64,000 nt of DNA from Sandaracinus amylolyticus. Lineage in GTDB: Bacteria; Myxococcota_A; Polyangia; Polyangiales; Sandaracinaceae. The notes below the pieces were generated by a model that was not told the DNA's origin, searched no databases, and was given only the letters and a program-made list of their open reading frames with translations. This document shows, piece after piece, positions 1-64,000 of the stretch. Location of the stretch: positions 9,300,001 through 9,364,000 of the forward strand of contig NZ_CP011125.1 in the NCBI RefSeq assembly GCF_000737325.1, given 5' to 3'. Both the position numbers and the translations under genes were made by a program. Positions within the stretch are counted from its first letter, which is position 1; the number at the start of each line of letters is the position of its first letter.

Positions 1-970
1 TCGCGCGCTCGGGCGAGAGCGGCCCCTCGCGCCGCACCAGCTCCGCGATCGTGCCGCCCTCGAGCAGCTCCATCGTGTAGTAGAGGTGCCCGTCGTCGGT
101 CGTGCCGCAGTCGAGCACGCGCACCGTGCTCGGGTGCTCGAGCACCGCCGTCGCGCGCACCTCGCGCACGAAGCGCGCGCGCAGCGACTCGTCCGCGCGG
201 TCACGCAGGATCTTGAGCGCCACCGCCCGCCCGAGCCCGGGATGGAACGCGCGGAACACGGTGCCCATCCCGCCCTCGCCGAGCTTCTCCTCGAGGCGAT
301 AGCGACGTCGCTCGCGCGCGACGAGCACCTCGCGGCGGATGTGCCACTGCACGTGCATCCCCGAGCCCGCGAGCAGCGCGCCGACGAGCTGCGCGATCGC
401 GCTCTCCTGGAAGTCGGCGGCGAGGCGCGGGTCGTCCCATTGCGCCGCGAGCGAGCCCGCGAAGCGCGAGGCCACGAGCAGCGTGATCGGCCACGCGAGC
501 GTCGTCGCGACGAGCCACGGCCACGACCGACGCGCCGGCAGCGGCAGCGCGATCGCGAACGCGGTGAGCACGCACAGCACGCCGTGCGCGAACGGGCTCG
601 TGATCCCGCCGTGCGCGATGCTCACGAGACCGCTCGCGATCGCCGGCACGACCACGCCGGTCGCGAGCACCGCGCGCTGCGCGCGATCGTCGAACGTGGC
701 GCGCTGCGCGATGCGGAGCGCGACGACGATCCCCATCCACCCGGCGAGCTGCGGCGCCACGAAGCTCGCGAGCGACGCGCTCTCGCCCAGCGCGATCGGG
801 AGGTAGACGAGCGCGACGATCGGCCAGAGGATCGCCGACGCCGCGAGCACCTCGCGCAGGCGGGTCACGTCGAGCGCGCGCTCTTCCGCGCGCACCGCGG
901 CCTCGCTCTCGCCGTCGAGCGCGCCCGCGGTCGCGAGCCCTTCCGAGCCGCGCGCGTCGCTCCGGGTCAT
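1..970 (-). CDS. membrane-sensor Ser/Thr protein kinase (3' part outside window)
   Basis: The frame is open from ATG at 970 to the window edge, about 323 residues. Residues about 40-170 hold some five hydrophobic segments, so the protein begins with a membrane domain. From about residue 222 a protein kinase N-lobe follows: the glycine loop GEGGMGTV (about 229), the lysine in VALKILRD, then EVRATAVLEHPSTVRVLDCG and the hinge YYTMELLEGGTI. The HRD and DFG motifs would lie beyond base 1. Most bacterial receptor kinases place the kinase domain before the membrane segment; here the order is reversed, which suggests signal reception within the membrane with a C-terminal cytoplasmic kinase. The kinase call is secure. 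The ligand and substrates are unknown. Confidence 0.9.
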   Translation of the reverse strand, partial: MTRSDARGSEGLATAGALDGESEAAVRAEERALDVTRLREVLAASAILWPIVALVYLPIALGESASLASFVAPQLAGWMGIVVALRIAQRATFDDRAQRAVLATGVVVPAIASGLVSIAHGGITSPFAHGVLCVLTAFAIALPLPARRSWPWLVATTLAWPITLLVASRFAGSLAAQWDDPRLAADFQESAIAQLVGALLAGSGMHVQWHIRREVLVARERRRYRLEEKLGEGGMGTVFRAFHPGLGRAVALKILRDRADESLRARFVREVRATAVLEHPSTVRVLDCGTTDDGHLYYTMELLEGGTIAELVRREGPLSPERA

Positions 971-1149
971 CTCGCGTGCATCTTACGCGAGTTTCCGCAG
1001 CAGCCGACGAATCCTCTGTGACGGCTCACTGGACGCGCGCATCGGCTCGCCCGCCGGTCCTCCCGTCCGCGCGCTTCGCGCGCTCCCGTCCGGGACCGAC
1101 GGGACGAGCACTCCAGCAAGTATCGCCGCGCGCGATAGAGTGCGCGCCG

Positions 1150-2922
1150 ATGACGAACGCGAAGGCCGCCGAGGCCGAGCTCACGTGGCGCGCGGTGCTC
1201 ACCGGTGCGGTGCTCGGCGGGGTGCTCTCGCTCTGCAACATCTACAGCGGGCTGCGCATCGGCTGGGGCTTCAACATGTCGATCACCGCGGCCCTGCTCG
1301 GCTGGGGCTTCTGGCGCGTGGTCGGCGGCGCGACGCGCGCACCGGCGTTCACGAAGCTCGAGAACAACCTCAACCAGACGGGCGCGAGCGCGGGCGCGTC
1401 GATCTCGTCCGCGGGCCTCGTCTCCGCGATCCCCGCGATGACGATGCTCACCGGGCGCGAGCTCTCGTACCCGGAGCTCGCGTGCTGGCTCTTCGTGATC
1501 GGCATGGTCGGCGTGACCGTCGGCATCGCGCTGCGACGTCAGATGATCGAGGTCGACAAGCTGCCCTTCGCAAACGGGATCGCGTCCGCGGAGACGCTCG
1601 ACAAGATGTACGCAGCGGGCGCGGACGCGGCGCGCAAGGTGCGCGCGCTCGTGGGCGCGGGCGCGCTCGCGGCGCTCACCAAGACGGTGCTGCACTTCGC
1701 GCACGTCGCGAGCGTCGCGGTGCCGGGCTCGCTCGCGGTCGGCGCGCGTCGCGCGAGCATGATGAACCTGACGGTCGCGATCGATCCGTCGCCGCTGATG
1801 ATCGCGGTCGGCGCGCTCGGCAGCGTGCGCACCGGGATCACGATGCTCTGCGGCGGGCTCTTCTCGTGGCTCGTGCTCGGCCCCTGGGTGATCGCGAACG
1901 GATGGGCCCAGGCGGGCGCCGACGATCCGACGCAGTCGTGGTTCGGCCCGATGGTGCGCTGGCTGCTGTGGCCCGGCGTGTCGATGATGGTCACGTCGTC
2001 GCTCACGACCGTCGCGCTCTCGTGGCGATCGATCGTGCGCACGTTCACCGGCGGCAGCGTCGACGCGAGCGAGGACGGCGCGACGCGCGTCATGGTCGAC
2101 GAGGTCCCGCGCCGCGCGTACCTCGCGCTCGTCGCGGTCGTCGCGGTGCTCGCGGTGATCGGACAGATCGTGCTGTTCGACATCGCGTGGTGGGCCGCGC
2201 TCGCCGGTGTGATGCTCTCGTTCGTGCTCGCGGCGGTCGCGGGGCGCGTGTCGGGCGAGACGACGCTCACGCCGGTCGGCGCGATGGGCAAGGTCACGCA
2301 GGCGGCGTTCGCGGTGCTGCAGCCGGGCAGCGTGACCGCGAACCTGATGGCCGCGAACGTCACCGGCGGCGCGGCGGCGCAGTGCGCGGAGCTGCTGCAC
2401 GATCTGAAGACCGGCGTGCTGATCGGCGCGTCCCCGCGACGTCAGGCGATCGCGCAGACCGTCGGCGTGCTCGGCGGTGCGATCGCGGGCAGCGCCGCGT
2501 ACCTCGTGCTGGTGCCCGATCCCGCGCGCCAGCTGCTCACCGACGAGTGGCCCGCGCCCGCCGTCGCGACGTGGCGCGCGGTCGCCGAGCTCTTCGCGCA
2601 GGGGATCTCGTCGATGCCGACCGGCGCGCTCGAGGCGATGGCGATCGGAGGCGTGATGGGCATCGTGCTCGCGGTGCTCGAGCGCGCGCTGCCGAAGAAG
2701 TACGCGTCCTTCGTGCCGAGCCCGGCGAGCCTCGGGCTCTCGTTCACGATCCAGGCGTGGACCTCGTTCTCGCTCTTCTTCGGATCGATGCTCGGATGGG
2801 CGCTGCGTCGCTGGGCGCCCGAGTGGTCGGAGCGTTATCTGACGGTCGTCGCGTCGGGTGTGATCGCGGGCGAGAGCCTCGCCGGCGTGGCCATCGCCAT
2901 CCACGCGATCCTCGGCGGATGA
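1150..2922 (+). CDS. OPT-family oligopeptide/metal-chelate transporter
   Basis: A 590-residue protein with at least twelve hydrophobic segments. The family-typical N-terminal stretch is present (NIYSGLRIGWGFNMSITAA, then NNLNQTGASAGASISSAGL). The length matches prokaryotic members of the OPT superfamily, which carry short peptides or metal-siderophore/nicotianamine complexes across the inner membrane by proton symport. The ATG at 1150 was chosen because it opens directly into the first conserved segment; an upstream in-frame ATG at 976 would add 58 residues of low-complexity Arg/Pro-rich sequence. No strong ribosome-binding site is visible. A lipoprotein hydrolase follows after 39 bp and may be cotranscribed. 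The substrate cannot be told from the sequence. Confidence 0.85.
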   Translation: MTNAKAAEAELTWRAVLTGAVLGGVLSLCNIYSGLRIGWGFNMSITAALLGWGFWRVVGGATRAPAFTKLENNLNQTGASAGASISSAGLVSAIPAMTMLTGRELSYPELACWLFVIGMVGVTVGIALRRQMIEVDKLPFANGIASAETLDKMYAAGADAARKVRALVGAGALAALTKTVLHFAHVASVAVPGSLAVGARRASMMNLTVAIDPSPLMIAVGALGSVRTGITMLCGGLFSWLVLGPWVIANGWAQAGADDPTQSWFGPMVRWLLWPGVSMMVTSSLTTVALSWRSIVRTFTGGSVDASEDGATRVMVDEVPRRAYLALVAVVAVLAVIGQIVLFDIAWWAALAGVMLSFVLAAVAGRVSGETTLTPVGAMGKVTQAAFAVLQPGSVTANLMAANVTGGAAAQCAELLHDLKTGVLIGASPRRQAIAQTVGVLGGAIAGSAAYLVLVPDPARQLLTDEWPAPAVATWRAVAELFAQGISSMPTGALEAMAIGGVMGIVLAVLERALPKKYASFVPSPASLGLSFTIQAWTSFSLFFGSMLGWALRRWAPEWSERYLTVVASGVIAGESLAGVAIAIHAILGG

Positions 2923-2961
2923 GCCCTTGCGGCGCGCGGCGCGCACGCTCAAGAGAGGAGC

Positions 2962-3918
2962 ATGCGTCGCGCGATCGTCGTCGGGTGCGCGCTCCTCGCG
3001 CTGGGATGTGTGCTGCCAGCGCCGCGCAGCGTGCGCCTCGAAGCGGACGCGTCGACGCTGCAGCCGCTCGCGCGGCTCGGTCGATGGGACGGCACGCGCT
3101 TCGTCGCGGTCACGCCGGGGTCGCTACCGCCGAGCCACTTGCGCGTGGTCGTGCATGGTTGGGCGCCGGGATGGGGACGCGCGGTGCGCAACACGCCGAG
3201 CCTGCTCGCGTGGGACGCGATCGACGCGCGAGGGCGGCGCTTCGAGCCGTGGCTGCGCGAGCTCGCGCAGACGCTCGCCGCCCACGATCCTCACACGATC
3301 GTGGTCGCGTACAGCTGGCTCGACGACGCGGCGACGGGGCGGTTCCCGCTCGCGCAGCGCGACGCGGCGGCGCACGTGAGGCCGCACGGTGCGCTGCTCG
3401 CGCGCGCGATCGAGGCCGCGACCGCGCCCGAGTTCGAGGCGCACGGTGGGCAGGTGCACCTGCTCGGGCACAGCTACGGCGCGCGCGTCGCGAGCGAGGC
3501 CGCGGTCGCGATGGAGCACGCGCCCGCGCAGCTGACGCTCTTCGACGCGCCCGATGCGCCGCTCGTGTGGGTCACGGGATCGCACATGCATCTCGCGGAG
3601 CTCTTGCCCGCGCTGCAGATCGGATGGGGCGCGGGACGCACCTTCGTCGAGAACTACGTCGCGATGGTCGGCGCTCGCTACACGAGCCAGCCGCTGGGGC
3701 TCGGCGCGCTCGTCGAGGTCGCGCTCGCACCGCCGCACGGCGCGTTCGACTATCGGCATCGCCACAACTACCCGATGCGCTTCTACGCGAGCACCGCGGG
3801 CACGTCGTTCGGGCTCGGTTGGTCGCCGCTGACGCCCGGCGCGCAGGCGCCGGCGCCGGGATGTTGGGAGCAGCGCTTCGGAGAGATCGCGCTCGACCGC
3901 GGCTGCTCCGGGCTCTGA
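2962..3918 (+). CDS. lipoprotein alpha/beta-hydrolase (lipase/esterase-like)
   Basis: A 318-residue protein with a lipoprotein signal peptide (LALGC, acylated Cys16). The body looks like an alpha/beta-hydrolase: VVVHGW at about 63-67 fits the strand and oxyanion region, and LLGHSYGAR at 167-175 has the GxSxG nucleophile elbow with Ser171. FDAPDAP (about 192) could supply the acid, and HRHNYP (about 260) the catalytic His. An AGAGAGG-like ribosome site (AAGAGAGGAG) lies just upstream of the ATG. Probable role: hydrolysis of an ester or lipid in the periplasm or at the outer membrane. It follows the OPT transporter on the same strand. The exact substrate is unknown. Confidence 0.7.
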   Translation: MRRAIVVGCALLALGCVLPAPRSVRLEADASTLQPLARLGRWDGTRFVAVTPGSLPPSHLRVVVHGWAPGWGRAVRNTPSLLAWDAIDARGRRFEPWLRELAQTLAAHDPHTIVVAYSWLDDAATGRFPLAQRDAAAHVRPHGALLARAIEAATAPEFEAHGGQVHLLGHSYGARVASEAAVAMEHAPAQLTLFDAPDAPLVWVTGSHMHLAELLPALQIGWGAGRTFVENYVAMVGARYTSQPLGLGALVEVALAPPHGAFDYRHRHNYPMRFYASTAGTSFGLGWSPLTPGAQAPAPGCWEQRFGEIALDRGCSGL

Positions 3919-3922
3919 GCGA

Positions 3923-4459
3923 TCACTCCTCGCGGCGCGGATCGCGCTTCCAGTCGTCGGGCGGGAGCTCGATGAGCTCGCGCGCGACGGGAAGCGGCTC
4001 GGGCGCGGGATCGGTCGCCCGCTCGGCGCGCCGCCGCGCTTCGTCGGAGAGCGCCGCGCGCACGACGTCGATCAGCCGATGGCCGTCGACCGGCTTCGCG
4101 ACGAAGTCCGCGCCCAACGCGCGCGCTCCTTCCGCGACGTTGCCGTCGCGGTCGTGGGCCGAGACCATCACGACCGGCAGCGCGTCGCCGCCGTCGGATG
4201 CGCGGATCTTCCGGACGAGGCTGAGCCCGTCCTCCCCGGGCATCGCGTAGTCCGTGACCACCGCGTCGACCTGGAGCATCCCGAGCAATGCCTCGGCCTG
4301 GGCGACGCTCGACGTGACGATCGAGCGAGCGCCGATGAGACGTAGGCATTCCGCGAACATCTCCGCGGTGTCGATGTGATCGTCGACGATGAGCACCATC
4401 GGCACCGACGTCAGACGAAGGCGCGGAACCGACGACGAAGCGTGCTGTTGGTCCGACAT
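3923..4459 (-). CDS. single-domain response regulator (CheY-like)
   Basis: A 178-residue protein with one receiver domain at residues about 20-137. All key residues are present: acidic pair Asp26/Asp27, phospho-acceptor Asp70 in VVTDYAMPGEDG, Ser100 (the conserved Thr/Ser) and Lys122 in AKPVD. The C-terminal about 40 residues are charged and Pro-rich, with no recognisable output domain. Such stand-alone receivers relay phosphate from a histidine kinase to a partner protein. No histidine kinase lies nearby, so its kinase must be encoded elsewhere. Met21 (MVLIVDDH) is an alternative start that would begin the domain exactly. The gene ends 4 bp from the convergent hydrolase gene. Confidence 0.88.
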   Translation of the reverse strand: MSDQQHASSSVPRLRLTSVPMVLIVDDHIDTAEMFAECLRLIGARSIVTSSVAQAEALLGMLQVDAVVTDYAMPGEDGLSLVRKIRASDGGDALPVVMVSAHDRDGNVAEGARALGADFVAKPVDGHRLIDVVRAALSDEARRRAERATDPAPEPLPVARELIELPPDDWKRDPRREE

Positions 4460-4603
4460 ATGTGCGCAATTCTACTCCCGGATTGGCGCCATATCGCTCC
4501 GGACGTCCCGAATCACAAATCGTGATCATCAGGAGTCGGGCGTCTGCGCACTGCCACGCTGATTGGCACACATACGGCCGCGCCGACTGGCGCGCTGCGA
4601 GGC

Positions 4604-5161
4604 TCAGCCGCCGATCAGAGCGGGGCAGTCGCGGCGCATGCGCTCGCAGGACGCGGGCTCGGGCTCGGTGCGGATCTCGTCGAGCGCCTCGCGCTGCGTG
4701 GCGTCGTCGAGCACGGCGCACGTGGCGAACGCGTGGAGGCGCGAGTCCTGGCGGATGCGCCAGCTCGTGCAGGCCTCGTAGTCTCCGACGGTCGCGCGGC
4801 AGCTCGTGGGCGGCGGGAGCGCCGTCTCGCAGACGTCGATGTCGACGACCGGCGTCCGGGTGATGCACTCGACGCGCGCCGTCTCGCAAACGCCCGAGTC
4901 GGTGCCCAACGCGAGCGCGGTGAACGCGCACTGGAGCTCGATGCGCTCGCGCACGGGCAGGTGCTGCTCGAGGAACGCGGCCTCGGCGTCGCAGATCGCG
5001 CGCGCCTCCTCGAACGAGACGTCGCCGTATGGTTCGTCGGGCGCGACGCCGGAGTCGAACGTCGCGGGCGCGCACCCGATCACCAGCGCGATCATCGACG
5101 ACGGGAGCACGCGGGAGAGGTTCGAGGGCACGCGTCGCGCTCGCCGTGTCGGGTGGTCCAC
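4604..5161 (-). CDS. Cys-rich lipoprotein, unknown function
   Basis: Up to 185 residues from a GTG at 5161. A lipobox (ALVIGC) is followed by a mature part with about eleven cysteines, spaced as expected for disulfides in the periplasm (for example CDAEAAFLEQHLPV, CETARVECITRT, CERMRRDCPALIGG). The pattern resembles small Cys-rich myxobacterial lipoproteins with no assigned role. The start is uncertain: the GTG at 5161 gives a long basic N-region (MDHPTRRARR), while internal GTG codons at residues 12 or 18 give a more normal signal peptide. It is divergent from the hydrolase at 5235, with 73 bp between them. Confidence 0.6.
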   Translation of the reverse strand: MDHPTRRARRVPSNLSRVLPSSMIALVIGCAPATFDSGVAPDEPYGDVSFEEARAICDAEAAFLEQHLPVRERIELQCAFTALALGTDSGVCETARVECITRTPVVDIDVCETALPPPTSCRATVGDYEACTSWRIRQDSRLHAFATCAVLDDATQREALDEIRTEPEPASCERMRRDCPALIGG

Positions 5162-5234
5162 CCTGCCGGAGATTCTTCCCAGCTGTCAACGACCCCCGAA
5201 AATGCCCAGCATTTCGAGCGCGAGAGGAGGTCCG

Positions 5235-5984
5235 ATGACCACGAAGCACGCACGCGTGAACGGGCTCGAGATGCGCTACGAGGATCGCGGCGAGGGCCCG
5301 CCGCTGCTCCTGCTGCACGGCTTCACCGGCGCAGCCGTCGACTGGGGGCACGCGCTCGAGCTCGACGCGCTCGCGGCACGATGGCGGGTGATCGTGCCCG
5401 ACCTGCGCGGCCACGGCGGCACGCGCAACGACGTGTGGCCGCTGACGCATCGCCGCTGCGCGGAGGATCTGCTCGCGCTGCTCGACGCGATCGGCGTGGG
5501 CACGTTCCGCGCGATCGGCCTCAGCTTCGGCGGCAACGTGATGCTGCACGCCGCGACGATGCAGCCCGAGCGCGTCGAGGCGATGGTGATCGTCAGCGCG
5601 ACGCCGCGCTTCCCCGACCAGGCGCGGCCGATCCTGCGCGCGTTCGCGACGGCGCCACGCAGCGAGGAGGAGTGGCGCGTGATGCGCGAGCGCCACGAGC
5701 ACGACGACGATCGCATCCGCGCGCTCTGGCGGACGCCCGCGGACTTCGCGGAGAGCCACGACGATCTTTGCTTCACGCGCGAGGCGCTCGCGCGCATCGC
5801 GGCGCGGACGCTGATCGTACAGGGCGATCGCGACCCGCTCTATCCGGTGTCGCTCTCGGTCGAGATGCTCGAGGCGATCCCGCGCGCCGCGCTCTGGATC
5901 CGACCCGAGGCCGGGCACGGGGCGATCTTCGGCGAGGATCGCCCCGAATTCGAAGCGCGCGCGCTCGCGTTCCTGGCGCGGTGA
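5235..5984 (+). CDS. alpha/beta-fold hydrolase
   Basis: A 249-residue cytoplasmic protein of the classic alpha/beta-hydrolase family. LLLLHGFTG (residues about 23-31) is the oxyanion-hole HG motif. GLSFGGN (about 96-102) is the nucleophile elbow with Ser. VQGDRDPLYP supplies the acid, and EAGHGAIF near the C-terminus has the catalytic His. DLRGHGGT is also family-typical. The start is fixed by a good Shine-Dalgarno sequence (GAGAGGAGG, 5222-5230) 4 nt before the ATG. Members include esterases, haloalkane dehalogenases and C-C hydrolases; the substrate is not predictable. Its stop codon abuts the stop of the convergent lipoprotein gene with no gap. Confidence 0.85.
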   Translation: MTTKHARVNGLEMRYEDRGEGPPLLLLHGFTGAAVDWGHALELDALAARWRVIVPDLRGHGGTRNDVWPLTHRRCAEDLLALLDAIGVGTFRAIGLSFGGNVMLHAATMQPERVEAMVIVSATPRFPDQARPILRAFATAPRSEEEWRVMRERHEHDDDRIRALWRTPADFAESHDDLCFTREALARIAARTLIVQGDRDPLYPVSLSVEMLEAIPRAALWIRPEAGHGAIFGEDRPEFEARALAFLAR

Positions 5985-7937
5985 TCAGGGCGTCGTCGCG
6001 ACGAGGTCGCCGGCGATCACGAACTGCGATCCCACCAGCGACACGTCGGCGTCCGCGACCGACAGCCGAGTGCCCGCGGCGAAGCCGGTCGCGACCGACG
6101 CACCGTCGATCGTGATCGCCTCGGGCACGACCAGGCCGACGAAGGGCAGCGCGGGCATCGCGTCGCCGGTCGAGAACGTCGCGACGTGGTGCGCGAGGAT
6201 CGCCGCGTAGCTGCGCAGCGTGCGGCGATCGCTCTCGCTCGCGCCGGCGGGCACCGAGACCCGCAGCTCGCTCAGTCGATCGACGACGATCGTCGGGTCG
6301 GCGCCCGTGCCGGTGAGGCGTGCGTCCGCGATCGCCGCGACCCGCACCGTGGTGGACGTGCCGTAGGGCGCGGGGCCCGCGAACGTCGCCTCGAAGCTCG
6401 TCGCGATCGAGAGCGCGCCCGCGGCGCCGAGCTGGGCGATCACCGGGAGCGCCGACGTGAACCGGATCATGTCGGGCGCGACCACCATGTCCGGCGCGAC
6501 CACCATGTCCGGCGCCACGACCATGTCCGGCGCGACCACCATGTCCGGCGCCACGACGCCCTCGAGGCCGCCCGCGAGCCAGTGCGCGTGCAGCGCTTGC
6601 GAGAGCACCGCGCCCGAGACCGCGATCGCGGCCGGCGTCTCGGTCTCGACGGGCAGCGCGCTCGCGAGCGCGAAGATGGGCGCGCCGCGGCTCGTGCGCG
6701 TCGGCGCGCCTCCACCGCCGCCGCGTCCCGGCGCGTCGTAGCGCGTCGCGACGCGCAGCACGAGCAGCTCGGGGCTCACCTCGCTCGCGCGCACCACCGT
6801 CTCGATCTCGATCGGCGCGCTGGCGCCCGATGCGATCGCGGGGAGCACGCGCGTGCTCGGCCCCTCGGGCGTCGCGCCGCCCACGACCTCGTCGAGCAGC
6901 GTCGACACCGCGTCGGCGAGACCGCCCGCGAGCTCGGCGCGGATCGAGAGCGCGTCGCCGCGCTCGACCTCCTGCTCGGTCGCGAATTCCGCCTCGAGGC
7001 GGTTCATCTCGTCGGCGATCCCGGTGAGCGACGCCGTGACGCCGCCGCCGAGGAGATCGGAGCGCACCGTGACGAGCGCGAGCTCGCCGCCGACCTCGGT
7101 GATCTCGAGCTCGGCATAGACCATCACGTCGACGATCGACACCGTGCCGGTGCCCGAGACCGGCACCTCGAACGCGACCATCGCGTCGATCGCCACGTCG
7201 AGCTCGATCCGCGGGACGACGCCGTTGATCACGATGCGTCCGCCGTCGCCGGTGGTGCTCGAGAGCATCGCGTCTCCGACGATCCGCGAGCCGGTGTAGG
7301 TGATGCGCGTGACGTACGCCGAGGAGCACTCCGGCTCGCACGAGGGCGGCGTCTGCGGGCCCGCGGGCAGGCCGATCGCGATGCCGCGCGCGGCGACGCT
7401 CGTGCTCGCGGCGGTACGCACGACGTCGCTCAGCGACGTCGCGTCGGGGCTGGTGCCGCCCTCACCGCGGATCGCTTCGTCGCCGAGCTGCACGAGCACG
7501 GTGCCGTCGAGCGGCTCGCTCGCGTCGGCGTAGCGCGGCGCGACCGCGAAGCTGCAGAGCTCGGTGCGCTCGGTGCCGTCCTCGAGCGTGATCGCGACCT
7601 CGACGGACTGGATGCCCTCGCGCGCGACGAGGTCGCGCGACACGAGCCCGAACGCGTCGGGGGTGACGGCTTCGCCCTCGATGCGCACCGAGGTGATCGC
7701 AGCGGGATCGCCGAGCGCGGCGACGAAGTGGATCGGATCGCCGGCGCTGCCGAGCACCATGTCGCCGTGCACCGGCGCGACGCACGCGATCGCGAGCGGG
7801 TCGCCGCCGGCATCGGGGATCACGAGGGCATCGGTGCCGGCGTCGGCGATCGCGGCGTCGAGAGGCGCGGGACCCGAGCCGCACGCGAAGAGAAGGAACG
7901 AGACCAGCGAGAAGACGAAGCGCGTCCAACGGTACAT
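5985..7937 (-). CDS. large lipoprotein with VVAPDM repeats, unknown function
   Basis: A 650-residue protein with a lipoprotein signal (FSLVSFLLFACGSG) followed by an Asp/Ala linker. The rest is beta-rich, with many Thr/Val strands and an early Cys pair (CEPECSS). Residues around 460-490 hold five tandem copies of the hexapeptide VVAPDM, encoded by near-identical 18-bp units. No domain was recognised. The region around MLSSTTGDGGRIVINGVVP looks like an adhesin- or beta-helix-like segment, but this is only an impression. The ATG at 7937 was chosen because it starts the signal peptide; the frame stays open far upstream without conserved character. Probably exposed in the periplasm or at the cell surface. 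Confidence 0.65.
   Translation of the reverse strand: MYRWTRFVFSLVSFLLFACGSGPAPLDAAIADAGTDALVIPDAGGDPLAIACVAPVHGDMVLGSAGDPIHFVAALGDPAAITSVRIEGEAVTPDAFGLVSRDLVAREGIQSVEVAITLEDGTERTELCSFAVAPRYADASEPLDGTVLVQLGDEAIRGEGGTSPDATSLSDVVRTAASTSVAARGIAIGLPAGPQTPPSCEPECSSAYVTRITYTGSRIVGDAMLSSTTGDGGRIVINGVVPRIELDVAIDAMVAFEVPVSGTGTVSIVDVMVYAELEITEVGGELALVTVRSDLLGGGVTASLTGIADEMNRLEAEFATEQEVERGDALSIRAELAGGLADAVSTLLDEVVGGATPEGPSTRVLPAIASGASAPIEIETVVRASEVSPELLVLRVATRYDAPGRGGGGGAPTRTSRGAPIFALASALPVETETPAAIAVSGAVLSQALHAHWLAGGLEGVVAPDMVVAPDMVVAPDMVVAPDMVVAPDMIRFTSALPVIAQLGAAGALSIATSFEATFAGPAPYGTSTTVRVAAIADARLTGTGADPTIVVDRLSELRVSVPAGASESDRRTLRSYAAILAHHVATFSTGDAMPALPFVGLVVPEAITIDGASVATGFAAGTRLSVADADVSLVGSQFVIAGDLVATTP
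6469..6558 (-). repeat. five tandem 18-bp units encoding VVAPDM
   Basis: Five 18-bp units (core ATGTCCGGCGCGACCACC on the plus strand) lie in frame inside the 5985-7937 gene. The copies differ only at a few positions. Because 18 bp is a whole number of codons, gain or loss of units would change protein length without a frameshift. Confidence 0.9.
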
Positions 7938-8054
7938 CGCGCCCGATGGTACCTGGGTCCGAGCGCGACCATCGCACGACACACGAGGCGCGATGCCACG
8001 GCACGCGCGAGCTGGGCACGCTCGATGCTCCTGCTCGCGCCGAAGGAGGACGAC

Positions 8055-8303
8055 ATGGACCGAGCGTCGTCTCGATCGGGATGGGCGGCTCTGGCCGCCG
8101 GGCTCCTCGTGGCGCTGCCCGCGCACGCGCAGGAGATGCCCACCGCGGCGAACGCGGGCGAAGAGCTCGCGGAGACGATGCGCACCGGCATCGTGCCGCT
8201 CTTCACGGCGATGGGCGCGGGCATGCTGTTCATGGCCGTGCTCGTGGTGCTCGCGGTGATGATGCTGCGGCCGCGCCTGCCCTCGCAGCTCTCGGGCGCG
8301 TGA
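8055..8303 (+). CDS. small exported membrane protein
   Basis: An 82-residue protein with a signal-like first segment (WAALAAGLLVALPAHAQ, cleavage after AHA) and a second hydrophobic helix (PLFTAMGAGMLFMAVLVVLAVMML, about residues 48-71) close to the C-terminus. The start is fixed by a perfect Shine-Dalgarno sequence AAGGAGGA (8043-8050) 4 nt before the ATG. Predicted topology is a short periplasmic segment and a single inner-membrane anchor. No family was recognised. It stands alone between a minus-strand lipoprotein gene and the Cys-rich lipoprotein at 8416. Confidence 0.7.
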   Translation: MDRASSRSGWAALAAGLLVALPAHAQEMPTAANAGEELAETMRTGIVPLFTAMGAGMLFMAVLVVLAVMMLRPRLPSQLSGA

Positions 8304-8388
8304 GCGCGCGCCGCGGAACGCCACGCGCGACGGCGTCGTGTGACGATTCGCGCACGTCGCTTCGCGCGCGGTCCGGGCCGGGCGATGA

Positions 8389-8410
8389 TGGCCTCCTTCG
8401 CAGGAGGCCA
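8389..8410 (+). promoter_or_regulatory. hairpin sequestering the Shine-Dalgarno of the 8416 gene
   Basis: A perfect 8-bp inverted repeat (TGGCCTCC at 8389-8396, GGAGGCCA at 8403-8410) with a 6-nt loop. The 3' arm contains the GGAGG that is the only ribosome-binding site for the ATG at 8416. Folding of the mRNA leader would hide the site, so translation could depend on melting or on a trans-acting factor. Confidence 0.5.
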
Positions 8411-8415
8411 CGTCG

Positions 8416-8916
8416 ATGACCACGAGCTCGCACCGCACCCGCACGTCGTTCGCGCTCTTCGTCTGGGTGTCGCTCGCGGTCGCGGCGTGCGGAGACGGAG
8501 ACGGCGAGGCGTCGGCGTGCCCCGGCCCGGCGTGCACCTGCACGGGCGCGGGCACCGACTGCGCGTGCGCCGAGGGCGCGCGCTGCGCGACGGAGTGCGC
8601 GGGGAGCTGCAACCTCGACTGCGGCGCGACGGGCGATTGCGACTACACGTGCGAGGAGTCGTGCAACGTCGACTGTCCGGCGGGCAGCTCGTGCCTCGTG
8701 AGCACCGCCGAGAGCTCGAGCGTGAGCTGCGTCGACGCGAGCTGCGAGGTCGCGGTCGGCGCGAGCAGCAACGTCACGTGCTCGAGCGGCGCGAGCTGCG
8801 CGGTGTCGTGCACCGGTGCCTGCAACGTCGACTGTCGCGGCGCGGAGACGTGCACGCTGCGGTGCGCGGGCGATGCCGCGCCGCGCGCGGTGAGCGCGAC
8901 CGATCAGTGCTCGTGA
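8416..8916 (+). CDS. Cys-rich lipoprotein, unknown function
   Basis: A 166-residue lipoprotein: signal FALFVWVSLAVAACG, then a mature part with more than 25 cysteines in short CxC and CxxxC spacings (CTCTGAGTDCACAEGARC, CNLDC, CNVDC repeated). The recurrent pattern suggests a repetitive disulfide-stabilised beta structure, as in other myxobacterial surface proteins annotated only as hypothetical. The ATG at 8416 is supported by AGGAGG at 8402-8407, which lies in the arm of a hairpin (separate entry). No enzyme motif is present. Metal binding is possible but not shown. Confidence 0.7.
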   Translation: MTTSSHRTRTSFALFVWVSLAVAACGDGDGEASACPGPACTCTGAGTDCACAEGARCATECAGSCNLDCGATGDCDYTCEESCNVDCPAGSSCLVSTAESSSVSCVDASCEVAVGASSNVTCSSGASCAVSCTGACNVDCRGAETCTLRCAGDAAPRAVSATDQCS

Positions 8917-8973
8917 TCGTCTCCGCCGAGGGATGATTGCATCTGCAACCATTCGCTGCGTAGGCTCCTGGAC

Positions 8974-9699
8974 ATGGGGTCCGCAGCGGCATGGCGGTGC
9001 GCTCGAGCGTGGATCCACGACGTGCTGATCGTCCCCGCCGCGCACACGCGCGTGCTGGACGGCGATCTGCAGACCGAGCTCTACGAGGTGTTCCACACGC
9101 GCCCGATCGCGCGCTGGGGACACGCGCTGTGCACACCCGTGATCAACGTCGCGCTGCTCGCGCTGTGCGCCGAGGTCACGGTGCAGCTCGCCACCCGCGG
9201 CGGGCACACCGAGATCGACGGAGCCATCGCGGGCGCCGCGATCGCCCTCGCGTTCTACGTCGCGGTGCACGGCGCGTGGGCGCTGGTGATGGCGCCGCTG
9301 CTCGCGCTCGCCGTGCTCGGAGCGCACGGATTGCGCGAGGTGCTGGGCGCGCACGCGGTGAGCGGCGCGATCGTGATCGCGCTCGGCGCGGTCTGGGTGC
9401 AGACGCTCTCGCACGTGTTCGAGCCGGTGCCGCCTCCGTGGTCGCGCGCGGCATCGTTCGGCACGGTGCGCGAGCTCTGGGAGCGCACGTCGATCGCGCG
9501 CATCGTCGCGCTCGCGGTCACCGGCGTGCTCGTGTTCCCGGTGCTCGAGCTCTGGGCTTCGCCGCGGGTGTGGCCGCTGCAGATCGCGCACGCGATGCGG
9601 CGGCTCGGGTGGAAGCACGGATCGGCGACGCTCGAGGAGCGGGTGCGCACGATCCATCGCGACGCGCGCGCCGGATGGTCGGTGCCGGTCGAGCGCTGA
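8974..9699 (+). CDS. multi-pass membrane protein, possibly DUF962/Mpo1-like
   Basis: A 241-residue protein with about five hydrophobic segments between residues 45 and 195. Two motifs resemble the DUF962/Mpo1 family: an early YEVFHTRPIARWGHALCTPVIN (family pattern Y..H....N...H..G.P) and a later WVQTLSHVFEPVPPPW (family pattern QF.GH..FE...P.L). Mpo1 is a dioxygenase acting on 2-hydroxy fatty acids in yeast. The resemblance here is partial, so the function is a suggestion only. A promoter-like pair (TTGCAT, 18 bp, TAGGCT) lies just upstream, at about 8938-8967. The gene ends directly against the convergent YhhN gene. Confidence 0.55.
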   Translation: MGSAAAWRCARAWIHDVLIVPAAHTRVLDGDLQTELYEVFHTRPIARWGHALCTPVINVALLALCAEVTVQLATRGGHTEIDGAIAGAAIALAFYVAVHGAWALVMAPLLALAVLGAHGLREVLGAHAVSGAIVIALGAVWVQTLSHVFEPVPPPWSRAASFGTVRELWERTSIARIVALAVTGVLVFPVLELWASPRVWPLQIAHAMRRLGWKHGSATLEERVRTIHRDARAGWSVPVER

Positions 9700-10374
9700 T
9701 CAGCGTCGCGCCGAGGCGGCGATCGCCCACTGCCCGAGCCAGTACGTCGTGATGATCGCGAGGCGGAGCGGCCATCCGGTGCGCACGCTCTCGGACAGCA
9801 GGTGCGTGCCGAAGCGTCCGAGCGCGATCATCGAGTCGCTCAGCGCGAAGACGATCGCGCCGCTCAGCGCGAGCCGCGCGCTCGCCGCGTCCACGTGCCC
9901 CAGGCGCGCCGCAGCGCGCCACAGCATCGTGCAGATGACGAGCGTGTAGAGCACCACCGGCGCGACCATGCCGCCGAGACCGGGCCAGAGCGCGGCGAGC
10001 ATCAGCGCGCCGTACGCGTACGCTGGCAGCGCGCGTGCCGGATGGAGCGCGCGCGTGTCGCTCGTGTACGCGCGCACGTAGAGCACGTGCGCGACGAGGA
10101 ACGCGAGCAGCCCCGCGACGAAGAGCGAGCCTGCGAGCGCGGGAATGCCCGAGGCGAGCTCGAGGAGCACGTCGCCCGCGAGCGACGCGCCGAGCCCGAG
10201 CACGATCGCGCGCCGGTACGCAGAAGGCGGCGCGGCGCGCACGATCCACAGCGCGATCGCGATCACCGGCAGCGGCTTCGTGAGCATGCGCAGCGCGTGC
10301 GAGTCGATCACGACGCCGGCGACGAAGAGCGCGCCGCCGACGAACGCGACGATGGCGAGGACGCGAGAGCGCAC
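9700..10374 (-). CDS. YhhN/TMEM86 family membrane protein (lysoplasmalogenase-like)
   Basis: A 224-residue protein with about eight hydrophobic helices, starting at GTG 10374. Conserved family features can be read: MLTKPLPVIAIAL near residue 30, GASLAGDVLLEL, LFVAGLLAFLVAHVLYV, and ALSGAIVFALSDSMIAL near residue 170, with the paired Asp residues thought to form the active site. Animal TMEM86B and some bacterial homologues hydrolyse the vinyl ether bond of lysoplasmalogens; many bacterial members remain uncharacterised. Myxobacteria make ether lipids, so this role is plausible. It is a single gene, convergent with the DUF962-like gene. Confidence 0.82.
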   Translation of the reverse strand: MRSRVLAIVAFVGGALFVAGVVIDSHALRMLTKPLPVIAIALWIVRAAPPSAYRRAIVLGLGASLAGDVLLELASGIPALAGSLFVAGLLAFLVAHVLYVRAYTSDTRALHPARALPAYAYGALMLAALWPGLGGMVAPVVLYTLVICTMLWRAAARLGHVDAASARLALSGAIVFALSDSMIALGRFGTHLLSESVRTGWPLRLAIITTYWLGQWAIAASARR

Positions 10375-10540
10375 GGGTCGCGAGGATAACGCGGCGCCGG
10401 ATCGCAGCAGTGCGAGATCGCGTGCCGCGCTGCGAGCGCGCGAGGTCGCACGAGGTCACGTGCGCGCCCGAGCCACACGTTGACGGCGATCGCGGGCGCG
10501 CCGACATCGCGGACGAGAACCCACTGAACGGAGAAGACGC

Positions 10541-10948
10541 GTGCGAGGACGAACACTGCTCATCGCGATCACGTGCGCGCTGACTGCCGCGGCGTGCGGC
10601 ACGACGCCCACGGAGATGCACGCGGAAGGCACGCAGCGCGTGCCCGCGGCGAAGGCGGAGATCGACGTCGAGATGGAGGGCACGCATCGCGACGTCGACG
10701 TGCAGGTCTCGGATCTGCCGGAGCCGCAGTCGCTCGGAGAAGACTTCTCGCGCTACGGCGTGTGGATGATCCCGAGCGGCGGCGCGCCGCAGTTCGTCGG
10801 CTTCCTGCGGTACCAGTCGGACATCGAGTACGGCGAGCTCGAGACGCGCGCGCCGCTCGATCCCGTCGAGATCGTGGTGACCGCGGAGCGCGGCGAGATC
10901 GGCACCGAGCCGAGCGACGTCGTCGTGCTGCGCCGCCGCATCGACTGA
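10541..10948 (+). CDS. small lipoprotein, unknown function
   Basis: A 135-residue lipoprotein: signal MRGRTLLIAITCALTAAACG, acylated Cys19, then a compact beta-rich domain (VQVSDLPEPQSLGEDFSRYGVWMIPSGGAPQFVGFLRY...VVVTAERG). The pattern 'F..Y.VW......P..VG.L.Y' is common in small myxobacterial lipoproteins with an anti-sigma- or immunoglobulin-like look, but no domain can be named. It starts at GTG with ACGGAGAAG 3-12 nt upstream. The next gene (11077) also encodes a lipoprotein and lies 128 bp downstream on the same strand. Confidence 0.65.
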   Translation: MRGRTLLIAITCALTAAACGTTPTEMHAEGTQRVPAAKAEIDVEMEGTHRDVDVQVSDLPEPQSLGEDFSRYGVWMIPSGGAPQFVGFLRYQSDIEYGELETRAPLDPVEIVVTAERGEIGTEPSDVVVLRRRID

Positions 10949-11076
10949 AGGGCCGATCCGCCTCTCGTGCGTCGCGCCGCGTCGCGCTGCCCCGCGGCGC
11001 GGCGCGACGTCGTCCGCGGGGTCTCCCGCGCGGATCGGCTCTTGCGGACACGCGAAGCCACGGACGGAGAGGCGAG

Positions 11077-11841
11077 ATGAACACGAACAAGAAGTGGTGG
11101 AGCGCGCTGATCGTGACGGCGCTCGGCGCGCCGGGGCTGCTGGCCGGATGCGAGCGTCCCGAGCAGCAGCAGCAGGAGACCTACGAGCAGCCCGGCAGCA
11201 CGACGTACCAGCCGAGCGAGCCCGGCGCGAAGCCCGAAGAAGAGCCGAGCGGCGGCGTGATGCCGCCCGAGGGCACGACGCTCGACACCCAGGGCACGAC
11301 CGGAGGAACGCTCGACACCCAGGGCACGACCGGAGGAACGCTCGACACCCAGGGCACGACCGGAGGAACGCTCGACACCCAGGGCACGACGGGCATCGAG
11401 GGCCGCGGCACGACGGGCTTCGAAGCCGAGGGCACGACCGGCACGACCGGCTTCGAGGCCGAGGGCACGACCGGCGGCGTCGAAGGCACGACGGGCACGG
11501 TGGGCGAGCCGAGCGGCTCCGAGGGCGTGCAGCCCGGCACCGGATCCGCGGGCGGCACGTTCGGCGAAGAGGGCACGACCGGCGGCATGCCGCAGGACGA
11601 GGAAGACACGATGCGGCCCGGCACGACCGGCGGTACCGGCACGACGGGCACGACCGGCGGCACCGGCACGACCGGCACGACCGGCGGCACCGGCGGAACC
11701 GGCACGACCGGCACGACCGGCACGACCGGCACGACCGGCGGAACCGGCACGACCGGTGGAACCGGCGGAACCGGCGGAACCGGTGGAACCGGCACGACCG
11801 CTGGAACCGGTGGAACCGGCGGCAGCGGCGGCGGCTTCTAA
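11077..11841 (+). CDS. Gly/Thr-repeat lipoprotein
   Basis: A 254-residue lipoprotein (signal ending LLAGC, Cys25). The mature chain is almost entirely low complexity: a Glu/Gln/Pro-rich start, four 10-residue units built on LDTQGTTGGT, then a long C-terminal Gly-Thr tract (GTTGTTGGTGG type) ending GGSGGGF. It resembles a flexible surface spacer rather than an enzyme. A GGAGAGGCGAG ribosome site precedes the ATG. Codon choice within the repeats is strongly biased to GGC/ACG/ACC, giving long near-identical DNA repeats. Confidence 0.7.
   Translation: MNTNKKWWSALIVTALGAPGLLAGCERPEQQQQETYEQPGSTTYQPSEPGAKPEEEPSGGVMPPEGTTLDTQGTTGGTLDTQGTTGGTLDTQGTTGGTLDTQGTTGIEGRGTTGFEAEGTTGTTGFEAEGTTGGVEGTTGTVGEPSGSEGVQPGTGSAGGTFGEEGTTGGMPQDEEDTMRPGTTGGTGTTGTTGGTGTTGTTGGTGGTGTTGTTGTTGTTGGTGTTGGTGGTGGTGGTGTTAGTGGTGGSGGGF
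11281..11400 (+). repeat. four tandem 30-bp coding repeats
   Basis: Units beginning CTCGACACCCAGGGCACGAC recur every 30 bp; the first three are essentially identical and the fourth diverges at its end. They encode LDTQGTTGGT inside the 11077-11841 lipoprotein and are in frame. Confidence 0.9.
11610..11838 (+). repeat. Gly-Thr coding microsatellite-like tract
   Basis: A run of mixed GGCACGACC / GGAACCGGC units (9-bp and 6-bp steps) encodes the Gly/Thr tail of the 11077-11841 lipoprotein. All steps are multiples of three, so copy-number change would stay in frame. Confidence 0.8.
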
Positions 11842-11976
11842 TCGCGCGACGGCGCACGACGAGCGCGGGGTCGGCGAGCGCGCCGCCCCGCGCTCGTTCG
11901 CACTCCCGATCACCGCGGGCTCCCCACGCCGCGGATGCTTGCGGACGCACTCTTCCGTTTGGTAGAGGGCCACGCC

Positions 11977-12891
11977 ATGACTTCTCCGTGCTTTCTGGGG
12001 CGCAGCATGGCGATCGTCGTGATCGGCATCTTCGCGTGGAGCTGCGAGGGCGCTGCCACCACCGAGGTCGACGCCGCGCTCGATCCATCCGACGCCGGCT
12101 CGCAGCCATCGATCGACGCCGCTCGACCGCCGCCCTTCGTGCACCCGACCGGCATGACCGCGGGCTGCGGCACCACGACGGACGCGCAGGGCGTCGTCGA
12201 CCGCACGCTCACGGTGCGGGGCGTCGAGCGTCGTTATCGCCTCGTCGTCCCCGAGGGCTACGACGCGAGCGTGCCGCACGCGCTCGTGTTCGCGTTCCAC
12301 GGCCTCGGCGACAGCGCCGAGAACTTCCAGGCCGCGCTGCGCTTCGAGGAGCTCGCGGGTGGCGAGGCGATCCTCGTCTATCCGCACGGCGTGCACCCGA
12401 CGCTCGGCGCGAACGGGTGGGATCTCTCCGCAGACGGCGCGGACGTCGAGCTCTTCGACACGATCCGCGCACAGCTCGAGGGCGAGCTCTGCATCGATCG
12501 CGCGCGCGAGCACGCGCTCGGCTTCAGCTACGGCGCGTTCATGACGAGCTCGCTCGGCTGTCATCGCGGTGACGTGATCCGCGCGATCGGTCCGATGTCC
12601 GGTGGACCGCCGCGCGGCGGGCGCTGCGCCGGTCAGGTCGCGGCGTTCATCGTGCACGGCGCGGCCGACGATCTCGTCGACTACGACCTGCTCGGCGTGC
12701 GCACGCGCGAGTACTGGCGCGGCCGCGACGGATGCAGCGAGACCGGCGCGACCGACGCGAACGGATGCGTCGCGTTCGAGGGCTGCGACGAGGGTTATCC
12801 GGTCGTGTTCTGCACGCACCCGGGCGCGCACACGGTGCCGTCGTGGGCACCGGGCGCGATCTGGTCCTTCTTCGAAACGCTCGGTGATTGA
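11977..12891 (+). CDS. exported PHB-depolymerase/feruloyl-esterase-like hydrolase
   Basis: A 304-residue protein with a lipoprotein-type signal (IGIFAWSCEG) and an Asp/Ser/Ala linker, then a hydrolase of the polyhydroxybutyrate depolymerase / LpqC / feruloyl esterase group. AFHGLGDSAENF is the oxyanion region, LGFSYGAFM has the nucleophile Ser in GxSxG, IVHGAADDLVDY supplies Asp, and THPGAHTVPSW the catalytic His. Four or more cysteines suggest disulfides. Members cleave polyesters, feruloyl esters or acetyl-xylan outside the cytoplasm, so this may serve scavenging. ATG 11977 has GTAGAGGG upstream; ATG 12007 is an alternative. The gene is followed by a long inverted repeat that may end transcription. 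Confidence 0.8.
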   Translation: MTSPCFLGRSMAIVVIGIFAWSCEGAATTEVDAALDPSDAGSQPSIDAARPPPFVHPTGMTAGCGTTTDAQGVVDRTLTVRGVERRYRLVVPEGYDASVPHALVFAFHGLGDSAENFQAALRFEELAGGEAILVYPHGVHPTLGANGWDLSADGADVELFDTIRAQLEGELCIDRAREHALGFSYGAFMTSSLGCHRGDVIRAIGPMSGGPPRGGRCAGQVAAFIVHGAADDLVDYDLLGVRTREYWRGRDGCSETGATDANGCVAFEGCDEGYPVVFCTHPGAHTVPSWAPGAIWSFFETLGD

Positions 12892-12900
12892 GGAGAATTT

Positions 12901-12982
12901 CTGAGGAGAGCAGGAGGAGAAGGAAGGCCACGACCACGTCGACGCGATGTGCGTGGGGCGCCCTCCCTCCTGCTCTTCTCAG
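12901..12982. terminator. 17-bp inverted repeat between convergent genes
   Basis: The left arm CTGAGGAGAGCAGGAGG (12901-12917) pairs with CCTCCTGCTCTTCTCAG (12966-12982) with one mismatch, across a 48-nt loop. The right arm includes the stop codon of the VIT/VWA gene. There is no T-run, so action as an intrinsic terminator is uncertain. Confidence 0.45.
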
Positions 12983-15312
12983 CGGACGATCGCGCCGGCG
13001 TCGACGGTCGCGCTCTTCGACGCGAGCCACGAGTTCGCCTTCGTGATCGCGGGACGCCACTCGCTCTCGCGATCGCGCGCCTCGAGCTCGAGCAGCGCGA
13101 TCACCACCGCCGTCGTCGCGATCGCGTCGCCGTGCGCGCGGATCGCGTCCTCGAGCTTCGCGACGCGCGCCGAGCCGAGCCACGCGTCGAGGACCTTCGA
13201 GCGCACGAAGCTGCCGTCGGCCTTCTGGGTCATCAGCAGCTCGAACACGCGATCCGCGCTTCCGGTCGCGTGCTCCTCGGCCTCCATGAAGTCCATCGTC
13301 GCGCCTTCGTCCTCGGCGCCGCGACCGAACAGCACATCACTCACGCGACCGAGGAATCCGCCCTTCTTCTTGGCGCTTTCGGCGCGCGGGGGCGCGCCTC
13401 CGCTCGCGCTCGCGCGCGGGCTCGGCGGAAGCCCCGCCGGCGCGGCCATGACCATCGGCGGCGGGAGCGCGCCCGTCCTCGTCGCGTGCACGGGCATGCC
13501 CGCAGCTGCGACGACGCTGCTCGGCAGACCACCCCACCCGCTCGTCAGCGCGACCGGGATGCGGCGCAGCTGCGCGGGCTCGCTCACCCGCGCATCGGGC
13601 GCGCGCTCCTCGACCGCCACGTAGCTCGTCGCGCTCGACATCAGCCCGTAGCGCACGCCGAGGTCGACGATCTCGCGCCGCTTGCGATCCTCGCTCTCCT
13701 CGCGGCGCTGCGCAGAGCCGCGCCGCTGCACCGTTCCGTCCTCGAGCTCGCGGATGCGCTCGCGCGCCCAGAGCACCGGGATCGGCCCGCCCGCGCCCGC
13801 ACGCTCGAGGTCGATCGTCGTCGTCCATCGATGCGTCCCCGCGACCAGCGCGATCTCGCCGCCGCCGCCGCCCTCGATGCGCGCGAGGACCGTGAGCGCA
13901 TCCCCCGCGAACACCGGCGGCGTGCGCGCCGGCGCCTGCTCGACGCGCAGCGCGCCCCACTCGACGCGAACGTCGTCGAGCGACGGAGTGCGCACCCGCG
14001 CGAACGTCCGCATCACCTTCGGCTCGATGCGCTCGCCCGGCGCGATCATCTCCGCCGCCCCGCGCGACGCACGCGCCACCCCGCGCACCAGGTGCTCGCT
14101 CGCGCCCGCGCCGATGCCGAACGCGAACACCCGCGTGCTCGCTGCGTGCTCCTTCGCGAGCGCGATCACCTCGGCCTCGTTCGAGACCTGACCGTCGGTG
14201 AGCAGCAGCACGCGCCGCGCGAGCCCGGGCACCGCGGGGCGCGCGAGGATCGCGCGCAGCGGCGCGAGGATCTCGGTGCCTCCGAGGTTCGCGTCGATCG
14301 TCGCGATGCGCTTGGTCGCCTCCTCGAGCGAGCGATCGTCGAACGCGCGCGACGTGCCCCAGAACGCCTCGTGGCTCGATCCGAAGCGCACCACGTCGAA
14401 GCGATCGCGCGCACCGAGCGCGCGCACGCAGAGCTGCAGCGCGCGCTTGGCCTGCGTGATGGAGCCGCCGCCCATCGAGCCCGAGCAGTCGAGCAGGAAG
14501 ATCACCTCGTGCCCTTCGTCGGTCGCCTGCAGCTCGGGCAAGAACGTGATCATCGCGACGCGACGACCGTCCTCCTCGCGCGCCACCATCGCGATCGGCT
14601 TCGCGCGCTCGCGCGGCGTGACCAGCACGATCACGTCGCGATCGAGCGCGACGTCGTCCTGCGCGAGCTCGATGCGCGCGCCGCCGTCGCGCAGCTGAGT
14701 GCGGATCGGATGGCTCGGCGACTCCACGCCCGCGAGCGGCGCACCGAGCTCGACGTCGAGCGCGAGCGCGAGCCCGTAGGGCACGCTGGGCCAGCGCTCC
14801 GGGCTCACGCGCTCACCGTCGGGCTGGCCGATCTCGGGCGTGCTCGGCGCGGGCACGTAGCGCGGCGACACCGTCGTCGGGATCGACACCCGCAGGGCGT
14901 CGCCCTCGCGGCGCGCGATCACGACGTAGCGGATCTGCAGCTCGACCGTCTCGCCCGGGCGCAGGTTCCCGACGGACGCGGTGAACACGTCGGGCCGCTC
15001 CTGATCGAGCAGGAACGCGCCGTGCCCTTCCATCATCGCGTCGTCGTAGGTCGCGAACGCCTTCTCGCGCTCCTCGACGCGGCCGCGCACGATGGTGTCG
15101 CCGATCTTCGCGGCGAACCCGCAGACCGCGGCGCCCTCTTCGATCGGGAAGACGTAGACCGCCTCGAGCGGCACGTCCTCCGCGTTGCGATAGCGCTGCG
15201 TCACCAGCACCTCGAGGCATGCGCCGCGCAACGTCGCGTCGACGCGCACGCCCTCGAGCGGAACCGCCGCACCGTTCGCGATCAGCCCCACGTTCGGTCG
15301 CTCGGTGATCAT
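12979..15312 (-). CDS. VIT and von Willebrand A domain protein
   Basis: A 777-residue protein. Residues about 1-135 form a VIT (vault/inter-alpha-trypsin) domain (VTQRYRNAEDVPLEAVYVFPI, KAFATYDDAM, RPDVFTASVGNL). A von Willebrand A domain follows with an intact MIDAS motif DCSGSMGGGS (Asp275, Ser277, Ser279), plus TEILAPLRAIL and LLLTDGQVSNE. A Pro/Ala linker and a C-terminal helical segment (FELLMTQKADGSF...WLASKSATVDAGAIV) finish the protein; the tail resembles the end of human VWA5/inter-alpha-trypsin heavy-chain homologues. No signal peptide is visible, so it is probably cytoplasmic. The start codon overlaps the stop of the MerR gene (ATGA), so the two are translationally coupled. Likely role: metal-dependent protein-protein interaction under MerR control. 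Confidence 0.88.
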   Translation of the reverse strand: MITERPNVGLIANGAAVPLEGVRVDATLRGACLEVLVTQRYRNAEDVPLEAVYVFPIEEGAAVCGFAAKIGDTIVRGRVEEREKAFATYDDAMMEGHGAFLLDQERPDVFTASVGNLRPGETVELQIRYVVIARREGDALRVSIPTTVSPRYVPAPSTPEIGQPDGERVSPERWPSVPYGLALALDVELGAPLAGVESPSHPIRTQLRDGGARIELAQDDVALDRDVIVLVTPRERAKPIAMVAREEDGRRVAMITFLPELQATDEGHEVIFLLDCSGSMGGGSITQAKRALQLCVRALGARDRFDVVRFGSSHEAFWGTSRAFDDRSLEEATKRIATIDANLGGTEILAPLRAILARPAVPGLARRVLLLTDGQVSNEAEVIALAKEHAASTRVFAFGIGAGASEHLVRGVARASRGAAEMIAPGERIEPKVMRTFARVRTPSLDDVRVEWGALRVEQAPARTPPVFAGDALTVLARIEGGGGGEIALVAGTHRWTTTIDLERAGAGGPIPVLWARERIRELEDGTVQRRGSAQRREESEDRKRREIVDLGVRYGLMSSATSYVAVEERAPDARVSEPAQLRRIPVALTSGWGGLPSSVVAAAGMPVHATRTGALPPPMVMAAPAGLPPSPRASASGGAPPRAESAKKKGGFLGRVSDVLFGRGAEDEGATMDFMEAEEHATGSADRVFELLMTQKADGSFVRSKVLDAWLGSARVAKLEDAIRAHGDAIATTAVVIALLELEARDRESEWRPAITKANSWLASKSATVDAGAIVR

Positions 15313-15704
15313 CGCTCGTCCCCCTTCCCCAGCACGCGATCGATCGCGGCCGTCAGCTTGCGGACCTGCTCCTCGTCGAGCCGACGGCCGCGCACCATCA
15401 GCTCGACGTCCGGCCCGAGCACGACGCGCGTCCACGTGCTCTGCACCGGAGTGTCACATTGTTCCTCGCGCGCGATCGGCCCATCGAGGCGCACCGAGAT
15501 GTCGGCGAGCGCGACGCCCTCTTCCTGGAGCTCGCGGATGCGCACGAGCCGCGCGAGGTGCGCCTCGGTGTAGTGCTTGCCGCGGCCGACGCCGGTGGGC
15601 GCTTCCAGCAACCCGCGCTGCACGTAGTAGCGCACGGTCCGGCGCGACACCCCCGCGCGATCCGCGAGCTCGTCGATGCCGTAGATCGCCTCGTCGTCGA
15701 GCAC
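15309..15704 (-). CDS. MerR-family transcriptional regulator
   Basis: The winged helix-turn-helix is clear: YGIDELADRAGVSRRTVRYYVQRGLL, then GRGKHYTEAHLARLVRIRELQEEG, the helix-turn-helix and wing of MerR proteins. A short C-terminal part follows (CDTPVQSTWTRVVLGPDVELMV...LTAAIDRVLG) with no metal-binding Cys set. The GTG at 15704 puts the helix-turn-helix eight residues from the N-terminus, as in relatives; the frame is also open to an ATG at 15749, but that would place the operator-like repeats inside the gene. The stop overlaps the ATG of the VIT/VWA gene by 4 bp. It probably controls this two-gene operon. Confidence 0.85.
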   Translation of the reverse strand: MLDDEAIYGIDELADRAGVSRRTVRYYVQRGLLEAPTGVGRGKHYTEAHLARLVRIRELQEEGVALADISVRLDGPIAREEQCDTPVQSTWTRVVLGPDVELMVRGRRLDEEQVRKLTAAIDRVLGKGDER

Positions 15705-15716
15705 GAGCGCGAAGAT

Positions 15717-15750
15717 GACACGGGATAGTGTCGCATTCAAGTGTCGCATT
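15717..15750 (-). promoter_or_regulatory. operator-like repeat cluster upstream of merR-VWA operon
   Basis: On the plus strand: an inverted repeat GACAC-N6-GTGTC (15717-15732) and two direct copies of AGTGTCGCATT (15727-15737 and 15740-15750) spaced 13 bp apart. They sit just upstream of the GTG start of the MerR gene. Dyads close to the start are typical of MerR-type autoregulation. A TTGAAT -35-like hexamer is present on the minus strand, but no clear -10. Confidence 0.5.
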
Positions 15751-16227
15751 TGTCTGGGTCGGGATCGAGGTCCGGAGCGGCATCAGGATCCGCGTCGGCC
15801 CCGGCGGCCGCATCGGCGTCGGCGTCGGCGTCCGCATCGGCGTCGGCGTCCGCATCGGCGTCGGCGTCGGCATCAGCGTCGGCGTCGGCGTCGGCATCAG
15901 CGTCGGTGTCGGTGTCGGCGTCGGCGTCCGCGTCGGCGTCGGCGTCCGCATCAGCGTCGGCGTCGGCGTCCGCGTCAGCGTCGGCGTCCGCATCGGCGTC
16001 GGCGTCGGCGTCCGCATCAGCGTCTACGTCGACATCAGGGTCTGCGTCGGCATCGGCGTCTGCGTCGCCGCAGCGTCTGCGTCTGCGTCGCCATCAGCGT
16101 CTGCGTCTACGTCTGCTTCGGCATCCGCGTCGGCGTCAGTATCCACATCCGCGTGGCCTCCACCGGCGTCGACGCTCACGACGACCCACGCGGCGCGGCC
16201 GAGCTCGCGCCCGGCCGCGGCGCGCAT
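15737..16227 (-). other. Asp/Ala-repeat reading frame, interrupted by a frameshift
   Basis: Four nt after the stop of the four-helix-bundle remnant, an ATG (16227) opens a frame reading MRAAAGRELGRAAWVVVSVD followed by a DADADA-type tract; it stops at 16024. A second minus-strand frame carries the same Asp/Ala pattern onward and ends [11 protein letters not shown] at a stop at 15737. A single-base indel near 16070 would join them into one Asp/Ala-rich protein. No signal peptide or domain was found. It may be a slipped low-complexity gene or simply non-coding repeat DNA. Confidence 0.3.
15804..16145 (+). repeat. degenerate hexanucleotide array, GGCGTC orientation
   Basis: A tract of about 340 bp built from GGCGTC, GCGTCC, GCATCG and related 6-bp steps on the plus strand. 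The minus strand reads Asp-Ala repeats. The unit is degenerate at the third codon position and becomes less regular after about 16050. Confidence 0.85.
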
Positions 16228-16230
16228 TGC

Positions 16231-16544
16231 TCATCGCGCCAGTTTCCACAGCGCGGCGCAGATCCCGTCGAGGCGCTTCATCAGCTCGACGTCGAGCGCA
16301 TCGACGTACCCGAACGCCTCCGCGACGCGCAGCGCGACGTCGACCTCGCGCGCACAACCGAGCGCGATCCGAACCGCATTCGCCCGTTGCCGTCGTACGC
16401 GCCCGTGCCTTCGGCCGCGTTCAGCGCGACCGACGCCATCGCGCGTCGCAGCCGATCTGCGAGGGAGCGATCGTGCTTCGCGACCAGCTTCGCGATCCGA
16501 CCGACATCGCGGCAGCATCCGATCGCGTTCTCCGTGAGCTTCAG
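16231..16544 (-). pseudogene. four-helix-bundle protein (23S rRNA intervening-sequence type), frameshifted
   Basis: The minus strand reads [20 protein letters not shown], then AKHDRSLADRLRRAMASVAL, NAAEGTGAYDGNGRMRF in one frame. It continues in another frame as RIALGCAREVDVALRVAEAF, GYVDALDVELMKRLDGICAA to a stop at 16231. Joined, these give a normal member of the four-helix-bundle family first known from intervening sequences in 23S rRNA genes. The shift lies near 16372; one lost base in TTCGG explains it, since restoring a C gives the family-typical RFRIALG. The expected start position carries CTG (16544) after a good GGAGG, not ATG, which also suggests decay. No 23S rRNA gene is nearby. 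A sequencing error cannot be excluded. Confidence 0.75.
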
Positions 16545-16854
16545 CGTCGTGTCCTCCGTTGCGCCCCACTCGGGGCACCCGCCCCACGCCGCCGGCGCGC
16601 GCAGACCGGGTCGACGACGCGAAGCGCCCGCGCGGAGCCGCACGGAGCGAAGCGGAGGAGGCGAGCACGGGTGACCGCGAAGCGGTCATCGTCGACGCGG
16701 TCGAGCACGCCGGCATGCTCGAGAAGCCCGAGCGGGCCACCCCGGCCAGCGTTCGAGATGGCCGACCGCGAGGTCGAGCGAAGCGAAGACGAGCCCGCGC
16801 GGAATCGTGCGTAGCGTCAAGCCGGCATCGACCTCCGCTGGAACCTCGGGCCGA
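16545..16854. other. unassigned spacer between pseudogene and right repeat array
   Basis: About 310 bp without a convincing gene on either strand. It holds the GGAGG upstream of the pseudogene and short GAAGCG/GAGCGAAGCG-type repeats (for example 16646-16690 and 16775-16800). Open frames cross it on both strands, but their products are Arg/Ala-rich and non-conserved in character. Confidence 0.5.
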
Positions 16855-17151
16855 CGCTGACGCGGATGCCGACTCCGACGCCGACGCTGACGCTGATGCC
16901 GACGCTGACGCTGATGCCGACGCTGACGCTGATGCCGACGCTGACGCTGATGCCGACGCTGACGCGGATGCCGACGCCGACGCGGATGCCGACGCTGACG
17001 CGGATACCGACGCTGGCGCGGATACCGACGCCGACGCCGACTCCGACGCCGACGCCGACGCCGACGCCGACACTGACTCCGACGCCGACGCCGACGCCGA
17101 CGCCGACTCCGACGCCGACGCCGACGCCGACTCCGACGCCGGCGCCACGAC
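16855..17151 (-). repeat. degenerate hexanucleotide array, GACGCC orientation
   Basis: About 300 bp of GACGCC, GACGCT, GATGCC, GACTCC and related 6-bp steps on the plus strand (plus strand reads Asp-Ala/Asp-Ser). It is the reverse complement in composition of the array at 15804-16145, so the two are inverted around the four-helix-bundle pseudogene. It ends about 12 bp before the stop codon of the 17163-21182 gene. Confidence 0.85.
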
Positions 17152-17162
17152 GCGGCTCTCAG

Positions 17163-20100
17163 TCAGTTCTGCCGAACGCAGTACACCGGCAGCGCCTGCG
17201 AGCACGTGCCGAGCTCGGCCTCGCCCCACCGGTTCCACGAAGCCCCGGCCGCCACGCCGCGACGACCCGACGACAGCGCGCCCGACGACGTCCAGCCCGC
17301 GCACGTCTGCATGCCACCCGCGGCCCCACTGGGGCTCCCGTTCGCGTGGCCCGTCCACACCATCGCGGGCATCCAGCCCGGCGCGTTCGCGTAGGGATCG
17401 CCGCTCGCGAGCTGGTTCATCGTCGTCGCCAGCCGGCCCATCGCGCTCACGAGCTGCGGGCGCCCGCCGACGAGCCATCCATCCGGCCGGTAGAACGGCC
17501 CCGCGTACGTGATCCGCGCGCCCGCCGACTGCGTCGGCGTCGACACGAACGCGACGTAGGTGCCCGAGAAGCCCGCCGCCGTCGCGTCCATCTGGCACCC
17601 CGAGTCCATCGTCGCGACGGTCGCGCTCCCGGTGAACGCGCGGCTGCTGACGAACGCGTAGCCCGCGTTCGCGACCGGCAGCGGCGTGCGCGCCGGATAC
17701 GTCGCGCCCACGCCGAAGCAGTAGAGCCGCCGCGGCACGCTGCAGTCGATCCCGTCGGCGCCGCGCAGCGCCGCGGTCCACTCGCCGCCGCCGCGCTCGA
17801 CGTGCCCGACCACCGCGGTCGACGTCGTGCGCGCCGAGAGCCAGTTGTCGCAGGTCTCCGTCGCGATCGAGCCGTCGTGCATCGTGCCCGTCCACGCGAG
17901 CGCCGGCACCGGCACCGGCGTGCCCGTCTCGTCGAGCCCGATCGGATGGCGCAGCGTGCCCGTGACGAGATCCTTCGCGATGTACGCGACCGGCAGACCG
18001 TCGGGCCGCACGTACCCGTCGACGCCGTCGATGCCGCGATCCTGCGCGGACTGCGACGACGTCGAGAGCCACGCGCGGTACTGCACCGGCGGCAGCCCCG
18101 CGCTGCGCGCGTGCTCCACGCAGATGTCGTCGGCGCGCGCGGGCCCGCCGAGATCGCCGACGTACGTCGCGCTCGTCACGAACACGACGTTGCCGAGCTG
18201 CACGAACGACGCGCTCACCGACGTGCTCGCGCCGAGCGTCACCGCGCACGTGGTCCCGCGGCTGCACGTCGCGACGCCGCTCCAGCCGTCGAACACCGCC
18301 CATCCCGGCGCGCTCGCGGCGAGGCGCACCGTCGTGCCCGCGTCGAACGTGTCGCTGCACCCGCTCGTCGACCCGTTCGCGAAGCAGCGGATGTTGCCGA
18401 CGTCGGACGTGACGACGGGATCACGCCCGCCGATCTCGGGCCCGGGCCGCACCGTCAGCGTGACCTGCTGCACGAACGTCGCCGTCACGCTCTGCGCGGC
18501 CGTCATCGAGACCACGCAGCTGCCGGTCCCGCTGCACGTCGCGCCGCTCCACCCCGCGAAGCGATATCCGGTCGCCGGCGTCGCGCTCAGCGTCACGCTG
18601 GCGCCGTGGTCGTAGGTCGCGCTGCACGTCGCGCCGCAGCTGATCGTCGAGTCGCTCGACACGACGGTGCCCGAGCCGGCGCGGGTCACCGCGAGCGTGT
18701 AGCGGTCGAGCTCGAAGCGCGCGCGCACCGTCGTCGCCGCCGCGAGCGTCACCACGCACGTCGCCGACGTGCCGCAGCCCGTCGCGCCGGTCCATCCCGC
18801 GAACGTGCTGCCGGTCGCGGGCGCGGCCGTCAGCGTGATCGCGGTGCCGTGGTTGTACGTGTGATCGCAGTCGGTCCCGCAGGAGATGCCCGACGGATTC
18901 GACGTCACGGTGCCGCCCCCGCCCCCCTCGCGCACCACGTCGAGGCGGTACGCGTTGAGCGCGAACGTGGCGCCGATCATGCGCGCCTGATCCATCGTGA
19001 CGGTGCACGGACCGGTGCCGGCGCACGTGCCGGTCGGCGCGCCGCTCCATCCGCTGAACGTCGAGCCGGTGCTCGCCGTCGCGCCGAGCGTGACCATCGT
19101 CCCGTGGTCGAACTGCGCGCTGCAGGTCGCGGTCGGCGGGCACGCGATCCCGCTCGGCATCGACGTGATGCTGCCCGCGCCGGTGCCGCCGCGGCTGACC
19201 GTCAGCGTGTGTCGGATCGGCGCGAACGTCGCGGTCACGCCGATCGGCGTGGTGCCCATCGTGACCGTGCAGGTGCCGGTGCCGGTGCACGGCCCGCTGC
19301 TCCAGCCGCTGAACGTCGAGCCGGTCGCCGGCGTCGCGGTGAGCGTGATCGTCTGTCCGTTGGTGAAGCTCGCGCCGCACGTCGTGCCGCAGTCGATGCC
19401 GCTCGGGCTCGAGCTCACGGTGCCGCTGCCGACGCGCGTGACCGTCAGCACGTTCGTCCCGAGCGTGAACGTCGCGCTCACGCTCGCGGCGTCGGTGATC
19501 GGCACGGTGCAGCTCGTCGACGAGCCCGCGCTCGCGCACGCGCCGCCCCACCCCGCGAAGGTCGATCCCGGCGACGCCATCGCGGTGAGCGACACCGACT
19601 CACCGTGCGCGATCTGCGTGCTGCACGTGCCGCCGCAGTCGATGCCCGAGCCGCTCACCGTGCCGGTGCCGCCGCCGCTCTTGCTGACGCTGACCGTGTA
19701 GCGGTTGCGGCGCATCTGCGCGGTCACCGCGCGATCGGCGTTCGTCGTCACCACGCACGTCGTGCTCGTGCCCGCGCACGCGCCCGACCACTGCACGAAC
19801 GACGATCCCACGCTCGGCGACGCGGTCAGCGTGACCGACGTGTCGTGGTCGAAGCTCGCGAGGCACCCCGTGCTGCCGCCCGTCGTGCAGCTGATGCCCG
19901 AGGGCGCCGACGTCACCGTGCCCGCGCCGTCGTCGACCGCGTACGCGACGCTCACGGTGTGGCGATCGAGCGTGAAATTCGCGGTGATCGTCGTGTTCGA
20001 CGTCAGGCTCACGAAGCACACCGGCGTCGTCGGATCGCATCCTCCGCCCGACCATCCGGAGAACGTCGAGCCCACCGCCTCGGTCGCTTGCAGCGCCACG

Positions 20101-21182
20101 ACGTCGCCGTGGTCGCGCATCGCCGAGCACGTCGCGCCGCAGTTGATCAGCCCCGCCGGGCTCGTCGAGAAGACGCTGCCCGCGCCGTTGCCTCCGCGCT
20201 GGATCGTCAGCGTGTAGCGGCGCAGCGTGAACGTCGCGGTGACGGTGCGCGCCTCGCTCATCGTGACGGTGCACGCGCCCGTACCGGTGCACGCGCCCGA
20301 CCAACCGGCGAACGTCGAGTCGGAGCTCGGCGTCGCGCCGAGCGTGACCATCGTGCCCGCGGGGTACGACTCGGAGCAGTCGATCCCGCAGTCGATCCCT
20401 GCCGGCGACGACGTCACGCCGCCGCTGCCCGTGCCCGCGAGCGTCACGTTGAGCGAGCGTCGATCGCGATCGAACGCCGCGCCGATCGTCACGTCCTCGG
20501 TGAGCGTGATCGCGCACGCACCGGTGCCGGTGCACCCGCCGCCCGACCAACCCGCGAACACCGACGTGCCGCTGGGCGTCGCGGTGAACGTCAGCATCGT
20601 GCCCGCCGCGTACGTCCCGCTGCACGTGCCCGCCGCGCTGCCGTCGCACGTGATCGCTCCGTCCGACGACGCGACCGAGCCCGAGCCGTCGCCCGACACC
20701 GCGATCGCGACCTGCACCTGACGGATGTCGAGGCGCACCGTGATGGTGCGCGCCATGTCCATCGTGACCTCGCACGTGAGCGAGGCGTCGTCGCAGCCCT
20801 CGTCGGACCACCCGACGAACGTGCTGTTCTCGTCGGGCGCCAGCGTGAGCGTGACGAGCGTGTCGGGCGCGTAGCTCGCGCTGCACGTGTCGCCGCAGTC
20901 GATCATGCCGTCGCTGCTCGTGACCGTGCCCGCGCCCTCGCCGTCGAACGCGATCGTCAGCACGTGGCCCGCGCGCCCATCGAGCGATCCGTCGGCGCTC
21001 GCGTCGTCGGCGGCCGCGTCCTCCGGCTCGGCGTCCATCGCGACGCGCGCGTCGTCGCGCTGACCACCACCATCGGCCCCGCCGTCGTCGCCAGCGGTGA
21101 AGTAGCCGTCGAAATTCGTCGACAGCGTGCAGCCCGGCGCCGCGAGCGCGAGCGCGACCAGCCCGACCACGAGCTTCTTCAT
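17163..21182 (-). CDS. large lipoprotein: 11 InlB-like beta repeats plus two DUF1554 domains
   Basis: A 1339-residue protein with a lipobox (ALALAAPGC, Cys18) and an Asp/Ala linker. Eleven repeats of about 80 residues follow, each of the form LTV..GxGTVTSSPxGIxCGxTC...TxFxGWSG.CTGTGxCTVTM....VTATF. This is the divergent InlB B-repeat type, with two conserved Cys pairs per repeat. The C-terminal third has two DUF1554-like domains: [20 protein letters not shown] with [15 protein letters not shown], then [20 protein letters not shown] with [18 protein letters not shown]1554 occurs in outer-membrane proteins of Leptospira and myxobacteria. ATG 21182 has GGGGGG 7 nt upstream. It lies 20 bp behind the TPR gene in the same operon. 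Probable surface adhesin-like or structural lipoprotein. Confidence 0.85.
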
Positions 21183-21202
21183 CGACATGCCCCCCGACAC
21201 GT

Positions 21203-22063
21203 TCAGAGCTCCAGGTGCGCGGCGACGCTGCATCCGTCCGGGCCGCACATCGCGGTGACCGGCGGCTGCTCGCTCGACGACGACGAGCCGCCCGACACGA
21301 GATCGATCACGAGCCACACGAGCCCGCCCGCGAGCACCACGCCGCCGCCGATCAGCAGCACGTCGGTGGTGAGCGCGAGGGCGCGCCCGTCGTTCGCCTC
21401 GGACTCGAAGTCGTAGCCCGGCGGGCACGCGCGATCGGGGCACGTCGCGTCGAGCGTGTCCTGCGAGCTCAGCGCCATCGCGCCGGTGATCGCGCCGCCG
21501 ATCATCATCGCGGCGCCGACGCCCGCGACGACGAACGGGAACGGCGAGATGCCGCCGCCCTCGCCGCTCGACGGATCGGGCGCGGTCTCGAGCGACGCGT
21601 CGGGCGTGGTCTCGGCCCGCGTCTCGACCGGCGCGATCTCGGTCGGCGTCGTCTCGGCCGGCGCCTCGGTCGGCGTCGCGGTCGTGCCCTGCTGCTCGAC
21701 CATGCGATCCAGCGACTCGAGGCGCGCGCGCAGCATCGCCGCGTTCTCCGCGTCGGGCACGCGCGTCAGGTACTCGCGCAGCGCGTCGCGCGAGCGGACC
21801 AGATCACCGGCGTCGCGGTACGCGACGTAGACGTTGTAGAGGAGCTGCGGTCGCTGCGAGAGCTGGTAGGCCTGCTCGAACTCGCGCGCGGCCTCGAGGA
21901 AGCTGCCGTTCTCGTAGTGCGCCTGGCCGAGCCGGAAATGACGTCGGGCCTCGTCGTCGGTCGACGCCTGCGCCTGCGCGACGTCGACGTGGATCCCGAC
22001 GCCCGCCCACGCCGCGCTCGTGACGAGCCACGACGCGAGCCACCACGACCGGAATGATCGCAT
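21203..22063 (-). CDS. TPR-repeat membrane protein
   Basis: A 286-residue exported protein. The signal peptide (WWLASWLVTSAAWAGVG...VAQAQA) precedes two or three TPR units: ARRHFRLGQAHYENGSFLEA, AREFEQAYQLSQRPQLLYNV, and VAYRDAGDLVRSRDALREYL. After a Thr/Glu/Pro linker come two hydrophobic helices (FVVAGVGAAMMIGGAITGAM and ALTTDVLLIGGGVVLAGGLVW) around a short CPDRACPPG loop. This architecture is very common in Myxococcota and is usually called a tetratricopeptide membrane protein of unknown function; it may scaffold envelope complexes. It is the first gene of an operon with the InlB-repeat lipoprotein. Confidence 0.8.
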   Translation of the reverse strand: MRSFRSWWLASWLVTSAAWAGVGIHVDVAQAQASTDDEARRHFRLGQAHYENGSFLEAAREFEQAYQLSQRPQLLYNVYVAYRDAGDLVRSRDALREYLTRVPDAENAAMLRARLESLDRMVEQQGTTATPTEAPAETTPTEIAPVETRAETTPDASLETAPDPSSGEGGGISPFPFVVAGVGAAMMIGGAITGAMALSSQDTLDATCPDRACPPGYDFESEANDGRALALTTDVLLIGGGVVLAGGLVWLVIDLVSGGSSSSSEQPPVTAMCGPDGCSVAAHLEL

Positions 22064-22166
22064 GCCCCCTGCCCCCCTGGATGTTCCCCTCTGACGAGAG
22101 AGGTACGCTGCGACTATACAGCGACCTCCCCGCCCGATGGGAGAATCTCAGGCGTCCTACGACAGG

Positions 22167-22877
22167 CTATTCGCGCGCGGCGTAGAGCGAGTACGCGCCC
22201 CGGTCCTCGTCGGCGAACCCGGTCACCACGACGAGGACGCGACCGCCCGCGGGGATCGCGAGGCCGGTCACGAGGGGCTGCGAGAAGCCCGCGCCGTCGT
22301 CGTCCGCGTCGCGGCACGCGAGCTGGTCGGCGGGCATCCGGTCGCCGTCGTACACGACCATGTACGTGTCGACGAAGCTGTCGACCCAGACCTCGAACGT
22401 GCCCGCCGCGCCGGTGTTGCAGAGCACGTGCTCGGCGTACGGCACCGCGCCGGCGACGCTGGTCGCGCGAGCGGTGGCCGGGCAGGTCGCGGCGCTCGGG
22501 CGCGCCCACGTCGCGCCGCCGCTCGTCGTGCCGTCGATCGTGAGCGTGCCGGTCGTCGGGAGCGGCGTGCACGGGCGCGGCGGCGGGCCGGCGTCGGGCA
22601 TCGCGGGCGGCCCTGCGTCGGTGCCCGCGTCGATCGGCGTGCTCGCGTCGATGCCGATGCTCGCGTCGATTCCGGTGCTCGGCTCACCCGCGTCGATCGG
22701 CTCCCCCGCATCGACCTCGGTGATCGCGTCGGAGGTGCCCGCGTCGATCGCCGGTGGAGGCTGTGTCCCCGCGTCGCTGCCTGTCTGCCGCCCGCCCGTC
22801 GAGAAGCCACCGGAGCCGGTGGCGCACGCGCCGAGGAGGGTTCCGCCGAGGACGAGGGTGATCACACGCGAGGTCAT
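22167..22877 (-). CDS. lipoprotein with Asp/Ala/Gly linker, unknown function
   Basis: A 236-residue lipoprotein: MTSRVITLVLGGTLLGAC (Cys18), then a linker of IDAG/IDAS repeats to about residue 115. A compact beta domain follows (PCTPLPTTGTLTIDGTTSGG ... HVLCNTGAAGTFEVWVDSFV, DTYMVVYDGDRMPADQLACR, ... VLVVVTGFADEDRGAYSLYA). The C-terminal part looks like the pre-peptidase C-terminal/CUB-like beta-sandwich often found attached to exported proteins, but no catalytic domain is present. ATG 22877 was chosen because it begins the signal peptide. Confidence 0.68.
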   Translation of the reverse strand: MTSRVITLVLGGTLLGACATGSGGFSTGGRQTGSDAGTQPPPAIDAGTSDAITEVDAGEPIDAGEPSTGIDASIGIDASTPIDAGTDAGPPAMPDAGPPPRPCTPLPTTGTLTIDGTTSGGATWARPSAATCPATARATSVAGAVPYAEHVLCNTGAAGTFEVWVDSFVDTYMVVYDGDRMPADQLACRDADDDGAGFSQPLVTGLAIPAGGRVLVVVTGFADEDRGAYSLYAARE

Positions 22878-23037
22878 CGGGCGCGCGACGTAGCACCGAG
22901 CACGCGCGATCGCCCGTGGGAATGGCCATTCCGGATACTCAGGGCGTCGAAGTTCCAGGGCGGAAACACGCGCGAGACGGTCCGAGCGGCCGAGCCGGCG
23001 CGGCACGCGGACTGCTCCCTCGGGGCCGGAGGTCGCG

Positions 23038-23340
23038 ATGAAGTTCACGATCGAGATGCCCGACGTCTCCGCCTGTGGCGTCGAGCGCTGCGCGTACAAC
23101 GTCCACGGTGCCTGTCACGCCAAGGCGATCACGGTCGGCGACGGCGTCCACCCCGGCTGCGACACGTTCACGATGTCGATCCGCCATACCGACGGCGAGG
23201 TCCAGGCCGCGGGCGTCGGCGCCTGCAAGGTCGCGGTCTGCAAGTACAACCACGACCTCGAGTGCGACGCGCGCTCGATCGAGGTCGACGTCGACGAGGA
23301 GAAGGACGAGGCGACCTGCGTGACCTTCGAGCTCGAGTGA
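23038..23340 (+). CDS. DUF1540 domain protein (two copies)
   Basis: A 100-residue cytoplasmic-looking protein with two DUF1540 modules: VSACGVERCAYNVHGACHAK (residues about 10-29, followed by AITVGD) and VGACKVAVCKYNHDLECDAR (about 59-78, followed by SIEVDVD). Each has four cysteines in the C-x3-C-x7-C type spacing proposed to bind a metal. The role of the family is not known. The start is well supported by CCGGAGG 6 nt before the ATG. It is a single-gene unit; the 194 bp downstream hold nothing recognisable. Confidence 0.88.
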   Translation: MKFTIEMPDVSACGVERCAYNVHGACHAKAITVGDGVHPGCDTFTMSIRHTDGEVQAAGVGACKVAVCKYNHDLECDARSIEVDVDEEKDEATCVTFELE

Positions 23341-23534
23341 GCGACGCACCGTGCCTCGTCGTGTCGCGGCGCCGCGCGCGGCTCCGCCGCACCCCTGACG
23401 ACAGGCGCGCACTCGGTGCGCCGAGCGGGCACGCGCATTTCCGCCCTGTTTTCGGGCTCGGACGCGCGCTGGCGCCCCGCTCCGCATCCGGGGACGTGTG
23501 ATCTCGCCACGCGTGGTGCTTAGTCTCGGGCCCC

Positions 23535-24185
23535 ATGCGAACCACCATGTTCACGGCCATCCTCGCGTCCTCTCTCCTGTTCGCCCCGGCGCTCGTCAGC
23601 GCGCAGGGCACAACGACCACGACGACGACGACCACGACGACCGGCGGTGCCCGCGGCGGCGGCGCGGCGGCCGGCGGCGGGGCGCGCGCCGGCGGCGGCG
23701 CGGCGGGAGGTGGCGCCGCGGCGGGCGGCACGGCAGCGGGCGGCACCACCGCAGCGGGCGGCACCACCGCAGCGGGCGGCGCGACCGCGACGGCGGCGGG
23801 CGGCGAGGCGGCGGCCTGCACGGCGCGCCCCGGCCAGTACTGCGCGCCCGGCGCGAGCGAGGCGGCGGCATGCCCGGAGGGCAGCTTCTGCGTCGGCCGC
23901 ACGGCGCAGCCGATCGCGTGCCCGGCGGGCTCGTCGTGCCCGGCGCGCACCGCGCGTCCGCGCGCCTGCCCCGCGGGTCAGTTCTGCGCGGCGAACGCGG
24001 CGGCGCCCGAGGAGTGCCCCGAGGGCTCGTTCTGTCCGGCGGGCGCGAGCGCGCCGATCCCGTGCCCCGAGGGCTTCGAGTGCCCGGCGCGCGCGAGCTG
24101 GCCTCGCCCGGCGCGCCCGGCGCGCGCGGAAGCGCCGGCGCGTCGCACCCGCGCGAGCGCCGAGGCCGCGCCCGCGACGCCCTGA
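23535..24185 (+). CDS. secreted Gly/Ala-rich protein with Cys repeats
   Basis: A 216-residue protein with a clear signal peptide (MFTAILASSLLFAPALVSAQ, cleavage after ASA/VSA). A (T)n and GGAAAGG/AGGTTAAGG tract spans residues about 26-92. Six to seven repeats of about 17 residues follow (CPEGSFCVGRTAQPIA, CPAGSSCPARTARPRA, CPEGSFCPAGASAPIP), resembling the ephrin-receptor/GCC2-GCC3 type Cys-rich repeats, and an Arg/Ala tail closes the protein. It is likely extracellular or periplasmic. A second ATG at 23547 is a possible start. A strong hairpin follows the stop codon. Confidence 0.7.
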   Translation: MRTTMFTAILASSLLFAPALVSAQGTTTTTTTTTTTGGARGGGAAAGGGARAGGGAAGGGAAAGGTAAGGTTAAGGTTAAGGATATAAGGEAAACTARPGQYCAPGASEAAACPEGSFCVGRTAQPIACPAGSSCPARTARPRACPAGQFCAANAAAPEECPEGSFCPAGASAPIPCPEGFECPARASWPRPARPARAEAPARRTRASAEAAPATP

Positions 24186-24206
24186 CGTCGGCCGCATCGC
24201 GCAGAT

Positions 24207-24234
24207 GGAGATCCGATCCTCGGATCGGATCTCC
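24207..24234. terminator. 13-bp perfect hairpin, bidirectional terminator
   Basis: GGAGATCCGATCC (24207-24219) pairs perfectly with GGATCGGATCTCC (24222-24234) across a 2-nt loop. It lies between the convergent stops at 24185 and 24244 and could end transcripts from both sides, though no T-run follows on either strand. Confidence 0.7.
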
Positions 24235-24243
24235 GCGCGACGC

Positions 24244-24678
24244 TCACGGCTCGGCGCAGGTCTGCTCGAACCCCTGGTCCGGCGCGACGCAGCGCGCGTG
24301 ACATGCCGCGCAGCGCGCGATCGCGCCGTCCTCGATCACCACGCGATCCGGCGCGACGTCCTGCCACCGCCACGCATCGCCGTCCTCGCGGCGCATCGCG
24401 GTCCAGCCGATCGGATCGTCGCAGCCCTCGCTCGCGTGCTCTTCCTTCAGGATCACCGCGCCGACGGGGAACGTGCCGGTGCGCGACGTGTAGACGCCCG
24501 CGGCGTCGGGGCTCGCGAGCACGCGGATGAACGCGAGCTCGTGCTCGGGGCTGCGCCGGCAGTCGCGCACCTCGACGAAGGTCGACGCGTAGTCGGCGGG
24601 GAAGACGGGCGCGGCCGGCTCGGGCCCGGGGCAGCCGACGAGGACGAGCGCGGCGAGGAGGAGGGACGAGCGACGCAC
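24244..24678 (-). CDS. lipoprotein cytochrome P460-like, with CxxCH heme motif
   Basis: A 144-residue lipoprotein (LLAALVLVGC, Cys16). The middle reads SRTGTFPVGAVILKEEHASE, then GCDDPIGWTAMRREDGDAWR, similar to cytochrome P460-type proteins (pattern FP.G....KE....C...GW..M.R..G). A single c-type heme site CAACH lies near the C-terminus (about residues 122-126). It is probably an outer-membrane or periplasmic electron carrier, or a P460-like redox protein; the Lys crosslink of true P460 cannot be judged. It ends 13 bp downstream of the stop of the 24692 gene on the same strand, so the two are probably cotranscribed. Confidence 0.72.
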   Translation of the reverse strand: MRRSSLLLAALVLVGCPGPEPAAPVFPADYASTFVEVRDCRRSPEHELAFIRVLASPDAAGVYTSRTGTFPVGAVILKEEHASEGCDDPIGWTAMRREDGDAWRWQDVAPDRVVIEDGAIARCAACHARCVAPDQGFEQTCAEP

Positions 24679-24691
24679 GCGCCCGAGCCTA

Positions 24692-26581
24692 TCAACGACC
24701 GGCGAGCTCGAGCGCCCAACCTTCGAGCCGCCCGACGTCGCCCGGCGCGTGATCTTCGACGCGCAGCGTCCACGCGCCGCGCGCGTGCATGCCCGCGAGC
24801 TCGCGCGCGTCGAGCTCGATCGCGAGATCGTCGGCGCCCGCGCCGGTGCGATCGTGGAGCACGCGCTCGAGGCCCTCGTGCTCCAGCACGACGCGCAGAT
24901 CGCCGCGGTACGGATGGGTCACGCGCGCGTGCACGATCGCGCGCTCCACGAGGACGTCGTCGTGCACCGCGATCGTGCTCTCGAGTCCGTCCGAGAGCGC
25001 GTCCGGCACGTCGAGGGGCGCGCCGACCGTGGTGTACGTGCGCAGGAAGCGCGGAGGCTGCGCGCCGTCGAGTGTCGTGCTCGGGGCCGAGGGATCGTGC
25101 ACCTCGAGCTCGAGGCTCCAGCGGAGCAAGTGCCCGATCGCGCCGCGCTCGCGGTCGACGACGAAGAGCTCCCACTGCCCGTACGCGTCGTCGCCGGCGA
25201 CCTCGTCGATCGTGAACGACGCCCAGAGCCAGCCCTCGTCACCGCCGCGCGGGTTGCGATCGAAGAGCACCACGCGATCGAGCCCGCGATGGAGCACGAC
25301 CTGCGCGTCCTCGAGGGCTTCGTGCAGCAGCTCGACGTGCACCGTCGCGCGCTCCGCGACGACGTGGTCGCGCACCTCGATCGCCGACGACACGCCGGGC
25401 TCGGGCCAGTCGGGCACCAGCCGATCGACGACGCGCGAGAGCTCGACGGTGCGTCGCTCGCGGAGATCGGCGCGCGCGCTCCGCAGCAGCGCACGCACGT
25501 GATCCACGCGCACAGGCGCGCTCGCCCCCGCGCCGACCGGCAGCCACGCCCACGCCGGGCGCGCACCGTCGGCGATCCACTCGCCGCCGATCACGTGCCC
25601 GCGCGCGTCGACCGCGAGGAGGAAGTGGTGGCGCTCCACCGCGGCGTCGACGTCCACGTCGACCACGAGCTCGACCCAGCGCGAAGGACGAAGCGCGCTC
25701 TCGCGACCGCCGAGCAGGCGCAGCACCTCGGCCTCGCCGCGCTCGAGCCGCAGCACCACGCGGTATCCGTCGATCACCGCGCTCTCGCCGTCGTCGCGCT
25801 CGATCGCCAGCGCGCGCTCGCGATCACCGACGACGTTCCCGAGCAGCAGGTGGAACGCGCCCGCGTTGATCGGCGCGCACCCGCGGCGTGCCGGTCGATC
25901 GAGCGTGCAGCGATCGCCGATGACGAGCGCTCGCGGATCGCCGTGCATGATCGCGAGCAGCGCGCGCACGTCGCGCGGCTCGAAGCGCACGCCGTGGTGC
26001 TCGACCGCATCGAGGGGCGCGGGCTCGAGCGCGCGCGCCGCGGCCCGCGCGCGGCCCACCCACGTCGTGTCTGCGCCGTCGAGATCGTCGCACTCGTCGA
26101 TCGCGCCGTCGCCGTCGTCGTCGACGCGGTTGCGCGCGGCGCCGTCGCGGCGATCGGTGAACGCGCGCATCGCGGGGCCGAGCTCGTCGTAGTACGCGGG
26201 ATCCCACGCGCCGCGCTCGCACGACGCGCGCGTCAGCGGGCGCAGCGTCGCGAAGCGCGCGCTCGGGGCCCAGCCGTGGAACGCGCGATCGTAGGCCGTG
26301 AGCGCGCCGACGATCTCGTCGTCGCTCGGCCGCTCGCGCGGCCAGTCGTGATCCTGCGCGCGCCCTTCGAAGCGCAGCGCATCGAGCTGGGTGTCGAGCG
26401 CAACGCCGAACGTCGGGCGCGTCGCGCTGGTGTGGAACGCGGTCGCGGGCGACTCGGGCACGACGACGGTGGGACCGTCCTCGGGCTTGCTCGCGGCGTC
26501 GAGCGATGGGTCCGCGCTCGCAGCACAGCCGGTGAGCACGAGCGGTAGCGCGAGCCGGGCAGCGTTCTGTCGGTCGAGCAT
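24692..26581 (-). CDS. lipoprotein TGase-elicitor-like domain with two P-domains
   Basis: A 629-residue lipoprotein (LVLTGC, Cys19). Residues about 85-270 match the transglutaminase-elicitor fold: GAWDPAYYDELGPAMRAF, NRVDDDGDGAIDECDDLDG, HHGVRFEPRDVRALLAIMHG, INAGAFHLLLGN. Where active relatives have a Cys in a GLCHAWAPA-type motif, this protein reads WVGRARAAARALEP with no Cys, so it is probably not an active transglutaminase. Two proprotein-convertase P-domain-like beta-sandwiches follow (residues about 395-500 and 520-629), each with RGDLRVVL/AQVVLHRG and WTLRVEDHA-type strands. Likely a surface binding protein. It is followed at once by the P460-like gene. Confidence 0.72.
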   Translation of the reverse strand: MLDRQNAARLALPLVLTGCAASADPSLDAASKPEDGPTVVVPESPATAFHTSATRPTFGVALDTQLDALRFEGRAQDHDWPRERPSDDEIVGALTAYDRAFHGWAPSARFATLRPLTRASCERGAWDPAYYDELGPAMRAFTDRRDGAARNRVDDDGDGAIDECDDLDGADTTWVGRARAAARALEPAPLDAVEHHGVRFEPRDVRALLAIMHGDPRALVIGDRCTLDRPARRGCAPINAGAFHLLLGNVVGDRERALAIERDDGESAVIDGYRVVLRLERGEAEVLRLLGGRESALRPSRWVELVVDVDVDAAVERHHFLLAVDARGHVIGGEWIADGARPAWAWLPVGAGASAPVRVDHVRALLRSARADLRERRTVELSRVVDRLVPDWPEPGVSSAIEVRDHVVAERATVHVELLHEALEDAQVVLHRGLDRVVLFDRNPRGGDEGWLWASFTIDEVAGDDAYGQWELFVVDRERGAIGHLLRWSLELEVHDPSAPSTTLDGAQPPRFLRTYTTVGAPLDVPDALSDGLESTIAVHDDVLVERAIVHARVTHPYRGDLRVVLEHEGLERVLHDRTGAGADDLAIELDARELAGMHARGAWTLRVEDHAPGDVGRLEGWALELAGR

Positions 26582-26732
26582 GACGCAGTGCGTCGCAACC
26601 GGTGTGCCGTGCCGCCTCGTCCCAAGGTTCTGCTGGGATTGCGCCGATCGAGCCCGATGGCCGATCGCGCCGGTCAGCGTGGTGGCCACCTCGGCGTGCG
26701 GTCTCGTCTCGCTCGCAACGGCGTCGAAACAA

Positions 26733-26770
26733 GCGCTACGGAATGCGTAGCGCTACGAATTCCGTAGCGC
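26733..26770 (+). promoter_or_regulatory. 38-bp near-perfect palindrome, probable operator
   Basis: Arms GCGCTACGGAAT (26733-26744) and ATTCCGTAGCGC (26759-26770) surround the perfect 12-bp palindrome CGTAGCGCTACG (26746-26757) on the same dyad axis; only one pair (26745/26758) mismatches. It ends 24 bp before the ATG of the DUF2141 gene, in the divergent space with the gene starting at 26581. This is the form expected of a high-affinity site for a dimeric or doubly dimeric repressor. Confidence 0.65.
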
Positions 26771-26794
26771 GCGCCGCGGCCCTACATCCACGCC

Positions 26795-27271
26795 ATGCAG
26801 CGCGTGCCGTGGATGTCGTCGGTGATGGGCGCGGCGATCGTCGCCGTCGCGTTGGGCCCCGCGTCGACCTCGGGTCAGGCGTCTCGCGACGACGAGCGCA
26901 CGCCGGGGATCGTCGTCGTCATGCGCGGCCTGCGCAACGATCGCGGCGTCGCGAGCGCGGGCCTCTACGGCTCGGCGGCGACGTGGACGCAGTCGGGCCG
27001 CGAGGTCGCGACGTGCAACGCGCCCGTCGTCGACGGCGTCTCGCGCTGTCGCCTCGAGAACGTGCCGCCGGGCCGCTACGCGATCGGCGTGATGCACGAC
27101 GAGGATCGCGACGGCGAGTTCGACACCGGCTTCCTCGGCATCCCGTCGGAGGGCTACGGGTTCTCGCGCGACGTGCGCGGCACGTTCGGTCCGCCCTCGT
27201 TCGAGTCGGCGTCGTTCGAGCACACCGGCGGCGTGCTCTCGGTGCCGATCACGATGCGTTACGGCATCTGA
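26795..27271 (+). CDS. DUF2141 domain exported protein
   Basis: A 158-residue protein with an N-terminal signal segment (MGAAIVAVALGPASTSGQA) and a DUF2141 domain: GIVVVMRGLRNDRGVASAGL, LENVPPGRYAIGVMHDEDRD, GEFDTGFLGIPSEGYGFSRD, then FGPPSFESASF. DUF2141 proteins are exported beta-sandwich proteins of unknown role, often linked with outer-membrane or exopolysaccharide functions. A striking palindrome lies directly upstream. The 3' end overlaps the convergent glycosyltransferase gene by 13 bp, within a 12-bp tandem duplication. Confidence 0.87.
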   Translation: MQRVPWMSSVMGAAIVAVALGPASTSGQASRDDERTPGIVVVMRGLRNDRGVASAGLYGSAATWTQSGREVATCNAPVVDGVSRCRLENVPPGRYAIGVMHDEDRDGEFDTGFLGIPSEGYGFSRDVRGTFGPPSFESASFEHTGGVLSVPITMRYGI

Positions 27272-28464
27272 GGGGGCATCTGAGGGACGCGCGCCGGCGC
27301 CGCGTCGAGCACGCCGAGCCGGCCGCGCGCGTCGAGCTCGTAGCTCCGACCGCGCCACACGATCGCACGCGTGAAGTGCGCGCACGCGAACCACCACGGC
27401 ACCATCGCGAGGCACACGAACGGCGCCCACCAGAGCGAGAGCGGCGTCGGTGCGCCGCCCTGCTGTCGTCGCAGCGCCTCGAGCGACGCGACGACCGACA
27501 CGCTCGTCGCCGCGAAGAGCGCGCCCGACGTCACGTCCGCGATCGCCATCGAGACGAGCGCGCCGACGATCCCGAGCGCGTAGAGGCCGACCCAGATCGC
27601 CGCGGGCACGGAGTACGGCCAGAACGGGATCCCGGTGCGCGCGAACACCATCCACCGCAGCGCCGTGCCGCGGAGATCGCGCGTGGGGAGGCCCTCCTGC
27701 ACGATCGCGATCGGGCTGCGCCAGAGCACGTTGCGATAACCCGTGGCAGCGAGCCGCGCGCCGATGTTCATGTCGTCGACGAGCTCTCCGGAGCTGCCTT
27801 CGAGACCGCCGCACGCTTCGAGCGCAGTGCGGCGCAGCACCATCGTCTGGCCCATCACGAAGGGCAGGCTGCCGCTCCTGCGGCTCGCGAGCGCGACCTG
27901 CGGCCCGTAGATGCCGTCGAGCAGGAGGCCGTAGCCGACGTCGCCGAGCGTGCGCGGAGGGCGCGTGCCGATGGCGCGCGCGAACGCGGCCCCGACGTCG
28001 CGCGACGCGACCACGGCGCTCGCGAGCTCCTCGAGAAGCCCTGTGCTCGGGCGCGTGTCGGAGTCGGCGAAGCAGACGAGCGGCGTGCGCGCGCGCGCGG
28101 CGCGCAGACCGACGATCATCGCGTGGAGCTTGCCGGTGCGACCGCGCGGTGGAGGGCCTGCGATGACAACGCGGGCGCTCGATCCCTCGCGCTCGATCAC
28201 GCGCTCGAGCACCGGCAGCGCCGGCTCGTGCTCGTCGTCGACGACGAAGATCGTCTCGAGCTCCGCGGGATAACGCACGCGGAGCGCGGCCTGTGTGTTC
28301 TCGTCGAGGCCGGGATCGAGCCCGCGCACCGGGCGGACGACGGTCATGCTCGGGAGCGACACGTCGGGGCGCACGTCGTCGTCGAGCGCGCGCAGCGCGT
28401 TCGAGAGGATTACGTACGTGAGGCCCGACGCGAGCGCGCCCGCGATGGCGACCCAGAGCAGCAT
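27259..28464 (-). CDS. GT21/ceramide-glucosyltransferase-like glycosyltransferase
   Basis: A 401-residue membrane GT-A glycosyltransferase. An N-terminal helix (WVAIAGALASGLTYVIL) is followed by VVRPVRGLDPGLDENTQAAL, the acidic DDEHEP, the DxD-like CFADSDTRPS, the catalytic-base VDDMNIGARL and a (Q/R)xxRW-type motif (RGTALRW). Three C-terminal hydrophobic segments close the protein. This motif set is that of GT21 ceramide glucosyltransferases and the bacterial HpnI hopanoid enzymes. It probably transfers a sugar to a lipid at the inner membrane. It is divergent from the GH38-type gene, with only 17 bp between the annotated starts. Confidence 0.82.
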   Translation of the reverse strand: MLLWVAIAGALASGLTYVILSNALRALDDDVRPDVSLPSMTVVRPVRGLDPGLDENTQAALRVRYPAELETIFVVDDEHEPALPVLERVIEREGSSARVVIAGPPPRGRTGKLHAMIVGLRAARARTPLVCFADSDTRPSTGLLEELASAVVASRDVGAAFARAIGTRPPRTLGDVGYGLLLDGIYGPQVALASRRSGSLPFVMGQTMVLRRTALEACGGLEGSSGELVDDMNIGARLAATGYRNVLWRSPIAIVQEGLPTRDLRGTALRWMVFARTGIPFWPYSVPAAIWVGLYALGIVGALVSMAIADVTSGALFAATSVSVVASLEALRRQQGGAPTPLSLWWAPFVCLAMVPWWFACAHFTRAIVWRGRSYELDARGRLGVLDAAPARVPQMPPQMP

Positions 28465-28481
28465 CGACGGCTCGAGGATGC

Positions 28482-30983
28482 ATGCGTGGATCCACGCGCG
28501 CGCCGGCTCGCGTGTCGTCGTGCGACGTCGTTCGCGCTCGCGACTCCGGGGTCTACACGAGCGTGGTGGCTGCGCGCACGAGCGAGCGAGAGCATCGGCT
28601 CCGACGGCGCCTCGGGATCCCCGACGACGCTCGCCACGTGCTGGTGCTCGGCGAGAGCAGCCACTGGGATCCCAACTGGCTCTTCACGTCGGAGGAGTAC
28701 TACGAGCGCCGCATCGAGCGGATCTTGGACGAGGTCCTGCGCGAGCTGCAGCGCGAGCCGAGGCGCGTCTTCTCGCTCGAGGCGATCTTCTTCCTGAGGC
28801 TCTATTGGGAGCGGCGCCCGGATCGGCGCGATCTCTTGCGCCAGCTGGTCGCGGAGCGACGACTGCAGCTCACGGGCACCGGGATCACGACGCCTGACAC
28901 GGTGATTCCCGCCACCGAGGCGATCCTCCGCGATTACCTGCTCGGGCAGGAGTGGCTGAGGGCGCACGGCTTCGAGGCGGAGCCGCGGCTCGCGTACCTG
29001 CCCGACGACTTCGGGTGCTCGCCCGCGTGGCCCGCGATCCTCGTCGCGCTGGGGTTCGATCGCACCGCGCTCACGCGCATCGACGGGATGTACTTCGTGG
29101 GCGCGGATCTGCGCCTTCCGTCGTCCTATCCGCTGCCGGGATCGAGCGCGCACCTGCTCGCGAACGAGCTGCGGACGCAGGACTTCGTGTGGCGCGCGCC
29201 CGACGGATCCGAGGTGCTCTGTCACTGGAACGCATTCACGTATTTCCAGGGCGACATGCTCGCTCACCTCGGCGTGATCCGATGGATGGGAATGACGCTC
29301 GGAGTGCCCTGGCGAACGGGACGTCACATCGCGTCGCGCATCGCCGGGCTGGTGAGGCAGCTCGCGCCCTTGTCGCGGACTCCGTACCTGTTCTGTCCGA
29401 TCGGATGTGACTTCAACGGTCCGATCGAGCGTCTCTGCGAGCTGCTCGAGCGCTACGACCGCACGCGATTCGGAGACTCCGGCACTTGGGTCGTGAGCGC
29501 GGGTTTGGACGACTACCTCGATCTCGTCGACTGCCATCGCGATTCACTGCCGGTGCTCGAGCTCGACCCCAACCCGTACTGGATGGGGTTCTATGCATCG
29601 CGGCCCAACGTCAAACGACTGTCGAATCGCATCGTGCGCAAGCTGGTGCTCGCGGAGAAGCTCGCGTTCGACCCCGCGCGAGATCCTGCGCCGCACGATG
29701 CGGAGCTCGACGATGCGTGGGACCTCGTCGCGCTGACGAACCATCACGATCTCGTCACCGGCACGTCGCCCGAGCGCGTCTATCGCACCGAGCAGCTGCC
29801 CTGGCTCCAGCGCGCCGAGTCGCTCGCGGATCGCGTGCTCGACCGCGCGCGGGGCGACGCGCCCGAGACGCGTGCTCCGACGACGTCGTCCTCCGAGCTC
29901 GAGTGGACCCTGCACGACGGTCGCCTCGACGTGCGCACCGAGCACTACGCGCTGACGATCACCGAGGCGTCGGGCGGCTGTCTCACGAGCTATCGCGACG
30001 CGACGGGAGAGCGCCTGTCGGCGCCGGGCAATGATCTCGTCGCGTACGTCGACTCCGGTGGTCTGTGGCGCATGGGGCACGAGTATCTCGGCGGGCGGTT
30101 CCGCGAGATCGAGCGCACCAGCGATCGCCCGGCGCGCATCGACGCGCGGGAAGCGGATGGTGTGCTCGAGGTCGTCGTGCGCGCGCGGCTCTGCGGCCAC
30201 GACGTCGTGCGCTACGTCTGGCTCGGCGGCGGCTCGCCGATCGTACGCATGCACGTCGACGGCACCGCCGCGGCGCGCCGCACCATCACGTGTCGGCTCC
30301 CGCTCGCGTCGACGGCGCGCTCGCTCTCGATGAACGTTCCGGGCGGCGTGGTGACGCGCCCGCACCACAAGCTCTACGACCCGACGTTCTGGCCCGCGCG
30401 CTCGTTCGCGCACGTCGAAGATCCCGCGGGATTCGGGCTCGCGGTGTTCCTCGGTGGGCCGGCGTGCGTGGCGCTGACGCGGCCGGGCGTCGTCGAGTGG
30501 GTGGTGCTGCGCCACGCGCCGCTCGAGATGGCGTTCGGCGTCGTGCCGCTGCCCGCGCACCCCGCGTCGGGCGTCGGCACCGCGGAGGACGGAGTCGAGT
30601 ACGCGGTGTGGCTCACCGGGCCCGGCGATCATCGCGCGCACCACCTGCCGCGCGAGGTGCGGCGCTCGCTGCGCGCAGGGCTCACCGCGCCGCGCTCGAT
30701 CGACCTCGACGCGATCGCGAGCGAGGTGATGACCACCGACTGCGACGACGTGCTCGTCAGCGCGATCAAGGTCGCGAGCCGCGGCGGTGGGCACGTCGTG
30801 CGGCTGCGCAGCTATCGGCCCGGAGAGCGCATCGACGTGCGACTCCGTTGTGGGCGGCGCGCGATCCGCGAGGCGCGCCTGTGCGACGCGCGAGAGCGCG
30901 ATCTCGGGCCCCTCGTCGTCGAGGGCGGCGCGGCGCGCGTCACGGTCGAGCGCGCGATCACCAGCGTGCGTGTCTCGTTCTAG
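28482..30983 (+). CDS. glycoside hydrolase family 38-type protein (alpha-mannosidase-like)
   Basis: Up to 833 residues. N-terminal GH38 catalytic features: ESSHWDPNWLFTSEEYY (about 58-74), LTGTGITTPDTVIPATEAIL, the acidic YLPDDFGCSPAWPAILVALG, and LDPNPYWMGFYASRPNVKRL. A middle helical domain (LTNHHDLVTGTSPERVY) and a C-terminal beta-sandwich follow, as in family 38 enzymes that cleave alpha-mannosides. There is no signal peptide, so it is probably cytoplasmic. The start is uncertain: ATG 28482 lies 17 bp from the divergent gene, while GTG 28563 would leave room for promoters. The two divergent genes suggest linked synthesis and turnover of a glycan or glycolipid. The stop codon shares a CTAG with the convergent PAP2 gene. 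Confidence 0.78.
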   Translation: MRGSTRAPARVSSCDVVRARDSGVYTSVVAARTSEREHRLRRRLGIPDDARHVLVLGESSHWDPNWLFTSEEYYERRIERILDEVLRELQREPRRVFSLEAIFFLRLYWERRPDRRDLLRQLVAERRLQLTGTGITTPDTVIPATEAILRDYLLGQEWLRAHGFEAEPRLAYLPDDFGCSPAWPAILVALGFDRTALTRIDGMYFVGADLRLPSSYPLPGSSAHLLANELRTQDFVWRAPDGSEVLCHWNAFTYFQGDMLAHLGVIRWMGMTLGVPWRTGRHIASRIAGLVRQLAPLSRTPYLFCPIGCDFNGPIERLCELLERYDRTRFGDSGTWVVSAGLDDYLDLVDCHRDSLPVLELDPNPYWMGFYASRPNVKRLSNRIVRKLVLAEKLAFDPARDPAPHDAELDDAWDLVALTNHHDLVTGTSPERVYRTEQLPWLQRAESLADRVLDRARGDAPETRAPTTSSSELEWTLHDGRLDVRTEHYALTITEASGGCLTSYRDATGERLSAPGNDLVAYVDSGGLWRMGHEYLGGRFREIERTSDRPARIDAREADGVLEVVVRARLCGHDVVRYVWLGGGSPIVRMHVDGTAAARRTITCRLPLASTARSLSMNVPGGVVTRPHHKLYDPTFWPARSFAHVEDPAGFGLAVFLGGPACVALTRPGVVEWVVLRHAPLEMAFGVVPLPAHPASGVGTAEDGVEYAVWLTGPGDHRAHHLPREVRRSLRAGLTAPRSIDLDAIASEVMTTDCDDVLVSAIKVASRGGGHVVRLRSYRPGERIDVRLRCGRRAIREARLCDARERDLGPLVVEGGAARVTVERAITSVRVSF

Positions 30984-31912
30984 AACACGCCGAAGAGCTG
31001 CATCCCGATCTGCCGCTCGTCGATCATCGGAGCGACCGTCGCCGACGCGCCGTCGATGCCCACGGTGTCCGCCACGTCGAAGTGGAACAGCCACGGCACG
31101 AGCCAGCCGGTGAGCCCACCGACGAGCGCGCCGACGATCACGTCGCTCGCGTAGTGCTTGTCCGCGGCGATGCGCAGCAGACCGACGGTCGTGGCGAGCG
31201 CGAGGCCGGTCGCGCACATCACGGCGTCGCCCTCCTGACCGAAGAGCCCGATCTCCGCGTGCTGCACGCACATCAGCGCGGCGCTCGTGAACGCGAGCGA
31301 CGCGTGGCCGCTGAAGAAGCTCGCGGTGTGCTCGGGCGGGGACTCGCAGAGGGGATCGCTGCTCTGACGCTCCGGGTCCTCGCGGCACGCGCGTGCGTTG
31401 GGTCGCTCGCGGCCGACGACCTTCTTGAAGATGGTGGTCAGCCCGAACGAGATCGCGTGCGCCTGCAGGTTCATCAGGAGCATGCGCGTCATCAGCTCGG
31501 GATCGCCGCGCACGAAGCCCGCCATCAGCGCCGCGTCGACGAGGATCGGCGCGACCACGAGCGTGCCGACGATCGCATCGGAGAGCGTCGAGGCGAGCCG
31601 GCGATCCTCGGGCGCGCGCAGATGGAGCGCGTCGCGTACCGGATCGTCGAAGACAATCCCGCCGCGCCACTGCGGCGTCTCGCGCGTCGGAGACGGCAGG
31701 AACGTCGCGCCGACGACGGCTGCGCTGATGACACCCGACACGACGGCCTCGACCGGATCGAGATCGCGCATCGGAGGGCGCGAGAGCTCGGGCTCGGAAG
31801 GAAGCGGCGTCGACTCCGCGACCGAGGGGAGCGCCGCGGCATCGTCCGCGAGCGCGTGCGCCGGGAAGGACGAGAGAACCACGATCGAAACGAGCACCCG
31901 ACTGCGACGCAC
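30980..31912 (-). CDS. PAP2-family phosphatase (membrane phosphatidic acid phosphatase)
   Basis: A 310-residue protein with a signal-like first helix (VLVSIVVLSSFPAHALA) and several hydrophobic segments. The three PAP2 active-site motifs can be read: KKVVGRERPNAR (KXXXXXXRP), SFFSGHAS (PSGH-like, Phe in place of Pro), and RIAADKHYASDVIVG (RXXXXXHXXXD). The family dephosphorylates lipid phosphates such as phosphatidate or undecaprenyl pyrophosphate at the membrane. The second of two tandem GTG codons (31912) has AGGAG 5 nt upstream. Its stop TAG is the complement of the GH38 gene's TAG. Confidence 0.85.
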   Translation of the reverse strand: MRRSRVLVSIVVLSSFPAHALADDAAALPSVAESTPLPSEPELSRPPMRDLDPVEAVVSGVISAAVVGATFLPSPTRETPQWRGGIVFDDPVRDALHLRAPEDRRLASTLSDAIVGTLVVAPILVDAALMAGFVRGDPELMTRMLLMNLQAHAISFGLTTIFKKVVGRERPNARACREDPERQSSDPLCESPPEHTASFFSGHASLAFTSAALMCVQHAEIGLFGQEGDAVMCATGLALATTVGLLRIAADKHYASDVIVGALVGGLTGWLVPWLFHFDVADTVGIDGASATVAPMIDERQIGMQLFGVF

Positions 31913-32146
31913 CACGACTCCTCTCGCTCGCGAGACGACTCTCCTCTCGAGAGACCGAGCGAGGGTATCGGACGCACCGAGGCGTCGAGGCCCCTCGCGC
32001 GTCGGTGTCGCTCCCGTCCGATCGGCGGGCGGATCGATGTGGGTCCCACCCGCGCGACGTGACGCGATGCGACGGACGCGCAGCGGCGACGTGTGCGCGG
32101 CCCTCGCTCGTCCGCGCACGGCGATCGGAGATGGCGCGCGACCCCG

Positions 32147-33715
32147 ATGGCAAGCGTGTTGCTGACCTCGGGCACGGTGCACCGAACACGCTCGAACGTC
32201 GGTGGCACGCCACGCCCGCAGCGACGATGCGCGGACGCGGCGCTCGTGCTCGCAGCGCTGCTCGCGCTGGCGGCGCCGGCGAGCGATGCGCGCGCGGACG
32301 ATCCGCCCGGGGCCGACGAGAGCGTCCCGAGCGAGCGCGCGCTCGAGGCGCTCGTGACCGAGGCGGACCGCGACGCGTCCGGAGACGACGACGACGAGAG
32401 CGCCGCGGACGAGAGCGCGCCCGAGGCACCGCGACCCGCACGCCCGCCAGATCGCGCGGTGCCCGACTACGACGGTCTCCCCGAGCGCGGCGACGACGCC
32501 GGTGACGTGCTGCTGTGGACGGCGCGCGTGCTGACGAGCCCGCTCTACCTCGTCTCGGAGTTCGTGCTGCGACGTCCCATCGGCTGGGCCCTCACGGAGC
32601 TCGAGCGCCACAAGGTGATCGAGCACCTCGTCAGCTTCTTCCGGTTCGGCCCGAACAACGAGATCACGTTGATGCCGACGTTCCTCTACGAGTTCGGGTT
32701 CCAGCCGAGCATCGGTATCTATGGGTCGTGGGACGACTTCCTCTTCGACCACAACCACATCTCGATCCACGGCGTGTACGGCGGTGACGACTGGCTGAGC
32801 GGGACGATCGCCGAGCGCGTGGAGGTCGCGGACGGCTCGTACATCGGCGCGCGGCTCCTCGCGCGCGAGCGGCCCGACTACGTGTTCGGCGGGATCGGCC
32901 CCGATGCGACCGACGGACAACGTGCGCGATACGGCGCGGTCCGACTCGAGCCGGTGCTCTGGAGCTCGGTTCGATATTGGCAGAGCAGCGATCTCCAGTG
33001 GGAGCTGCGGTATCGGAGCATCGAATTCCAGGATCGCAGTTGGGGCGACGAGCCCTCAGTGCTCGAGCGCGCGATGGAGACCGGCCAGGAAGTGCCGTAC
33101 GGATATCTGACCGGCTACGAGGCGGTCGCGGCGGAGATCACGGTCGACGTGGACACGCGCACGCCGGGCGCGCCGCCCGAGGGAGGCGCACGGCTCGCGG
33201 TGCACGCAGGCGTGCACGGCGCGTTCGGCGGGCTCCCCGAGCTCGATCGCTGGGTCAGCTGGGGCGGCAGCGGAACGCTCGCCGCCGACGTGCTCGGAGG
33301 GCATCGCGTGATCGGCATCACCGCGGACGCGCACCTGATCTCGCCGCTCGGTGACTCGAACGTTCCGTTCACCGAGCTGGTCGAGCTGGGTGGCAGTCGA
33401 GGGCTCCTGCCGGGATATCGCGCCGGTGACATCCAGGGCTTCAGCGCGGTCGGTCTCCTGACGCACTACCAATGGCCGATCTGGGCGTTCCTCGATGCAC
33501 GTCTGTACTTCGGCACCGCGAACGCGTTCGGGCGCCACTTCGAGGACTTCGACGTCGAGCTGCTGCGGCTCACGTTCGGTCTCGAGATCGCGCCGCGGTT
33601 CCCCGTCATCGACGCGCCCTTCACGTTCAACTTCGGGTTCGCGACCGAGACGTTCGAGCGCGGCACGGACATCGACTCGTTCCGCATCGAGATCGGCGCG
33701 AGGGACGCGCTCTAG
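32147..33715 (+). CDS. predicted outer-membrane beta-barrel protein
   Basis: A 522-residue exported protein: signal segment LVLAALLALAAPASDARA, then an acidic Asp/Glu/Ala linker. From about residue 145 there are many alternating aromatic/hydrophobic strands of beta-barrel type (LMPTFLYEFGFQPSIGIYGS, VLWSSVRYWQSSDLQWELRY, WPIWAFLDARLYFGTANAF), ending in APFTFNFGFATETFERGTDI and IEIGARDAL. The segment FTELVELGGSRGLLPGYRAG resembles the LGG..LRGY motif of Omp85/BamA-type barrels. It could be a small Omp85-superfamily or surface-antigen-like protein. No POTRA domain was seen. It is followed after 12 bp by the kinase-fold-like lipoprotein gene, so the two are probably one operon. No ribosome site is clear. 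Confidence 0.62.
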   Translation: MASVLLTSGTVHRTRSNVGGTPRPQRRCADAALVLAALLALAAPASDARADDPPGADESVPSERALEALVTEADRDASGDDDDESAADESAPEAPRPARPPDRAVPDYDGLPERGDDAGDVLLWTARVLTSPLYLVSEFVLRRPIGWALTELERHKVIEHLVSFFRFGPNNEITLMPTFLYEFGFQPSIGIYGSWDDFLFDHNHISIHGVYGGDDWLSGTIAERVEVADGSYIGARLLARERPDYVFGGIGPDATDGQRARYGAVRLEPVLWSSVRYWQSSDLQWELRYRSIEFQDRSWGDEPSVLERAMETGQEVPYGYLTGYEAVAAEITVDVDTRTPGAPPEGGARLAVHAGVHGAFGGLPELDRWVSWGGSGTLAADVLGGHRVIGITADAHLISPLGDSNVPFTELVELGGSRGLLPGYRAGDIQGFSAVGLLTHYQWPIWAFLDARLYFGTANAFGRHFEDFDVELLRLTFGLEIAPRFPVIDAPFTFNFGFATETFERGTDIDSFRIEIGARDAL

Positions 33716-33727
33716 TCGAGGTGCTGC

Positions 33728-35422
33728 ATGCTGCCCACGTCGATCGGGAACGCTCGCTGCGCCGCCGCGCTCGCCGCGCTCGTCCTCGCCGGATGCGGCG
33801 GCGCCGCTGCACATCGGTATCCGCTGCGTGACCCGATGTGGGTCGACGACGATCGCCGTCCTTTCGCGCCCGAGCCCGAGGAGCAATACAACTCGTGGAT
33901 CTGGGACGCCGTGGACAACACGACGTTCCGGCAGCTCGCGGAGCTCTGGGAGTACGAGGAGACGCGCGAGGCGATCAACGTCAATTCGGTCGACGAGGTG
34001 CCGAGCTCGAGCTGGTTCGAGAACCGCATCGGACAGCGCCCGGTGTCGCTCGAGGAGATCACCGAAGGCGCCTGTGCGGGCCAGTCGATCCCGGAGCCGC
34101 CGTGGACGATCGTCGAGCACAAGGCGCAGGGCACGACGCCGGGCTTCGTGATCGAGGTCGACGGACAGCGATATCTGTTCAAGACGGATATCCGCGTTCC
34201 CGAGCTCACGACCGCGGCGGACTCGATCGCGACTCGCATCTTCCACGCGATCGGCTATTCGACGCCGTGCAATCGCGTCGTCTCGTTCACGCCCGACATG
34301 TTCGTGATCGCGCCGGGCACGATGCGGAACGGGTACAGCGACCAGCCCATGACGCAGGCCGATCTCGAGGAGGTCGTGAACGCGGCGCTCCGCACCGACG
34401 ACGGGCGATTCCGCGGGAGCCTGAGCCGCTACATCGACGGAGACGTGCTCGGTGGGTGGCGCTTCGACGGGCGCCGCGACGACGACCCCAACGACGTCGT
34501 GCCGCACGAGCATCGGCGCGAGATCCGCGGGATGTACGTGCTCTCGGCGTGGCTCAACCACATCGACTCGCGCGCCGAGAACAACTTCGACGCGTGGGTC
34601 ACGACCGACGGCACGAATGGATACGTGCAGCACTACATCCTCGACGTCGGCGACTCGTTCGGTCTGATCTGGGAGCGGTCCGACCCGCTGACGCGCCGAT
34701 TCGGGCACTCGCACTACGTCGATCTCGAGCACATCGGAGTCGACTTGTTCACGCTCGGGCTCTTGGACCGCCCTTATCGAGAGGAGGAGTCCGACAGGCC
34801 CCATCCCGTGTTCACGTATTACAACGTCGAGGACTTCGATCCCGACGCGTGGCGCAACGGATATCCGAACCCCGGGTTCGAGCGGCGCACCGAGCGCGAC
34901 ATGGCGTGGATGACGCGCATCATCAGTCAATTCCGCGACGAGCACCTGCGCGCGCTCGTCGCGACCGGGCAGTTCTCGGAGCCCAGCGTCGCGCGCGATC
35001 TCGAGCGCATCCTGCGCGGGCGACAGCGGAAGATCTTCGAGCGATACCTGACGCGCCTGTCGCCGCTCGCGTTCCCCCAGATCGTCTCCGAGACCGACCG
35101 CACGTGGCTGTGCATGCGCGATCTCGCGATCGAGACGGGCATCCGCGACGCGTGGGATCGACGGCACCGCGCGACCGCGTGGCTCGACTGGCCCGCGGGA
35201 CCGCCGGCGATGGAGATCGAGCAGCGGCGCACCGACGAGCACGTCTGCGCGCTGCTGCCCGACCTGCGCGTGCGCGCCGGAGCGGCGCCGCGATATCTCG
35301 TGATCGACGTGGTCGCGTCGACGCCCGGCCGCGAGACGACGGGCGCGGTGAGCGTCCATCTCTACCAGACCGGGCCGCGCGAGTATCGAGTCGTCGGGCT
35401 GCGCCGGCTCGACCCTCCGTGA
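33728..35422 (+). CDS. conserved lipoprotein with possible kinase-like core
   Basis: A 564-residue lipoprotein (LAALVLAGCGG, Cys23). Readable motifs are SSSWFENRIGQR, GTTPGFVIEVDGQRYLFKTD (residues about 135-155, resembling a nucleotide-binding strand with a Lys), ADSIATRIFHAIGYSTPCN, LSAWLNHIDSRAENNFDAWV (His-x-Asp with Asn, like a kinase catalytic loop) and ILDVGDSFG (like DFG). This recalls the HipA/CotH-type atypical kinase fold, but the protein is exported, where ATP is not expected. No family name can be given. It is encoded 12 bp after the beta-barrel gene, so the two probably work together at the outer membrane. Confidence 0.6.
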   Translation: MLPTSIGNARCAAALAALVLAGCGGAAAHRYPLRDPMWVDDDRRPFAPEPEEQYNSWIWDAVDNTTFRQLAELWEYEETREAINVNSVDEVPSSSWFENRIGQRPVSLEEITEGACAGQSIPEPPWTIVEHKAQGTTPGFVIEVDGQRYLFKTDIRVPELTTAADSIATRIFHAIGYSTPCNRVVSFTPDMFVIAPGTMRNGYSDQPMTQADLEEVVNAALRTDDGRFRGSLSRYIDGDVLGGWRFDGRRDDDPNDVVPHEHRREIRGMYVLSAWLNHIDSRAENNFDAWVTTDGTNGYVQHYILDVGDSFGLIWERSDPLTRRFGHSHYVDLEHIGVDLFTLGLLDRPYREEESDRPHPVFTYYNVEDFDPDAWRNGYPNPGFERRTERDMAWMTRIISQFRDEHLRALVATGQFSEPSVARDLERILRGRQRKIFERYLTRLSPLAFPQIVSETDRTWLCMRDLAIETGIRDAWDRRHRATAWLDWPAGPPAMEIEQRRTDEHVCALLPDLRVRAGAAPRYLVIDVVASTPGRETTGAVSVHLYQTGPREYRVVGLRRLDPP

Positions 35423-35424
35423 GC

Positions 35425-35883
35425 TCAGGTCGTGCCGCCCTCGACGACGATCGTGGGCTCCATCACGACCTCGGCGGTCGTGCTGTTGCCGATGAAGCAG
35501 TACTTGTGGGCCTTCACGAACATCATGCGCGTCTTCTCGACGTCGCCGCCGGGCGCGATGGTGATCGTCGGCGCGAGCCGGACGCGCGTCACGCGCGTGA
35601 CGCCCTCGACGCTCTCGATGCGCACCGACACGTCGTCGGCGTAGTGGCGCACGTCGACCTTCACCTTCTTCACGAGCGAGAGGAACGTCAGCATGTGGCA
35701 CGTCGCGAGCGACGCGCCGAAGAGGTCCTCGGGGTTCCAGCGCGTGTCGTCACCGAGGAACGCGCTCCCCGCGCTGACCGGGATGTCGGGCTTGCGCCCG
35801 GTGCTCGCGACCGCGTCGCGTGTGTGCTCGGCGGGGCCCGCGGTGGTGCCGTGCCAGGTGAGCCGGAGAGGATATTCGTGCAT
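35425..35883 (-). CDS. OsmC/Ohr-family protein
   Basis: A 152-residue protein starting MHEYPLRLTWHGTTAGP. The OsmC core has NPEDLFGASLATCHMLTFLS with the first reactive Cys, and FVKAHKYCFIGNSTTAEVVM with the second, together a thiol-dependent hydroperoxide-reducing pair. The helix LATCHMLTFLSLVKKVKVDV and the acidic strands that follow fit the family. Probable role: cytoplasmic detoxification of organic peroxides. ATG 35883 was preferred over upstream starts because relatives begin at MHEY. The stop is 2 bp from the convergent lipoprotein gene. Confidence 0.87.
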   Translation of the reverse strand: MHEYPLRLTWHGTTAGPAEHTRDAVASTGRKPDIPVSAGSAFLGDDTRWNPEDLFGASLATCHMLTFLSLVKKVKVDVRHYADDVSVRIESVEGVTRVTRVRLAPTITIAPGGDVEKTRMMFVKAHKYCFIGNSTTAEVVMEPTIVVEGGTT

Positions 35884-36000
35884 CGCAGTCGCACTCTGGA
35901 GCGCGAGCACGACGAGCGTCAACGGTCATCGGGCGATCCGATGGGAGCCATCGAGCGCGTCGACGGACCAGGAGATTTTAGGAAAAAGACAAGGTTCGCA

Positions 36001-36015
36001 TCACTGACGGAGTGA
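36001..36015. promoter_or_regulatory. short dyad in AT-richer divergent spacer
   Basis: TCACT-GACGG-AGTGA (36001-36015) lies in the spacer between the OsmC gene (minus) and the lipoprotein gene at 36086. Just left of it is a TAAAAT box on the minus strand (about 35974-35979), the most A/T-rich stretch in the neighbourhood. It could be the promoter region for the OsmC gene, but no -35 is evident. Confidence 0.25.
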
Positions 36016-36085
36016 CGCGCTCCGGTCCAATCACTCGGCGTCGGCGTGCGACGGATTCCATCGCACGCCGCCGAGAGAGGGAAGC

Positions 36086-36598
36086 ATGAGCAAGCGCGTT
36101 CGTATCTTCGTGATGGCGGTCCTGGCGGCGCTGGCGATCGGCGGATGTCGCAACGACGACGCGCCCGACACGCCGCGGAGCGCCGTGCCCGCGGAGCTCG
36201 CGGGCGAGTGGTTCACCGGCACGCTGTCGACGATCCAGTACTACGATCGCGACAACGGCGAGTGGCTCGATCCCTCGGGCGAGGGCTTCTACTTCATCCT
36301 CGAGCCCGACGGGTTCTACGAGACGGGCGCGGTGATCACGTCGACGGTCGGTGGGTGCACGATGCGTCTGCTCGGCACCGAGGTCGGCACCGTGGTGATC
36401 GAGGACGATCAGGTGACCGTGCATCGGCACTGGGTGAAGACGCACGTCACGAACAGCTGCGGCAACGACGGCGAGCGCACCCAGGGTCAGGAGACCCGCG
36501 CGATGTGGTGGTCGATCGAGGTCGACGAGAACGGCCTCGAGTGGCTCGTCTTCGATCACGGCGACGGGACGACCGAGCGTTATCGCCGCTGGCAGTGA
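36086..36598 (+). CDS. small lipocalin-like lipoprotein
   Basis: A 170-residue lipoprotein (MAVLAALAIGGC, Cys21). The mature domain begins PAELAGEWFTGTLSTIQYYD and continues with a run of strands (GFYFILEPDGFYETGAVITS, MRLLGTEVGTVVIEDDQVTV, HRHWVKTHVTNSC), ending WLVFDHGDGTTERYRRW. The pattern 'LxGxW..G....Y' with a meander of strands resembles lipocalin-like ligand-binding barrels. Two Cys may form a disulfide. A GAGAGAGGAAG ribosome site precedes the ATG. No ligand can be predicted. Confidence 0.68.
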   Translation: MSKRVRIFVMAVLAALAIGGCRNDDAPDTPRSAVPAELAGEWFTGTLSTIQYYDRDNGEWLDPSGEGFYFILEPDGFYETGAVITSTVGGCTMRLLGTEVGTVVIEDDQVTVHRHWVKTHVTNSCGNDGERTQGQETRAMWWSIEVDENGLEWLVFDHGDGTTERYRRWQ

Positions 36599-36607
36599 GG
36601 ACCGCGG

Positions 36608-37942
36608 TCAGGCGATCTCGGGCTCGGTGATCTCGAGCGTGCGCCACTTGCCGCTCCGGAAGCGCACGTAGAGCAGCAGCGCGAGCAGCGCGAGGTACGC
36701 CGTCAGGCAGAGCATCGCCGCGACGTCGCCGCCCTCGAGGACGCGCACGCCGAGCCAGCTGCCCGGGACGAACACCAGCCATGCGAGCACGAGGCGCGCG
36801 CCGAGCGGCCACACGGTGTCGCCCGCCGCGCGCAGCGCCTCCGCGAGCACCGTCGCCGCGGAGTCGAAGAGCTGCCAGCACGTGGACAGCATCAGCATGC
36901 GCACGCCGACCTCGACGAGCGCCTCGCGCGTGTCGGGATCGCTCGCGAACGGCGCGAAGATGAGGGCCGGCAGCAGCAGGTACGCGAGGCCGACGAGCCC
37001 CTGCCACGTCGCGGCGGTCCCGAACGTCATGCGCACGATGCGCGGGACGTCGTCGCGATCGTCGCGACCGATCGACTGACCGACGAGGATCGCGCCCGAG
37101 CTCCCGAGCGCGAACGCGGGCATGAACGAGACCGCGTTGATCTGCATCACCGCCATCAGCGCCGCGAGCACCTCGGTGCCGAGCCCCGCGACGACGACGT
37201 TGACGAAGAGGTTGAACGCGAAGAACTCGAAGAACCAGTTGAGGCCCGAGGGCAGTCCGAACCGCAGCGTGCGGACGAATTCCTCGACGCGCGGGCGCGA
37301 GAGCGCTCCGTCGCGCAGGAAGTACGCGAGCAGACCGACGAACGCGAGCGTGGTCGCGACCGAGCTCGCGATCGCCGCGCCCTCCACGCCGAGCGCGGGC
37401 GCACCGAGGTGACCGTCGATCAGCGCCCAGTTGAGCCCGACGTTGAGCACCATCAGCACGAGGTTCGCGATCATCGGGACGCGCGTGCGGCCGACGCCGC
37501 CGTAGTACGCGCCGAGCGCCTCGATGCCGATCGCCGGGCCCGCGGAGAGCAAGCGGTACACGAGGTACCCCGACATCGCGCGGCGCACGTCGGTCTCGTA
37601 CGAGAAGAGCGAGAGCACCGGGTCGATCGCCGGGATCGCGAGCATCGCGACGATCTGCGTGACGAGCGCGATCGCGAGCCCGTAGAGCGCGAAGCGACGC
37701 GCGCCGATCACGTCGCCCTTGCCGAAGAGCTGCGACGCGAAGCTCTGCACGATGAACACGCAGCCCATCGGCAGGATGAGCACGAGGAACGCGTTGTTCG
37801 CGCCCGCCGTCGTCGCCGCGAGCGCGCCCGCGCCGAGGTGCGCGACCATCAGCGCGTCGGCGAGGCCGACGATGGTCTGGGTCGCGCGCGAGACCACGAG
37901 CGGCCACGCGAGGACGAGGAGATCGCGCAATGTGGGTCGCAC
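36608..37942 (-). CDS. MATE-family multidrug/toxin exporter
   Basis: A 444-residue protein with twelve hydrophobic helices, starting at GTG 37942. Typical MATE stretches are LRDLLVLAWPLVVSRATQTI, GLADALMVAHLGAGALAATT, GLPSGLNWFFEFFAFNLFVN and VGQSIGRDDRDDVPRIVRMT in the second half. MATE transporters export cationic drugs, toxins or metabolites using Na+ or H+ gradients across the inner membrane. It is the third gene in a minus-strand row (38461 gene, 37984 gene, this gene) with gaps of 3 and 41 bp, so cotranscription is likely. Its stop is 9 bp from the convergent small lipoprotein gene. Confidence 0.87.
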   Translation of the reverse strand: MRPTLRDLLVLAWPLVVSRATQTIVGLADALMVAHLGAGALAATTAGANNAFLVLILPMGCVFIVQSFASQLFGKGDVIGARRFALYGLAIALVTQIVAMLAIPAIDPVLSLFSYETDVRRAMSGYLVYRLLSAGPAIGIEALGAYYGGVGRTRVPMIANLVLMVLNVGLNWALIDGHLGAPALGVEGAAIASSVATTLAFVGLLAYFLRDGALSRPRVEEFVRTLRFGLPSGLNWFFEFFAFNLFVNVVVAGLGTEVLAALMAVMQINAVSFMPAFALGSSGAILVGQSIGRDDRDDVPRIVRMTFGTAATWQGLVGLAYLLLPALIFAPFASDPDTREALVEVGVRMLMLSTCWQLFDSAATVLAEALRAAGDTVWPLGARLVLAWLVFVPGSWLGVRVLEGGDVAAMLCLTAYLALLALLLYVRFRSGKWRTLEITEPEIA

Positions 37943-37983
37943 GGGCCGCGCACCTTGGGGCCGGCGACGCGCGACCGCAACGA

Positions 37984-38457
37984 TCAGGCGGGCGTGCGCG
38001 CCTGCAGCGCGAGATCGACGGCGACGCCGACGGTGATCGCGACGAGCGCGATGCGGCTCGAGAGCAGCGTCGGACGACATGCGTCGGCGGCATCGGGATA
38101 CACGCGCGCGTGCAGGCCCGTCACCGCGAACGTGAGGATCACCGCGGCGATCCACGCATAGAGCGCCGGCGTCAGCCCGACGCACGCACCGAGCGCGATC
38201 GCGAGCGGCGCGCCGCCGCCAGCGAGCCGTCGCGTGCCGAGGAGCACGAGCGCCGCGAAGGCCGAGAGCACGAGCCCGCCGATCGTCGCGCCGAGCCTGC
38301 CGTCGACGACCACCAGCGCGAAGCCGAGCGCGATCGGCGGCAGCGAGAGCGAGCTCGGGATGGTGCGGGTGCGCCCTTCGTGCGCCGCGGCCGCGGCAGC
38401 GATCGTGATCGCCACCGCGGCACGGATCAGGTCGTGGACGTCGAGCGCACCCGGCAC
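37984..38457 (-). CDS. A24 prepilin-peptidase-like membrane protein, catalytic Asp residues missing
   Basis: A 157-residue protein with about five hydrophobic helices, starting at GTG 38457. The order of features resembles type-4 prepilin peptidase / A24 proteins: EGRTRTIPSSLSLPPIALGF (family D.R...IPN......), then LVLLGTRRLAGGGAPLAIAL, GACVGL (family GxGDxKL...G...G). Both active-site aspartates seem to be replaced (Glu or His at the first, Ala in GGGA at the second). It is either a degenerate A24 protein or a look-alike. The gene starts 3 bp after the stop of the mosaic lipoprotein gene. Confidence 0.5.
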   Translation of the reverse strand: MPGALDVHDLIRAAVAITIAAAAAAHEGRTRTIPSSLSLPPIALGFALVVVDGRLGATIGGLVLSAFAALVLLGTRRLAGGGAPLAIALGACVGLTPALYAWIAAVILTFAVTGLHARVYPDAADACRPTLLSSRIALVAITVGVAVDLALQARTPA

Positions 38458-38460
38458 GCG

Positions 38461-41007
38461 TCAGAGACTATCGATGTAATGCGCGAGGCGGTAGAGATCG
38501 GTCGCGTTCCACGCCGCCCCGCCCGACGGCATCCGCACGCCGGAGCCGCCGACGGTGACGTGGGTGCCGTTCAGCTTGTGCCAGAGGTAGCTCTGGAGGT
38601 GATCGCCCGCGGTGATGCGCGACATCGCCGGCAGCTGCGTCGACGCGACGCCGATCGTCGCTGCCGTGAAGTCGGTGCCGACCGCGAACCCGCCGTTCGA
38701 GCCGTGGCAGCTCGCGCACTGCGTCTCGAAGCGCGTCTGCAGCTCGGCCTGGGTGAACGCGCACGAGTTCGCGGCGCGCGGCGTCGGGGCCGCGATCACC
38801 GGGAACGAGCGCCCGTCGAGGCGCGCACCACCGCAGCGCTGGATCGCGTCGGCCGCGGGCGTCGTGTTCTCGCTCTCGTTGATCTGCACCGCACGCGGCG
38901 CGGTGCCGAGCAGCGGCGTGAGCAGACCGCTGTCGTCTGGGTCGGCGGTGTCGTATGCGACTGCGTCGATCAGCAGCGGTAGCGATGCGGCGGCAGTTCC
39001 GGCCGCGACGAGCCCCGCCGACTGCACGATCGCGACCGCGTCGGCACCGTTCTGCAGGAACTCGTTCGCGAACGTGATGTCCGGCGCGAGCGCGCCGTTG
39101 CCCGCGAGCAGATATCCCGCCGAATCCGTCGTGCCGAGGGCGAACGACGGCCCGTAGGTCGTGTCGGTGCTCCCATTGACCAGCACGAGGTAGTAGCCGG
39201 TGAGATCAATCGCGCTCGGCAGGCCCGTGGTGATCTCGACGAACTCGTTCACCTCCGGGGAGCTCGTCGTGTCGCTGTCGAGCTCGTTGATCACGAGGTG
39301 CACGACGGTGACGGTCTCGCTGTCGCTGCCGGTCGGCGTGGTCACGGTGAGCGCGCCGCCCGTGCCGACCGCCGTCGCGTCGACGACGCGGATCACGAGG
39401 CTCGTGTCGCTCGTCGACTCGATCATCTGCATCACGCCGTCGATCGACACGTCGGTGGCCGTGCCGAGCGCGGTGCCGGTGATCGTGATGCGCGCCCCGT
39501 GCGCGAGCGCGGCGTGGCTCACGCTCGTGATCGTCGGCGCTGCCACCGACGCAGTCACGGTGAGCTCTCCGGCCTCGTCGAGCTCGTAGCCGTCGGTCGA
39601 GCCCGCGTCGTCACGATCGCAGTAGACCCACGTCGCGCCGCCGTCGGTGCTGAAGCGATACGCGTAGTCCCACGTGCCGGCGGGCGCGGCGAGCGAGCCC
39701 TGGTACTCGTCGTTGTTCGACGTGCCGCCGTCCCAGCCGGTGTTCGCGCTCGCGCTCGTCCACGCCCAGCCGGTGGTGCTCGGCTGCGTGTCCGCCGGGC
39801 CGTAGCCGACCGCCGCGAGCACGCGGGGATCGACGTCGGTGCCGCTCGTGCGGCTGGTCAGGCCCTCCACGTAGACGTGGCCGTAGACCGTCACGCTGCC
39901 GCCCTCGACGTAGGTCGCGGTCGGCGGCCACTGGAGCTTGCACCAGCCGACGGTGGGCAGCGCGCACTGGAACGTCGCGCTGCACGACTCGCCCGTCGGG
40001 CACGTGCCGCACGTGTAGTCGGTGCCGCAGCCGTTCGACGCGGTGCCGCACGTGCGGCCGGCGCACGCGACCTCTTGGGTGACGGGCACGCACTCGCACA
40101 CGCCGGTCGTCGTGTTGCACGACTCACCGCTCTCGCAGGCGCCGCACGTGTAGCTGCCGCCGCAGCCGTTCGACGCCGTCCCGCACTCGCGCGTCCCGCA
40201 CGCGACTTCCTGCGTCACCGGCACGCAGCCGCACACGCCCGTCGTCTCGTTGCAGGTCTCGCCGCTCTCGCAGCTGCCGCACGTGTAGCTGCCGCCGCAG
40301 CCGTTCGACGCAGTCCCGCACTCGCGCGTCCCGCACGCGACTTCCTGCGTCACCGGCACGCAGTCGCACGCGCCCGTCGTCGTGTTGCAGGTCTCGCCGC
40401 TGCCGCAGGTGCCGCACGTGTGCTCGCCGCCGCAGCCGTTCGACGCAGTCCCGCACTCGCGCGTCCCGCACGCGATTTCCTGCGTCACCGGCACGCACTC
40501 GCAGGCGCCCGTGGTCGTGTTGCACGACTCGCCGCTCTCGCACGAGCCGCACGTGTAGTCGGGGCCGCCGCAGCCGTTCGGCGCGGTCCCGCACTCGCGC
40601 GTCCCGCACGCGACTTCCTGCGTGACCGGCGTGCACGAGCACACGTTCTCGACGCAGGTGTCGGGCGCTTCGCAGCCGCCGCACTCGACGGTGCCACCGC
40701 ATCCGTCGTCGACCGTGCCGCACGCGTCGACGTCGCACTCGAGCGGCACGCAGCCGTCGGCCATGCCGCCGTCCTCCATCACCTGCGCGTCGTCGTCGAC
40801 CTGCGCGTCGTCGTCGACCTGCGCGTCGTCCTCGACCTGCGCGTCGACCGGCGTCGACGCGTCACGGCCCGCATCGGCGCGACCCGCATCGGCGCGACCC
40901 GCGTCGCCCACGTCCATCACGTCGTCGTCGCCGCAACCTGGGGCCACCACGACCGTCGCGAGGACGACCGACATCCACCACACCCGAGACGACCACGACC
41001 ACCGCAT
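38461..41007 (-). CDS. mosaic lipoprotein: Cys repeats, IPT-like, lamin-tail-like, cytochrome c motif
   Basis: An 848-residue lipoprotein (VVVAPGC, Cys25) with an Asp/Ala/Gly linker. Residues about 123-347 hold five 45-residue repeats, each with ten Cys (pattern CVPVTQEVACGTRECGTASN, GCGGSYTCGSCESGETCNTT). There follow a beta-domain (WCKLQWPPTATYVEGGSVTV), an IPT/TIG-like domain (APTITSVSHAALAHGARITI) and a lamin-tail-like domain (VINELDSDTTSSPEVNEFVE, ITTGLPSAIDLTGYYLVLVN). The C-terminal 85 residues contain the heme motif CASCHG (764-769) and a possible Met ligand in VRMPSGG, as in c-type cytochromes. The combination suggests an outer-surface protein with a redox end. It is the first gene of the row leading to the A24-like and MATE genes. 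Confidence 0.8.
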   Translation of the reverse strand: MRWSWSSRVWWMSVVLATVVVAPGCGDDDVMDVGDAGRADAGRADAGRDASTPVDAQVEDDAQVDDDAQVDDDAQVMEDGGMADGCVPLECDVDACGTVDDGCGGTVECGGCEAPDTCVENVCSCTPVTQEVACGTRECGTAPNGCGGPDYTCGSCESGESCNTTTGACECVPVTQEIACGTRECGTASNGCGGEHTCGTCGSGETCNTTTGACDCVPVTQEVACGTRECGTASNGCGGSYTCGSCESGETCNETTGVCGCVPVTQEVACGTRECGTASNGCGGSYTCGACESGESCNTTTGVCECVPVTQEVACAGRTCGTASNGCGTDYTCGTCPTGESCSATFQCALPTVGWCKLQWPPTATYVEGGSVTVYGHVYVEGLTSRTSGTDVDPRVLAAVGYGPADTQPSTTGWAWTSASANTGWDGGTSNNDEYQGSLAAPAGTWDYAYRFSTDGGATWVYCDRDDAGSTDGYELDEAGELTVTASVAAPTITSVSHAALAHGARITITGTALGTATDVSIDGVMQMIESTSDTSLVIRVVDATAVGTGGALTVTTPTGSDSETVTVVHLVINELDSDTTSSPEVNEFVEITTGLPSAIDLTGYYLVLVNGSTDTTYGPSFALGTTDSAGYLLAGNGALAPDITFANEFLQNGADAVAIVQSAGLVAAGTAAASLPLLIDAVAYDTADPDDSGLLTPLLGTAPRAVQINESENTTPAADAIQRCGGARLDGRSFPVIAAPTPRAANSCAFTQAELQTRFETQCASCHGSNGGFAVGTDFTAATIGVASTQLPAMSRITAGDHLQSYLWHKLNGTHVTVGGSGVRMPSGGAAWNATDLYRLAHYIDSL
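39967..40641 (-). repeat. five tandem repeats of about 135 bp encoding Cys-rich modules
   Basis: The DNA encoding the five Cys-rich modules of the 38461-41007 lipoprotein repeats with high identity; for example GCGTCCCGCACGCGAC recurs in four of the units. The units are in frame and could recombine to change module number. Confidence 0.85.
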
Positions 41008-41099
41008 GCGCTTGCTCCCTCAGAATCCGGGAAGTCCGGAAGCGGACGACCGTAGCAGGGAACCGCCCGAGACGGACAGCTGGCGTGTGAAACTGCCGT

Positions 41100-41132
41100 G
41101 AGGAAGTGCGCTCGGGCCGGGCGCACTTCCTC
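41100..41132 (-). terminator. 12-bp perfect stem hairpin
   Basis: GAGGAAGTGCGC (41100-41111) pairs with GCGCACTTCCTC (41121-41132) across a 9-nt loop. It begins 13 bp after the stop of the small lipoprotein gene (ends at 41145, minus strand) and lies upstream of the 41007 gene, so it probably terminates the 42934-41145 operon. Confidence 0.65.
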
Positions 41133-41144
41133 GGTGGAGAGCGA

Positions 41145-41420
41145 TCAGCGCACGCCGCAGACGATGTCGGCGCACTCGTCTTCGAACGCGCAGATACCGC
41201 ACTCCTCGTGGCAGCAGATCTCGCCGCCGCGGCAGCGGTTGGGCCCGCACCGAGGTCCCGGTCCTGCGTCGTTGCGCCGTCCCGCGTCACGTCCGCCCGC
41301 GTCGAGCGTGCCCGCGTCCGCATCGGCGATCGTCGCGTCGAGCATCGGCTCCTCGTCGCCTCGCTGATGGCTCTCGGCGCACGCGGTCAGCACGAGCGCG
41401 ATCAACAACGCACGGATCAC
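41145..41420 (-). CDS. small Cys-rich lipoprotein
   Basis: A 91-residue lipoprotein starting at GTG 41420: VIRALLIALVLTAC, then an Asp/Ala linker (ATIADADAGTLDAGGRDAGR) and a C-terminal Cys-rich module (RCGPNRCRGGEICCHEECGI, CAFEDECADIVCG) with ten cysteines. The module resembles small disulfide-rich domains seen at the ends of many myxobacterial surface lipoproteins. The start overlaps the stop of the FG-GAP gene (GTGA), so the two are translationally coupled. It is followed by a terminator-like hairpin. Confidence 0.7.
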   Translation of the reverse strand: MIRALLIALVLTACAESHQRGDEEPMLDATIADADAGTLDAGGRDAGRRNDAGPGPRCGPNRCRGGEICCHEECGICAFEDECADIVCGVR

Positions 41421-42934
41421 TCGTCCCTCCGACCGAGCCAGAGATAGCCGCGGCCACCGTCCGGCGCTTGCGCCGCGGCGAGCACGAGATCCTCGATCCC
41501 GTCGCCGTTCACGTCCGAGCCCGATGCGATCGAGCGCCCGATCGAGTCGTACCCACGACGCCGGCCCGGCTCGTTCGCGTCGTGCCAGTCCTGCCCGAGG
41601 AACGCGGTCGCCTCGGACAGCCCGTGCCCGCCGCTCGCGCGCGCGAGCGCGCCGCGGAAGAGATACGCCGCGCCGCGCGCCGCGCCGTCGGGCGAGTAGT
41701 GCGGATCGGCGTAGAAGAAGTCGGCGTGACCGTCGCCGTCGACGTCGCCCGCGGGCAGCATCTGGCGCGCCGCGATCGGGCTCGCGCGCGTGTCCTCGCC
41801 GCGCTCGATCCACGTGTCGGCGTCGGTGGGCTCGATCGCGTCGGGCCACTCCGCGCGGCCCCAGAGCACGAACCCGTCGCGCGCCCCCTCGTCCGCGGTG
41901 ATGCCGAGATCGTCGGTGCCGTCGCCGTCGAGATCGCCGAGGCCGCGCACCGCGCTCGCGACGATGCGCGTGCCGACGCTCGCGACGTCGATGTCGCCCG
42001 AGAAGCGCTCGGCGCGACCGAGCACGAGCCACATCACGCGCGTCACCGCGCCGTCCTGCTCGCCGATCGAGAAGTCGCCGCGGCCGTCGCCGTTCACGTC
42101 GCCCACGGCCTGCGCGATGCCGAAGCGCGTCGCGCCTTCGCTCGTGATCGCGGCGCTCGCGTCGTCCTCGCTGCGTCGCTCGGGTGCGTCGCCCGAGCCG
42201 TAATAGACGTAGAGACGCCCGCGCGGATCGTCGGCCCTCGGCCACTCCGTCGCGCCGACCGCGAAGTCGGCGAGGCCGTCGCCATCGACGTCGCCGAGGC
42301 CCGCGGCCTGATCGAAGTGCGTCGATCCGTTCTCGCGGAGGTGGACGCCCACGTCGCGCACGTCGTTGTCACCGCGCAGACGCTCTCCGCCGAGGATCAC
42401 GTACGCGTTGCCCTGCACGCCCTCGATCTCCGTGCCGACGCCGACGACGAGGTCCGCGAAGCCGTCGCCGTTCACGTCACCGGCGGCGTCGACCGAAGGG
42501 CGGAGACCGTTCACGTACCAGCTCCTCACCTCCGCGTCGGCGCGCAGCGCGCCGCCCGCGCCGAGCGTGGTCGATCCGTAGATCACGCGGATCAAGAGCT
42601 GCGAGAACCCCGGGCAGCCCATGTGACAGGGCACGATCTCGGGCGGGCTCGGGAGCTCGCCCCACACGACGAGATCGCCGATGCCGTCCCCGTCGAGATC
42701 GCCGGGCATCGTGACTGCGCGCATGAACTCGTTCGCTTCGACCGGCTCGATCGTCGCGTCCGCGTCGCCGACGTCGCGGCGCTGGCCGGGCCGGAACGGC
42801 GCGTCGGGCGGCGTGTCGTCGACGCTGGGATCGCGCACCGCGCTCACACGGTTGAGCTCCTCGAGGGTCGGGCCTCCATCACACCCGGAGAAGGGCGCGG
42901 CGAGCGCGGCGACGGCGAAGAGGAAGCGAAGCAT
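41417..42934 (-). CDS. FG-GAP/VCBS repeat lipoprotein (integrin-alpha-like propeller)
   Basis: A 505-residue protein with a lipoprotein signal (LFAVAALAAPFSGC). Seven FG-GAP repeats are visible, each with a Ca2+-binding loop: GDLDGDGIGDLVVWG, GDVNGDGFADLVVGVG, GDVDGDGLADFAVGA, GDVNGDGRGDFSIGE, GDLDGDGTDDLGITA, GDVDGDGHADFFYAD and SDVNGDGIEDLVLAA. Seven units fit a complete beta-propeller. Such proteins bind ligands at the outer surface; no enzyme domain is present. ATG 42934 (MLRFLF) gives a normal signal peptide; ATG 42949 is an alternative. Coupled to the small Cys-rich lipoprotein downstream, with which it probably forms a surface pair. Confidence 0.85.
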   Translation of the reverse strand: MLRFLFAVAALAAPFSGCDGGPTLEELNRVSAVRDPSVDDTPPDAPFRPGQRRDVGDADATIEPVEANEFMRAVTMPGDLDGDGIGDLVVWGELPSPPEIVPCHMGCPGFSQLLIRVIYGSTTLGAGGALRADAEVRSWYVNGLRPSVDAAGDVNGDGFADLVVGVGTEIEGVQGNAYVILGGERLRGDNDVRDVGVHLRENGSTHFDQAAGLGDVDGDGLADFAVGATEWPRADDPRGRLYVYYGSGDAPERRSEDDASAAITSEGATRFGIAQAVGDVNGDGRGDFSIGEQDGAVTRVMWLVLGRAERFSGDIDVASVGTRIVASAVRGLGDLDGDGTDDLGITADEGARDGFVLWGRAEWPDAIEPTDADTWIERGEDTRASPIAARQMLPAGDVDGDGHADFFYADPHYSPDGAARGAAYLFRGALARASGGHGLSEATAFLGQDWHDANEPGRRRGYDSIGRSIASGSDVNGDGIEDLVLAAAQAPDGGRGYLWLGRRDE

Positions 42935-43037
42935 GTCGAAGGCTCTCATGGCGGAGAAGGGTTGCCCTTTCCCGTCCTCTGGCGGACGTTGACGGCTCGA
43001 CGCACCGGGCCCGTGCTTCGGCTCGATCTTTTTTGCC

Positions 43038-43718
43038 GTGAGCCGTTCTCGTCCGCTCGAGCGTCGGACCCGCATGCGAGCGTCGCACACCCCTCGATCA
43101 CCGACCGAACGTCGCGCCGCCGGCGACGCGGTGGTGACGCCGCTGCCGGCGCGCGGTGGGGACGACGCGGCGCTCGTCGCGCGGGCGATCGCGGGAGATC
43201 GATGGGCCGGCGAGGCGCTCTATCGCCGCCACGCGCAGGATGTGATCCGCGTGGCGACGCTGCTGCTCGGGCGCACCGCCGAGGTCGACGACGTGGTGCA
43301 GGACGCGTTCGTGAAGGCGCTGCGCAGCCTCGCGACGCTGCGCGATCCCGCGTCGTTCGGCGCGTGGGTCGCACGCATCGCGGCGAACCTCGCGCGCTCG
43401 CGGCTGCGGCGCAGAGGACTGCTGAAGCGGCTGGGGCTCGATCGCGGCGACGAAGAGGTGAGCTTCGATCAGCTCGCCTCGGACGGCGTGGGGCCCGAGG
43501 AGCGCGCGGAGCTCGCGCGGATCTCGAAGCTGCTGCGCGAGATGCCCGCGGACGCGCGCATCGCGTGGACGCTGCGGCGCGTCGAGGGCTGGCCGCTCCA
43601 GGAGATCGCGGAGGCCGTGGGCGCGTCGCTCGCGACGGTGAAGCGGCGGATCGTCGCGGCGGACGAGGAGATCCAGGCGCGCATCGGCGCGTCGATCGCG
43701 AGGGGGGACGAGGCATGA
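43038..43718 (+). CDS. ECF-type RNA polymerase sigma factor
   Basis: Up to 226 residues. Sigma region 2: ALYRRHAQDVIRVATLLLGR, TAEVDDVVQDAFVKALRSLA. Region 4: LREMPADARIAWTLRRVEGW, PLQEIAEAVGASLATVKRRI, an intact helix-turn-helix. Sigma regions 1 and 3 are absent, as in ECF factors. The start is unsure: GTG 43038, ATG 43074 or a later GTG; the first conserved residues begin near residue 43. It is translationally coupled (ATGA) to a FecR-like gene and then to a gene for an envelope protein, so the three form an envelope-signalling operon. Confidence 0.88.
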   Translation: MSRSRPLERRTRMRASHTPRSPTERRAAGDAVVTPLPARGGDDAALVARAIAGDRWAGEALYRRHAQDVIRVATLLLGRTAEVDDVVQDAFVKALRSLATLRDPASFGAWVARIAANLARSRLRRRGLLKRLGLDRGDEEVSFDQLASDGVGPEERAELARISKLLREMPADARIAWTLRRVEGWPLQEIAEAVGASLATVKRRIVAADEEIQARIGASIARGDEA

Positions 43719-44779
43719 GCGAGCGCAGGACCCAGCTCGGCGAGACGCTCGAGGTGCCGGTCGACGAGGCACGCCTCGCACGTGGGTGGCGTGCGATCTC
43801 GCATCGCGCGTACGCGCCCGACACGACGCGACGACGTCGCGCGATCGCCGGCGGCGTGGTGCTCGCGGCGGCGGCCGCGGTGCTCTTCGTGGTGTGGCCG
43901 CGCGAGGTCGCGACCGTGCGCCCCGGACCGCTCGCGGCGCACGGCGCGCCGCTCGACGAGGCGATGCGCGCGGCCCGCGTGACCGGCGCGTCGGTCGCGC
44001 TCGACGACGGATCGGTGATCGCGATCGCGCCCGGCGCGGCGCTCGAGCCGCTCGAGAATTCGGGAGAGCGCTTCTCGCTCCACCTGCGCGAGGGACGCGC
44101 GCGGTTCGACGTGCGCCCGGGCGGACCTCGACGCTGGACGATCGAGGCGGGCGCGGTGACGGTCGAGGTGGTGGGCACGGCGTTCGAGGTCGATCGCGCG
44201 CCCGACGGAGTGCGTGTGCAGGTCGAGCGCGGGCGCGTGCTGGTGCGCGGCGAGTCGGTGCCCGATCGCGTGCGCTCGCTCGGCGCGGGCGAGTCGATCC
44301 ACGTCGCGACGCCGGCGCCGGTGCGCGACGTCGAGCCCACCGAGCCCTCCGCGGATCCCGCGGCCGCCGCGCTGCCCGAGCCCGCGCAGCGTCGCGCGCC
44401 GCGCACGTCGGTCGAAGACATCGACACGCTCCTGGCCCGCGCCGACGAGGCGCGACGCGCGGGGCGCATCGACGAGGCGCTCGAGCACCTCGCGATCGCG
44501 GCGCAGCGCCGCGGCGATCGACGCGCAGCGCTCGCGAGCTTCACGCGCGGCCGGCTCGCGCTCGATCACGGACGCGCGGGCGAAGCGGTGGTCGATCTGC
44601 GTCGTGCGATCGCGGGCGGGCTCCCTCCCGCGCTCGAGGAGACCGCGCGCGCGCGCTTGGTCGACGCGCTCGTGCGCAGCGGTGATCGGCAGGGCGCGGC
44701 GCGCGCGGCGGACGAGTACCTGCGGGCGTACCCCGAGGGCGCGTGGCGCGAGTCGGTCTCGCGCGCGATCGCCGAGTGA
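43715..44779 (+). CDS. FecR-domain membrane protein with TPR tail
   Basis: A 354-residue protein. A short cytoplasmic part (residues 1-42), one transmembrane helix (AIAGGVVLAAAAAVLFVVW, about 43-61), then a periplasmic FecR-like domain at about 88-185 (VTGASVALDDGSVIAIAPGA, FSLHLREGRARFDV, VEVVGTAFEVDRAPDGVRVQ, VERGRVLVRG). The C-terminal part has TPR-like helices (IDEALEHLAIAAQRRGDRRA, ALASFTRGRLALDHGRAGEA). FecR-type proteins regulate the neighbouring ECF sigma factor by passing on an envelope signal. ATG overlaps the sigma factor stop (ATGA). No zinc-finger anti-sigma motif is visible in the cytoplasmic part. Confidence 0.82.
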   Translation: MSERRTQLGETLEVPVDEARLARGWRAISHRAYAPDTTRRRRAIAGGVVLAAAAAVLFVVWPREVATVRPGPLAAHGAPLDEAMRAARVTGASVALDDGSVIAIAPGAALEPLENSGERFSLHLREGRARFDVRPGGPRRWTIEAGAVTVEVVGTAFEVDRAPDGVRVQVERGRVLVRGESVPDRVRSLGAGESIHVATPAPVRDVEPTEPSADPAAAALPEPAQRRAPRTSVEDIDTLLARADEARRAGRIDEALEHLAIAAQRRGDRRAALASFTRGRLALDHGRAGEAVVDLRRAIAGGLPPALEETARARLVDALVRSGDRQGAARAADEYLRAYPEGAWRESVSRAIAE

Positions 44780-45786
44780 GCATGCACCGGGTGATCGCGT
44801 TCGTGATCGCGAGCGCGATCATCGCGACGACGTCGAGCGTGCTCGCGCGCGACGCGAGCGTTCGCGTCGACGGATGCGCGGGCGCGGAGGGCGCGGTGGC
44901 GGGCGCGCTCGCGCTCGAGCTCGGCGCGTCGTGGCAGCTCGTCCCCGAGGACGCGGCCGCGCTGCGCATCGAGGTGGTGATCGCGGACTGCGACGCCGAG
45001 GTCTGGTCGGCGCGCGTGCTCGACGCGGAGGGCACGACGCTGCGTGGCCCCGCCGAGCTCGCGATGGCGGGCTTCCCGTCGTCGAGCCGGGCGCGGATCG
45101 CCGCGCTCTGGATCGCGGAGTGGCTCGCGACGATCGAAGGGCGCGAGCCACCGCCCGTCGAGATCGAGCCCGCGCCGACGCCCGAGCCCGCGCCGCTCGC
45201 CGCACCCGCGCGGGCGGCCGAGCCCGCGCCGGTGCCCGCGGTGATCGACGCGACGCCCGAGCCTCCGCTCCGCACGCGCTTCGTGGGGCTCGCCTCGTTC
45301 CGTCAGGTGCCCGACACGCCGGCCACGCTCGGCGGGATCGACCTCGCGTTCCAGATCGCGCGCGACGGCACGCTCGGCGTCGGCGCCGAGATCGGCGTGG
45401 GGCTCGAGGGCGGCACCCAGTGGATGTACGAGATGCTCGTCGTGCGCGGCACGCTCAGCGCGTTCGTGCTCTTCGGCGGCAACGACTGGCTCGAGGTCGA
45501 CGTCGGCGCGCGCGCCACGCTCGAGGAGCTCGTCCAGTACACGCGCGGCGCGTGGCGCGAGCGCCTCTCGGGCACGCTCCACGGCTACGTCGGCGGGTTC
45601 GTGCGCACCCTGGTGTTCGTCGTGCCGGCGACCGTCGCGCTCGCCGTCGATCTCGAATTCGGCGGCGCGCCGACGCCCGTGTCGTACTTCGTCCCGCAGG
45701 AGCCGGGTCACGAATTCCCCGGCGATTACGACGACTTGCTCGGTGGCTTCTACTTCAGCGCGCGCGCCGGCGTCGTCATCCAGTGA
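44776..45786 (+). CDS. exported envelope protein coupled to sigma/FecR pair
   Basis: A protein of about 336 residues with a signal peptide (VIAFVIASAIIATTSSVLA). An N-terminal domain (ASVRVDGCAGAEGAVAGALA ... LRIEVVIADCDAEVWSARVL, with two Cys) is followed by a Pro/Glu/Ala linker of about 45 residues. A C-terminal region of amphipathic strands (FVGLASFRQVPDTPATLGGI, VGAEIGVGLEGGTQWMYEML, WLEVDVGARATLEELVQYTR) looks like a small outer-membrane barrel. GTG 44776 overlaps the FecR gene stop (GTGA); ATG 44782 is an alternative. It may be the effector or the sensor that reports to the FecR-like protein. Its 3' end overlaps the convergent HTTM gene by 11 bp. Confidence 0.62.
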   Translation: MSMHRVIAFVIASAIIATTSSVLARDASVRVDGCAGAEGAVAGALALELGASWQLVPEDAAALRIEVVIADCDAEVWSARVLDAEGTTLRGPAELAMAGFPSSSRARIAALWIAEWLATIEGREPPPVEIEPAPTPEPAPLAAPARAAEPAPVPAVIDATPEPPLRTRFVGLASFRQVPDTPATLGGIDLAFQIARDGTLGVGAEIGVGLEGGTQWMYEMLVVRGTLSAFVLFGGNDWLEVDVGARATLEELVQYTRGAWRERLSGTLHGYVGGFVRTLVFVVPATVALAVDLEFGGAPTPVSYFVPQEPGHEFPGDYDDLLGGFYFSARAGVVIQ

Positions 45787-46657
45787 TCGCGAGCCGGCGC
45801 AGCGGCCTCGCGCGCCAGATGCGCTCGACGTCGAAGAGCGGCGCGAACGCGATGAAGCTCAGCGGGTACACGAAGCCGATCGCCATCAGCGCGAGCACGC
45901 CCACGTGGAAGCTCCACATGCCGATCGCCCACGCGCGCCCGATGCGCGGATGCAGCGCGAGCGGCGCGCCGAGCTCGAGCGCGAGGCTCCCCCACGCGAG
46001 CATCGAGAAGAGACCGACGTACGGCACGAGCGCCGCCCCGAGCGGCGAGAACGTCGAGCCGAGCTCGATCTTCCGCACGTTGTCGAACGCCACGAAGTTG
46101 CGCAGCGTCTCGCCCATCGCGAAGTCGAGCCCGTTGTTCCGCAGCTTCGCGATGCCGGCGAGCAGGTACGTCGCCGCCGCGACCGCGACCATCAGCCGCG
46201 GCGCCCAGCCGTAGCGCGGATGATCGTCGACCGGCGCGCGGCCGCGCGCGTCGATCGAGAGCGCGTCCGACGCGGGCGCGAGCGCGAGCACGATCACGTG
46301 CATGAGGAAGAGATTGTCGGTGTGGAGGATCTTCCCCCAGCTGTTCGAGTACGTGAGCACCCAGAGCAGCAGCGCCGCGTGCAGCGGCGCGAGCACGCGG
46401 TGTCGCAGCCCGATCACGAACGCGATGCTCGTCGGGATCAGCAGCGCGACGAGGGCGCGATAGAGCCACGGCAGCGTCGGCGCGGGCGCGAGCGACACGA
46501 TGCCGACCGGCGCGAACCGCCCGAGATCGTCGAGCGCGTAGCTGAGCAAGTGCGGCAGGCGCACCAGCAGATAGACGAGGCCGTAGCCGCCGACGAGCAC
46601 GCGCAGCGTCGCGAGGCGCAGCGCGGGCGTGCGCGGGAACCAGAAGCGCTCGATCAT
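45776..46657 (-). CDS. HTTM-domain membrane protein (vitamin K carboxylase-like fold)
   Basis: A 293-residue protein with about seven hydrophobic helices. Typical HTTM features are PRTPALRLATLRVLVGGYGL, YSNSWGKILHTDNLFLMHVI, VLALAPASDALSID and YLLAGIAKLRNNGLDFAMGE. HTTM is the membrane part shared with vitamin K-dependent gamma-carboxylase; most bacterial members are not known to carboxylate. ATG 46657 overlaps the stop of the upstream gene (ATGA). The trio here (Cys-rich lipoprotein, short membrane-anchored protein, HTTM protein) appears to be one operon. The role is unknown. Confidence 0.78.
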   Translation of the reverse strand: MIERFWFPRTPALRLATLRVLVGGYGLVYLLVRLPHLLSYALDDLGRFAPVGIVSLAPAPTLPWLYRALVALLIPTSIAFVIGLRHRVLAPLHAALLLWVLTYSNSWGKILHTDNLFLMHVIVLALAPASDALSIDARGRAPVDDHPRYGWAPRLMVAVAAATYLLAGIAKLRNNGLDFAMGETLRNFVAFDNVRKIELGSTFSPLGAALVPYVGLFSMLAWGSLALELGAPLALHPRIGRAWAIGMWSFHVGVLALMAIGFVYPLSFIAFAPLFDVERIWRARPLRRLAITG

Positions 46658-47103
46658 CGCGGCACCGCACACGTCGCGTGCACGGAGCGCGCGAGCGGAT
46701 CGGTGTGGTCCTCTTCGAAGTACGCGACGACGTCGAACGTGTCGGTCGCGATCTCGACGCGCACCACGTGATCGAGCCCCTCGCCGGACGCGACGCGCGC
46801 CGCGATCTCCTCGCACTGCGCGCGCGCGCGACCGCCTCGCACGGCCTGCTGCAGCGTCGCCATCGACTGCAGCACCTCGCGGTTCGCGGCGCTGATCATC
46901 GGCGGCAGCGGCGTGCGCGCGCCCGCGTCGTCGAGCCCGAGCGCGTGCACCATCACGAGCTCGCGCGGCCGGGCGTGGGAGAACATCGGGTACGTGCTGA
47001 GCGGGAACGTGTCCTCGTCGGGATGACGCACGAGCGGCGAGAGCGTCGCGCCGAGCACGACGATCGACAGCACGATCACGAACGCGCGCTCGCGCGGGCC
47101 CAC
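46654..47103 (-). CDS. HTTM-associated membrane-anchored protein
   Basis: A 149-residue protein starting at GTG 47103. One N-terminal helix (AFVIVLSIVVLGATLSPLV) is followed by DTFPLSTYPMFSHARPRELV, a motif regularly found in genes next to HTTM proteins, and a small periplasmic alpha/beta domain (LDHVVRVEIATDTFDVVAYF) with two Cys. No function is known. The stop overlaps the HTTM start (ATGA), and the start lies 4 bp after the stop of the Cys-rich lipoprotein gene, so all three are coupled. Confidence 0.68.
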   Translation of the reverse strand: MGPRERAFVIVLSIVVLGATLSPLVRHPDEDTFPLSTYPMFSHARPRELVMVHALGLDDAGARTPLPPMISAANREVLQSMATLQQAVRGGRARAQCEEIAARVASGEGLDHVVRVEIATDTFDVVAYFEEDHTDPLARSVHATCAVPR

Positions 47104-47107
47104 GCGA

Positions 47108-47512
47108 TCAGATGCCCGACGAGGGCGGAACGCACGCGCGCAGCGACTGCGGCTCGACGAAGTCCACGCTCGACGAGCAGTTCGCCTCGACGTCGGCCGA
47201 GCGGCGCAGGTTGCACTCGGGCTTGTTCGCGCAGAGCCGGAAGCAGTAGTTGCGTCCGTCGTCGTGCGCGACGCACGCCGAGCCCTCGGGGCAGTCGACG
47301 TCCGCGGTGCAGTCGGCGATCCCGCAGTAGCCGCCGGCGAACTGGGTCAGACACGCGAGCACCGGGCAGGGCTCGACGTCGCACTCGATCACCGGACAGT
47401 CGGCGGCGACGGTGCACTCGGCGGCGACGCCGACGCGATCGGCCTCGGTGTCGTCGTTGCCGCACGCGACGAGCGCGAGCAGGCAGACGATCGGAGCGAG
47501 CTGGATGCGCAT
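47108..47512 (-). CDS. Cys-rich lipoprotein, first gene of HTTM operon
   Basis: A 134-residue lipoprotein (IVCLLALVACGN, Cys17). The mature part contains about fifteen cysteines, including CTVAADCPVIECDVEPCPVL, CGIADCTADVDCPEGSACVA and YCFRLCANKPEC. The spacing resembles the small Cys-rich modules (DCP.G..C) of myxobacterial surface proteins. ATG 47512 starts the signal peptide. It precedes the HTTM-associated gene by 4 bp. Possibly a substrate or partner of the HTTM protein, by gene order only. Confidence 0.66.
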   Translation of the reverse strand: MRIQLAPIVCLLALVACGNDDTEADRVGVAAECTVAADCPVIECDVEPCPVLACLTQFAGGYCGIADCTADVDCPEGSACVAHDDGRNYCFRLCANKPECNLRRSADVEANCSSSVDFVEPQSLRACVPPSSGI

Positions 47513-47652
47513 GGCGCGCGAGGATGCACCAAGCGAGCGCGCGGGCGCAGCTTCGAGTTGCATCGTGTGGGACGCGCGCGCCTCTCGTGAGCGCATGGCG
47601 GATGCGAGATCGGAGCACGAAGCGACGCGCAGAACGAATACAATCATCGGCC

Positions 47653-50600
47653 GTGGATCTCTCACTGGCGCCTGGCCATCTGCTGCGCGGCAGGTTCGAG
47701 ATCACGGGCGTGCTCGGGCGCGGCGGCATGGGCATCGTCTACGAGGCCCACGACCGCGAGCAGGGCACGCTCGTCGCGCTGAAGGTCATGCGCGACGCGC
47801 CGAGCGCGCAGAGCGTCTATCACTTCAAGCGCGAGTTCCGGACGCTCGCGGACCTGCGCCACCCGAACCTCGTGCGCCTCGGCGAGCTCTTCGGCGAGGG
47901 CGGCGAGTGGTTCTTCACGATGGAGCGCGTGCACGGCGTCGATCTGCTCACGTGGATCCGCGGTCGTCACACGTCGCGCTCGCGACCGCCGAGCACGCCC
48001 TCCGCGGACGACACGCTGCGCATCGAGCTCGACTCGGCGGACGCGGCGCTCGTCGCCGAGGGGCGGCCGAGCGCGACCCGGAGCATCGATCTCCTCGGCC
48101 GCACTGCGACACCAGCCTCGCCGAACGGCTTCGACGAGCATCGCTTGCGTCATGCGCTCGGTCAGCTCGCGTCGGGCGTCGCCGCGCTGCACGCGGCGGG
48201 GCACGTCCATCGCGACCTCAAGCCGTCGAACGTGCTCGTCACGCCGGAAGGGCGCGTCGTGCTGATCGACTTCGGCATCGCGCGCCCGCACCTCGGTGGC
48301 TCGACCGCGACGCGACGCGCGATCGAGGGGACGGTCGTGTACATGGCGCCCGAGCAGGCGACCGGCGAAGCCGTCGGTCCGGCGGCGGACTGGTACTCGA
48401 TCGGCGCGATGCTCTTCGAGGCGATCACCGGCGTCGTGCCGTTCGACGGACCGCCGGTGCGCGTGCTCGCGCGCAAGGCCGAGGAGGCGCCGCCGTGGCC
48501 CTCGGCGATGGTGCCCTGCCCCGCCGATCTCGACGCGCTCGTCGTCGAGATGCTCGCGCCCGATCCCGGCGAGCGCCCCGAGCTCGCGTCGATCCTGCGC
48601 ATCGCCGGCGCGCCGGTCACCGAGTCGGCGCTGCGCGAGCCCGCGACGTCGGTGCCGTTCGTCGGTCGCGACAGCGAGCTGCGCGTGCTGCGCACCGCGT
48701 TCGAGCAGCACCGCCGCCGCGGCCGTCCGATCGTGCTGCGCGTCGTCGGCGAGTCGGGCGTCGGCAAGAGCGCGCTGGTGCGGCGCTTCCTCGAGGACGT
48801 GCAGCACGCGCACGCCGACGTCGTGCGGCTCACCGGGCGCTGCTACGCGAACGAGCTCGTGCCCTACAAGGCGTGGGACGGCGTGATCGACGCGCTCACG
48901 CGGCACCTGCGCAGGCTCGAGGAGACGCGCGGCACCGCGCAGGTGCGATGGCTCGTGCCGCCGAGCGTGCCCGCGCTGGTGCGCGTCTTCCCGGTGCTCG
49001 CGCGCGTCGAGAGCATCGCCGATCTCGTCGCGACCGACGGCCCGCCCGATCTGCGCAACCCCGAGCGCATGCGCCGCGAGGCGTTCGACGCGTTCCGCGA
49101 GCTCCTGCGCAACCTCTCGCGCGAGGGCCCCATCATCGTCGCGATCGACGACTGGCACTGGGCCGATCGCGACAGCGATCTGCTCTTCGGCGATCTCGCG
49201 ACGCACCCCGAGTCACCGCCGCTCGTGCTCGTGATCACGCAGCGCGGTCTGCCCACGAACGACGCGCTCTCGACCGAGACGACGACCACGTTCGAGACCG
49301 CGCCGAGCTTCCAGTCCACGACGGTGCAGCTCGGGCGCCTCAGCGAGAGCGAGACGCGCGCGCTCGCGAGCGAGCTCTCGGAGGGAGGCGCGGAGACCGG
49401 CGCGCTCGACGAGATCGTGCGCGAGAGCGGCGGTCACCCGATGTTCCTGCACCAGCTGCTGCATCGCCTCGGCGATCGCGACGCGACGCTGCGGCTCGAC
49501 GACGTGATCCGCGAGCGCGCGCGGGCGCTGCCGGAGGACGCGCGCGTGGTGCTCGAGCTGGTGTGCGTCGCGGGCGTGCCGCTCTCGCGCGAGGTGATCG
49601 AGGCCGCCGCGGGGCTGCCGCGCGCGCGGTGCGCGGCGGCGCTCGACGATCTCGTGGGCGCGCAGCTGCTGCGCGCGCGCGCCGAGGGAGGACGCCTCGA
49701 GCCCTGGCACGATCGGATCCGCGAGGCGGTCGAGGCGGGGCTCGCGCAGCCGGTGAAGGCGAGCGTGCACGCCGCGCTCGCGGACGCGCTCTCGCGCGTC
49801 GCGGGGGACGACGACGGCACGCTCGAGCTCGCGCGTCACCTCGCGGCCGCGGGGCACACCGAGCGCGCCGCGCAGGCCGCGGAGATCGCGGCGCGCCGCG
49901 CCGAGCGCACGCTCGCGTTCGATCGCGCGGCCGAGCTCTATCGCCTCGCGCTCGAGCTCGGCCGTCACGACGGTCAGCGCGAGCTCGGGCTGCGCCTCGC
50001 GCTCTCGAGCGCGCTCTCGAACGCCGGGCGCGGCGCGCTCGAAGCCGCGCAAGGCTTCCTCGCGGCGGCGGACGCGACGACGGACGCGGGCTGCGCGCTC
50101 GAGCTGCGCACGCGCGCGCTCGAGCAGCTCTCCATCAGCGGTCACGTCAACCAGGCGCTCGAGCTCCTGCGTCGTCTGTGCCGCGACGTCGGCGTGACGA
50201 TCCCGCGCTCGCGGATCACGACGGCGATCGCGTACCTCTGGCACCGCACGCGCCTGCGCATGTTCGGTTTGCCCGCGCACGTCGACGGCGCGGCGCCCGC
50301 GCGCTCGGCGGCGGAGCACCGGCTGTACATGACGGCGTTCATGCACCTGCCGATCCTCGATCCGCTGCTCGCGACGTGGCTGCACGCGCGCACGCTCGTG
50401 ATCGCGCTGCGCACGCGCGACCGCGCGATGCTCGGGCTCTGCTTGTGCCGCGAGGCCGGGATCTCGCTGACGTTCGACGCGTCCGGGCTCGAGCACGCGA
50501 TGCGCGCATCGCAGCTCGCGCATCAGCTCTTCGAGGGCGACACCGCGATCGAGCATCGCGCGTGGCTCCGCATCGGCGACGCGATCCGCTGCTATTTCTC

Positions 50601-51477
50601 GGGGCGCTTCCAGGCCGCGATCGCGCTCTTCCGCGAAGGCGAGTCGATCTGGAGCGAGGAGCCGCAGCAGCGCGTCGCGAACGCGTCGCAGGTCGCCGTG
50701 TTCGTGCTCGGATGCCAGCGCTACCTCGGGCGCGTCGACGCGCTGCGGCGCGAGCTGGTGCGGCTCCGGCGCGACGCGGTGTGGCGCGGCAACGTGTACC
50801 TCGAGACGACGGCGACGCTCGCCGCGAACCTCGGTCCGCTGCTGCAGGACGGCCCCGACGCGGCGCGCATCGAGCTCGATCGCGTGTCGGAGACCGCGCT
50901 CGGTCGCTGGGGCGGCAACGACTGGTACCGAGTGCGCGCCGAGGCCGAGATCGATCTGCATCGCGGCGTCGGCATTCCGAAGCTGCGCGAGCACCTCGCG
51001 CGGCTCGCGGGCGTGCAGCGCACGTCGGTCGGTTGGGTCGTGACGTGGGGGGCGGAGATGCAGGCGCTCGAAGGACGCTTGTGGCTCGCGTGCGCCGATC
51101 ACGGCGACACGAGCGGGCTGCGTCGCGTCGCCCGCATCGCGAAGAAGCTGGGGAAACATCCGCTGCCGTACGGTCCGATCTGGGGCGGGCTGCTCGACGC
51201 GGCGGTGCGCCTCCGGCGCGGCGACGCGATCGGTGGACGCGGCGCGCTCGAGGACTGCGCGGTGCAGGCGGACCTGCACGGATACGCGCTGTACGGCGCG
51301 GCGGCGCGCGCGCGGCTCGGCGAGCTGCGCGGGATGGTGTCGCCCGAGTCGCGCTCGTACTTCGTGGGCGAGGGCGTGAACGACGAGGACGGCGCGCTGC
51401 GCGTGGTCGCGCCGGGGTTCCGCGTGGCGCCCCGCACGTTCGGCAGCGGCGAGACGCTGAAGCTCAAGGCGGTGTGA
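47653..51477 (+). CDS. Ser/Thr kinase - AAA ATPase - TPR regulator (PknK-like)
   Basis: A 1274-residue protein from GTG 47653. A complete Hanks-type kinase occupies residues about 15-320: LGRGGMG loop, Lys44 in VALK, HRDLKPSN (Asp188), DFG (206-208) and MAPEQ. Residues about 335-690 form a STAND/AAA-type ATPase with Walker A GESGVGKS (366-373) and Walker B VAIDDWHWADRDSD (about 495). The rest is helical and TPR-like (AAEIAARRAERTLAFDRAAE, AIALFREGESIWSEEPQQR). This is the architecture of PknK-type and MalT-like regulators, which integrate phosphorylation with an ATP-driven switch. No DNA-binding domain is seen at the C-terminus. No ribosome site is clear. Single gene, probably cytoplasmic. 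Confidence 0.9.
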   Translation: MDLSLAPGHLLRGRFEITGVLGRGGMGIVYEAHDREQGTLVALKVMRDAPSAQSVYHFKREFRTLADLRHPNLVRLGELFGEGGEWFFTMERVHGVDLLTWIRGRHTSRSRPPSTPSADDTLRIELDSADAALVAEGRPSATRSIDLLGRTATPASPNGFDEHRLRHALGQLASGVAALHAAGHVHRDLKPSNVLVTPEGRVVLIDFGIARPHLGGSTATRRAIEGTVVYMAPEQATGEAVGPAADWYSIGAMLFEAITGVVPFDGPPVRVLARKAEEAPPWPSAMVPCPADLDALVVEMLAPDPGERPELASILRIAGAPVTESALREPATSVPFVGRDSELRVLRTAFEQHRRRGRPIVLRVVGESGVGKSALVRRFLEDVQHAHADVVRLTGRCYANELVPYKAWDGVIDALTRHLRRLEETRGTAQVRWLVPPSVPALVRVFPVLARVESIADLVATDGPPDLRNPERMRREAFDAFRELLRNLSREGPIIVAIDDWHWADRDSDLLFGDLATHPESPPLVLVITQRGLPTNDALSTETTTTFETAPSFQSTTVQLGRLSESETRALASELSEGGAETGALDEIVRESGGHPMFLHQLLHRLGDRDATLRLDDVIRERARALPEDARVVLELVCVAGVPLSREVIEAAAGLPRARCAAALDDLVGAQLLRARAEGGRLEPWHDRIREAVEAGLAQPVKASVHAALADALSRVAGDDDGTLELARHLAAAGHTERAAQAAEIAARRAERTLAFDRAAELYRLALELGRHDGQRELGLRLALSSALSNAGRGALEAAQGFLAAADATTDAGCALELRTRALEQLSISGHVNQALELLRRLCRDVGVTIPRSRITTAIAYLWHRTRLRMFGLPAHVDGAAPARSAAEHRLYMTAFMHLPILDPLLATWLHARTLVIALRTRDRAMLGLCLCREAGISLTFDASGLEHAMRASQLAHQLFEGDTAIEHRAWLRIGDAIRCYFSGRFQAAIALFREGESIWSEEPQQRVANASQVAVFVLGCQRYLGRVDALRRELVRLRRDAVWRGNVYLETTATLAANLGPLLQDGPDAARIELDRVSETALGRWGGNDWYRVRAEAEIDLHRGVGIPKLREHLARLAGVQRTSVGWVVTWGAEMQALEGRLWLACADHGDTSGLRRVARIAKKLGKHPLPYGPIWGGLLDAAVRLRRGDAIGGRGALEDCAVQADLHGYALYGAAARARLGELRGMVSPESRSYFVGEGVNDEDGALRVVAPGFRVAPRTFGSGETLKLKAV

Positions 51478-52657
51478 TCTCGCAGGCGCGCACCACGAAC
51501 CAGCGCGCGCCGAGCGCGCCGTCGCGGACGTCGACGCACACACGCTCGCCGACCTCGGTCTCGCGATAGAGCGCGCGGCTCACCCGCACCGATTCCTCGT
51601 CGCGCTCGCCCCACGGCGCGAGGTGCAGCTGCGGTCCTCCGCCCTGACCGCTCGACACGAACTTGCCGAGCACCTCGACCTCCGTGGTGGTCGCGGGCCC
51701 CGAGCTCAGCATCATGTTCGCGTGCGCCGGCACGCCCCACGCGTAGCCGCCCAACACGACGGTGAAGACGAGCGGCTTCCACCAGCGTGCGCGAAGCGCC
51801 GGCTCGAAGAGGACGAGCAGCACCGTGGGTCCGACCAAGCACGCGCCGACCCACCCGGCCAGCACGCCGACATCCATCGTCGTGAAGTCGTAGAGCGCGC
51901 GCAGCAACAGCACGGCGCCGGGCATCACGAGCGGGAGGGCGAGCCGCGCCCTCGGATCGTTGCGCTCGCCTTCCGTCGAGTACCGCCCGCCGCCGGTGGC
52001 GAGCACGCCCATCGCGACGATCGGGAGCACCGCGAGCATCGCGAGGACGAGCGCGCGCGGACGCGGGTAGACCGTGCCCCACGCGCAGGCGATCAAGGTC
52101 GCAGCGTTCATCACCCTCGCGACCCGCCGCGCGGACTGCATCGCGCGCATCGCGTCGGCCTGGGTCGGCCCGAGCGCGAGCAGCACCGCCTCGGCGCGTG
52201 CGACGTCCTCGCGATCGAGGTCGCGCACGGACGCGAACCATTCCTCGAAGGTCGCGTCCGCCTCGAACGCGACTCCGATGCGCACGGGCCTTCCTTCGTG
52301 CCGCTCGAGCACGAGCGTGGGCGCGGGCAGCACACGACGGCCTCGGATCTCGTCGCGTCGCAGACGCACCGTCGCGCGACCGAGACGTACGACCTCGATC
52401 GCATCGGCGTGAAGCAGGATGCGGTCGTACCAGAGCGCGACGAGCCCCCACGCGCTGAGCCCGGTGAAGACGACGCAGAACGCTGCGAGCGCGACGGCGC
52501 CGAGCGGAACGGACACCGGGCCCGTGAGCGCCACCGCGATCGGGAGGACGATCCCGACGGCGGCGGACGCCGCGAGGACGCCGCCGAACCACAAGCGCTG
52601 CCGCCGCGATGGCCCATACACGCGCGGCCACGTCGCCGCCGTCTCGCGCTGCAGCAT
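51464..52657 (-). CDS. multi-pass membrane protein, unknown function
   Basis: A 397-residue protein. Two helices near the N-terminus (LWFGGVLAASAAVGIVLPIA, VALAAFCVVFTGLSAWGLVA) precede a cytoplasmic PH-like segment (DRILLHADAIEVVRLGRATV, RLRRDEIRGRRVLPAPTLVL). Four more helices lie at about 185-320, and a soluble C-terminal domain ends the protein (TEVEVLGKFVSSGQGGGPQL...RWFVVRACEI). No family was recognised; the first part resembles bacterial PH-domain membrane proteins. The 3' end overlaps the kinase gene by 14 bp (convergent). Confidence 0.65.
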   Translation of the reverse strand: MLQRETAATWPRVYGPSRRQRLWFGGVLAASAAVGIVLPIAVALTGPVSVPLGAVALAAFCVVFTGLSAWGLVALWYDRILLHADAIEVVRLGRATVRLRRDEIRGRRVLPAPTLVLERHEGRPVRIGVAFEADATFEEWFASVRDLDREDVARAEAVLLALGPTQADAMRAMQSARRVARVMNAATLIACAWGTVYPRPRALVLAMLAVLPIVAMGVLATGGGRYSTEGERNDPRARLALPLVMPGAVLLLRALYDFTTMDVGVLAGWVGACLVGPTVLLVLFEPALRARWWKPLVFTVVLGGYAWGVPAHANMMLSSGPATTTEVEVLGKFVSSGQGGGPQLHLAPWGERDEESVRVSRALYRETEVGERVCVDVRDGALGARWFVVRACEITPP

Positions 52658-52702
52658 GGAGCGTGAAACGCGCGTCTCGCGCGGCGATTCCGCGCGAATC
52701 GT

Positions 52703-53206
52703 TCACGGCCAGCCGCGCACGATCACCACGCCGAGCAGCACCAGCAGCATCGCGAGCACGACGTTCACCCGACCCAGCATCGACGCTCTGCGCCGCATTC
52801 GCTCCGCCTCGCGCGAGCCCGGGTCCGCCTGCACCGCGCGCGTCGCGCGCGGTCCGTGCACGAAGTCGTGCACCGCGCTGATCGCCAGCACGATCGCGAA
52901 CACCCCGAGCTTCAGCGCGATCGCGCTGCCCACCGACGACCCGAGCCACACCGGATCGACGAAGTCCCCGAGCTCCACGCCGCGCATCGCGAGCTGGAAC
53001 GTCCCCGTCACCAGCAGCACCGCGAAGCACGCCCAGCCCACGTTCCGGAACCGCGCGCCCGTCTGCTGCAGCAGCTTCGCGCCCGCCGCGCGCTCGCCCC
53101 GCCGCATCCACGGCACCACCACGAGCACCAGGAAGAACATCCCGCCGATCCACGTGATCGCCGCGAGGATGTGGAGCCAGACCGAGATCACGTAGAGCGC
53201 GTGCAC
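52703..53206 (-). CDS. CopD/DUF4149-like membrane protein
   Basis: A 167-residue protein with four hydrophobic helices, from GTG 53206 (GAGGGGC just upstream). The first helix, VISVWLHILAAITWIGGMFF, has the His-x(n)-Trp-x-Gly-Gly pattern of copper-resistance D family proteins, and LLVTGTFQLAMRGVEL and VHDFVHGPRA are also family-like. Such proteins sit in the inner membrane and are linked to copper transport or are simply uncharacterised. The frame is also open to an ATG at 53314, but that would leave only 15 bp to the divergent operon start. It may share a regulatory region with the six-gene operon. Confidence 0.65.
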   Translation of the reverse strand: MHALYVISVWLHILAAITWIGGMFFLVLVVVPWMRRGERAAGAKLLQQTGARFRNVGWACFAVLLVTGTFQLAMRGVELGDFVDPVWLGSSVGSAIALKLGVFAIVLAISAVHDFVHGPRATRAVQADPGSREAERMRRRASMLGRVNVVLAMLLVLLGVVIVRGWP

Positions 53207-53271
53207 GCCCCTCACGTACGCGCGCGCCGCGTCGCCGCACCACGCGAAAACCGGCCCGCTCACGTCCGCGC

Positions 53272-53304
53272 TTGACCGACTGACCGAAACGGCGCAATTG
53301 GTCA
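53272..53304 (+). promoter_or_regulatory. possible operator/promoter of the six-gene transport operon
   Basis: In the divergent space, TTGACC (53272-53277) resembles a -35 box and is followed by the direct repeat GACC-GACT-GACC. The inverted repeat TGACC-N14-GGTCA spans 53281-53304. The TetR regulator encoded inside the operon is the natural candidate to bind here. No good -10 box is visible. Confidence 0.35.
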
Positions 53305-53329
53305 TTCGTCCCATTCACGAGGTGAGACC

Positions 53330-54091
53330 ATGCGAACCCTCGCGGCCCTCGCGCTCCCACTCGCGCTCCTCGTCGCGGCGATCGCGCCGACGCACGCCCA
53401 GGACGCCGCGCCCGATCTCGCGACGATCACGCGCCGCCTCGACGACCTCTATCGCTCGAGCGGCACCGTCGCGCGCATCGAGCTCACGGTCGTCACGCCG
53501 CGCCAGACGCGCACGATGCGCATGCGCAGCTGGGCACGCGGCACCGATCGCGCGCTCGTCGTCATCGAGGCCCCCGCGCGCGACGAGGGCACCGCGACGC
53601 TGCGCGTCGATCGCAACCTCTGGAACTACATGCCGCGCATCTCGCGCACGATCCGCGTGCCGCCCTCGATGATGCTCTCGAGCTGGATGGGCAGCGATCT
53701 CACGAACGACGATCTCACCCAGTCCACCTCGTACCGCACCGACTTCACCGGCTCGATCGTCGGGCGCAGCGAGAGCCCGCGCGGATGGCTCGTCCGCTAC
53801 GACGCGCGCGAGGGCGTCGTCGGGCTGTGGCGGCGCATCGAGTTCGTCGTCGCCGAGGGCACGCTCTTGCCCATCGAGGCGCGCCACTTCGATCGCCGCA
53901 TGCAGCTCGCGCGCGTCATGCGCTTCGAGGACGTCCGCGAGCTCGACGGTCGCCGCATCCCGACGCGCATGATCCTCGAGCCGCGCGATCGCGAGGGGCA
54001 TCGCACCGAGATGCGCTACCTCGACATCGACTTCGACGCAGCCGTGCCCGAGAGCACGTTCTCGCTCACCCAGCTCGAGCAGCGCCGATGA
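53330..54091 (+). CDS. LolA-like outer-membrane lipoprotein-sorting carrier
   Basis: A 253-residue exported protein: signal peptide ALALPLALLVAAIAPTHAQ, then a LolA/LolB-type half-barrel (VARIELTVVTPRQTRTMRMR, SWARGTDRALVVIEAPARDE, GTATLRVDRNLWNYMPRISR, MSSWMGSDLTNDDL-like turn, LEPRDREGHRTEMRYLDIDF). This subfamily (COG2834-type outer membrane lipoprotein-sorting protein) carries lipids or lipoproteins across the periplasm. The stop overlaps the next gene's ATG (ATGA). It is the first gene of a six-gene set with two permeases, an ATPase, a TetR regulator and a porin-like protein, so it likely hands over cargo from the ABC transporter to the outer membrane. Confidence 0.85.
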   Translation: MRTLAALALPLALLVAAIAPTHAQDAAPDLATITRRLDDLYRSSGTVARIELTVVTPRQTRTMRMRSWARGTDRALVVIEAPARDEGTATLRVDRNLWNYMPRISRTIRVPPSMMLSSWMGSDLTNDDLTQSTSYRTDFTGSIVGRSESPRGWLVRYDAREGVVGLWRRIEFVVAEGTLLPIEARHFDRRMQLARVMRFEDVRELDGRRIPTRMILEPRDREGHRTEMRYLDIDFDAAVPESTFSLTQLEQRR

Positions 54092-55323
54092 TCGACTCCA
54101 CGACACGCATCGCGTGGCGCAACCTCGGTCGCAGCCGTCGCCGCACCGCGCTCACGCTCGCGGCGATCGCGATCGCCCAGTGCGCGGTGCTGCTCTCCTC
54201 CGGGCTGCTCAACGCGCGCAACGACTGGACCATCGACGCGCTCACGGGTCCGCTGATGGGCCACGTCCAGGTGCACGCGCCGGGATGGCGCGAGGAGCAG
54301 GCGCCCGATCTCGTGATCGATCGCGCGACCGAGCGCCTCGAAGCGCTCCGCGCGACCGAGGGCGTCGCCCAGGCCTACGCGCGCGTCTACGCACCGGCGC
54401 TCGCGGCGCGCGACGTCGATGGTCACGCGGTGATCGTCGTCGGCGTCGACGTCGACGCGGAGTCCGCCGAGAGCGGTCTGCTCGCGGGCATGCCCGAGGA
54501 TCGCCGACCGCGCGGGCGCACCGTGCTGGTGGGATCGCTGCTCGCGCGCGACGCCGGCATCGAGGTCGGCGACGAGCTCGCGCTCGTGGGCTCGGGCGCC
54601 GACGGATCGCTCGCCAACGATCTCGTCACCGTCGCCGGGATCCTCCACACGCCGTTCGATCTCGTGAACCGAACGGGCATCGTGATGCCGCTCGCGACCG
54701 CGCAGGAGACGTTCGCGATGCCCGACATGGCGCACGAGCTCACGATCCGCGGCGCCGGATCGGGCGATCGCGCCGACGCGCTCGCCGCGCGCATCACCGC
54801 GCTCCCGGCGATGCGCGAGCTCGAGGTGCTCCCCTGGCGCGCGCTCGCGCCCGAGATGACCGCGCTCCTCGATCAGTCCGACGTCTTCGGCACGTTCGTG
54901 CTGCTGATCGTGTTCGTCGCCGCGGCCGCGGGCGTCGCGAACACGATGCTGATGGCGACGTTCGAGCGCCGCCGCGAGCTCGGCATGTTGCTCTCGCTCG
55001 GCACCACGCCGCTGCGGCTCGTGCGGATGATCCTCACCGAGGCGGTCGCGCTCGGCGTGCTCGGCGTCGCGATCGGCAGCGTGCTCGGCGGGCTGCTCGT
55101 CGCGTGGCAGGGCGCGGTCGGGATCCCGCTCGCGCCCGGCGCCGAGGAGTCGGTCGATATGGCCGTGTTCGGCGTGAATTTCTCGGGGTTCCTCTTCCCG
55201 TACCTCGACGCGAGCGACTACGTGCCGGGCTTCGTCGGCGTGACGATCGTGTCGATCGTCGCCGCGCTCTGGCCCGCGCTCTTCACCGCTCGGCTCGAGC
55301 CGATGGAGGCGATGCGCTCATGA
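54088..55323 (+). CDS. ABC transporter permease, FtsX/MacB type (first)
   Basis: A 411-residue inner-membrane protein with one N-terminal helix (RTALTLAAIAIAQCAVLLSS), a periplasmic domain of about 230 residues, and three C-terminal helices (FVLLIVFVAAAAGVANTMLM, LTEAVALGVLGVAIGSVLGG, VTIVSIVAALWPALFTARLE). ERRRELGMLLSLGTTPLRLV is the coupling-helix region typical of LolC/LolE/MacB. The start ATG overlaps the LolA-like gene stop, and its stop overlaps the next permease. These type-VII ABC transporters do mechanotransmission or extract lipoproteins from the inner membrane. Together with the second permease it probably forms a heterodimer as in LolCE. Confidence 0.88.
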   Translation: MIDSTTRIAWRNLGRSRRRTALTLAAIAIAQCAVLLSSGLLNARNDWTIDALTGPLMGHVQVHAPGWREEQAPDLVIDRATERLEALRATEGVAQAYARVYAPALAARDVDGHAVIVVGVDVDAESAESGLLAGMPEDRRPRGRTVLVGSLLARDAGIEVGDELALVGSGADGSLANDLVTVAGILHTPFDLVNRTGIVMPLATAQETFAMPDMAHELTIRGAGSGDRADALAARITALPAMRELEVLPWRALAPEMTALLDQSDVFGTFVLLIVFVAAAAGVANTMLMATFERRRELGMLLSLGTTPLRLVRMILTEAVALGVLGVAIGSVLGGLLVAWQGAVGIPLAPGAEESVDMAVFGVNFSGFLFPYLDASDYVPGFVGVTIVSIVAALWPALFTARLEPMEAMRS

Positions 55324-56561
55324 TGATCCGCTCCTCCGCGACCCGTTACGCGCTGCGCAGCCTGCGCCGCAACCCGCGGCGCACGCTGATCTCGATCGTC
55401 GGTCTCGCGTTCGGCGTCGGCGTCGGGCTCGTCGCGCTCTCGTGGGTCGGCGGCCAGGAGGCGATGAGCGTCGACGCCATCGCCGGCGGTGGGCTCGGCC
55501 ACCTGCGCATCGCGCCGCGCGGATGGAACGAGCGCCGCGACGACGCGCTGCGGCTGTCCGGCGACGACGATCTGCTCGCGCGCGTCCGCGCCACCGAGGG
55601 CGTCGCGATCGCGACCCCGCGCGCGCGCACCTCGGGCCTGCTCGGGCTCGGCACCCGCAGCACCCACGTCTCGCTCACCGGCGTCGATCCCGAGACCGAG
55701 CCGCGCGCGCTCCGCTACGTGCAGCGCGTCGCCGAGGGCCGCTATCTCGCGCCCGGCGAAGAAGGCGCGATCGTGCTCGGGCGCGCGATCGCGCACCGCC
55801 TCCGCGCGCAGCTCGAGGACGAGCTCGTCGTGACAGTGGTCGACGACGAGGGCGAGATGCAGAGCGCGCTGCTCGTCGTGGTCGGCATCGTCGACACCGG
55901 GAGCCGTCCGATCGATCAGTCGATCGCGCACGTCGCGCTCTCCGACGTCGAGCGCCTCTCGGGGCGCGAAGGGTTCGCGGAGATCACGATCCTGCTCGAC
56001 GATCTCGCGACGCTGGAGACGACGCGCGCCGCGATCCCCACGCCGGAGGGCAGCGAGGTGCTCTCGTGGCTCGAGATCTCGCCGGAGTTCCGGGCACGCC
56101 TGCAGAGCGGGCGCGCGTTCACGAACGTCGCCGTCGCGATCGTGCTGATCGTCGTGCTGCTCGGCGTCGCGAGCGCGCAGCTCACGAGCGTGCTCGAGCG
56201 ACGCAAGGAGCTCGCGGTGCTCGCCGCGATCGGCATGCGCGGTCGGTCGCTGGTGCGCGTCGTGGTCACCGAAGGGCTGATCCTCGGCGCGCTCGGCGCG
56301 CTGCTCGCGCTCGCGTGGTCGAGCCCGATCCTCCATCGCTGGGCCACTGCCGGCGTGGATCTCTCGTCGATGATGCCGAGCCGCGACGGCCTCGCGTTCG
56401 GCGGCGTGCTGATCGATCCGATCTACCACCCCGCGTTCGGCGCGTGGCTGGTGCCCACCGCGCTGAGTCTCTCGCTGATCGCGACGATCGTCGCGTCCCT
56501 CTACCCCGCCTGGTTCGCGTCGCGCACCGACCCGGCCTCTGCCCTGCGAGTCGACCGATGA
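55320..56561 (+). CDS. ABC transporter permease, FtsX/MacB type (second)
   Basis: A 413-residue protein of the same fold as the preceding one: N-terminal helix RTLISIVGLAFGVGVGLVAL, a periplasmic domain (GLGHLRIAPRGWNERRDD ... EGRYLAPGEEGAIVLGRAIA) and three C-terminal helices (NVAVAIVLIVVLLGVASAQL, GLILGALGALLALAWSSPIL, LSLIATIVASLYPAWFASRT). ERRKELAVLAAIGMRGRSLV is the coupling helix. The two permeases share the fold but differ clearly in sequence, consistent with a heterodimer. ATG 55320 overlaps the stop of the first permease (ATGA), and its stop overlaps the ATPase gene. Confidence 0.88.
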   Translation: MMIRSSATRYALRSLRRNPRRTLISIVGLAFGVGVGLVALSWVGGQEAMSVDAIAGGGLGHLRIAPRGWNERRDDALRLSGDDDLLARVRATEGVAIATPRARTSGLLGLGTRSTHVSLTGVDPETEPRALRYVQRVAEGRYLAPGEEGAIVLGRAIAHRLRAQLEDELVVTVVDDEGEMQSALLVVVGIVDTGSRPIDQSIAHVALSDVERLSGREGFAEITILLDDLATLETTRAAIPTPEGSEVLSWLEISPEFRARLQSGRAFTNVAVAIVLIVVLLGVASAQLTSVLERRKELAVLAAIGMRGRSLVRVVVTEGLILGALGALLALAWSSPILHRWATAGVDLSSMMPSRDGLAFGGVLIDPIYHPAFGAWLVPTALSLSLIATIVASLYPAWFASRTDPASALRVDR

Positions 56562-57262
56562 CCCTCCTCGCCACTGCGACCGAAGTCACCAAGACCTTCA
56601 AGACCGGCGCGCTCGAGGTGCACGCGCTCCGCGGCGTCGATCTCGCCGTGCACGCGCGCGACTTCATGGCGCTCGTCGGCCCGAGCGGCAGCGGGAAGAC
56701 CACGCTGCTCAACCTGCTCGGCGCGCTCGATCGCCCGACGAGCGGCGAGGTCGAGGTGCTCGGCAAGAAGCTCGGCGCGCTGAGCAAGGCCGCGCGCGCG
56801 AAGCTGCGGCTCGCGTCGCTCGGCTTCGTGTTCCAGGCGTACAACCTGGTCCCCGTGCTGACCGCCGCGGAGAACGTCGAGCTGATCCTCGAGCTGCAGG
56901 GCATGGGCGCGCGCGAGCGCCGCGCGCGGGCGCTCGACGTGTTGCTCTCGCTCGGCCTCGGCGAGCTCGCGAACCGTCGCCCGAACGAGATGAGCGGTGG
57001 ACAGCAGCAGCGCGTCGCGGTCGCGCGCGCGGTCGCGTCGCGCCCCGAGCTCGTGCTCGCCGACGAGCCCACCGCGAACCTCGACGGCAAGAGCGCCGAG
57101 CAGCTGATGCTGCTGATGCGCCGCCTCCACGAAGAGCACGGCACGACATTCGTCTTCAGCACCCACGACCCGCGCATCGTCGCGCACGCGACGCGCATCG
57201 TGAGCATGGAGGACGGGCGTATCGTCTCCGACGAGACCAAGGATCGCGCGAGCGCAGCATGA
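56558..57262 (+). CDS. ABC transporter ATPase, LolD/MacB type
   Basis: A 234-residue ATPase with all motifs: Walker A GPSGSGKT (41-48), Q-loop Gln93, signature MSGGQQQR (145-152), Walker B LVLADEP (165-171) and switch His203. The sequence LRGVDLAVHARDFMALVGPS and YNLVPVLTAAENVELILELQ are typical of the LolD/MacB/FtsE branch. It drives the two FtsX-type permeases encoded upstream. Start and stop overlap both neighbours (ATGA on each side). Confidence 0.93.
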   Translation: MTLLATATEVTKTFKTGALEVHALRGVDLAVHARDFMALVGPSGSGKTTLLNLLGALDRPTSGEVEVLGKKLGALSKAARAKLRLASLGFVFQAYNLVPVLTAAENVELILELQGMGARERRARALDVLLSLGLGELANRRPNEMSGGQQQRVAVARAVASRPELVLADEPTANLDGKSAEQLMLLMRRLHEEHGTTFVFSTHDPRIVAHATRIVSMEDGRIVSDETKDRASAA

Positions 57263-57936
57263 CGACGAAGTGGACGAAGGAAGAGCTCGAGCGCCGGTTC
57301 CGCCACTACCTCGGGGACGAGGACGACGACTCGGCCCAGGCGCGCAAGCGCCGCCGCATCCTGCGCGCCGCGCACGAGCTCTTCCTCGCGCAGGGTTATC
57401 GCAAGACCAGCGTCGACGACGTCGCGCGCAAGGCCGAGGTCGCGAAGGGCACGGTCTACCTCTACTTCCCCAACAAGGGCACGCTGCTCGAGGCCGCGAT
57501 CGCGCTCGAGAAGCGCGGCCTGATGAAGCGCCTCGGGCCGCTCTTCGACGGCTCGATCCCCAAGCGCGAGCGCCTGCTGCGCTACCTCGAGATCACGTTC
57601 ACCAGCGGGCGCGACATGCCGCTCGTCGCGCGCATGCTGACCGGCGACAGCGAGCTCTGGGCGGCGCTCGAGGACATCGGCATGGAGGCGATCACCCAGC
57701 GCCAGGCCGAGGGCGCGGAGTTCCTGATGGAGCTCATCGAGGACGCGGTGCCCGGTGTGCTCACCGACGAGCAGAAGCGCGAGCGCGCCGAGGTGATCAT
57801 CGGCGTCGGGTTCTCGGCGGGCATGCTGCTCGACGAGCGCACGCGCAGCGGACGCTCGCTCGACGCGTTCGTCCGCTCGCTCTCCGAGATGCTCACGTTC
57901 GGCGTCGCGGGGAGACGACCCGAGAAGAAGCGATGA
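57259..57936 (+). CDS. TetR-family regulator inside the transport operon
   Basis: A 225-residue protein. After a charged N-terminal stretch, the TetR helix-turn-helix is at residues about 32-78: RRRILRAAHELFLAQGYRKT, SVDDVARKAEVAKGTVYLYF, PNKGTLLEAAI. The C-terminal ligand-binding part (YLEITFTSGRDMPLVARMLT ... LMELIEDAVPGVLTDEQKRE) has no named subfamily. Its place between the ATPase and the porin-like gene, with ATGA overlaps on both sides, implies that it controls this operon and is made in fixed ratio to the transporter. A candidate site is described upstream of 53330. Confidence 0.9.
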   Translation: MTTKWTKEELERRFRHYLGDEDDDSAQARKRRRILRAAHELFLAQGYRKTSVDDVARKAEVAKGTVYLYFPNKGTLLEAAIALEKRGLMKRLGPLFDGSIPKRERLLRYLEITFTSGRDMPLVARMLTGDSELWAALEDIGMEAITQRQAEGAEFLMELIEDAVPGVLTDEQKRERAEVIIGVGFSAGMLLDERTRSGRSLDAFVRSLSEMLTFGVAGRRPEKKR

Positions 57937-59204
57937 GAGCCCCAGCCGCGATCGCGCTCGCGATCCTGCTGACCACGACGACGGCCCACGCGCGCGATCT
58001 CTTCGAGAGCGACGACGGCGAATTCCGCCTCGTGCTCCGCAGCTCGCTCAAGGGCAGCTGGCTGCTCGCGTTCCCCGCCGACGATCCCACGATCGACGAA
58101 GAGCCCGGCGGCGCCGCGCTCTTCCGGCTGCGCTTCGAGCTCGGCGCGCGCCTCGGCGAGTACGTCAGCGCGCAGGTCGCGTACGAGCAGCGCGCGCTCG
58201 CCGCGTCGTCGACCGGCATCGGGTTCGGCCTCTTGCCCTCGGTGGCGACGCCGCCGTTCCGCCTCGCCGCGCTCGACTGGGCGATCGTCGACGACGCGCC
58301 CTCGTACGCGCACCGCCACGAGCTCGACCGCGCGTTCGTCTCGGTGCACCTGCCCTTCCTCGAGCTCACGGTCGGACGCCAGGCGATCGGCCTCGGCCGC
58401 GGCGTGATGTTCAGCGCGGTGGATCTGTTCGCGCCCTTCGCGCCCGCGGAGATCGATCGCGAGTGGCGCCGCGGCGTCGACGCGGTGCACGCCGAGCTGC
58501 GCATCCCCGAGATCAGCACGCTCTCGGGCGATCTGATCGCGGTGTTCGGCAACGTCGAGAGCGGCGACCTCGAGAGCTGGTCGCTGATCGGCCGGCTGCG
58601 CGCGACGATCGGCGACGTCGACGGCGAGCTGCTGGTCGGACGCCGCGGCGAGGACACGATCGTCGGCGGCACCGTGAGCGCGACGATCGGCGACGCCGAG
58701 GCGCACGGCGAGCTCGCGTTCTTCGGCACCGACGGCCGCGGCGTCGACGGCGGTCTCGCGGGCACGCGCGGCGTGGTGATGAAGGCGCTGATCGGCGGCT
58801 CGTACGTGATCGACGTGTGGCGCGGGCTGCGCGTCGCGCTCGAGTACCACTACTCGGGCTTCGGCATCGACGACATCGGCGCGCGTCCCGGCATCCTCGC
58901 GGACCCGGCGTTCCAGGCGCGCTTCCTCCGCGGCGACTCGCAGATCCTCGGCCGCCACGCGATCGCGCTCGCGCTGAACACCGAGCTCACCGACGAGCTC
59001 GCGGTGGGCACGTCGTGGCTACAGAGCCCGGTCGACGGCTCGGGCATGGTGCTCACGTCGTTCACCTGGATCGCGAGCGACATGCTCACGCTGCTGCTCA
59101 ACGGCTCGGTCCCGTTCGGCACCGCACCGGTCGCCGGAGTGCCGCAGAGCGAGTGGGGCAGCAGCGCGATCACGGTGTTCCTCGGCGCGCGCATCTACGA
59201 CTGA
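57933..59204 (+). CDS. porin-like outer-membrane beta-barrel, last gene of transport operon
   Basis: A 423-residue exported protein (signal AIALAILLTTTTAHA). The mature chain is a series of amphipathic strands (FRLVLRSSLKGSWLLAFPAD, ARLGEYVSAQVAYEQRALA, ELRIPEISTLSGDLIAVFGN, VGRRGEDTIVGGTVSATIGD, YHYSGFGIDDIGARPGI) ending SSAITVFLGARIYD, an aromatic-ending terminal strand of outer-membrane barrels. LTVGRQAIGLGRGVMFSAVD resembles a phrase seen in DUF1302/alginate-porin-like proteins. Its start overlaps the TetR stop. It may receive or display the cargo delivered by the LolA-like carrier, replacing LolB. No terminator with a T-run is seen; a hexamer inverted repeat follows. Confidence 0.72.
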   Translation: MRAPAAIALAILLTTTTAHARDLFESDDGEFRLVLRSSLKGSWLLAFPADDPTIDEEPGGAALFRLRFELGARLGEYVSAQVAYEQRALAASSTGIGFGLLPSVATPPFRLAALDWAIVDDAPSYAHRHELDRAFVSVHLPFLELTVGRQAIGLGRGVMFSAVDLFAPFAPAEIDREWRRGVDAVHAELRIPEISTLSGDLIAVFGNVESGDLESWSLIGRLRATIGDVDGELLVGRRGEDTIVGGTVSATIGDAEAHGELAFFGTDGRGVDGGLAGTRGVVMKALIGGSYVIDVWRGLRVALEYHYSGFGIDDIGARPGILADPAFQARFLRGDSQILGRHAIALALNTELTDELAVGTSWLQSPVDGSGMVLTSFTWIASDMLTLLLNGSVPFGTAPVAGVPQSEWGSSAITVFLGARIYD

Positions 59205-59238
59205 CGCTCGTGACGCCCCACGTGGTCGTCGTCGTGAA

Positions 59239-59343
<105 letters not shown>

Positions 59344-59404
59344 CGTCGACGAACCTCCCCATTCGTCGAGCACACCCTCTCCCGCGCCGTTTTACCCTCT
59401 CCTC

Positions 59405-59965
59405 ATGCGCCGCTTCCTCGCCCTCGCGCTCCTCCTCACCGCCTGCGCACAGCACACCGCGACCACGCGCTCCACGTCTCCGAGCATCGCGCCCGGCGGC
59501 GACACCAGCGCGAGCGACGCGCCCTCCGATCCTCGCCTCCGCGCCGTCCTCGACGCGCACAACACGCGGCGCGCCGAGCACTGCGCGCCGCCGCTCTCGT
59601 GGTCCGACGAGCTGGCGCGCACCGCGCAGTCGTGGGCCGACGATCTCGCGCGACGCGGCTGCGCCTTCGAGCACAACCGCACGCCGTACGGCGAGAACCT
59701 CGCCGCGGGCACCAGCGGCACGCTCTCTCCCCAGGCGGTCGTCGACATGTGGCACCGCGAGCGCGAGCGTTATCGCTTCCGCAACGGTCGCTTCTCGATG
59801 CAGACCGGGCACTTCACCCAGGTCGTGTGGCGCGGCACCGCGCGCGTCGGCTGCGGCACCTCGACCTGCAACGGCATGGACGTCTGGGTGTGCAACTACG
59901 ATCCGCCGGGCAACGTGCAGGGCCAGTTCGACGAGAACGTGCTCCCGACGTCGTGTCGGCGCTGA
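59405..59965 (+). CDS. CAP-domain (SCP/PR-1) lipoprotein
   Basis: A 186-residue lipoprotein (FLALALLLTACA, Cys14) with a Ser/Thr/Asp linker and a complete CAP domain: LDAHNTRRAEHCAPPLSWSD, FEHNRTPYGENLAAGTSGTL, VDMWHRERERYRF, TGHFTQVVWRGTARVGCGTS and VWVCNYDPPGNVQGQF. The His and Glu of the CAP cavity and the paired Cys are present. CAP proteins are secreted and bind sterols or lipids or act on polymers; bacterial functions are mostly unknown. The start has no good ribosome site. A hexamer repeat lies upstream. Confidence 0.85.
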   Translation: MRRFLALALLLTACAQHTATTRSTSPSIAPGGDTSASDAPSDPRLRAVLDAHNTRRAEHCAPPLSWSDELARTAQSWADDLARRGCAFEHNRTPYGENLAAGTSGTLSPQAVVDMWHRERERYRFRNGRFSMQTGHFTQVVWRGTARVGCGTSTCNGMDVWVCNYDPPGNVQGQFDENVLPTSCRR

Positions 59966-60034
59966 CGCCGCGCAATCCCCTCTGCGGCCCTCCGCGTCCT
60001 CCGTGGTGATTCCCTGCTTCGATCGCGCCCATCG

Positions 60035-60880
60035 ATGCATGCTCGGGGAGTGACCGCGCCGGCGCGCTACTTCCCCGTCGAGCCCGCTCCGCTGCGCATG
60101 CAGGCGGGCCTGATCCGCTTCGGCACCGAGCTCGGCAACGGCGCGCGCGATCGTCTGTTCTTCCAGGTGGACGACGAGCGCCCGCGTTACCTCGCCGCCA
60201 AGCGCGCCACCTCGCCGAGCCGTCACGTGATCGCCGGCGGGGACGATCTCGCGAACCGCGCGCGCCAGTCCGCGATCACCTGGATGCGCGAGACGCTCGC
60301 GCGCGAAGCGCCCGACGCGCTGCGCGACGCCGATGCCGATCACGACGCGCGCGATCCCATCGAAGCGATCGCGCGCGCGGTGCAGGAAGACGTCGCGGTG
60401 CTCGAGCACGGCGGCGGCGAGGGACGCGCGGTCGCGCTCGACGTGCGCTTCCCGAGCGGGTGGCGCCCCGAGCTCCTCGCGGGCGCGTCGTTCACGCGCA
60501 TCCACGCGCCGGTGCCCGGCTTCGCGAAGGACGACCGCGTCTCGCGCAGCATGGTCTCCTCGATGATCGGTCGCGGCCCCTACGTGCGCTTCGTGTGGAC
60601 GCTCTCCGCGGACGACGCGCTCGATCACCATCCCGACTCCGGCCTGCGCCGCGACTGGGAGCACGCCGTGCGCGCATGGCTGCGCGTCGAGCGACAGATC
60701 ACGGTGCCGCTCGACGGCGCGAGCGTGTTCCTCATCCGCACGTACCTCTACGACGTCGCGACGCTCGACGACGCGCAGCGCGAGGTGGTGCGCGAGGCGC
60801 TGCGCGTGATGCCGGACGAGCTCCGCGAGTACAAGAAGCTCCCGACCCGCGACACGTTCGATCGCGTGATCGGGCGCTGA
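60035..60880 (+). CDS. DUF3445 protein (heme-dependent oxidative N-demethylase-like)
   Basis: A 281-residue cytoplasmic protein. DUF3445 features: PARYFPVEPAPLRMQAGLIR at the start, VALDVRFPSGWRPELLAGAS, FTRIHAPVPGFAKDDRVSRS, RVERQITVPLDGASVFLIRT and YLYDVATLDDAQREVVREAL. Family members that were studied bind heme and demethylate small amines with oxygen (HODM alpha-subunit-like). IHAPVP is likely to hold the heme-binding His. Starts at ATG 60035 or GTG 60050 are both possible; no ribosome site is strong. The stop codon is directly followed by the triple palindrome. Confidence 0.78.
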   Translation: MHARGVTAPARYFPVEPAPLRMQAGLIRFGTELGNGARDRLFFQVDDERPRYLAAKRATSPSRHVIAGGDDLANRARQSAITWMRETLAREAPDALRDADADHDARDPIEAIARAVQEDVAVLEHGGGEGRAVALDVRFPSGWRPELLAGASFTRIHAPVPGFAKDDRVSRSMVSSMIGRGPYVRFVWTLSADDALDHHPDSGLRRDWEHAVRAWLRVERQITVPLDGASVFLIRTYLYDVATLDDAQREVVREALRVMPDELREYKKLPTRDTFDRVIGR

Positions 60881-60882
60881 CG

Positions 60883-60944
60883 GAGTCCACGGCGTGGACT
60901 CGGAAGTCCACGTGCGTGGACTCGGAAGTCCACGGCGTGGACTC
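60883..60944 (+). promoter_or_regulatory. three phased palindromes, probable operator
   Basis: Three copies of an AGTCCACG...CGTGGACT palindrome at 60884-60900, 60905-60922 and 60927-60943. The first and third have GGC at the centre, the second has TG and longer arms. Start-to-start spacing is 21 and 22 bp, about two helical turns, so all three face the same side of DNA. They fill most of the 98-bp gap between the DUF3445 stop and the ATG at 60979. Confidence 0.7.
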
Positions 60945-60978
60945 CGTCCTTCGCCGCATCGCGCGATAGAGTCGCGCC

Positions 60979-61704
60979 ATGAAGAAGCAGAAGAAGGTCA
61001 CGACGAAGAAGCCCGCCGCGACGCCGAAGAAGAAGGCGGCGAGCAAGCAAGACCTCTCGCTGATCGCACGCACCGCGCGCGCCGCCGTGCAGCGCAACAA
61101 GCAGAAGGGGGACGACGCGCTCGCGCTGATCGGGCGCAAGGTCGAGCAGATCGCCGAGGCGTTCTACGACATCGCGCTCGCGCTCCAGGTGCTGCAGCGC
61201 AAGGAAATCTACTCGGCGCTGGGCGCGAGCTCGTTCGCCGAGGTGGTCGAGAGCCGGACCTCGCTCTCGCGCAGCACCGCGTTCGAGCTGGTGCGCATCC
61301 CCGAGCATCTCTCGCGCGAGATGGCGGTGAAGCTGGGCTCGGAGCGCGCGCGCTCGGTGATCCAGCTGGTCGACGCGACGAGCGCCGACGACCAGGCCGA
61401 GACGCTCGCGCGCACCGACGCGTCGATCGACGGCAAGCCGCTCTCGCAGCACACCGCGCGCAGCATCGAAGGAGCGGCGCGCGACGCGCGCGCTCGCAGC
61501 ACGAAGAAGCGCTCGTCGCGCCCGGGCGAGGACGAGGCGCGCGCCGCCGCGGCGCGCATCGAGGCGAAGCTCGAGAAGGCATCGAAGAAGGAGCTCACCG
61601 TCGTCCCCACGCGCCGCGCCGACGGCTGGTGGGTCCGCCTCGAGCTCCCGGCCGAGCTGCTCGATCGCGTCACGATCACGAAAGCAGGAGCCCCGACCCG
61701 CTGA
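60979..61704 (+). CDS. Lys-rich putative DNA-binding protein
   Basis: A 241-residue protein. Residues 1-30 are Lys/Ala-rich (MKKQKKVTTKKPAATPKKKA), resembling a histone-like tail. The core (QRKEIYSALGASSFAEVVES, RTSLSRSTAFELVRIPEHLS, REMAVKLGSERARSVIQLVD) is helical and recalls plasmid- and phage-type DNA-binding proteins with a 'Y..LG..SF..Y......S...A' pattern. A Glu/Arg-rich linker and a small C-terminal beta part follow (ELTVVPTRRADGWWVRLELP). No named family was assigned. Three phased palindromes lie 35 bp upstream, which suggests autoregulation. Confidence 0.6.
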   Translation: MKKQKKVTTKKPAATPKKKAASKQDLSLIARTARAAVQRNKQKGDDALALIGRKVEQIAEAFYDIALALQVLQRKEIYSALGASSFAEVVESRTSLSRSTAFELVRIPEHLSREMAVKLGSERARSVIQLVDATSADDQAETLARTDASIDGKPLSQHTARSIEGAARDARARSTKKRSSRPGEDEARAAAARIEAKLEKASKKELTVVPTRRADGWWVRLELPAELLDRVTITKAGAPTR

Positions 61705-61711
61705 GGAGCGC

Positions 61712-61743
61712 AGGAGAACCGCGGCGGAGCGGAGGGTTCTCCT
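61712..61743. terminator. inverted repeat between convergent genes
   Basis: AGGAGAACC (61712-61720) pairs with GGTTCTCCT (61735-61743) across a 14-nt loop. A second pair, GAGCGCAGGA (61706-61715) and TCCTGCGCTC (61801-61810), brackets most of the 104-bp convergent space; its right arm touches the stop codon of the reductase gene. Possible bidirectional termination. Confidence 0.5.
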
Positions 61744-61808
61744 CGGAGAGCCTCTCCTGCCTTCGTACCGACTCCGGCCCTCCTCGGCGGTCCTCTCTCT
61801 TCCTGCGC

Positions 61809-62459
61809 TCACGCCGTCGAGAGCGCGATCGACTCCCGGCTCGCCCCGCCCGCGGCGCGCTCCGCGAGGAACTTCCCGACGCTGCGGCGCGAGATCGTCA
61901 TCTTGCGCGCCTCGCCGCGCGCGGAGGCGAACACGGTCTCCTCGCGGTCCGCGTCGGTCAGGTGCACCGGCTGCACGAGCACCCAGTCGAGCCCGCTCGC
62001 GCGCACCGCGCGCTCCTGCTCCTCGGTGTCCGCGATCTGATCGCGCAGCAGCACGCGGAACAGCATCGCGTCGATCCAGCGCAGGGCGTTCCGCGTCTCG
62101 CCGACGCCGTACGTCGTCTGCACCACGAGGCGCCGCACGCCGTGCGCGCGCATCGCCGCGATCACGTTCGCGGTGCCCACCGAGCGCACGTCGATCGGCG
62201 TCCCCGCACTGCCGCGCAGGCGCACCATCACCGCGTTCTCGCGGATCCCGAGCGTCACGATCACGGCGTCGTGCCCCGCGACCGCGCGCTCGACGTCCTC
62301 GGCGCGCGTCGCGTCGCCGACCACGACGTGCAGCCCGGGCCGCGCCTCGAGCAGCTCGGGCTTGCGCACGAACGCCGTCACCTCGTGCCCCGCGCGCAGC
62401 AGCGCATCGACCGCCGCACGACCCGAGCCGCCCGTCGCGCCCAACACCAGCACCTTCAT
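61809..62459 (-). CDS. NAD(P)-binding atypical SDR (NmrA-like)
   Basis: A 216-residue cytoplasmic protein with a Rossmann fold: MKVLVLGATGGSGRAAVDAL carries the GxxGxxG dinucleotide motif, VVVGDATRAEDVERAVAGHD and AVIVTLGIRE follow, and VRRLVVQTTYGVGETRNALR matches NmrA/HSCARG-type atypical short-chain dehydrogenases. There is no clear YxxxK catalytic pair, so it may bind NAD(P) as a sensor rather than act as an enzyme. It is divergent from the AraC regulator with 123 bp between them, a common arrangement for a regulator and its target. Confidence 0.82.
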   Translation of the reverse strand: MKVLVLGATGGSGRAAVDALLRAGHEVTAFVRKPELLEARPGLHVVVGDATRAEDVERAVAGHDAVIVTLGIRENAVMVRLRGSAGTPIDVRSVGTANVIAAMRAHGVRRLVVQTTYGVGETRNALRWIDAMLFRVLLRDQIADTEEQERAVRASGLDWVLVQPVHLTDADREETVFASARGEARKMTISRRSVGKFLAERAAGGASRESIALSTA

Positions 62460-62582
62460 CTCGTCCTCCTCGCGACGTCCGTCGCATCGACACGGAGAAC
62501 CTGGGCCGATGGCGCGATCCCCGCCTTGACCGCGCGTCCACACGAGATGCTCGTTCGTCCACCTTCGCGCATGCTCGTGCGC

Positions 62583-63527
62583 ATGAAGGTCCGCGACGTG
62601 TTCGCGCCGATCGATCCGCTCGGCGACGCGCTCGGGTTCCTGCGCATGAGCGGCGTGTTCTGCTGCCGCTCCGAGCTCACCGCGTCGTGGGGGCTCGCGC
62701 TGCCCGCGATCGACGAGACGCTCAGCTTCCACGTCGTGACCGCGGGCGGCGGATGGCTCGAGCTCGAGGGCGAGCCGCCGCTGCGCCTCGAGGCGGGCGA
62801 TCTCGCGCTCGTACCGCACGATCGTGGTCATCGCCTGGTGAGCGAGCCGGGCGCGCGCGCGTTCCGCATCGACGAGCTGCCGCACGAAGAGGTGCGCGAG
62901 CGCTACGCGTACCTCGTACACGGCACGGGCGGCGCGCCGACGAGCCTCGTGTGCGGCTCGGTGCGGTTCGAGCACGAGAGCGCGCGTGTGCTGGTCGAGC
63001 TGCTCCCGCGCGTGATCCACGTGCGCGCGTCGAGCGCGCCGGAGCACGAGTGGATGCGCACCACGCTCGAGCTGCTCGCGAACGAAGCGAAGGCGATGCG
63101 CCCCGGCGGCGAGACGATGCTCGCGCGGCTCGCGGACCTGCTCGTCGTGCACGCGATCCGCGAGTGGATGGAGCGCGCGCCGCGCGAGCAGCAGGGATGG
63201 ATCGCGGGGCTGCGCGATCCGCAGATCGGGCGCGCGCTCGCGCTGGTGCATCGCGAGCCGTCGCGCCCGTGGACGCTCGAGGCGCTGGCGCGCGCGGTGG
63301 GCATGTCGCGCTCGGCGTTCGCGGCGCGGTTCACCGAGCTGCTCGGCGAGCCGGCGATGACGTACGTCGCGCGGTGGCGGATGCAGATCGCGCACGGAAT
63401 GCTGGCGCGCGATCGCGCGGGGCTGGGCGAGGTCGCGGGCAAGCTGGGGTACTCGTCGGAGGCCGCGTTCAGCCGCGCGTTCAAGAGCTACGTGGGAGTG
63501 TCGCCGGGCGCGATCAAGCGCGGCTGA
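62583..63527 (+). CDS. AraC-family regulator with cupin sensor domain
   Basis: A 314-residue protein. Residues about 1-185 form an AraC-type cupin_6 sensor (DPLGDALGFLRMSGVFCCRS, FHVVTAGGGWLELEGEPPLR, LEAGDLALVPHDRGHRLVSE). The C-terminal double helix-turn-helix reads WTLEALARAVGMSRSAFAAR, FTELLGEPAMTYVARWRMQI and LGYSSEAAFSRAFKSYVGVS. Starts at ATG 62547, 62571 or 62583 are in frame; 62583 (MKVRDVF) is chosen as the nearest to the conserved domain. Relatives regulate an adjacent reductase gene; here the divergent NmrA-like gene is the obvious target. Confidence 0.87.
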   Translation: MKVRDVFAPIDPLGDALGFLRMSGVFCCRSELTASWGLALPAIDETLSFHVVTAGGGWLELEGEPPLRLEAGDLALVPHDRGHRLVSEPGARAFRIDELPHEEVRERYAYLVHGTGGAPTSLVCGSVRFEHESARVLVELLPRVIHVRASSAPEHEWMRTTLELLANEAKAMRPGGETMLARLADLLVVHAIREWMERAPREQQGWIAGLRDPQIGRALALVHREPSRPWTLEALARAVGMSRSAFAARFTELLGEPAMTYVARWRMQIAHGMLARDRAGLGEVAGKLGYSSEAAFSRAFKSYVGVSPGAIKRG

Positions 63528-63697
63528 GAGACGACGACGCCGCGTGAGCGCGACGAGCAGCTCGTGTGGGCGCACCGCGCGTGCTCCGACGGCGTGACGC
63601 CGATGCACATCGTGAACGGATGGCCCGCCGCGCGGTCCTCACGCATGCACGAGCGCGCGCGTGATCACGTGGCACGAGCGCTGCTGAGCGCGCTGAC

Positions 63698-64000
63698 GTG
63701 CACACGCTCTTCGCTCGTGCGTGCGGCCTCGCGGCCGCGCTGCTCGTCCTCGTGATCACGCCGCGGGCGCGCGCCGAGATCGCGCGACCGCACCTCGAAC
63801 CGAGCCCACACCTCGCGCTCGCGCCGCTCGACCCGACCCCGATCGTCGCGACCGCGGTGATCGGCGGGGCGCTGCTGCTCGGCGGCTACGCGACGACGCT
63901 CGTCGCGACGTGGGACGCGTACGACGACGACTGCCCGCTCGCCTCGCGGCACCCCGGCTGCGAAGGCCCCGCACCGGGCGCGCTCGGCTGGTCGCTGCTC
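63698..64000 (+). CDS. exported membrane protein (3' part outside window)
   Basis: From GTG 63698 the frame is open to the window edge (101 codons). It reads MHTLFARACGLAAALLVLVI, TPRARAEIARPHLEPSPHLA, then IVATAVIGGALLLGGYATTL, i.e. a signal peptide with cleavage near ARA followed by a transmembrane helix, and DDDCPLASRHPGCEGP with two Cys. This order matches the 'helix plus short Cys loop' part of TPR-type membrane proteins such as the one at 21203, but too little is visible to assign it. Confidence 0.55.
   Translation, partial: MHTLFARACGLAAALLVLVITPRARAEIARPHLEPSPHLALAPLDPTPIVATAVIGGALLLGGYATTLVATWDAYDDDCPLASRHPGCEGPAPGALGWSLL

Follow-up and report, generated by a model that had tools for sequence, protein, structure and literature searches.

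We read the six-gene operon described here, judged from its sequence and with moderate confidence, as a TetR-controlled, ABC-powered trans-envelope exporter of a lipid or another hydrophobic compound. In the proposed mechanism, two FtsX-type permeases and two copies of the ATPase would assemble into a type VII complex resembling LolCDE/MacB, which extracts a hydrophobic or amphipathic molecule from the inner membrane. The LolA_like protein would shield this cargo through the periplasm, and the DUF1302-like barrel would receive it and either insert it into the outer membrane or release it through that membrane. The TetR protein, acting on a palindrome before lolA, would keep the operon repressed until released by a ligand; this ligand is probably the cargo itself or a compound related to it. 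More tentatively, and with somewhat less than even confidence, the module may stand for a widespread, undescribed ABC route in which a LolA-fold carrier takes up lipid at the inner membrane and delivers it at the outer one to a barrel acceptor in place of LolB, the carrier-barrel unit being portable between RND/MMPL pumps and FtsX-type ABC transporters. No paper describing the module was found in the open-access literature.

Operon structure and component proteins

The window, i.e. the whole stretch of 64,000 nucleotides analysed here, covers positions 9300001-9364000 of a 10.3-Mb single-contig genome; the closest named relative by match is a Sandaracinaceae MAG. All six ORFs of the operon (Table 1) are uninterrupted and have GC3 values of 0.93-0.96. 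The original prediction listed a LolA-like carrier, two LolC/E-type permeases, an ATPase, a TetR regulator, and a porin-like barrel, and this list held up: Pfam confirmed the carrier, both permeases (MacB_PCD and FtsX domains in each, E about 1e-12 to 1e-13), the ATPase, and TetR, while the barrel was recovered via family-level profiles.

Table 1. Features of the operon and its upstream region (positions within the window)
Feature	Positions	Strand	Details
Extra half-site TTGACC	53272..53277	+	8 bp before first half-site of the palindrome; sequence
Candidate TetR operator TGACCGAAACGGCGCAATTGGTCA	53281..53304	.	palindrome TGACY-N14-RGTCA, 24 bp; precedes lolA; recurrence with TetR
LolA_like gene, probable ribosome-binding site AGGTGA	53320..53325	+	inferred from sequence
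LolA_like periplasmic carrier	53330..54091	+	253 aa; N-terminal signal peptide, by eye; PF17131 E 4e-41
Permease 1, MacB_PCD+FtsX, LolC/E-like	54088..55323	+	411 aa; TIGR02212 78 bits, cut-off 362
Permease 2, MacB_PCD+FtsX, LolC/E-like	55320..56561	+	413 aa; TIGR02212 101 bits, cut-off 362
ABC ATPase, LolD/DevA/MacB type	56558..57262	+	234 aa; ABC_tran 6e-32; TIGR02211 220.6 bits, cut-off 307.75
TetR-family regulator	57259..57936	+	225 aa; TetR_N E 3e-17; recognition-helix region AKGTVYLYF
Predicted outer-membrane beta-barrel, DUF1302-like	57933..59204	+	423 aa; N-terminal signal peptide, by eye; remote profiles

The five predicted 4-bp ATGA overlaps were found exactly at 54088, 55320, 56558, 57259, and 57933. 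The second junction reads ATGATGA, so that an alternative start 3 bp downstream, with a 1-bp overlap, is possible. Translational coupling is plausible for the window operon from these overlaps, and it is not a conserved property of the module. The ATGA chain was rejected as a conserved module feature, as homologous loci show 4-bp overlaps at only 60 of their 236 module junctions (vs. 43 of 356 other co-directional junctions); the chain is a trait of the window's lineage, not of the module. A scan for sigma-70 promoters and terminators found none, a result that is weakly informative at 72% GC. A CAP-like protein with a lipoprotein-like signal is encoded just downstream of the operon.

Conservation and linkage of the module

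Two profiles were run against 379 sampled Myxococcota genomes: that of the barrel, made from 12 homologues, found matches in 202 of them, and that of LolA_like in 322. Linkage was counted over the best 150 places of each profile list. Among the best 150 barrel matches, 102 had a listed LolA_like match within 8 kb, on the same strand throughout, a count that rules out chance linkage of the two genes. The gap between them (~2.5-5.5 kb) fits two FtsX genes and one ABC gene in 95 of these 102 pairs, and in seven the barrel lies directly beside the LolA_like gene.

Altogether, 60 loci were retrieved and annotated with profiles, 40 of which had been chosen with both genes listed and thus show composition, not frequency. 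The commonest gene order in the annotated loci was LolA-FtsX-FtsX-ABC-barrel, besides the reversed barrel-ABC-FtsX-FtsX-LolA (10 loci), FtsX-FtsX-ABC-LolA-barrel (two loci), and LolA-barrel-FtsX-FtsX-ABC (one locus). On the tree of LolA_like and barrel, the reversed loci form one well-supported clade, and at least five changes of gene order are required. The core order of the window is also present in Vibrio campbellii and in Persicobacter (Bacteroidota).

Exceptions were followed up with 20 places per side, retrieved among those without a listed partner. On the barrel side these comprised nine full modules, with LolA outside the listed matches, six loci cut by contig ends, where ABC or FtsX adjoins the barrel, and five lone barrels. 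The LolA side comprised seven full modules, seven contig-end cuts, three ABC-FtsX-FtsX-LolA sets without a linked barrel, and three lone LolA genes. Since the exceptions are mostly full or cut modules and all three genomes with a barrel-less set have a lone barrel elsewhere, the barrel can be regarded as a regular, usually linked partner, and the expectation that most homologous clusters contain it was borne out across genomes. The 78 immediate non-TetR neighbours gave matches to 104 Pfam families, none of them present in more than two neighbours; no hint of the cargo was found among these families, and their scatter speaks for a self-contained module. The notion of one coherent, self-contained system therefore stands, its core co-occurring across Myxococcota and beyond in several gene orders.

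Relation to the Lol genes

The carrier scores 141 bits against PF17131 LolA_like, far above the curated gathering score of 30, and the genome has no further PF17131 copy. PF03548 LolA gave no match to the carrier at E up to 1 in the Pfam search. The LolA_like profile hits the LolA-fold structures 4z48, 3buu, 9tp6, and 3bk5 with E 9e-26 to 2e-30. Neither permease reaches the lolCE equivalog cut-off and the ATPase stays below that of LolD (Table 1), scoring near DevA, LolD, and MacB among the curated models. Elsewhere, the genome encodes four LolA genes of PF03548, and lolCE is matched far better at two other loci; LolB (PF03550) had no match in the whole genome. With its missed cut-offs and with Lol genes of the genome's own elsewhere, the module is separate from the housekeeping Lol system. 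Membership in a canonical Lol pathway was rejected on the missed cut-offs, the PF17131 carrier, and the genome's lack of LolB. With Escherichia coli LolABCDE the module shares a heterodimeric FtsX-type permease, an ATPase, and a LolA-fold carrier, but it differs in having a PF17131 instead of a PF03548 carrier, a barrel in place of LolB, and a local TetR. The engine probably works like LolCDE or MacB.

A predicted DUF1302-like barrel

Pfam gave nothing above cut-off for the window barrel and no match to PF06980, and Omp85-type families did not match it at E up to 1. At the family level, 12 of 54 members weakly match DUF1302, while others match Wzi or alginate export. In profile-profile comparison, the barrel matched the DUF1302 proteins of MMPL-LolA_like clusters at E 9e-12 and more distant DUF1302 proteins over a short match. 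By this profile evidence the module barrel is a homologue of the DUF1302 proteins in MMPL-LolA_like clusters, and its family is predicted to be a DUF1302-like outer-membrane barrel. A search for sequence relatives of the barrel in the PDB found none, and AlphaFold models of the barrel and of the LolA_like protein, based on two-sequence alignments, had pLDDT values of 32 and 35 and were not used.

Relatives with the same or a different engine

AmeABCD of Castellaniella defragrans is the closest characterised relative of the module: an RND HAE3 pump with DUF1329 and DUF1302 proteins that exports hydrophobic compounds, and the deletion of which lowered monoterpene tolerance and raised Nile Red accumulation (PMC6394551). 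Both unite a LolA-superfamily periplasmic protein, a barrel (DUF1302 in AmeABCD, predicted to be DUF1302-like in the module), and an inner-membrane pump in one cassette, the make-up of which is kept among relatives. However, AmeABCD as described there has a proton-driven RND/HAE3 engine instead of two FtsX permeases and an ABC ATPase, an additional periplasmic protein (AmeC), and no TetR, and the window barrel itself falls below the DUF1302 cut-off. Further RND-driven twins were found as clusters of LolA_like, MMPL, and DUF1302 in Prevotella and Haliovirga, and as LolA_like with MMPL in Pseudoalteromonas and also within the taxonomic order of the window's bacterium. DUF1329 is also matched by PF17131 members of MMPL clusters.

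ABC-type counterparts exist as well. In the seven-gene cluster BBJ23-BBJ29, reported in Borrelia only, genes for a LolA-like protein and a MacB-like ABC transporter stand together with one for an Omp85 barrel, and the authors suggest that the cluster may deliver lipoproteins (PMC13078400). It is an analogous ABC version of the module, similar in its LolA-like protein, its MacB-like transporter with separate ATPase, and its outer-membrane barrel, but it has a barrel of the Omp85 type, one permease proposed to act as a homodimer, two TPR proteins, and no TetR. On an Enterobacter plasmid, a PF17131 protein, an FtsX permease, and an ATPase lie amid ketoacyl synthases and a malonyltransferase, a context in keeping with the export of a lipid or polyketide product; a neighbouring protein of 462 aa, without a Pfam match, aligns to the C-terminal part of the barrel profile only. 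Together, AmeABCD, the RND twins, the Enterobacter plasmid, and the Borrelia analogue suggest that the carrier-barrel pair can work with either engine and that the cargo is a lipid or another hydrophobic compound.

Cargo, direction, and alternative explanations

The original idea of a coherent, regulated module stands, with a probable route from the inner to the outer membrane. Of the two cargoes it considered, a lipid or a special lipoprotein, AmeABCD and the RND-driven twins make the lipoprotein less likely. By analogy, a small lipid or hydrophobic compound seems more likely than a lipoprotein, although this analogy draws on relatives with a different engine. The RND-driven twins argue for a hydrophobe because RND/MMPL pumps are not known to extract lipoproteins. 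They thereby also weigh against a second, dedicated Lol pathway, which would sort special lipoproteins and use the barrel as a LolB substitute or as a passage to the surface. Such a pathway would account for lolCE as the best score of the permeases, for LolD among the two best curated models of the ATPase, for the absence of LolB from the genome, and for the CAP-like protein with its lipoprotein-like signal just downstream, and it has a parallel in Borrelia BBJ23-29 with the possible lipoprotein delivery suggested by its authors (PMC13078400). We nevertheless consider it unlikely, as every curated lolCE and LolD cut-off is missed widely, the genome is already equipped with four LolA genes (PF03548) and with two loci that score better for lolCE, and no gene family is consistently linked among the 78 neighbours.

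Efflux pumps are typically controlled by a local TetR, and the permeases combine MacB_PCD and FtsX, the MacB periplasmic core and FtsX domains being shared with MacAB-TolC. A drug or solvent efflux pump would thus be conceivable, with MacB-like mechanotransmission, the LolA_like protein as partner, the barrel as exit duct, and xenobiotic induction via TetR; AmeABCD protects against monoterpenes (PMC6394551). However, neither a MacA-type adaptor nor a TolC-type channel was found in the module or conserved beside it (annotated loci and 78 neighbours), the ATPase is a separate protein rather than fused to the permease, and proteins of the LolA fold act as soluble carriers rather than as hairpin adaptors, which makes this explanation improbable. 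Retrograde transport, in which a hydrophobic compound would enter through the barrel and be passed by the carrier to the inner membrane, appears very improbable, since the FtsX/MacB/LolCDE-type transporters studied so far act outward from the inner membrane. AmeABCD, too, acts as an exporter (PMC6394551). Uptake would be in line with the porin resemblance of DUF1302-type barrels and with Thalassolituus, where growth on long-chain alkane raises both a porin and an MMPL protein carrying a LolA-like domain (PMC6304351).

The exporter of a lipid or hydrophobic compound that we favour would bear on two open questions, namely how lipids and hydrophobes get across the periplasm to reach the outer membrane and which acceptor serves where LolB is absent. 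The module offers a compact test system, as it brings along engine, carrier, barrel, and regulator, its barrel family is present in 202 of the 379 Myxococcota genomes, and the cassette also occurs in Vibrio and Bacteroidota. If carrier and barrel can indeed be driven by RND as well as ABC engines, a modular class of trans-envelope exporters would be defined that is now masked by names such as ‘outer membrane lipoprotein-sorting protein’ and ‘DUF1302’.

TetR regulators and a candidate operator

TetR is present in 30 of 58 module loci, internally in the window's family and directly upstream in most others. Its predicted role as part of the system is hence retained for these loci and not for the rest, which lack TetR and mark it as an accessory. 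The strict palindrome TGACY-N14-RGTCA, always 24 bp long, occurs before the first gene in 11 of the 30 TetR-bearing loci and in none of the 28 TetR-less ones, compared to a frequency of 0.6% in random 411-bp windows; beyond these 11, locus L142 has the palindrome with one mismatch. It lies before lolA if TetR is internal and before tetR if tetR leads the operon. All 12 palindrome loci (the 11 strict ones and L142) encode a TetR with a recognition helix of the YL type (YLYF, YLHF, or YLYY), which is found in none of the 18 remaining TetRs, many of them with YYYF. Several of these 18 loci have a different element resembling TTTAGACC-N-GGTCTAA instead. From this pattern we infer that TetR may bind the palindrome. 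The helix types and distinct elements suggest repeated recruitment of TetRs, each paired with an operator of its own before the operon.

The palindrome-bearing loci belong to three clades and provide too few pairs for significance in a phylogenetically independent pair test. The looser TGAC-N16-GTCA gives a count of 12 that includes locus L129, where TetR is of another type and the site probably due to chance. The TGAC-N24-GTCA spacing created by the extra half-site recurs in eight of the 30 TetR-bearing loci.

Variant arrangements of the transporter and its barrel

Three of the fetched loci (L198, L200, and L210), from the Myxococcota genomes G312, G161, and G424, hold the transporter module without a linked barrel, yet each of these genomes encodes an unlinked member of the barrel family at another genomic site, as if the partnership were kept in trans. 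The lone-barrel loci are L178, L183, L185, and L188. At L042, a locus from the same order as Sandaracinus, the partner of the LolA_like gene is an MMPL/RND pump and not the ABC transporter. The transporter genes of the Enterobacter plasmid locus L172 are surrounded by beta-ketoacyl synthases and an ACP S-malonyltransferase, possibly a biosynthetic cluster carrying its own exporter.

Features of the window and of two further loci
Locus	Feature	Position	Strand
Window	CopD/DUF4149-like membrane protein, divergent from the operon	52703-53314	-
Window	Short tandem repeats (CACGAC/GACCAC units)	59290-59345	
Window	CAP/SCP-like protein, identified by eye	59405-59965	+
L042	LolA_like gene with MMPL/RND pump	9546-13118	-
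L172, Enterobacter bugandensis plasmid pEC105227L	LolA_like, FtsX permease, ABC ATPase, TPR-like protein, 462-aa protein	941-9934	

Candidate operators and flanking genes

For the divergent CopD/DUF4149-like gene, a start near 53263 is the more likely one and would place the candidate operator between this gene and the operon, a position from which it could govern both. A TTTAGACC-N-GGTCTAA-like element, a candidate second operator type, lies upstream of tetR in six loci (L108, L120, L123, L124, L125, and L129), where the recognition helix reads YYYF, not YLYF.

The CAP/SCP-like gene begins about 200 bp past the barrel gene, is not conserved as a module neighbour, and encodes, as judged by eye, a lipoprotein-like signal (LLLTAC). 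The tandem repeats lie between these two genes.
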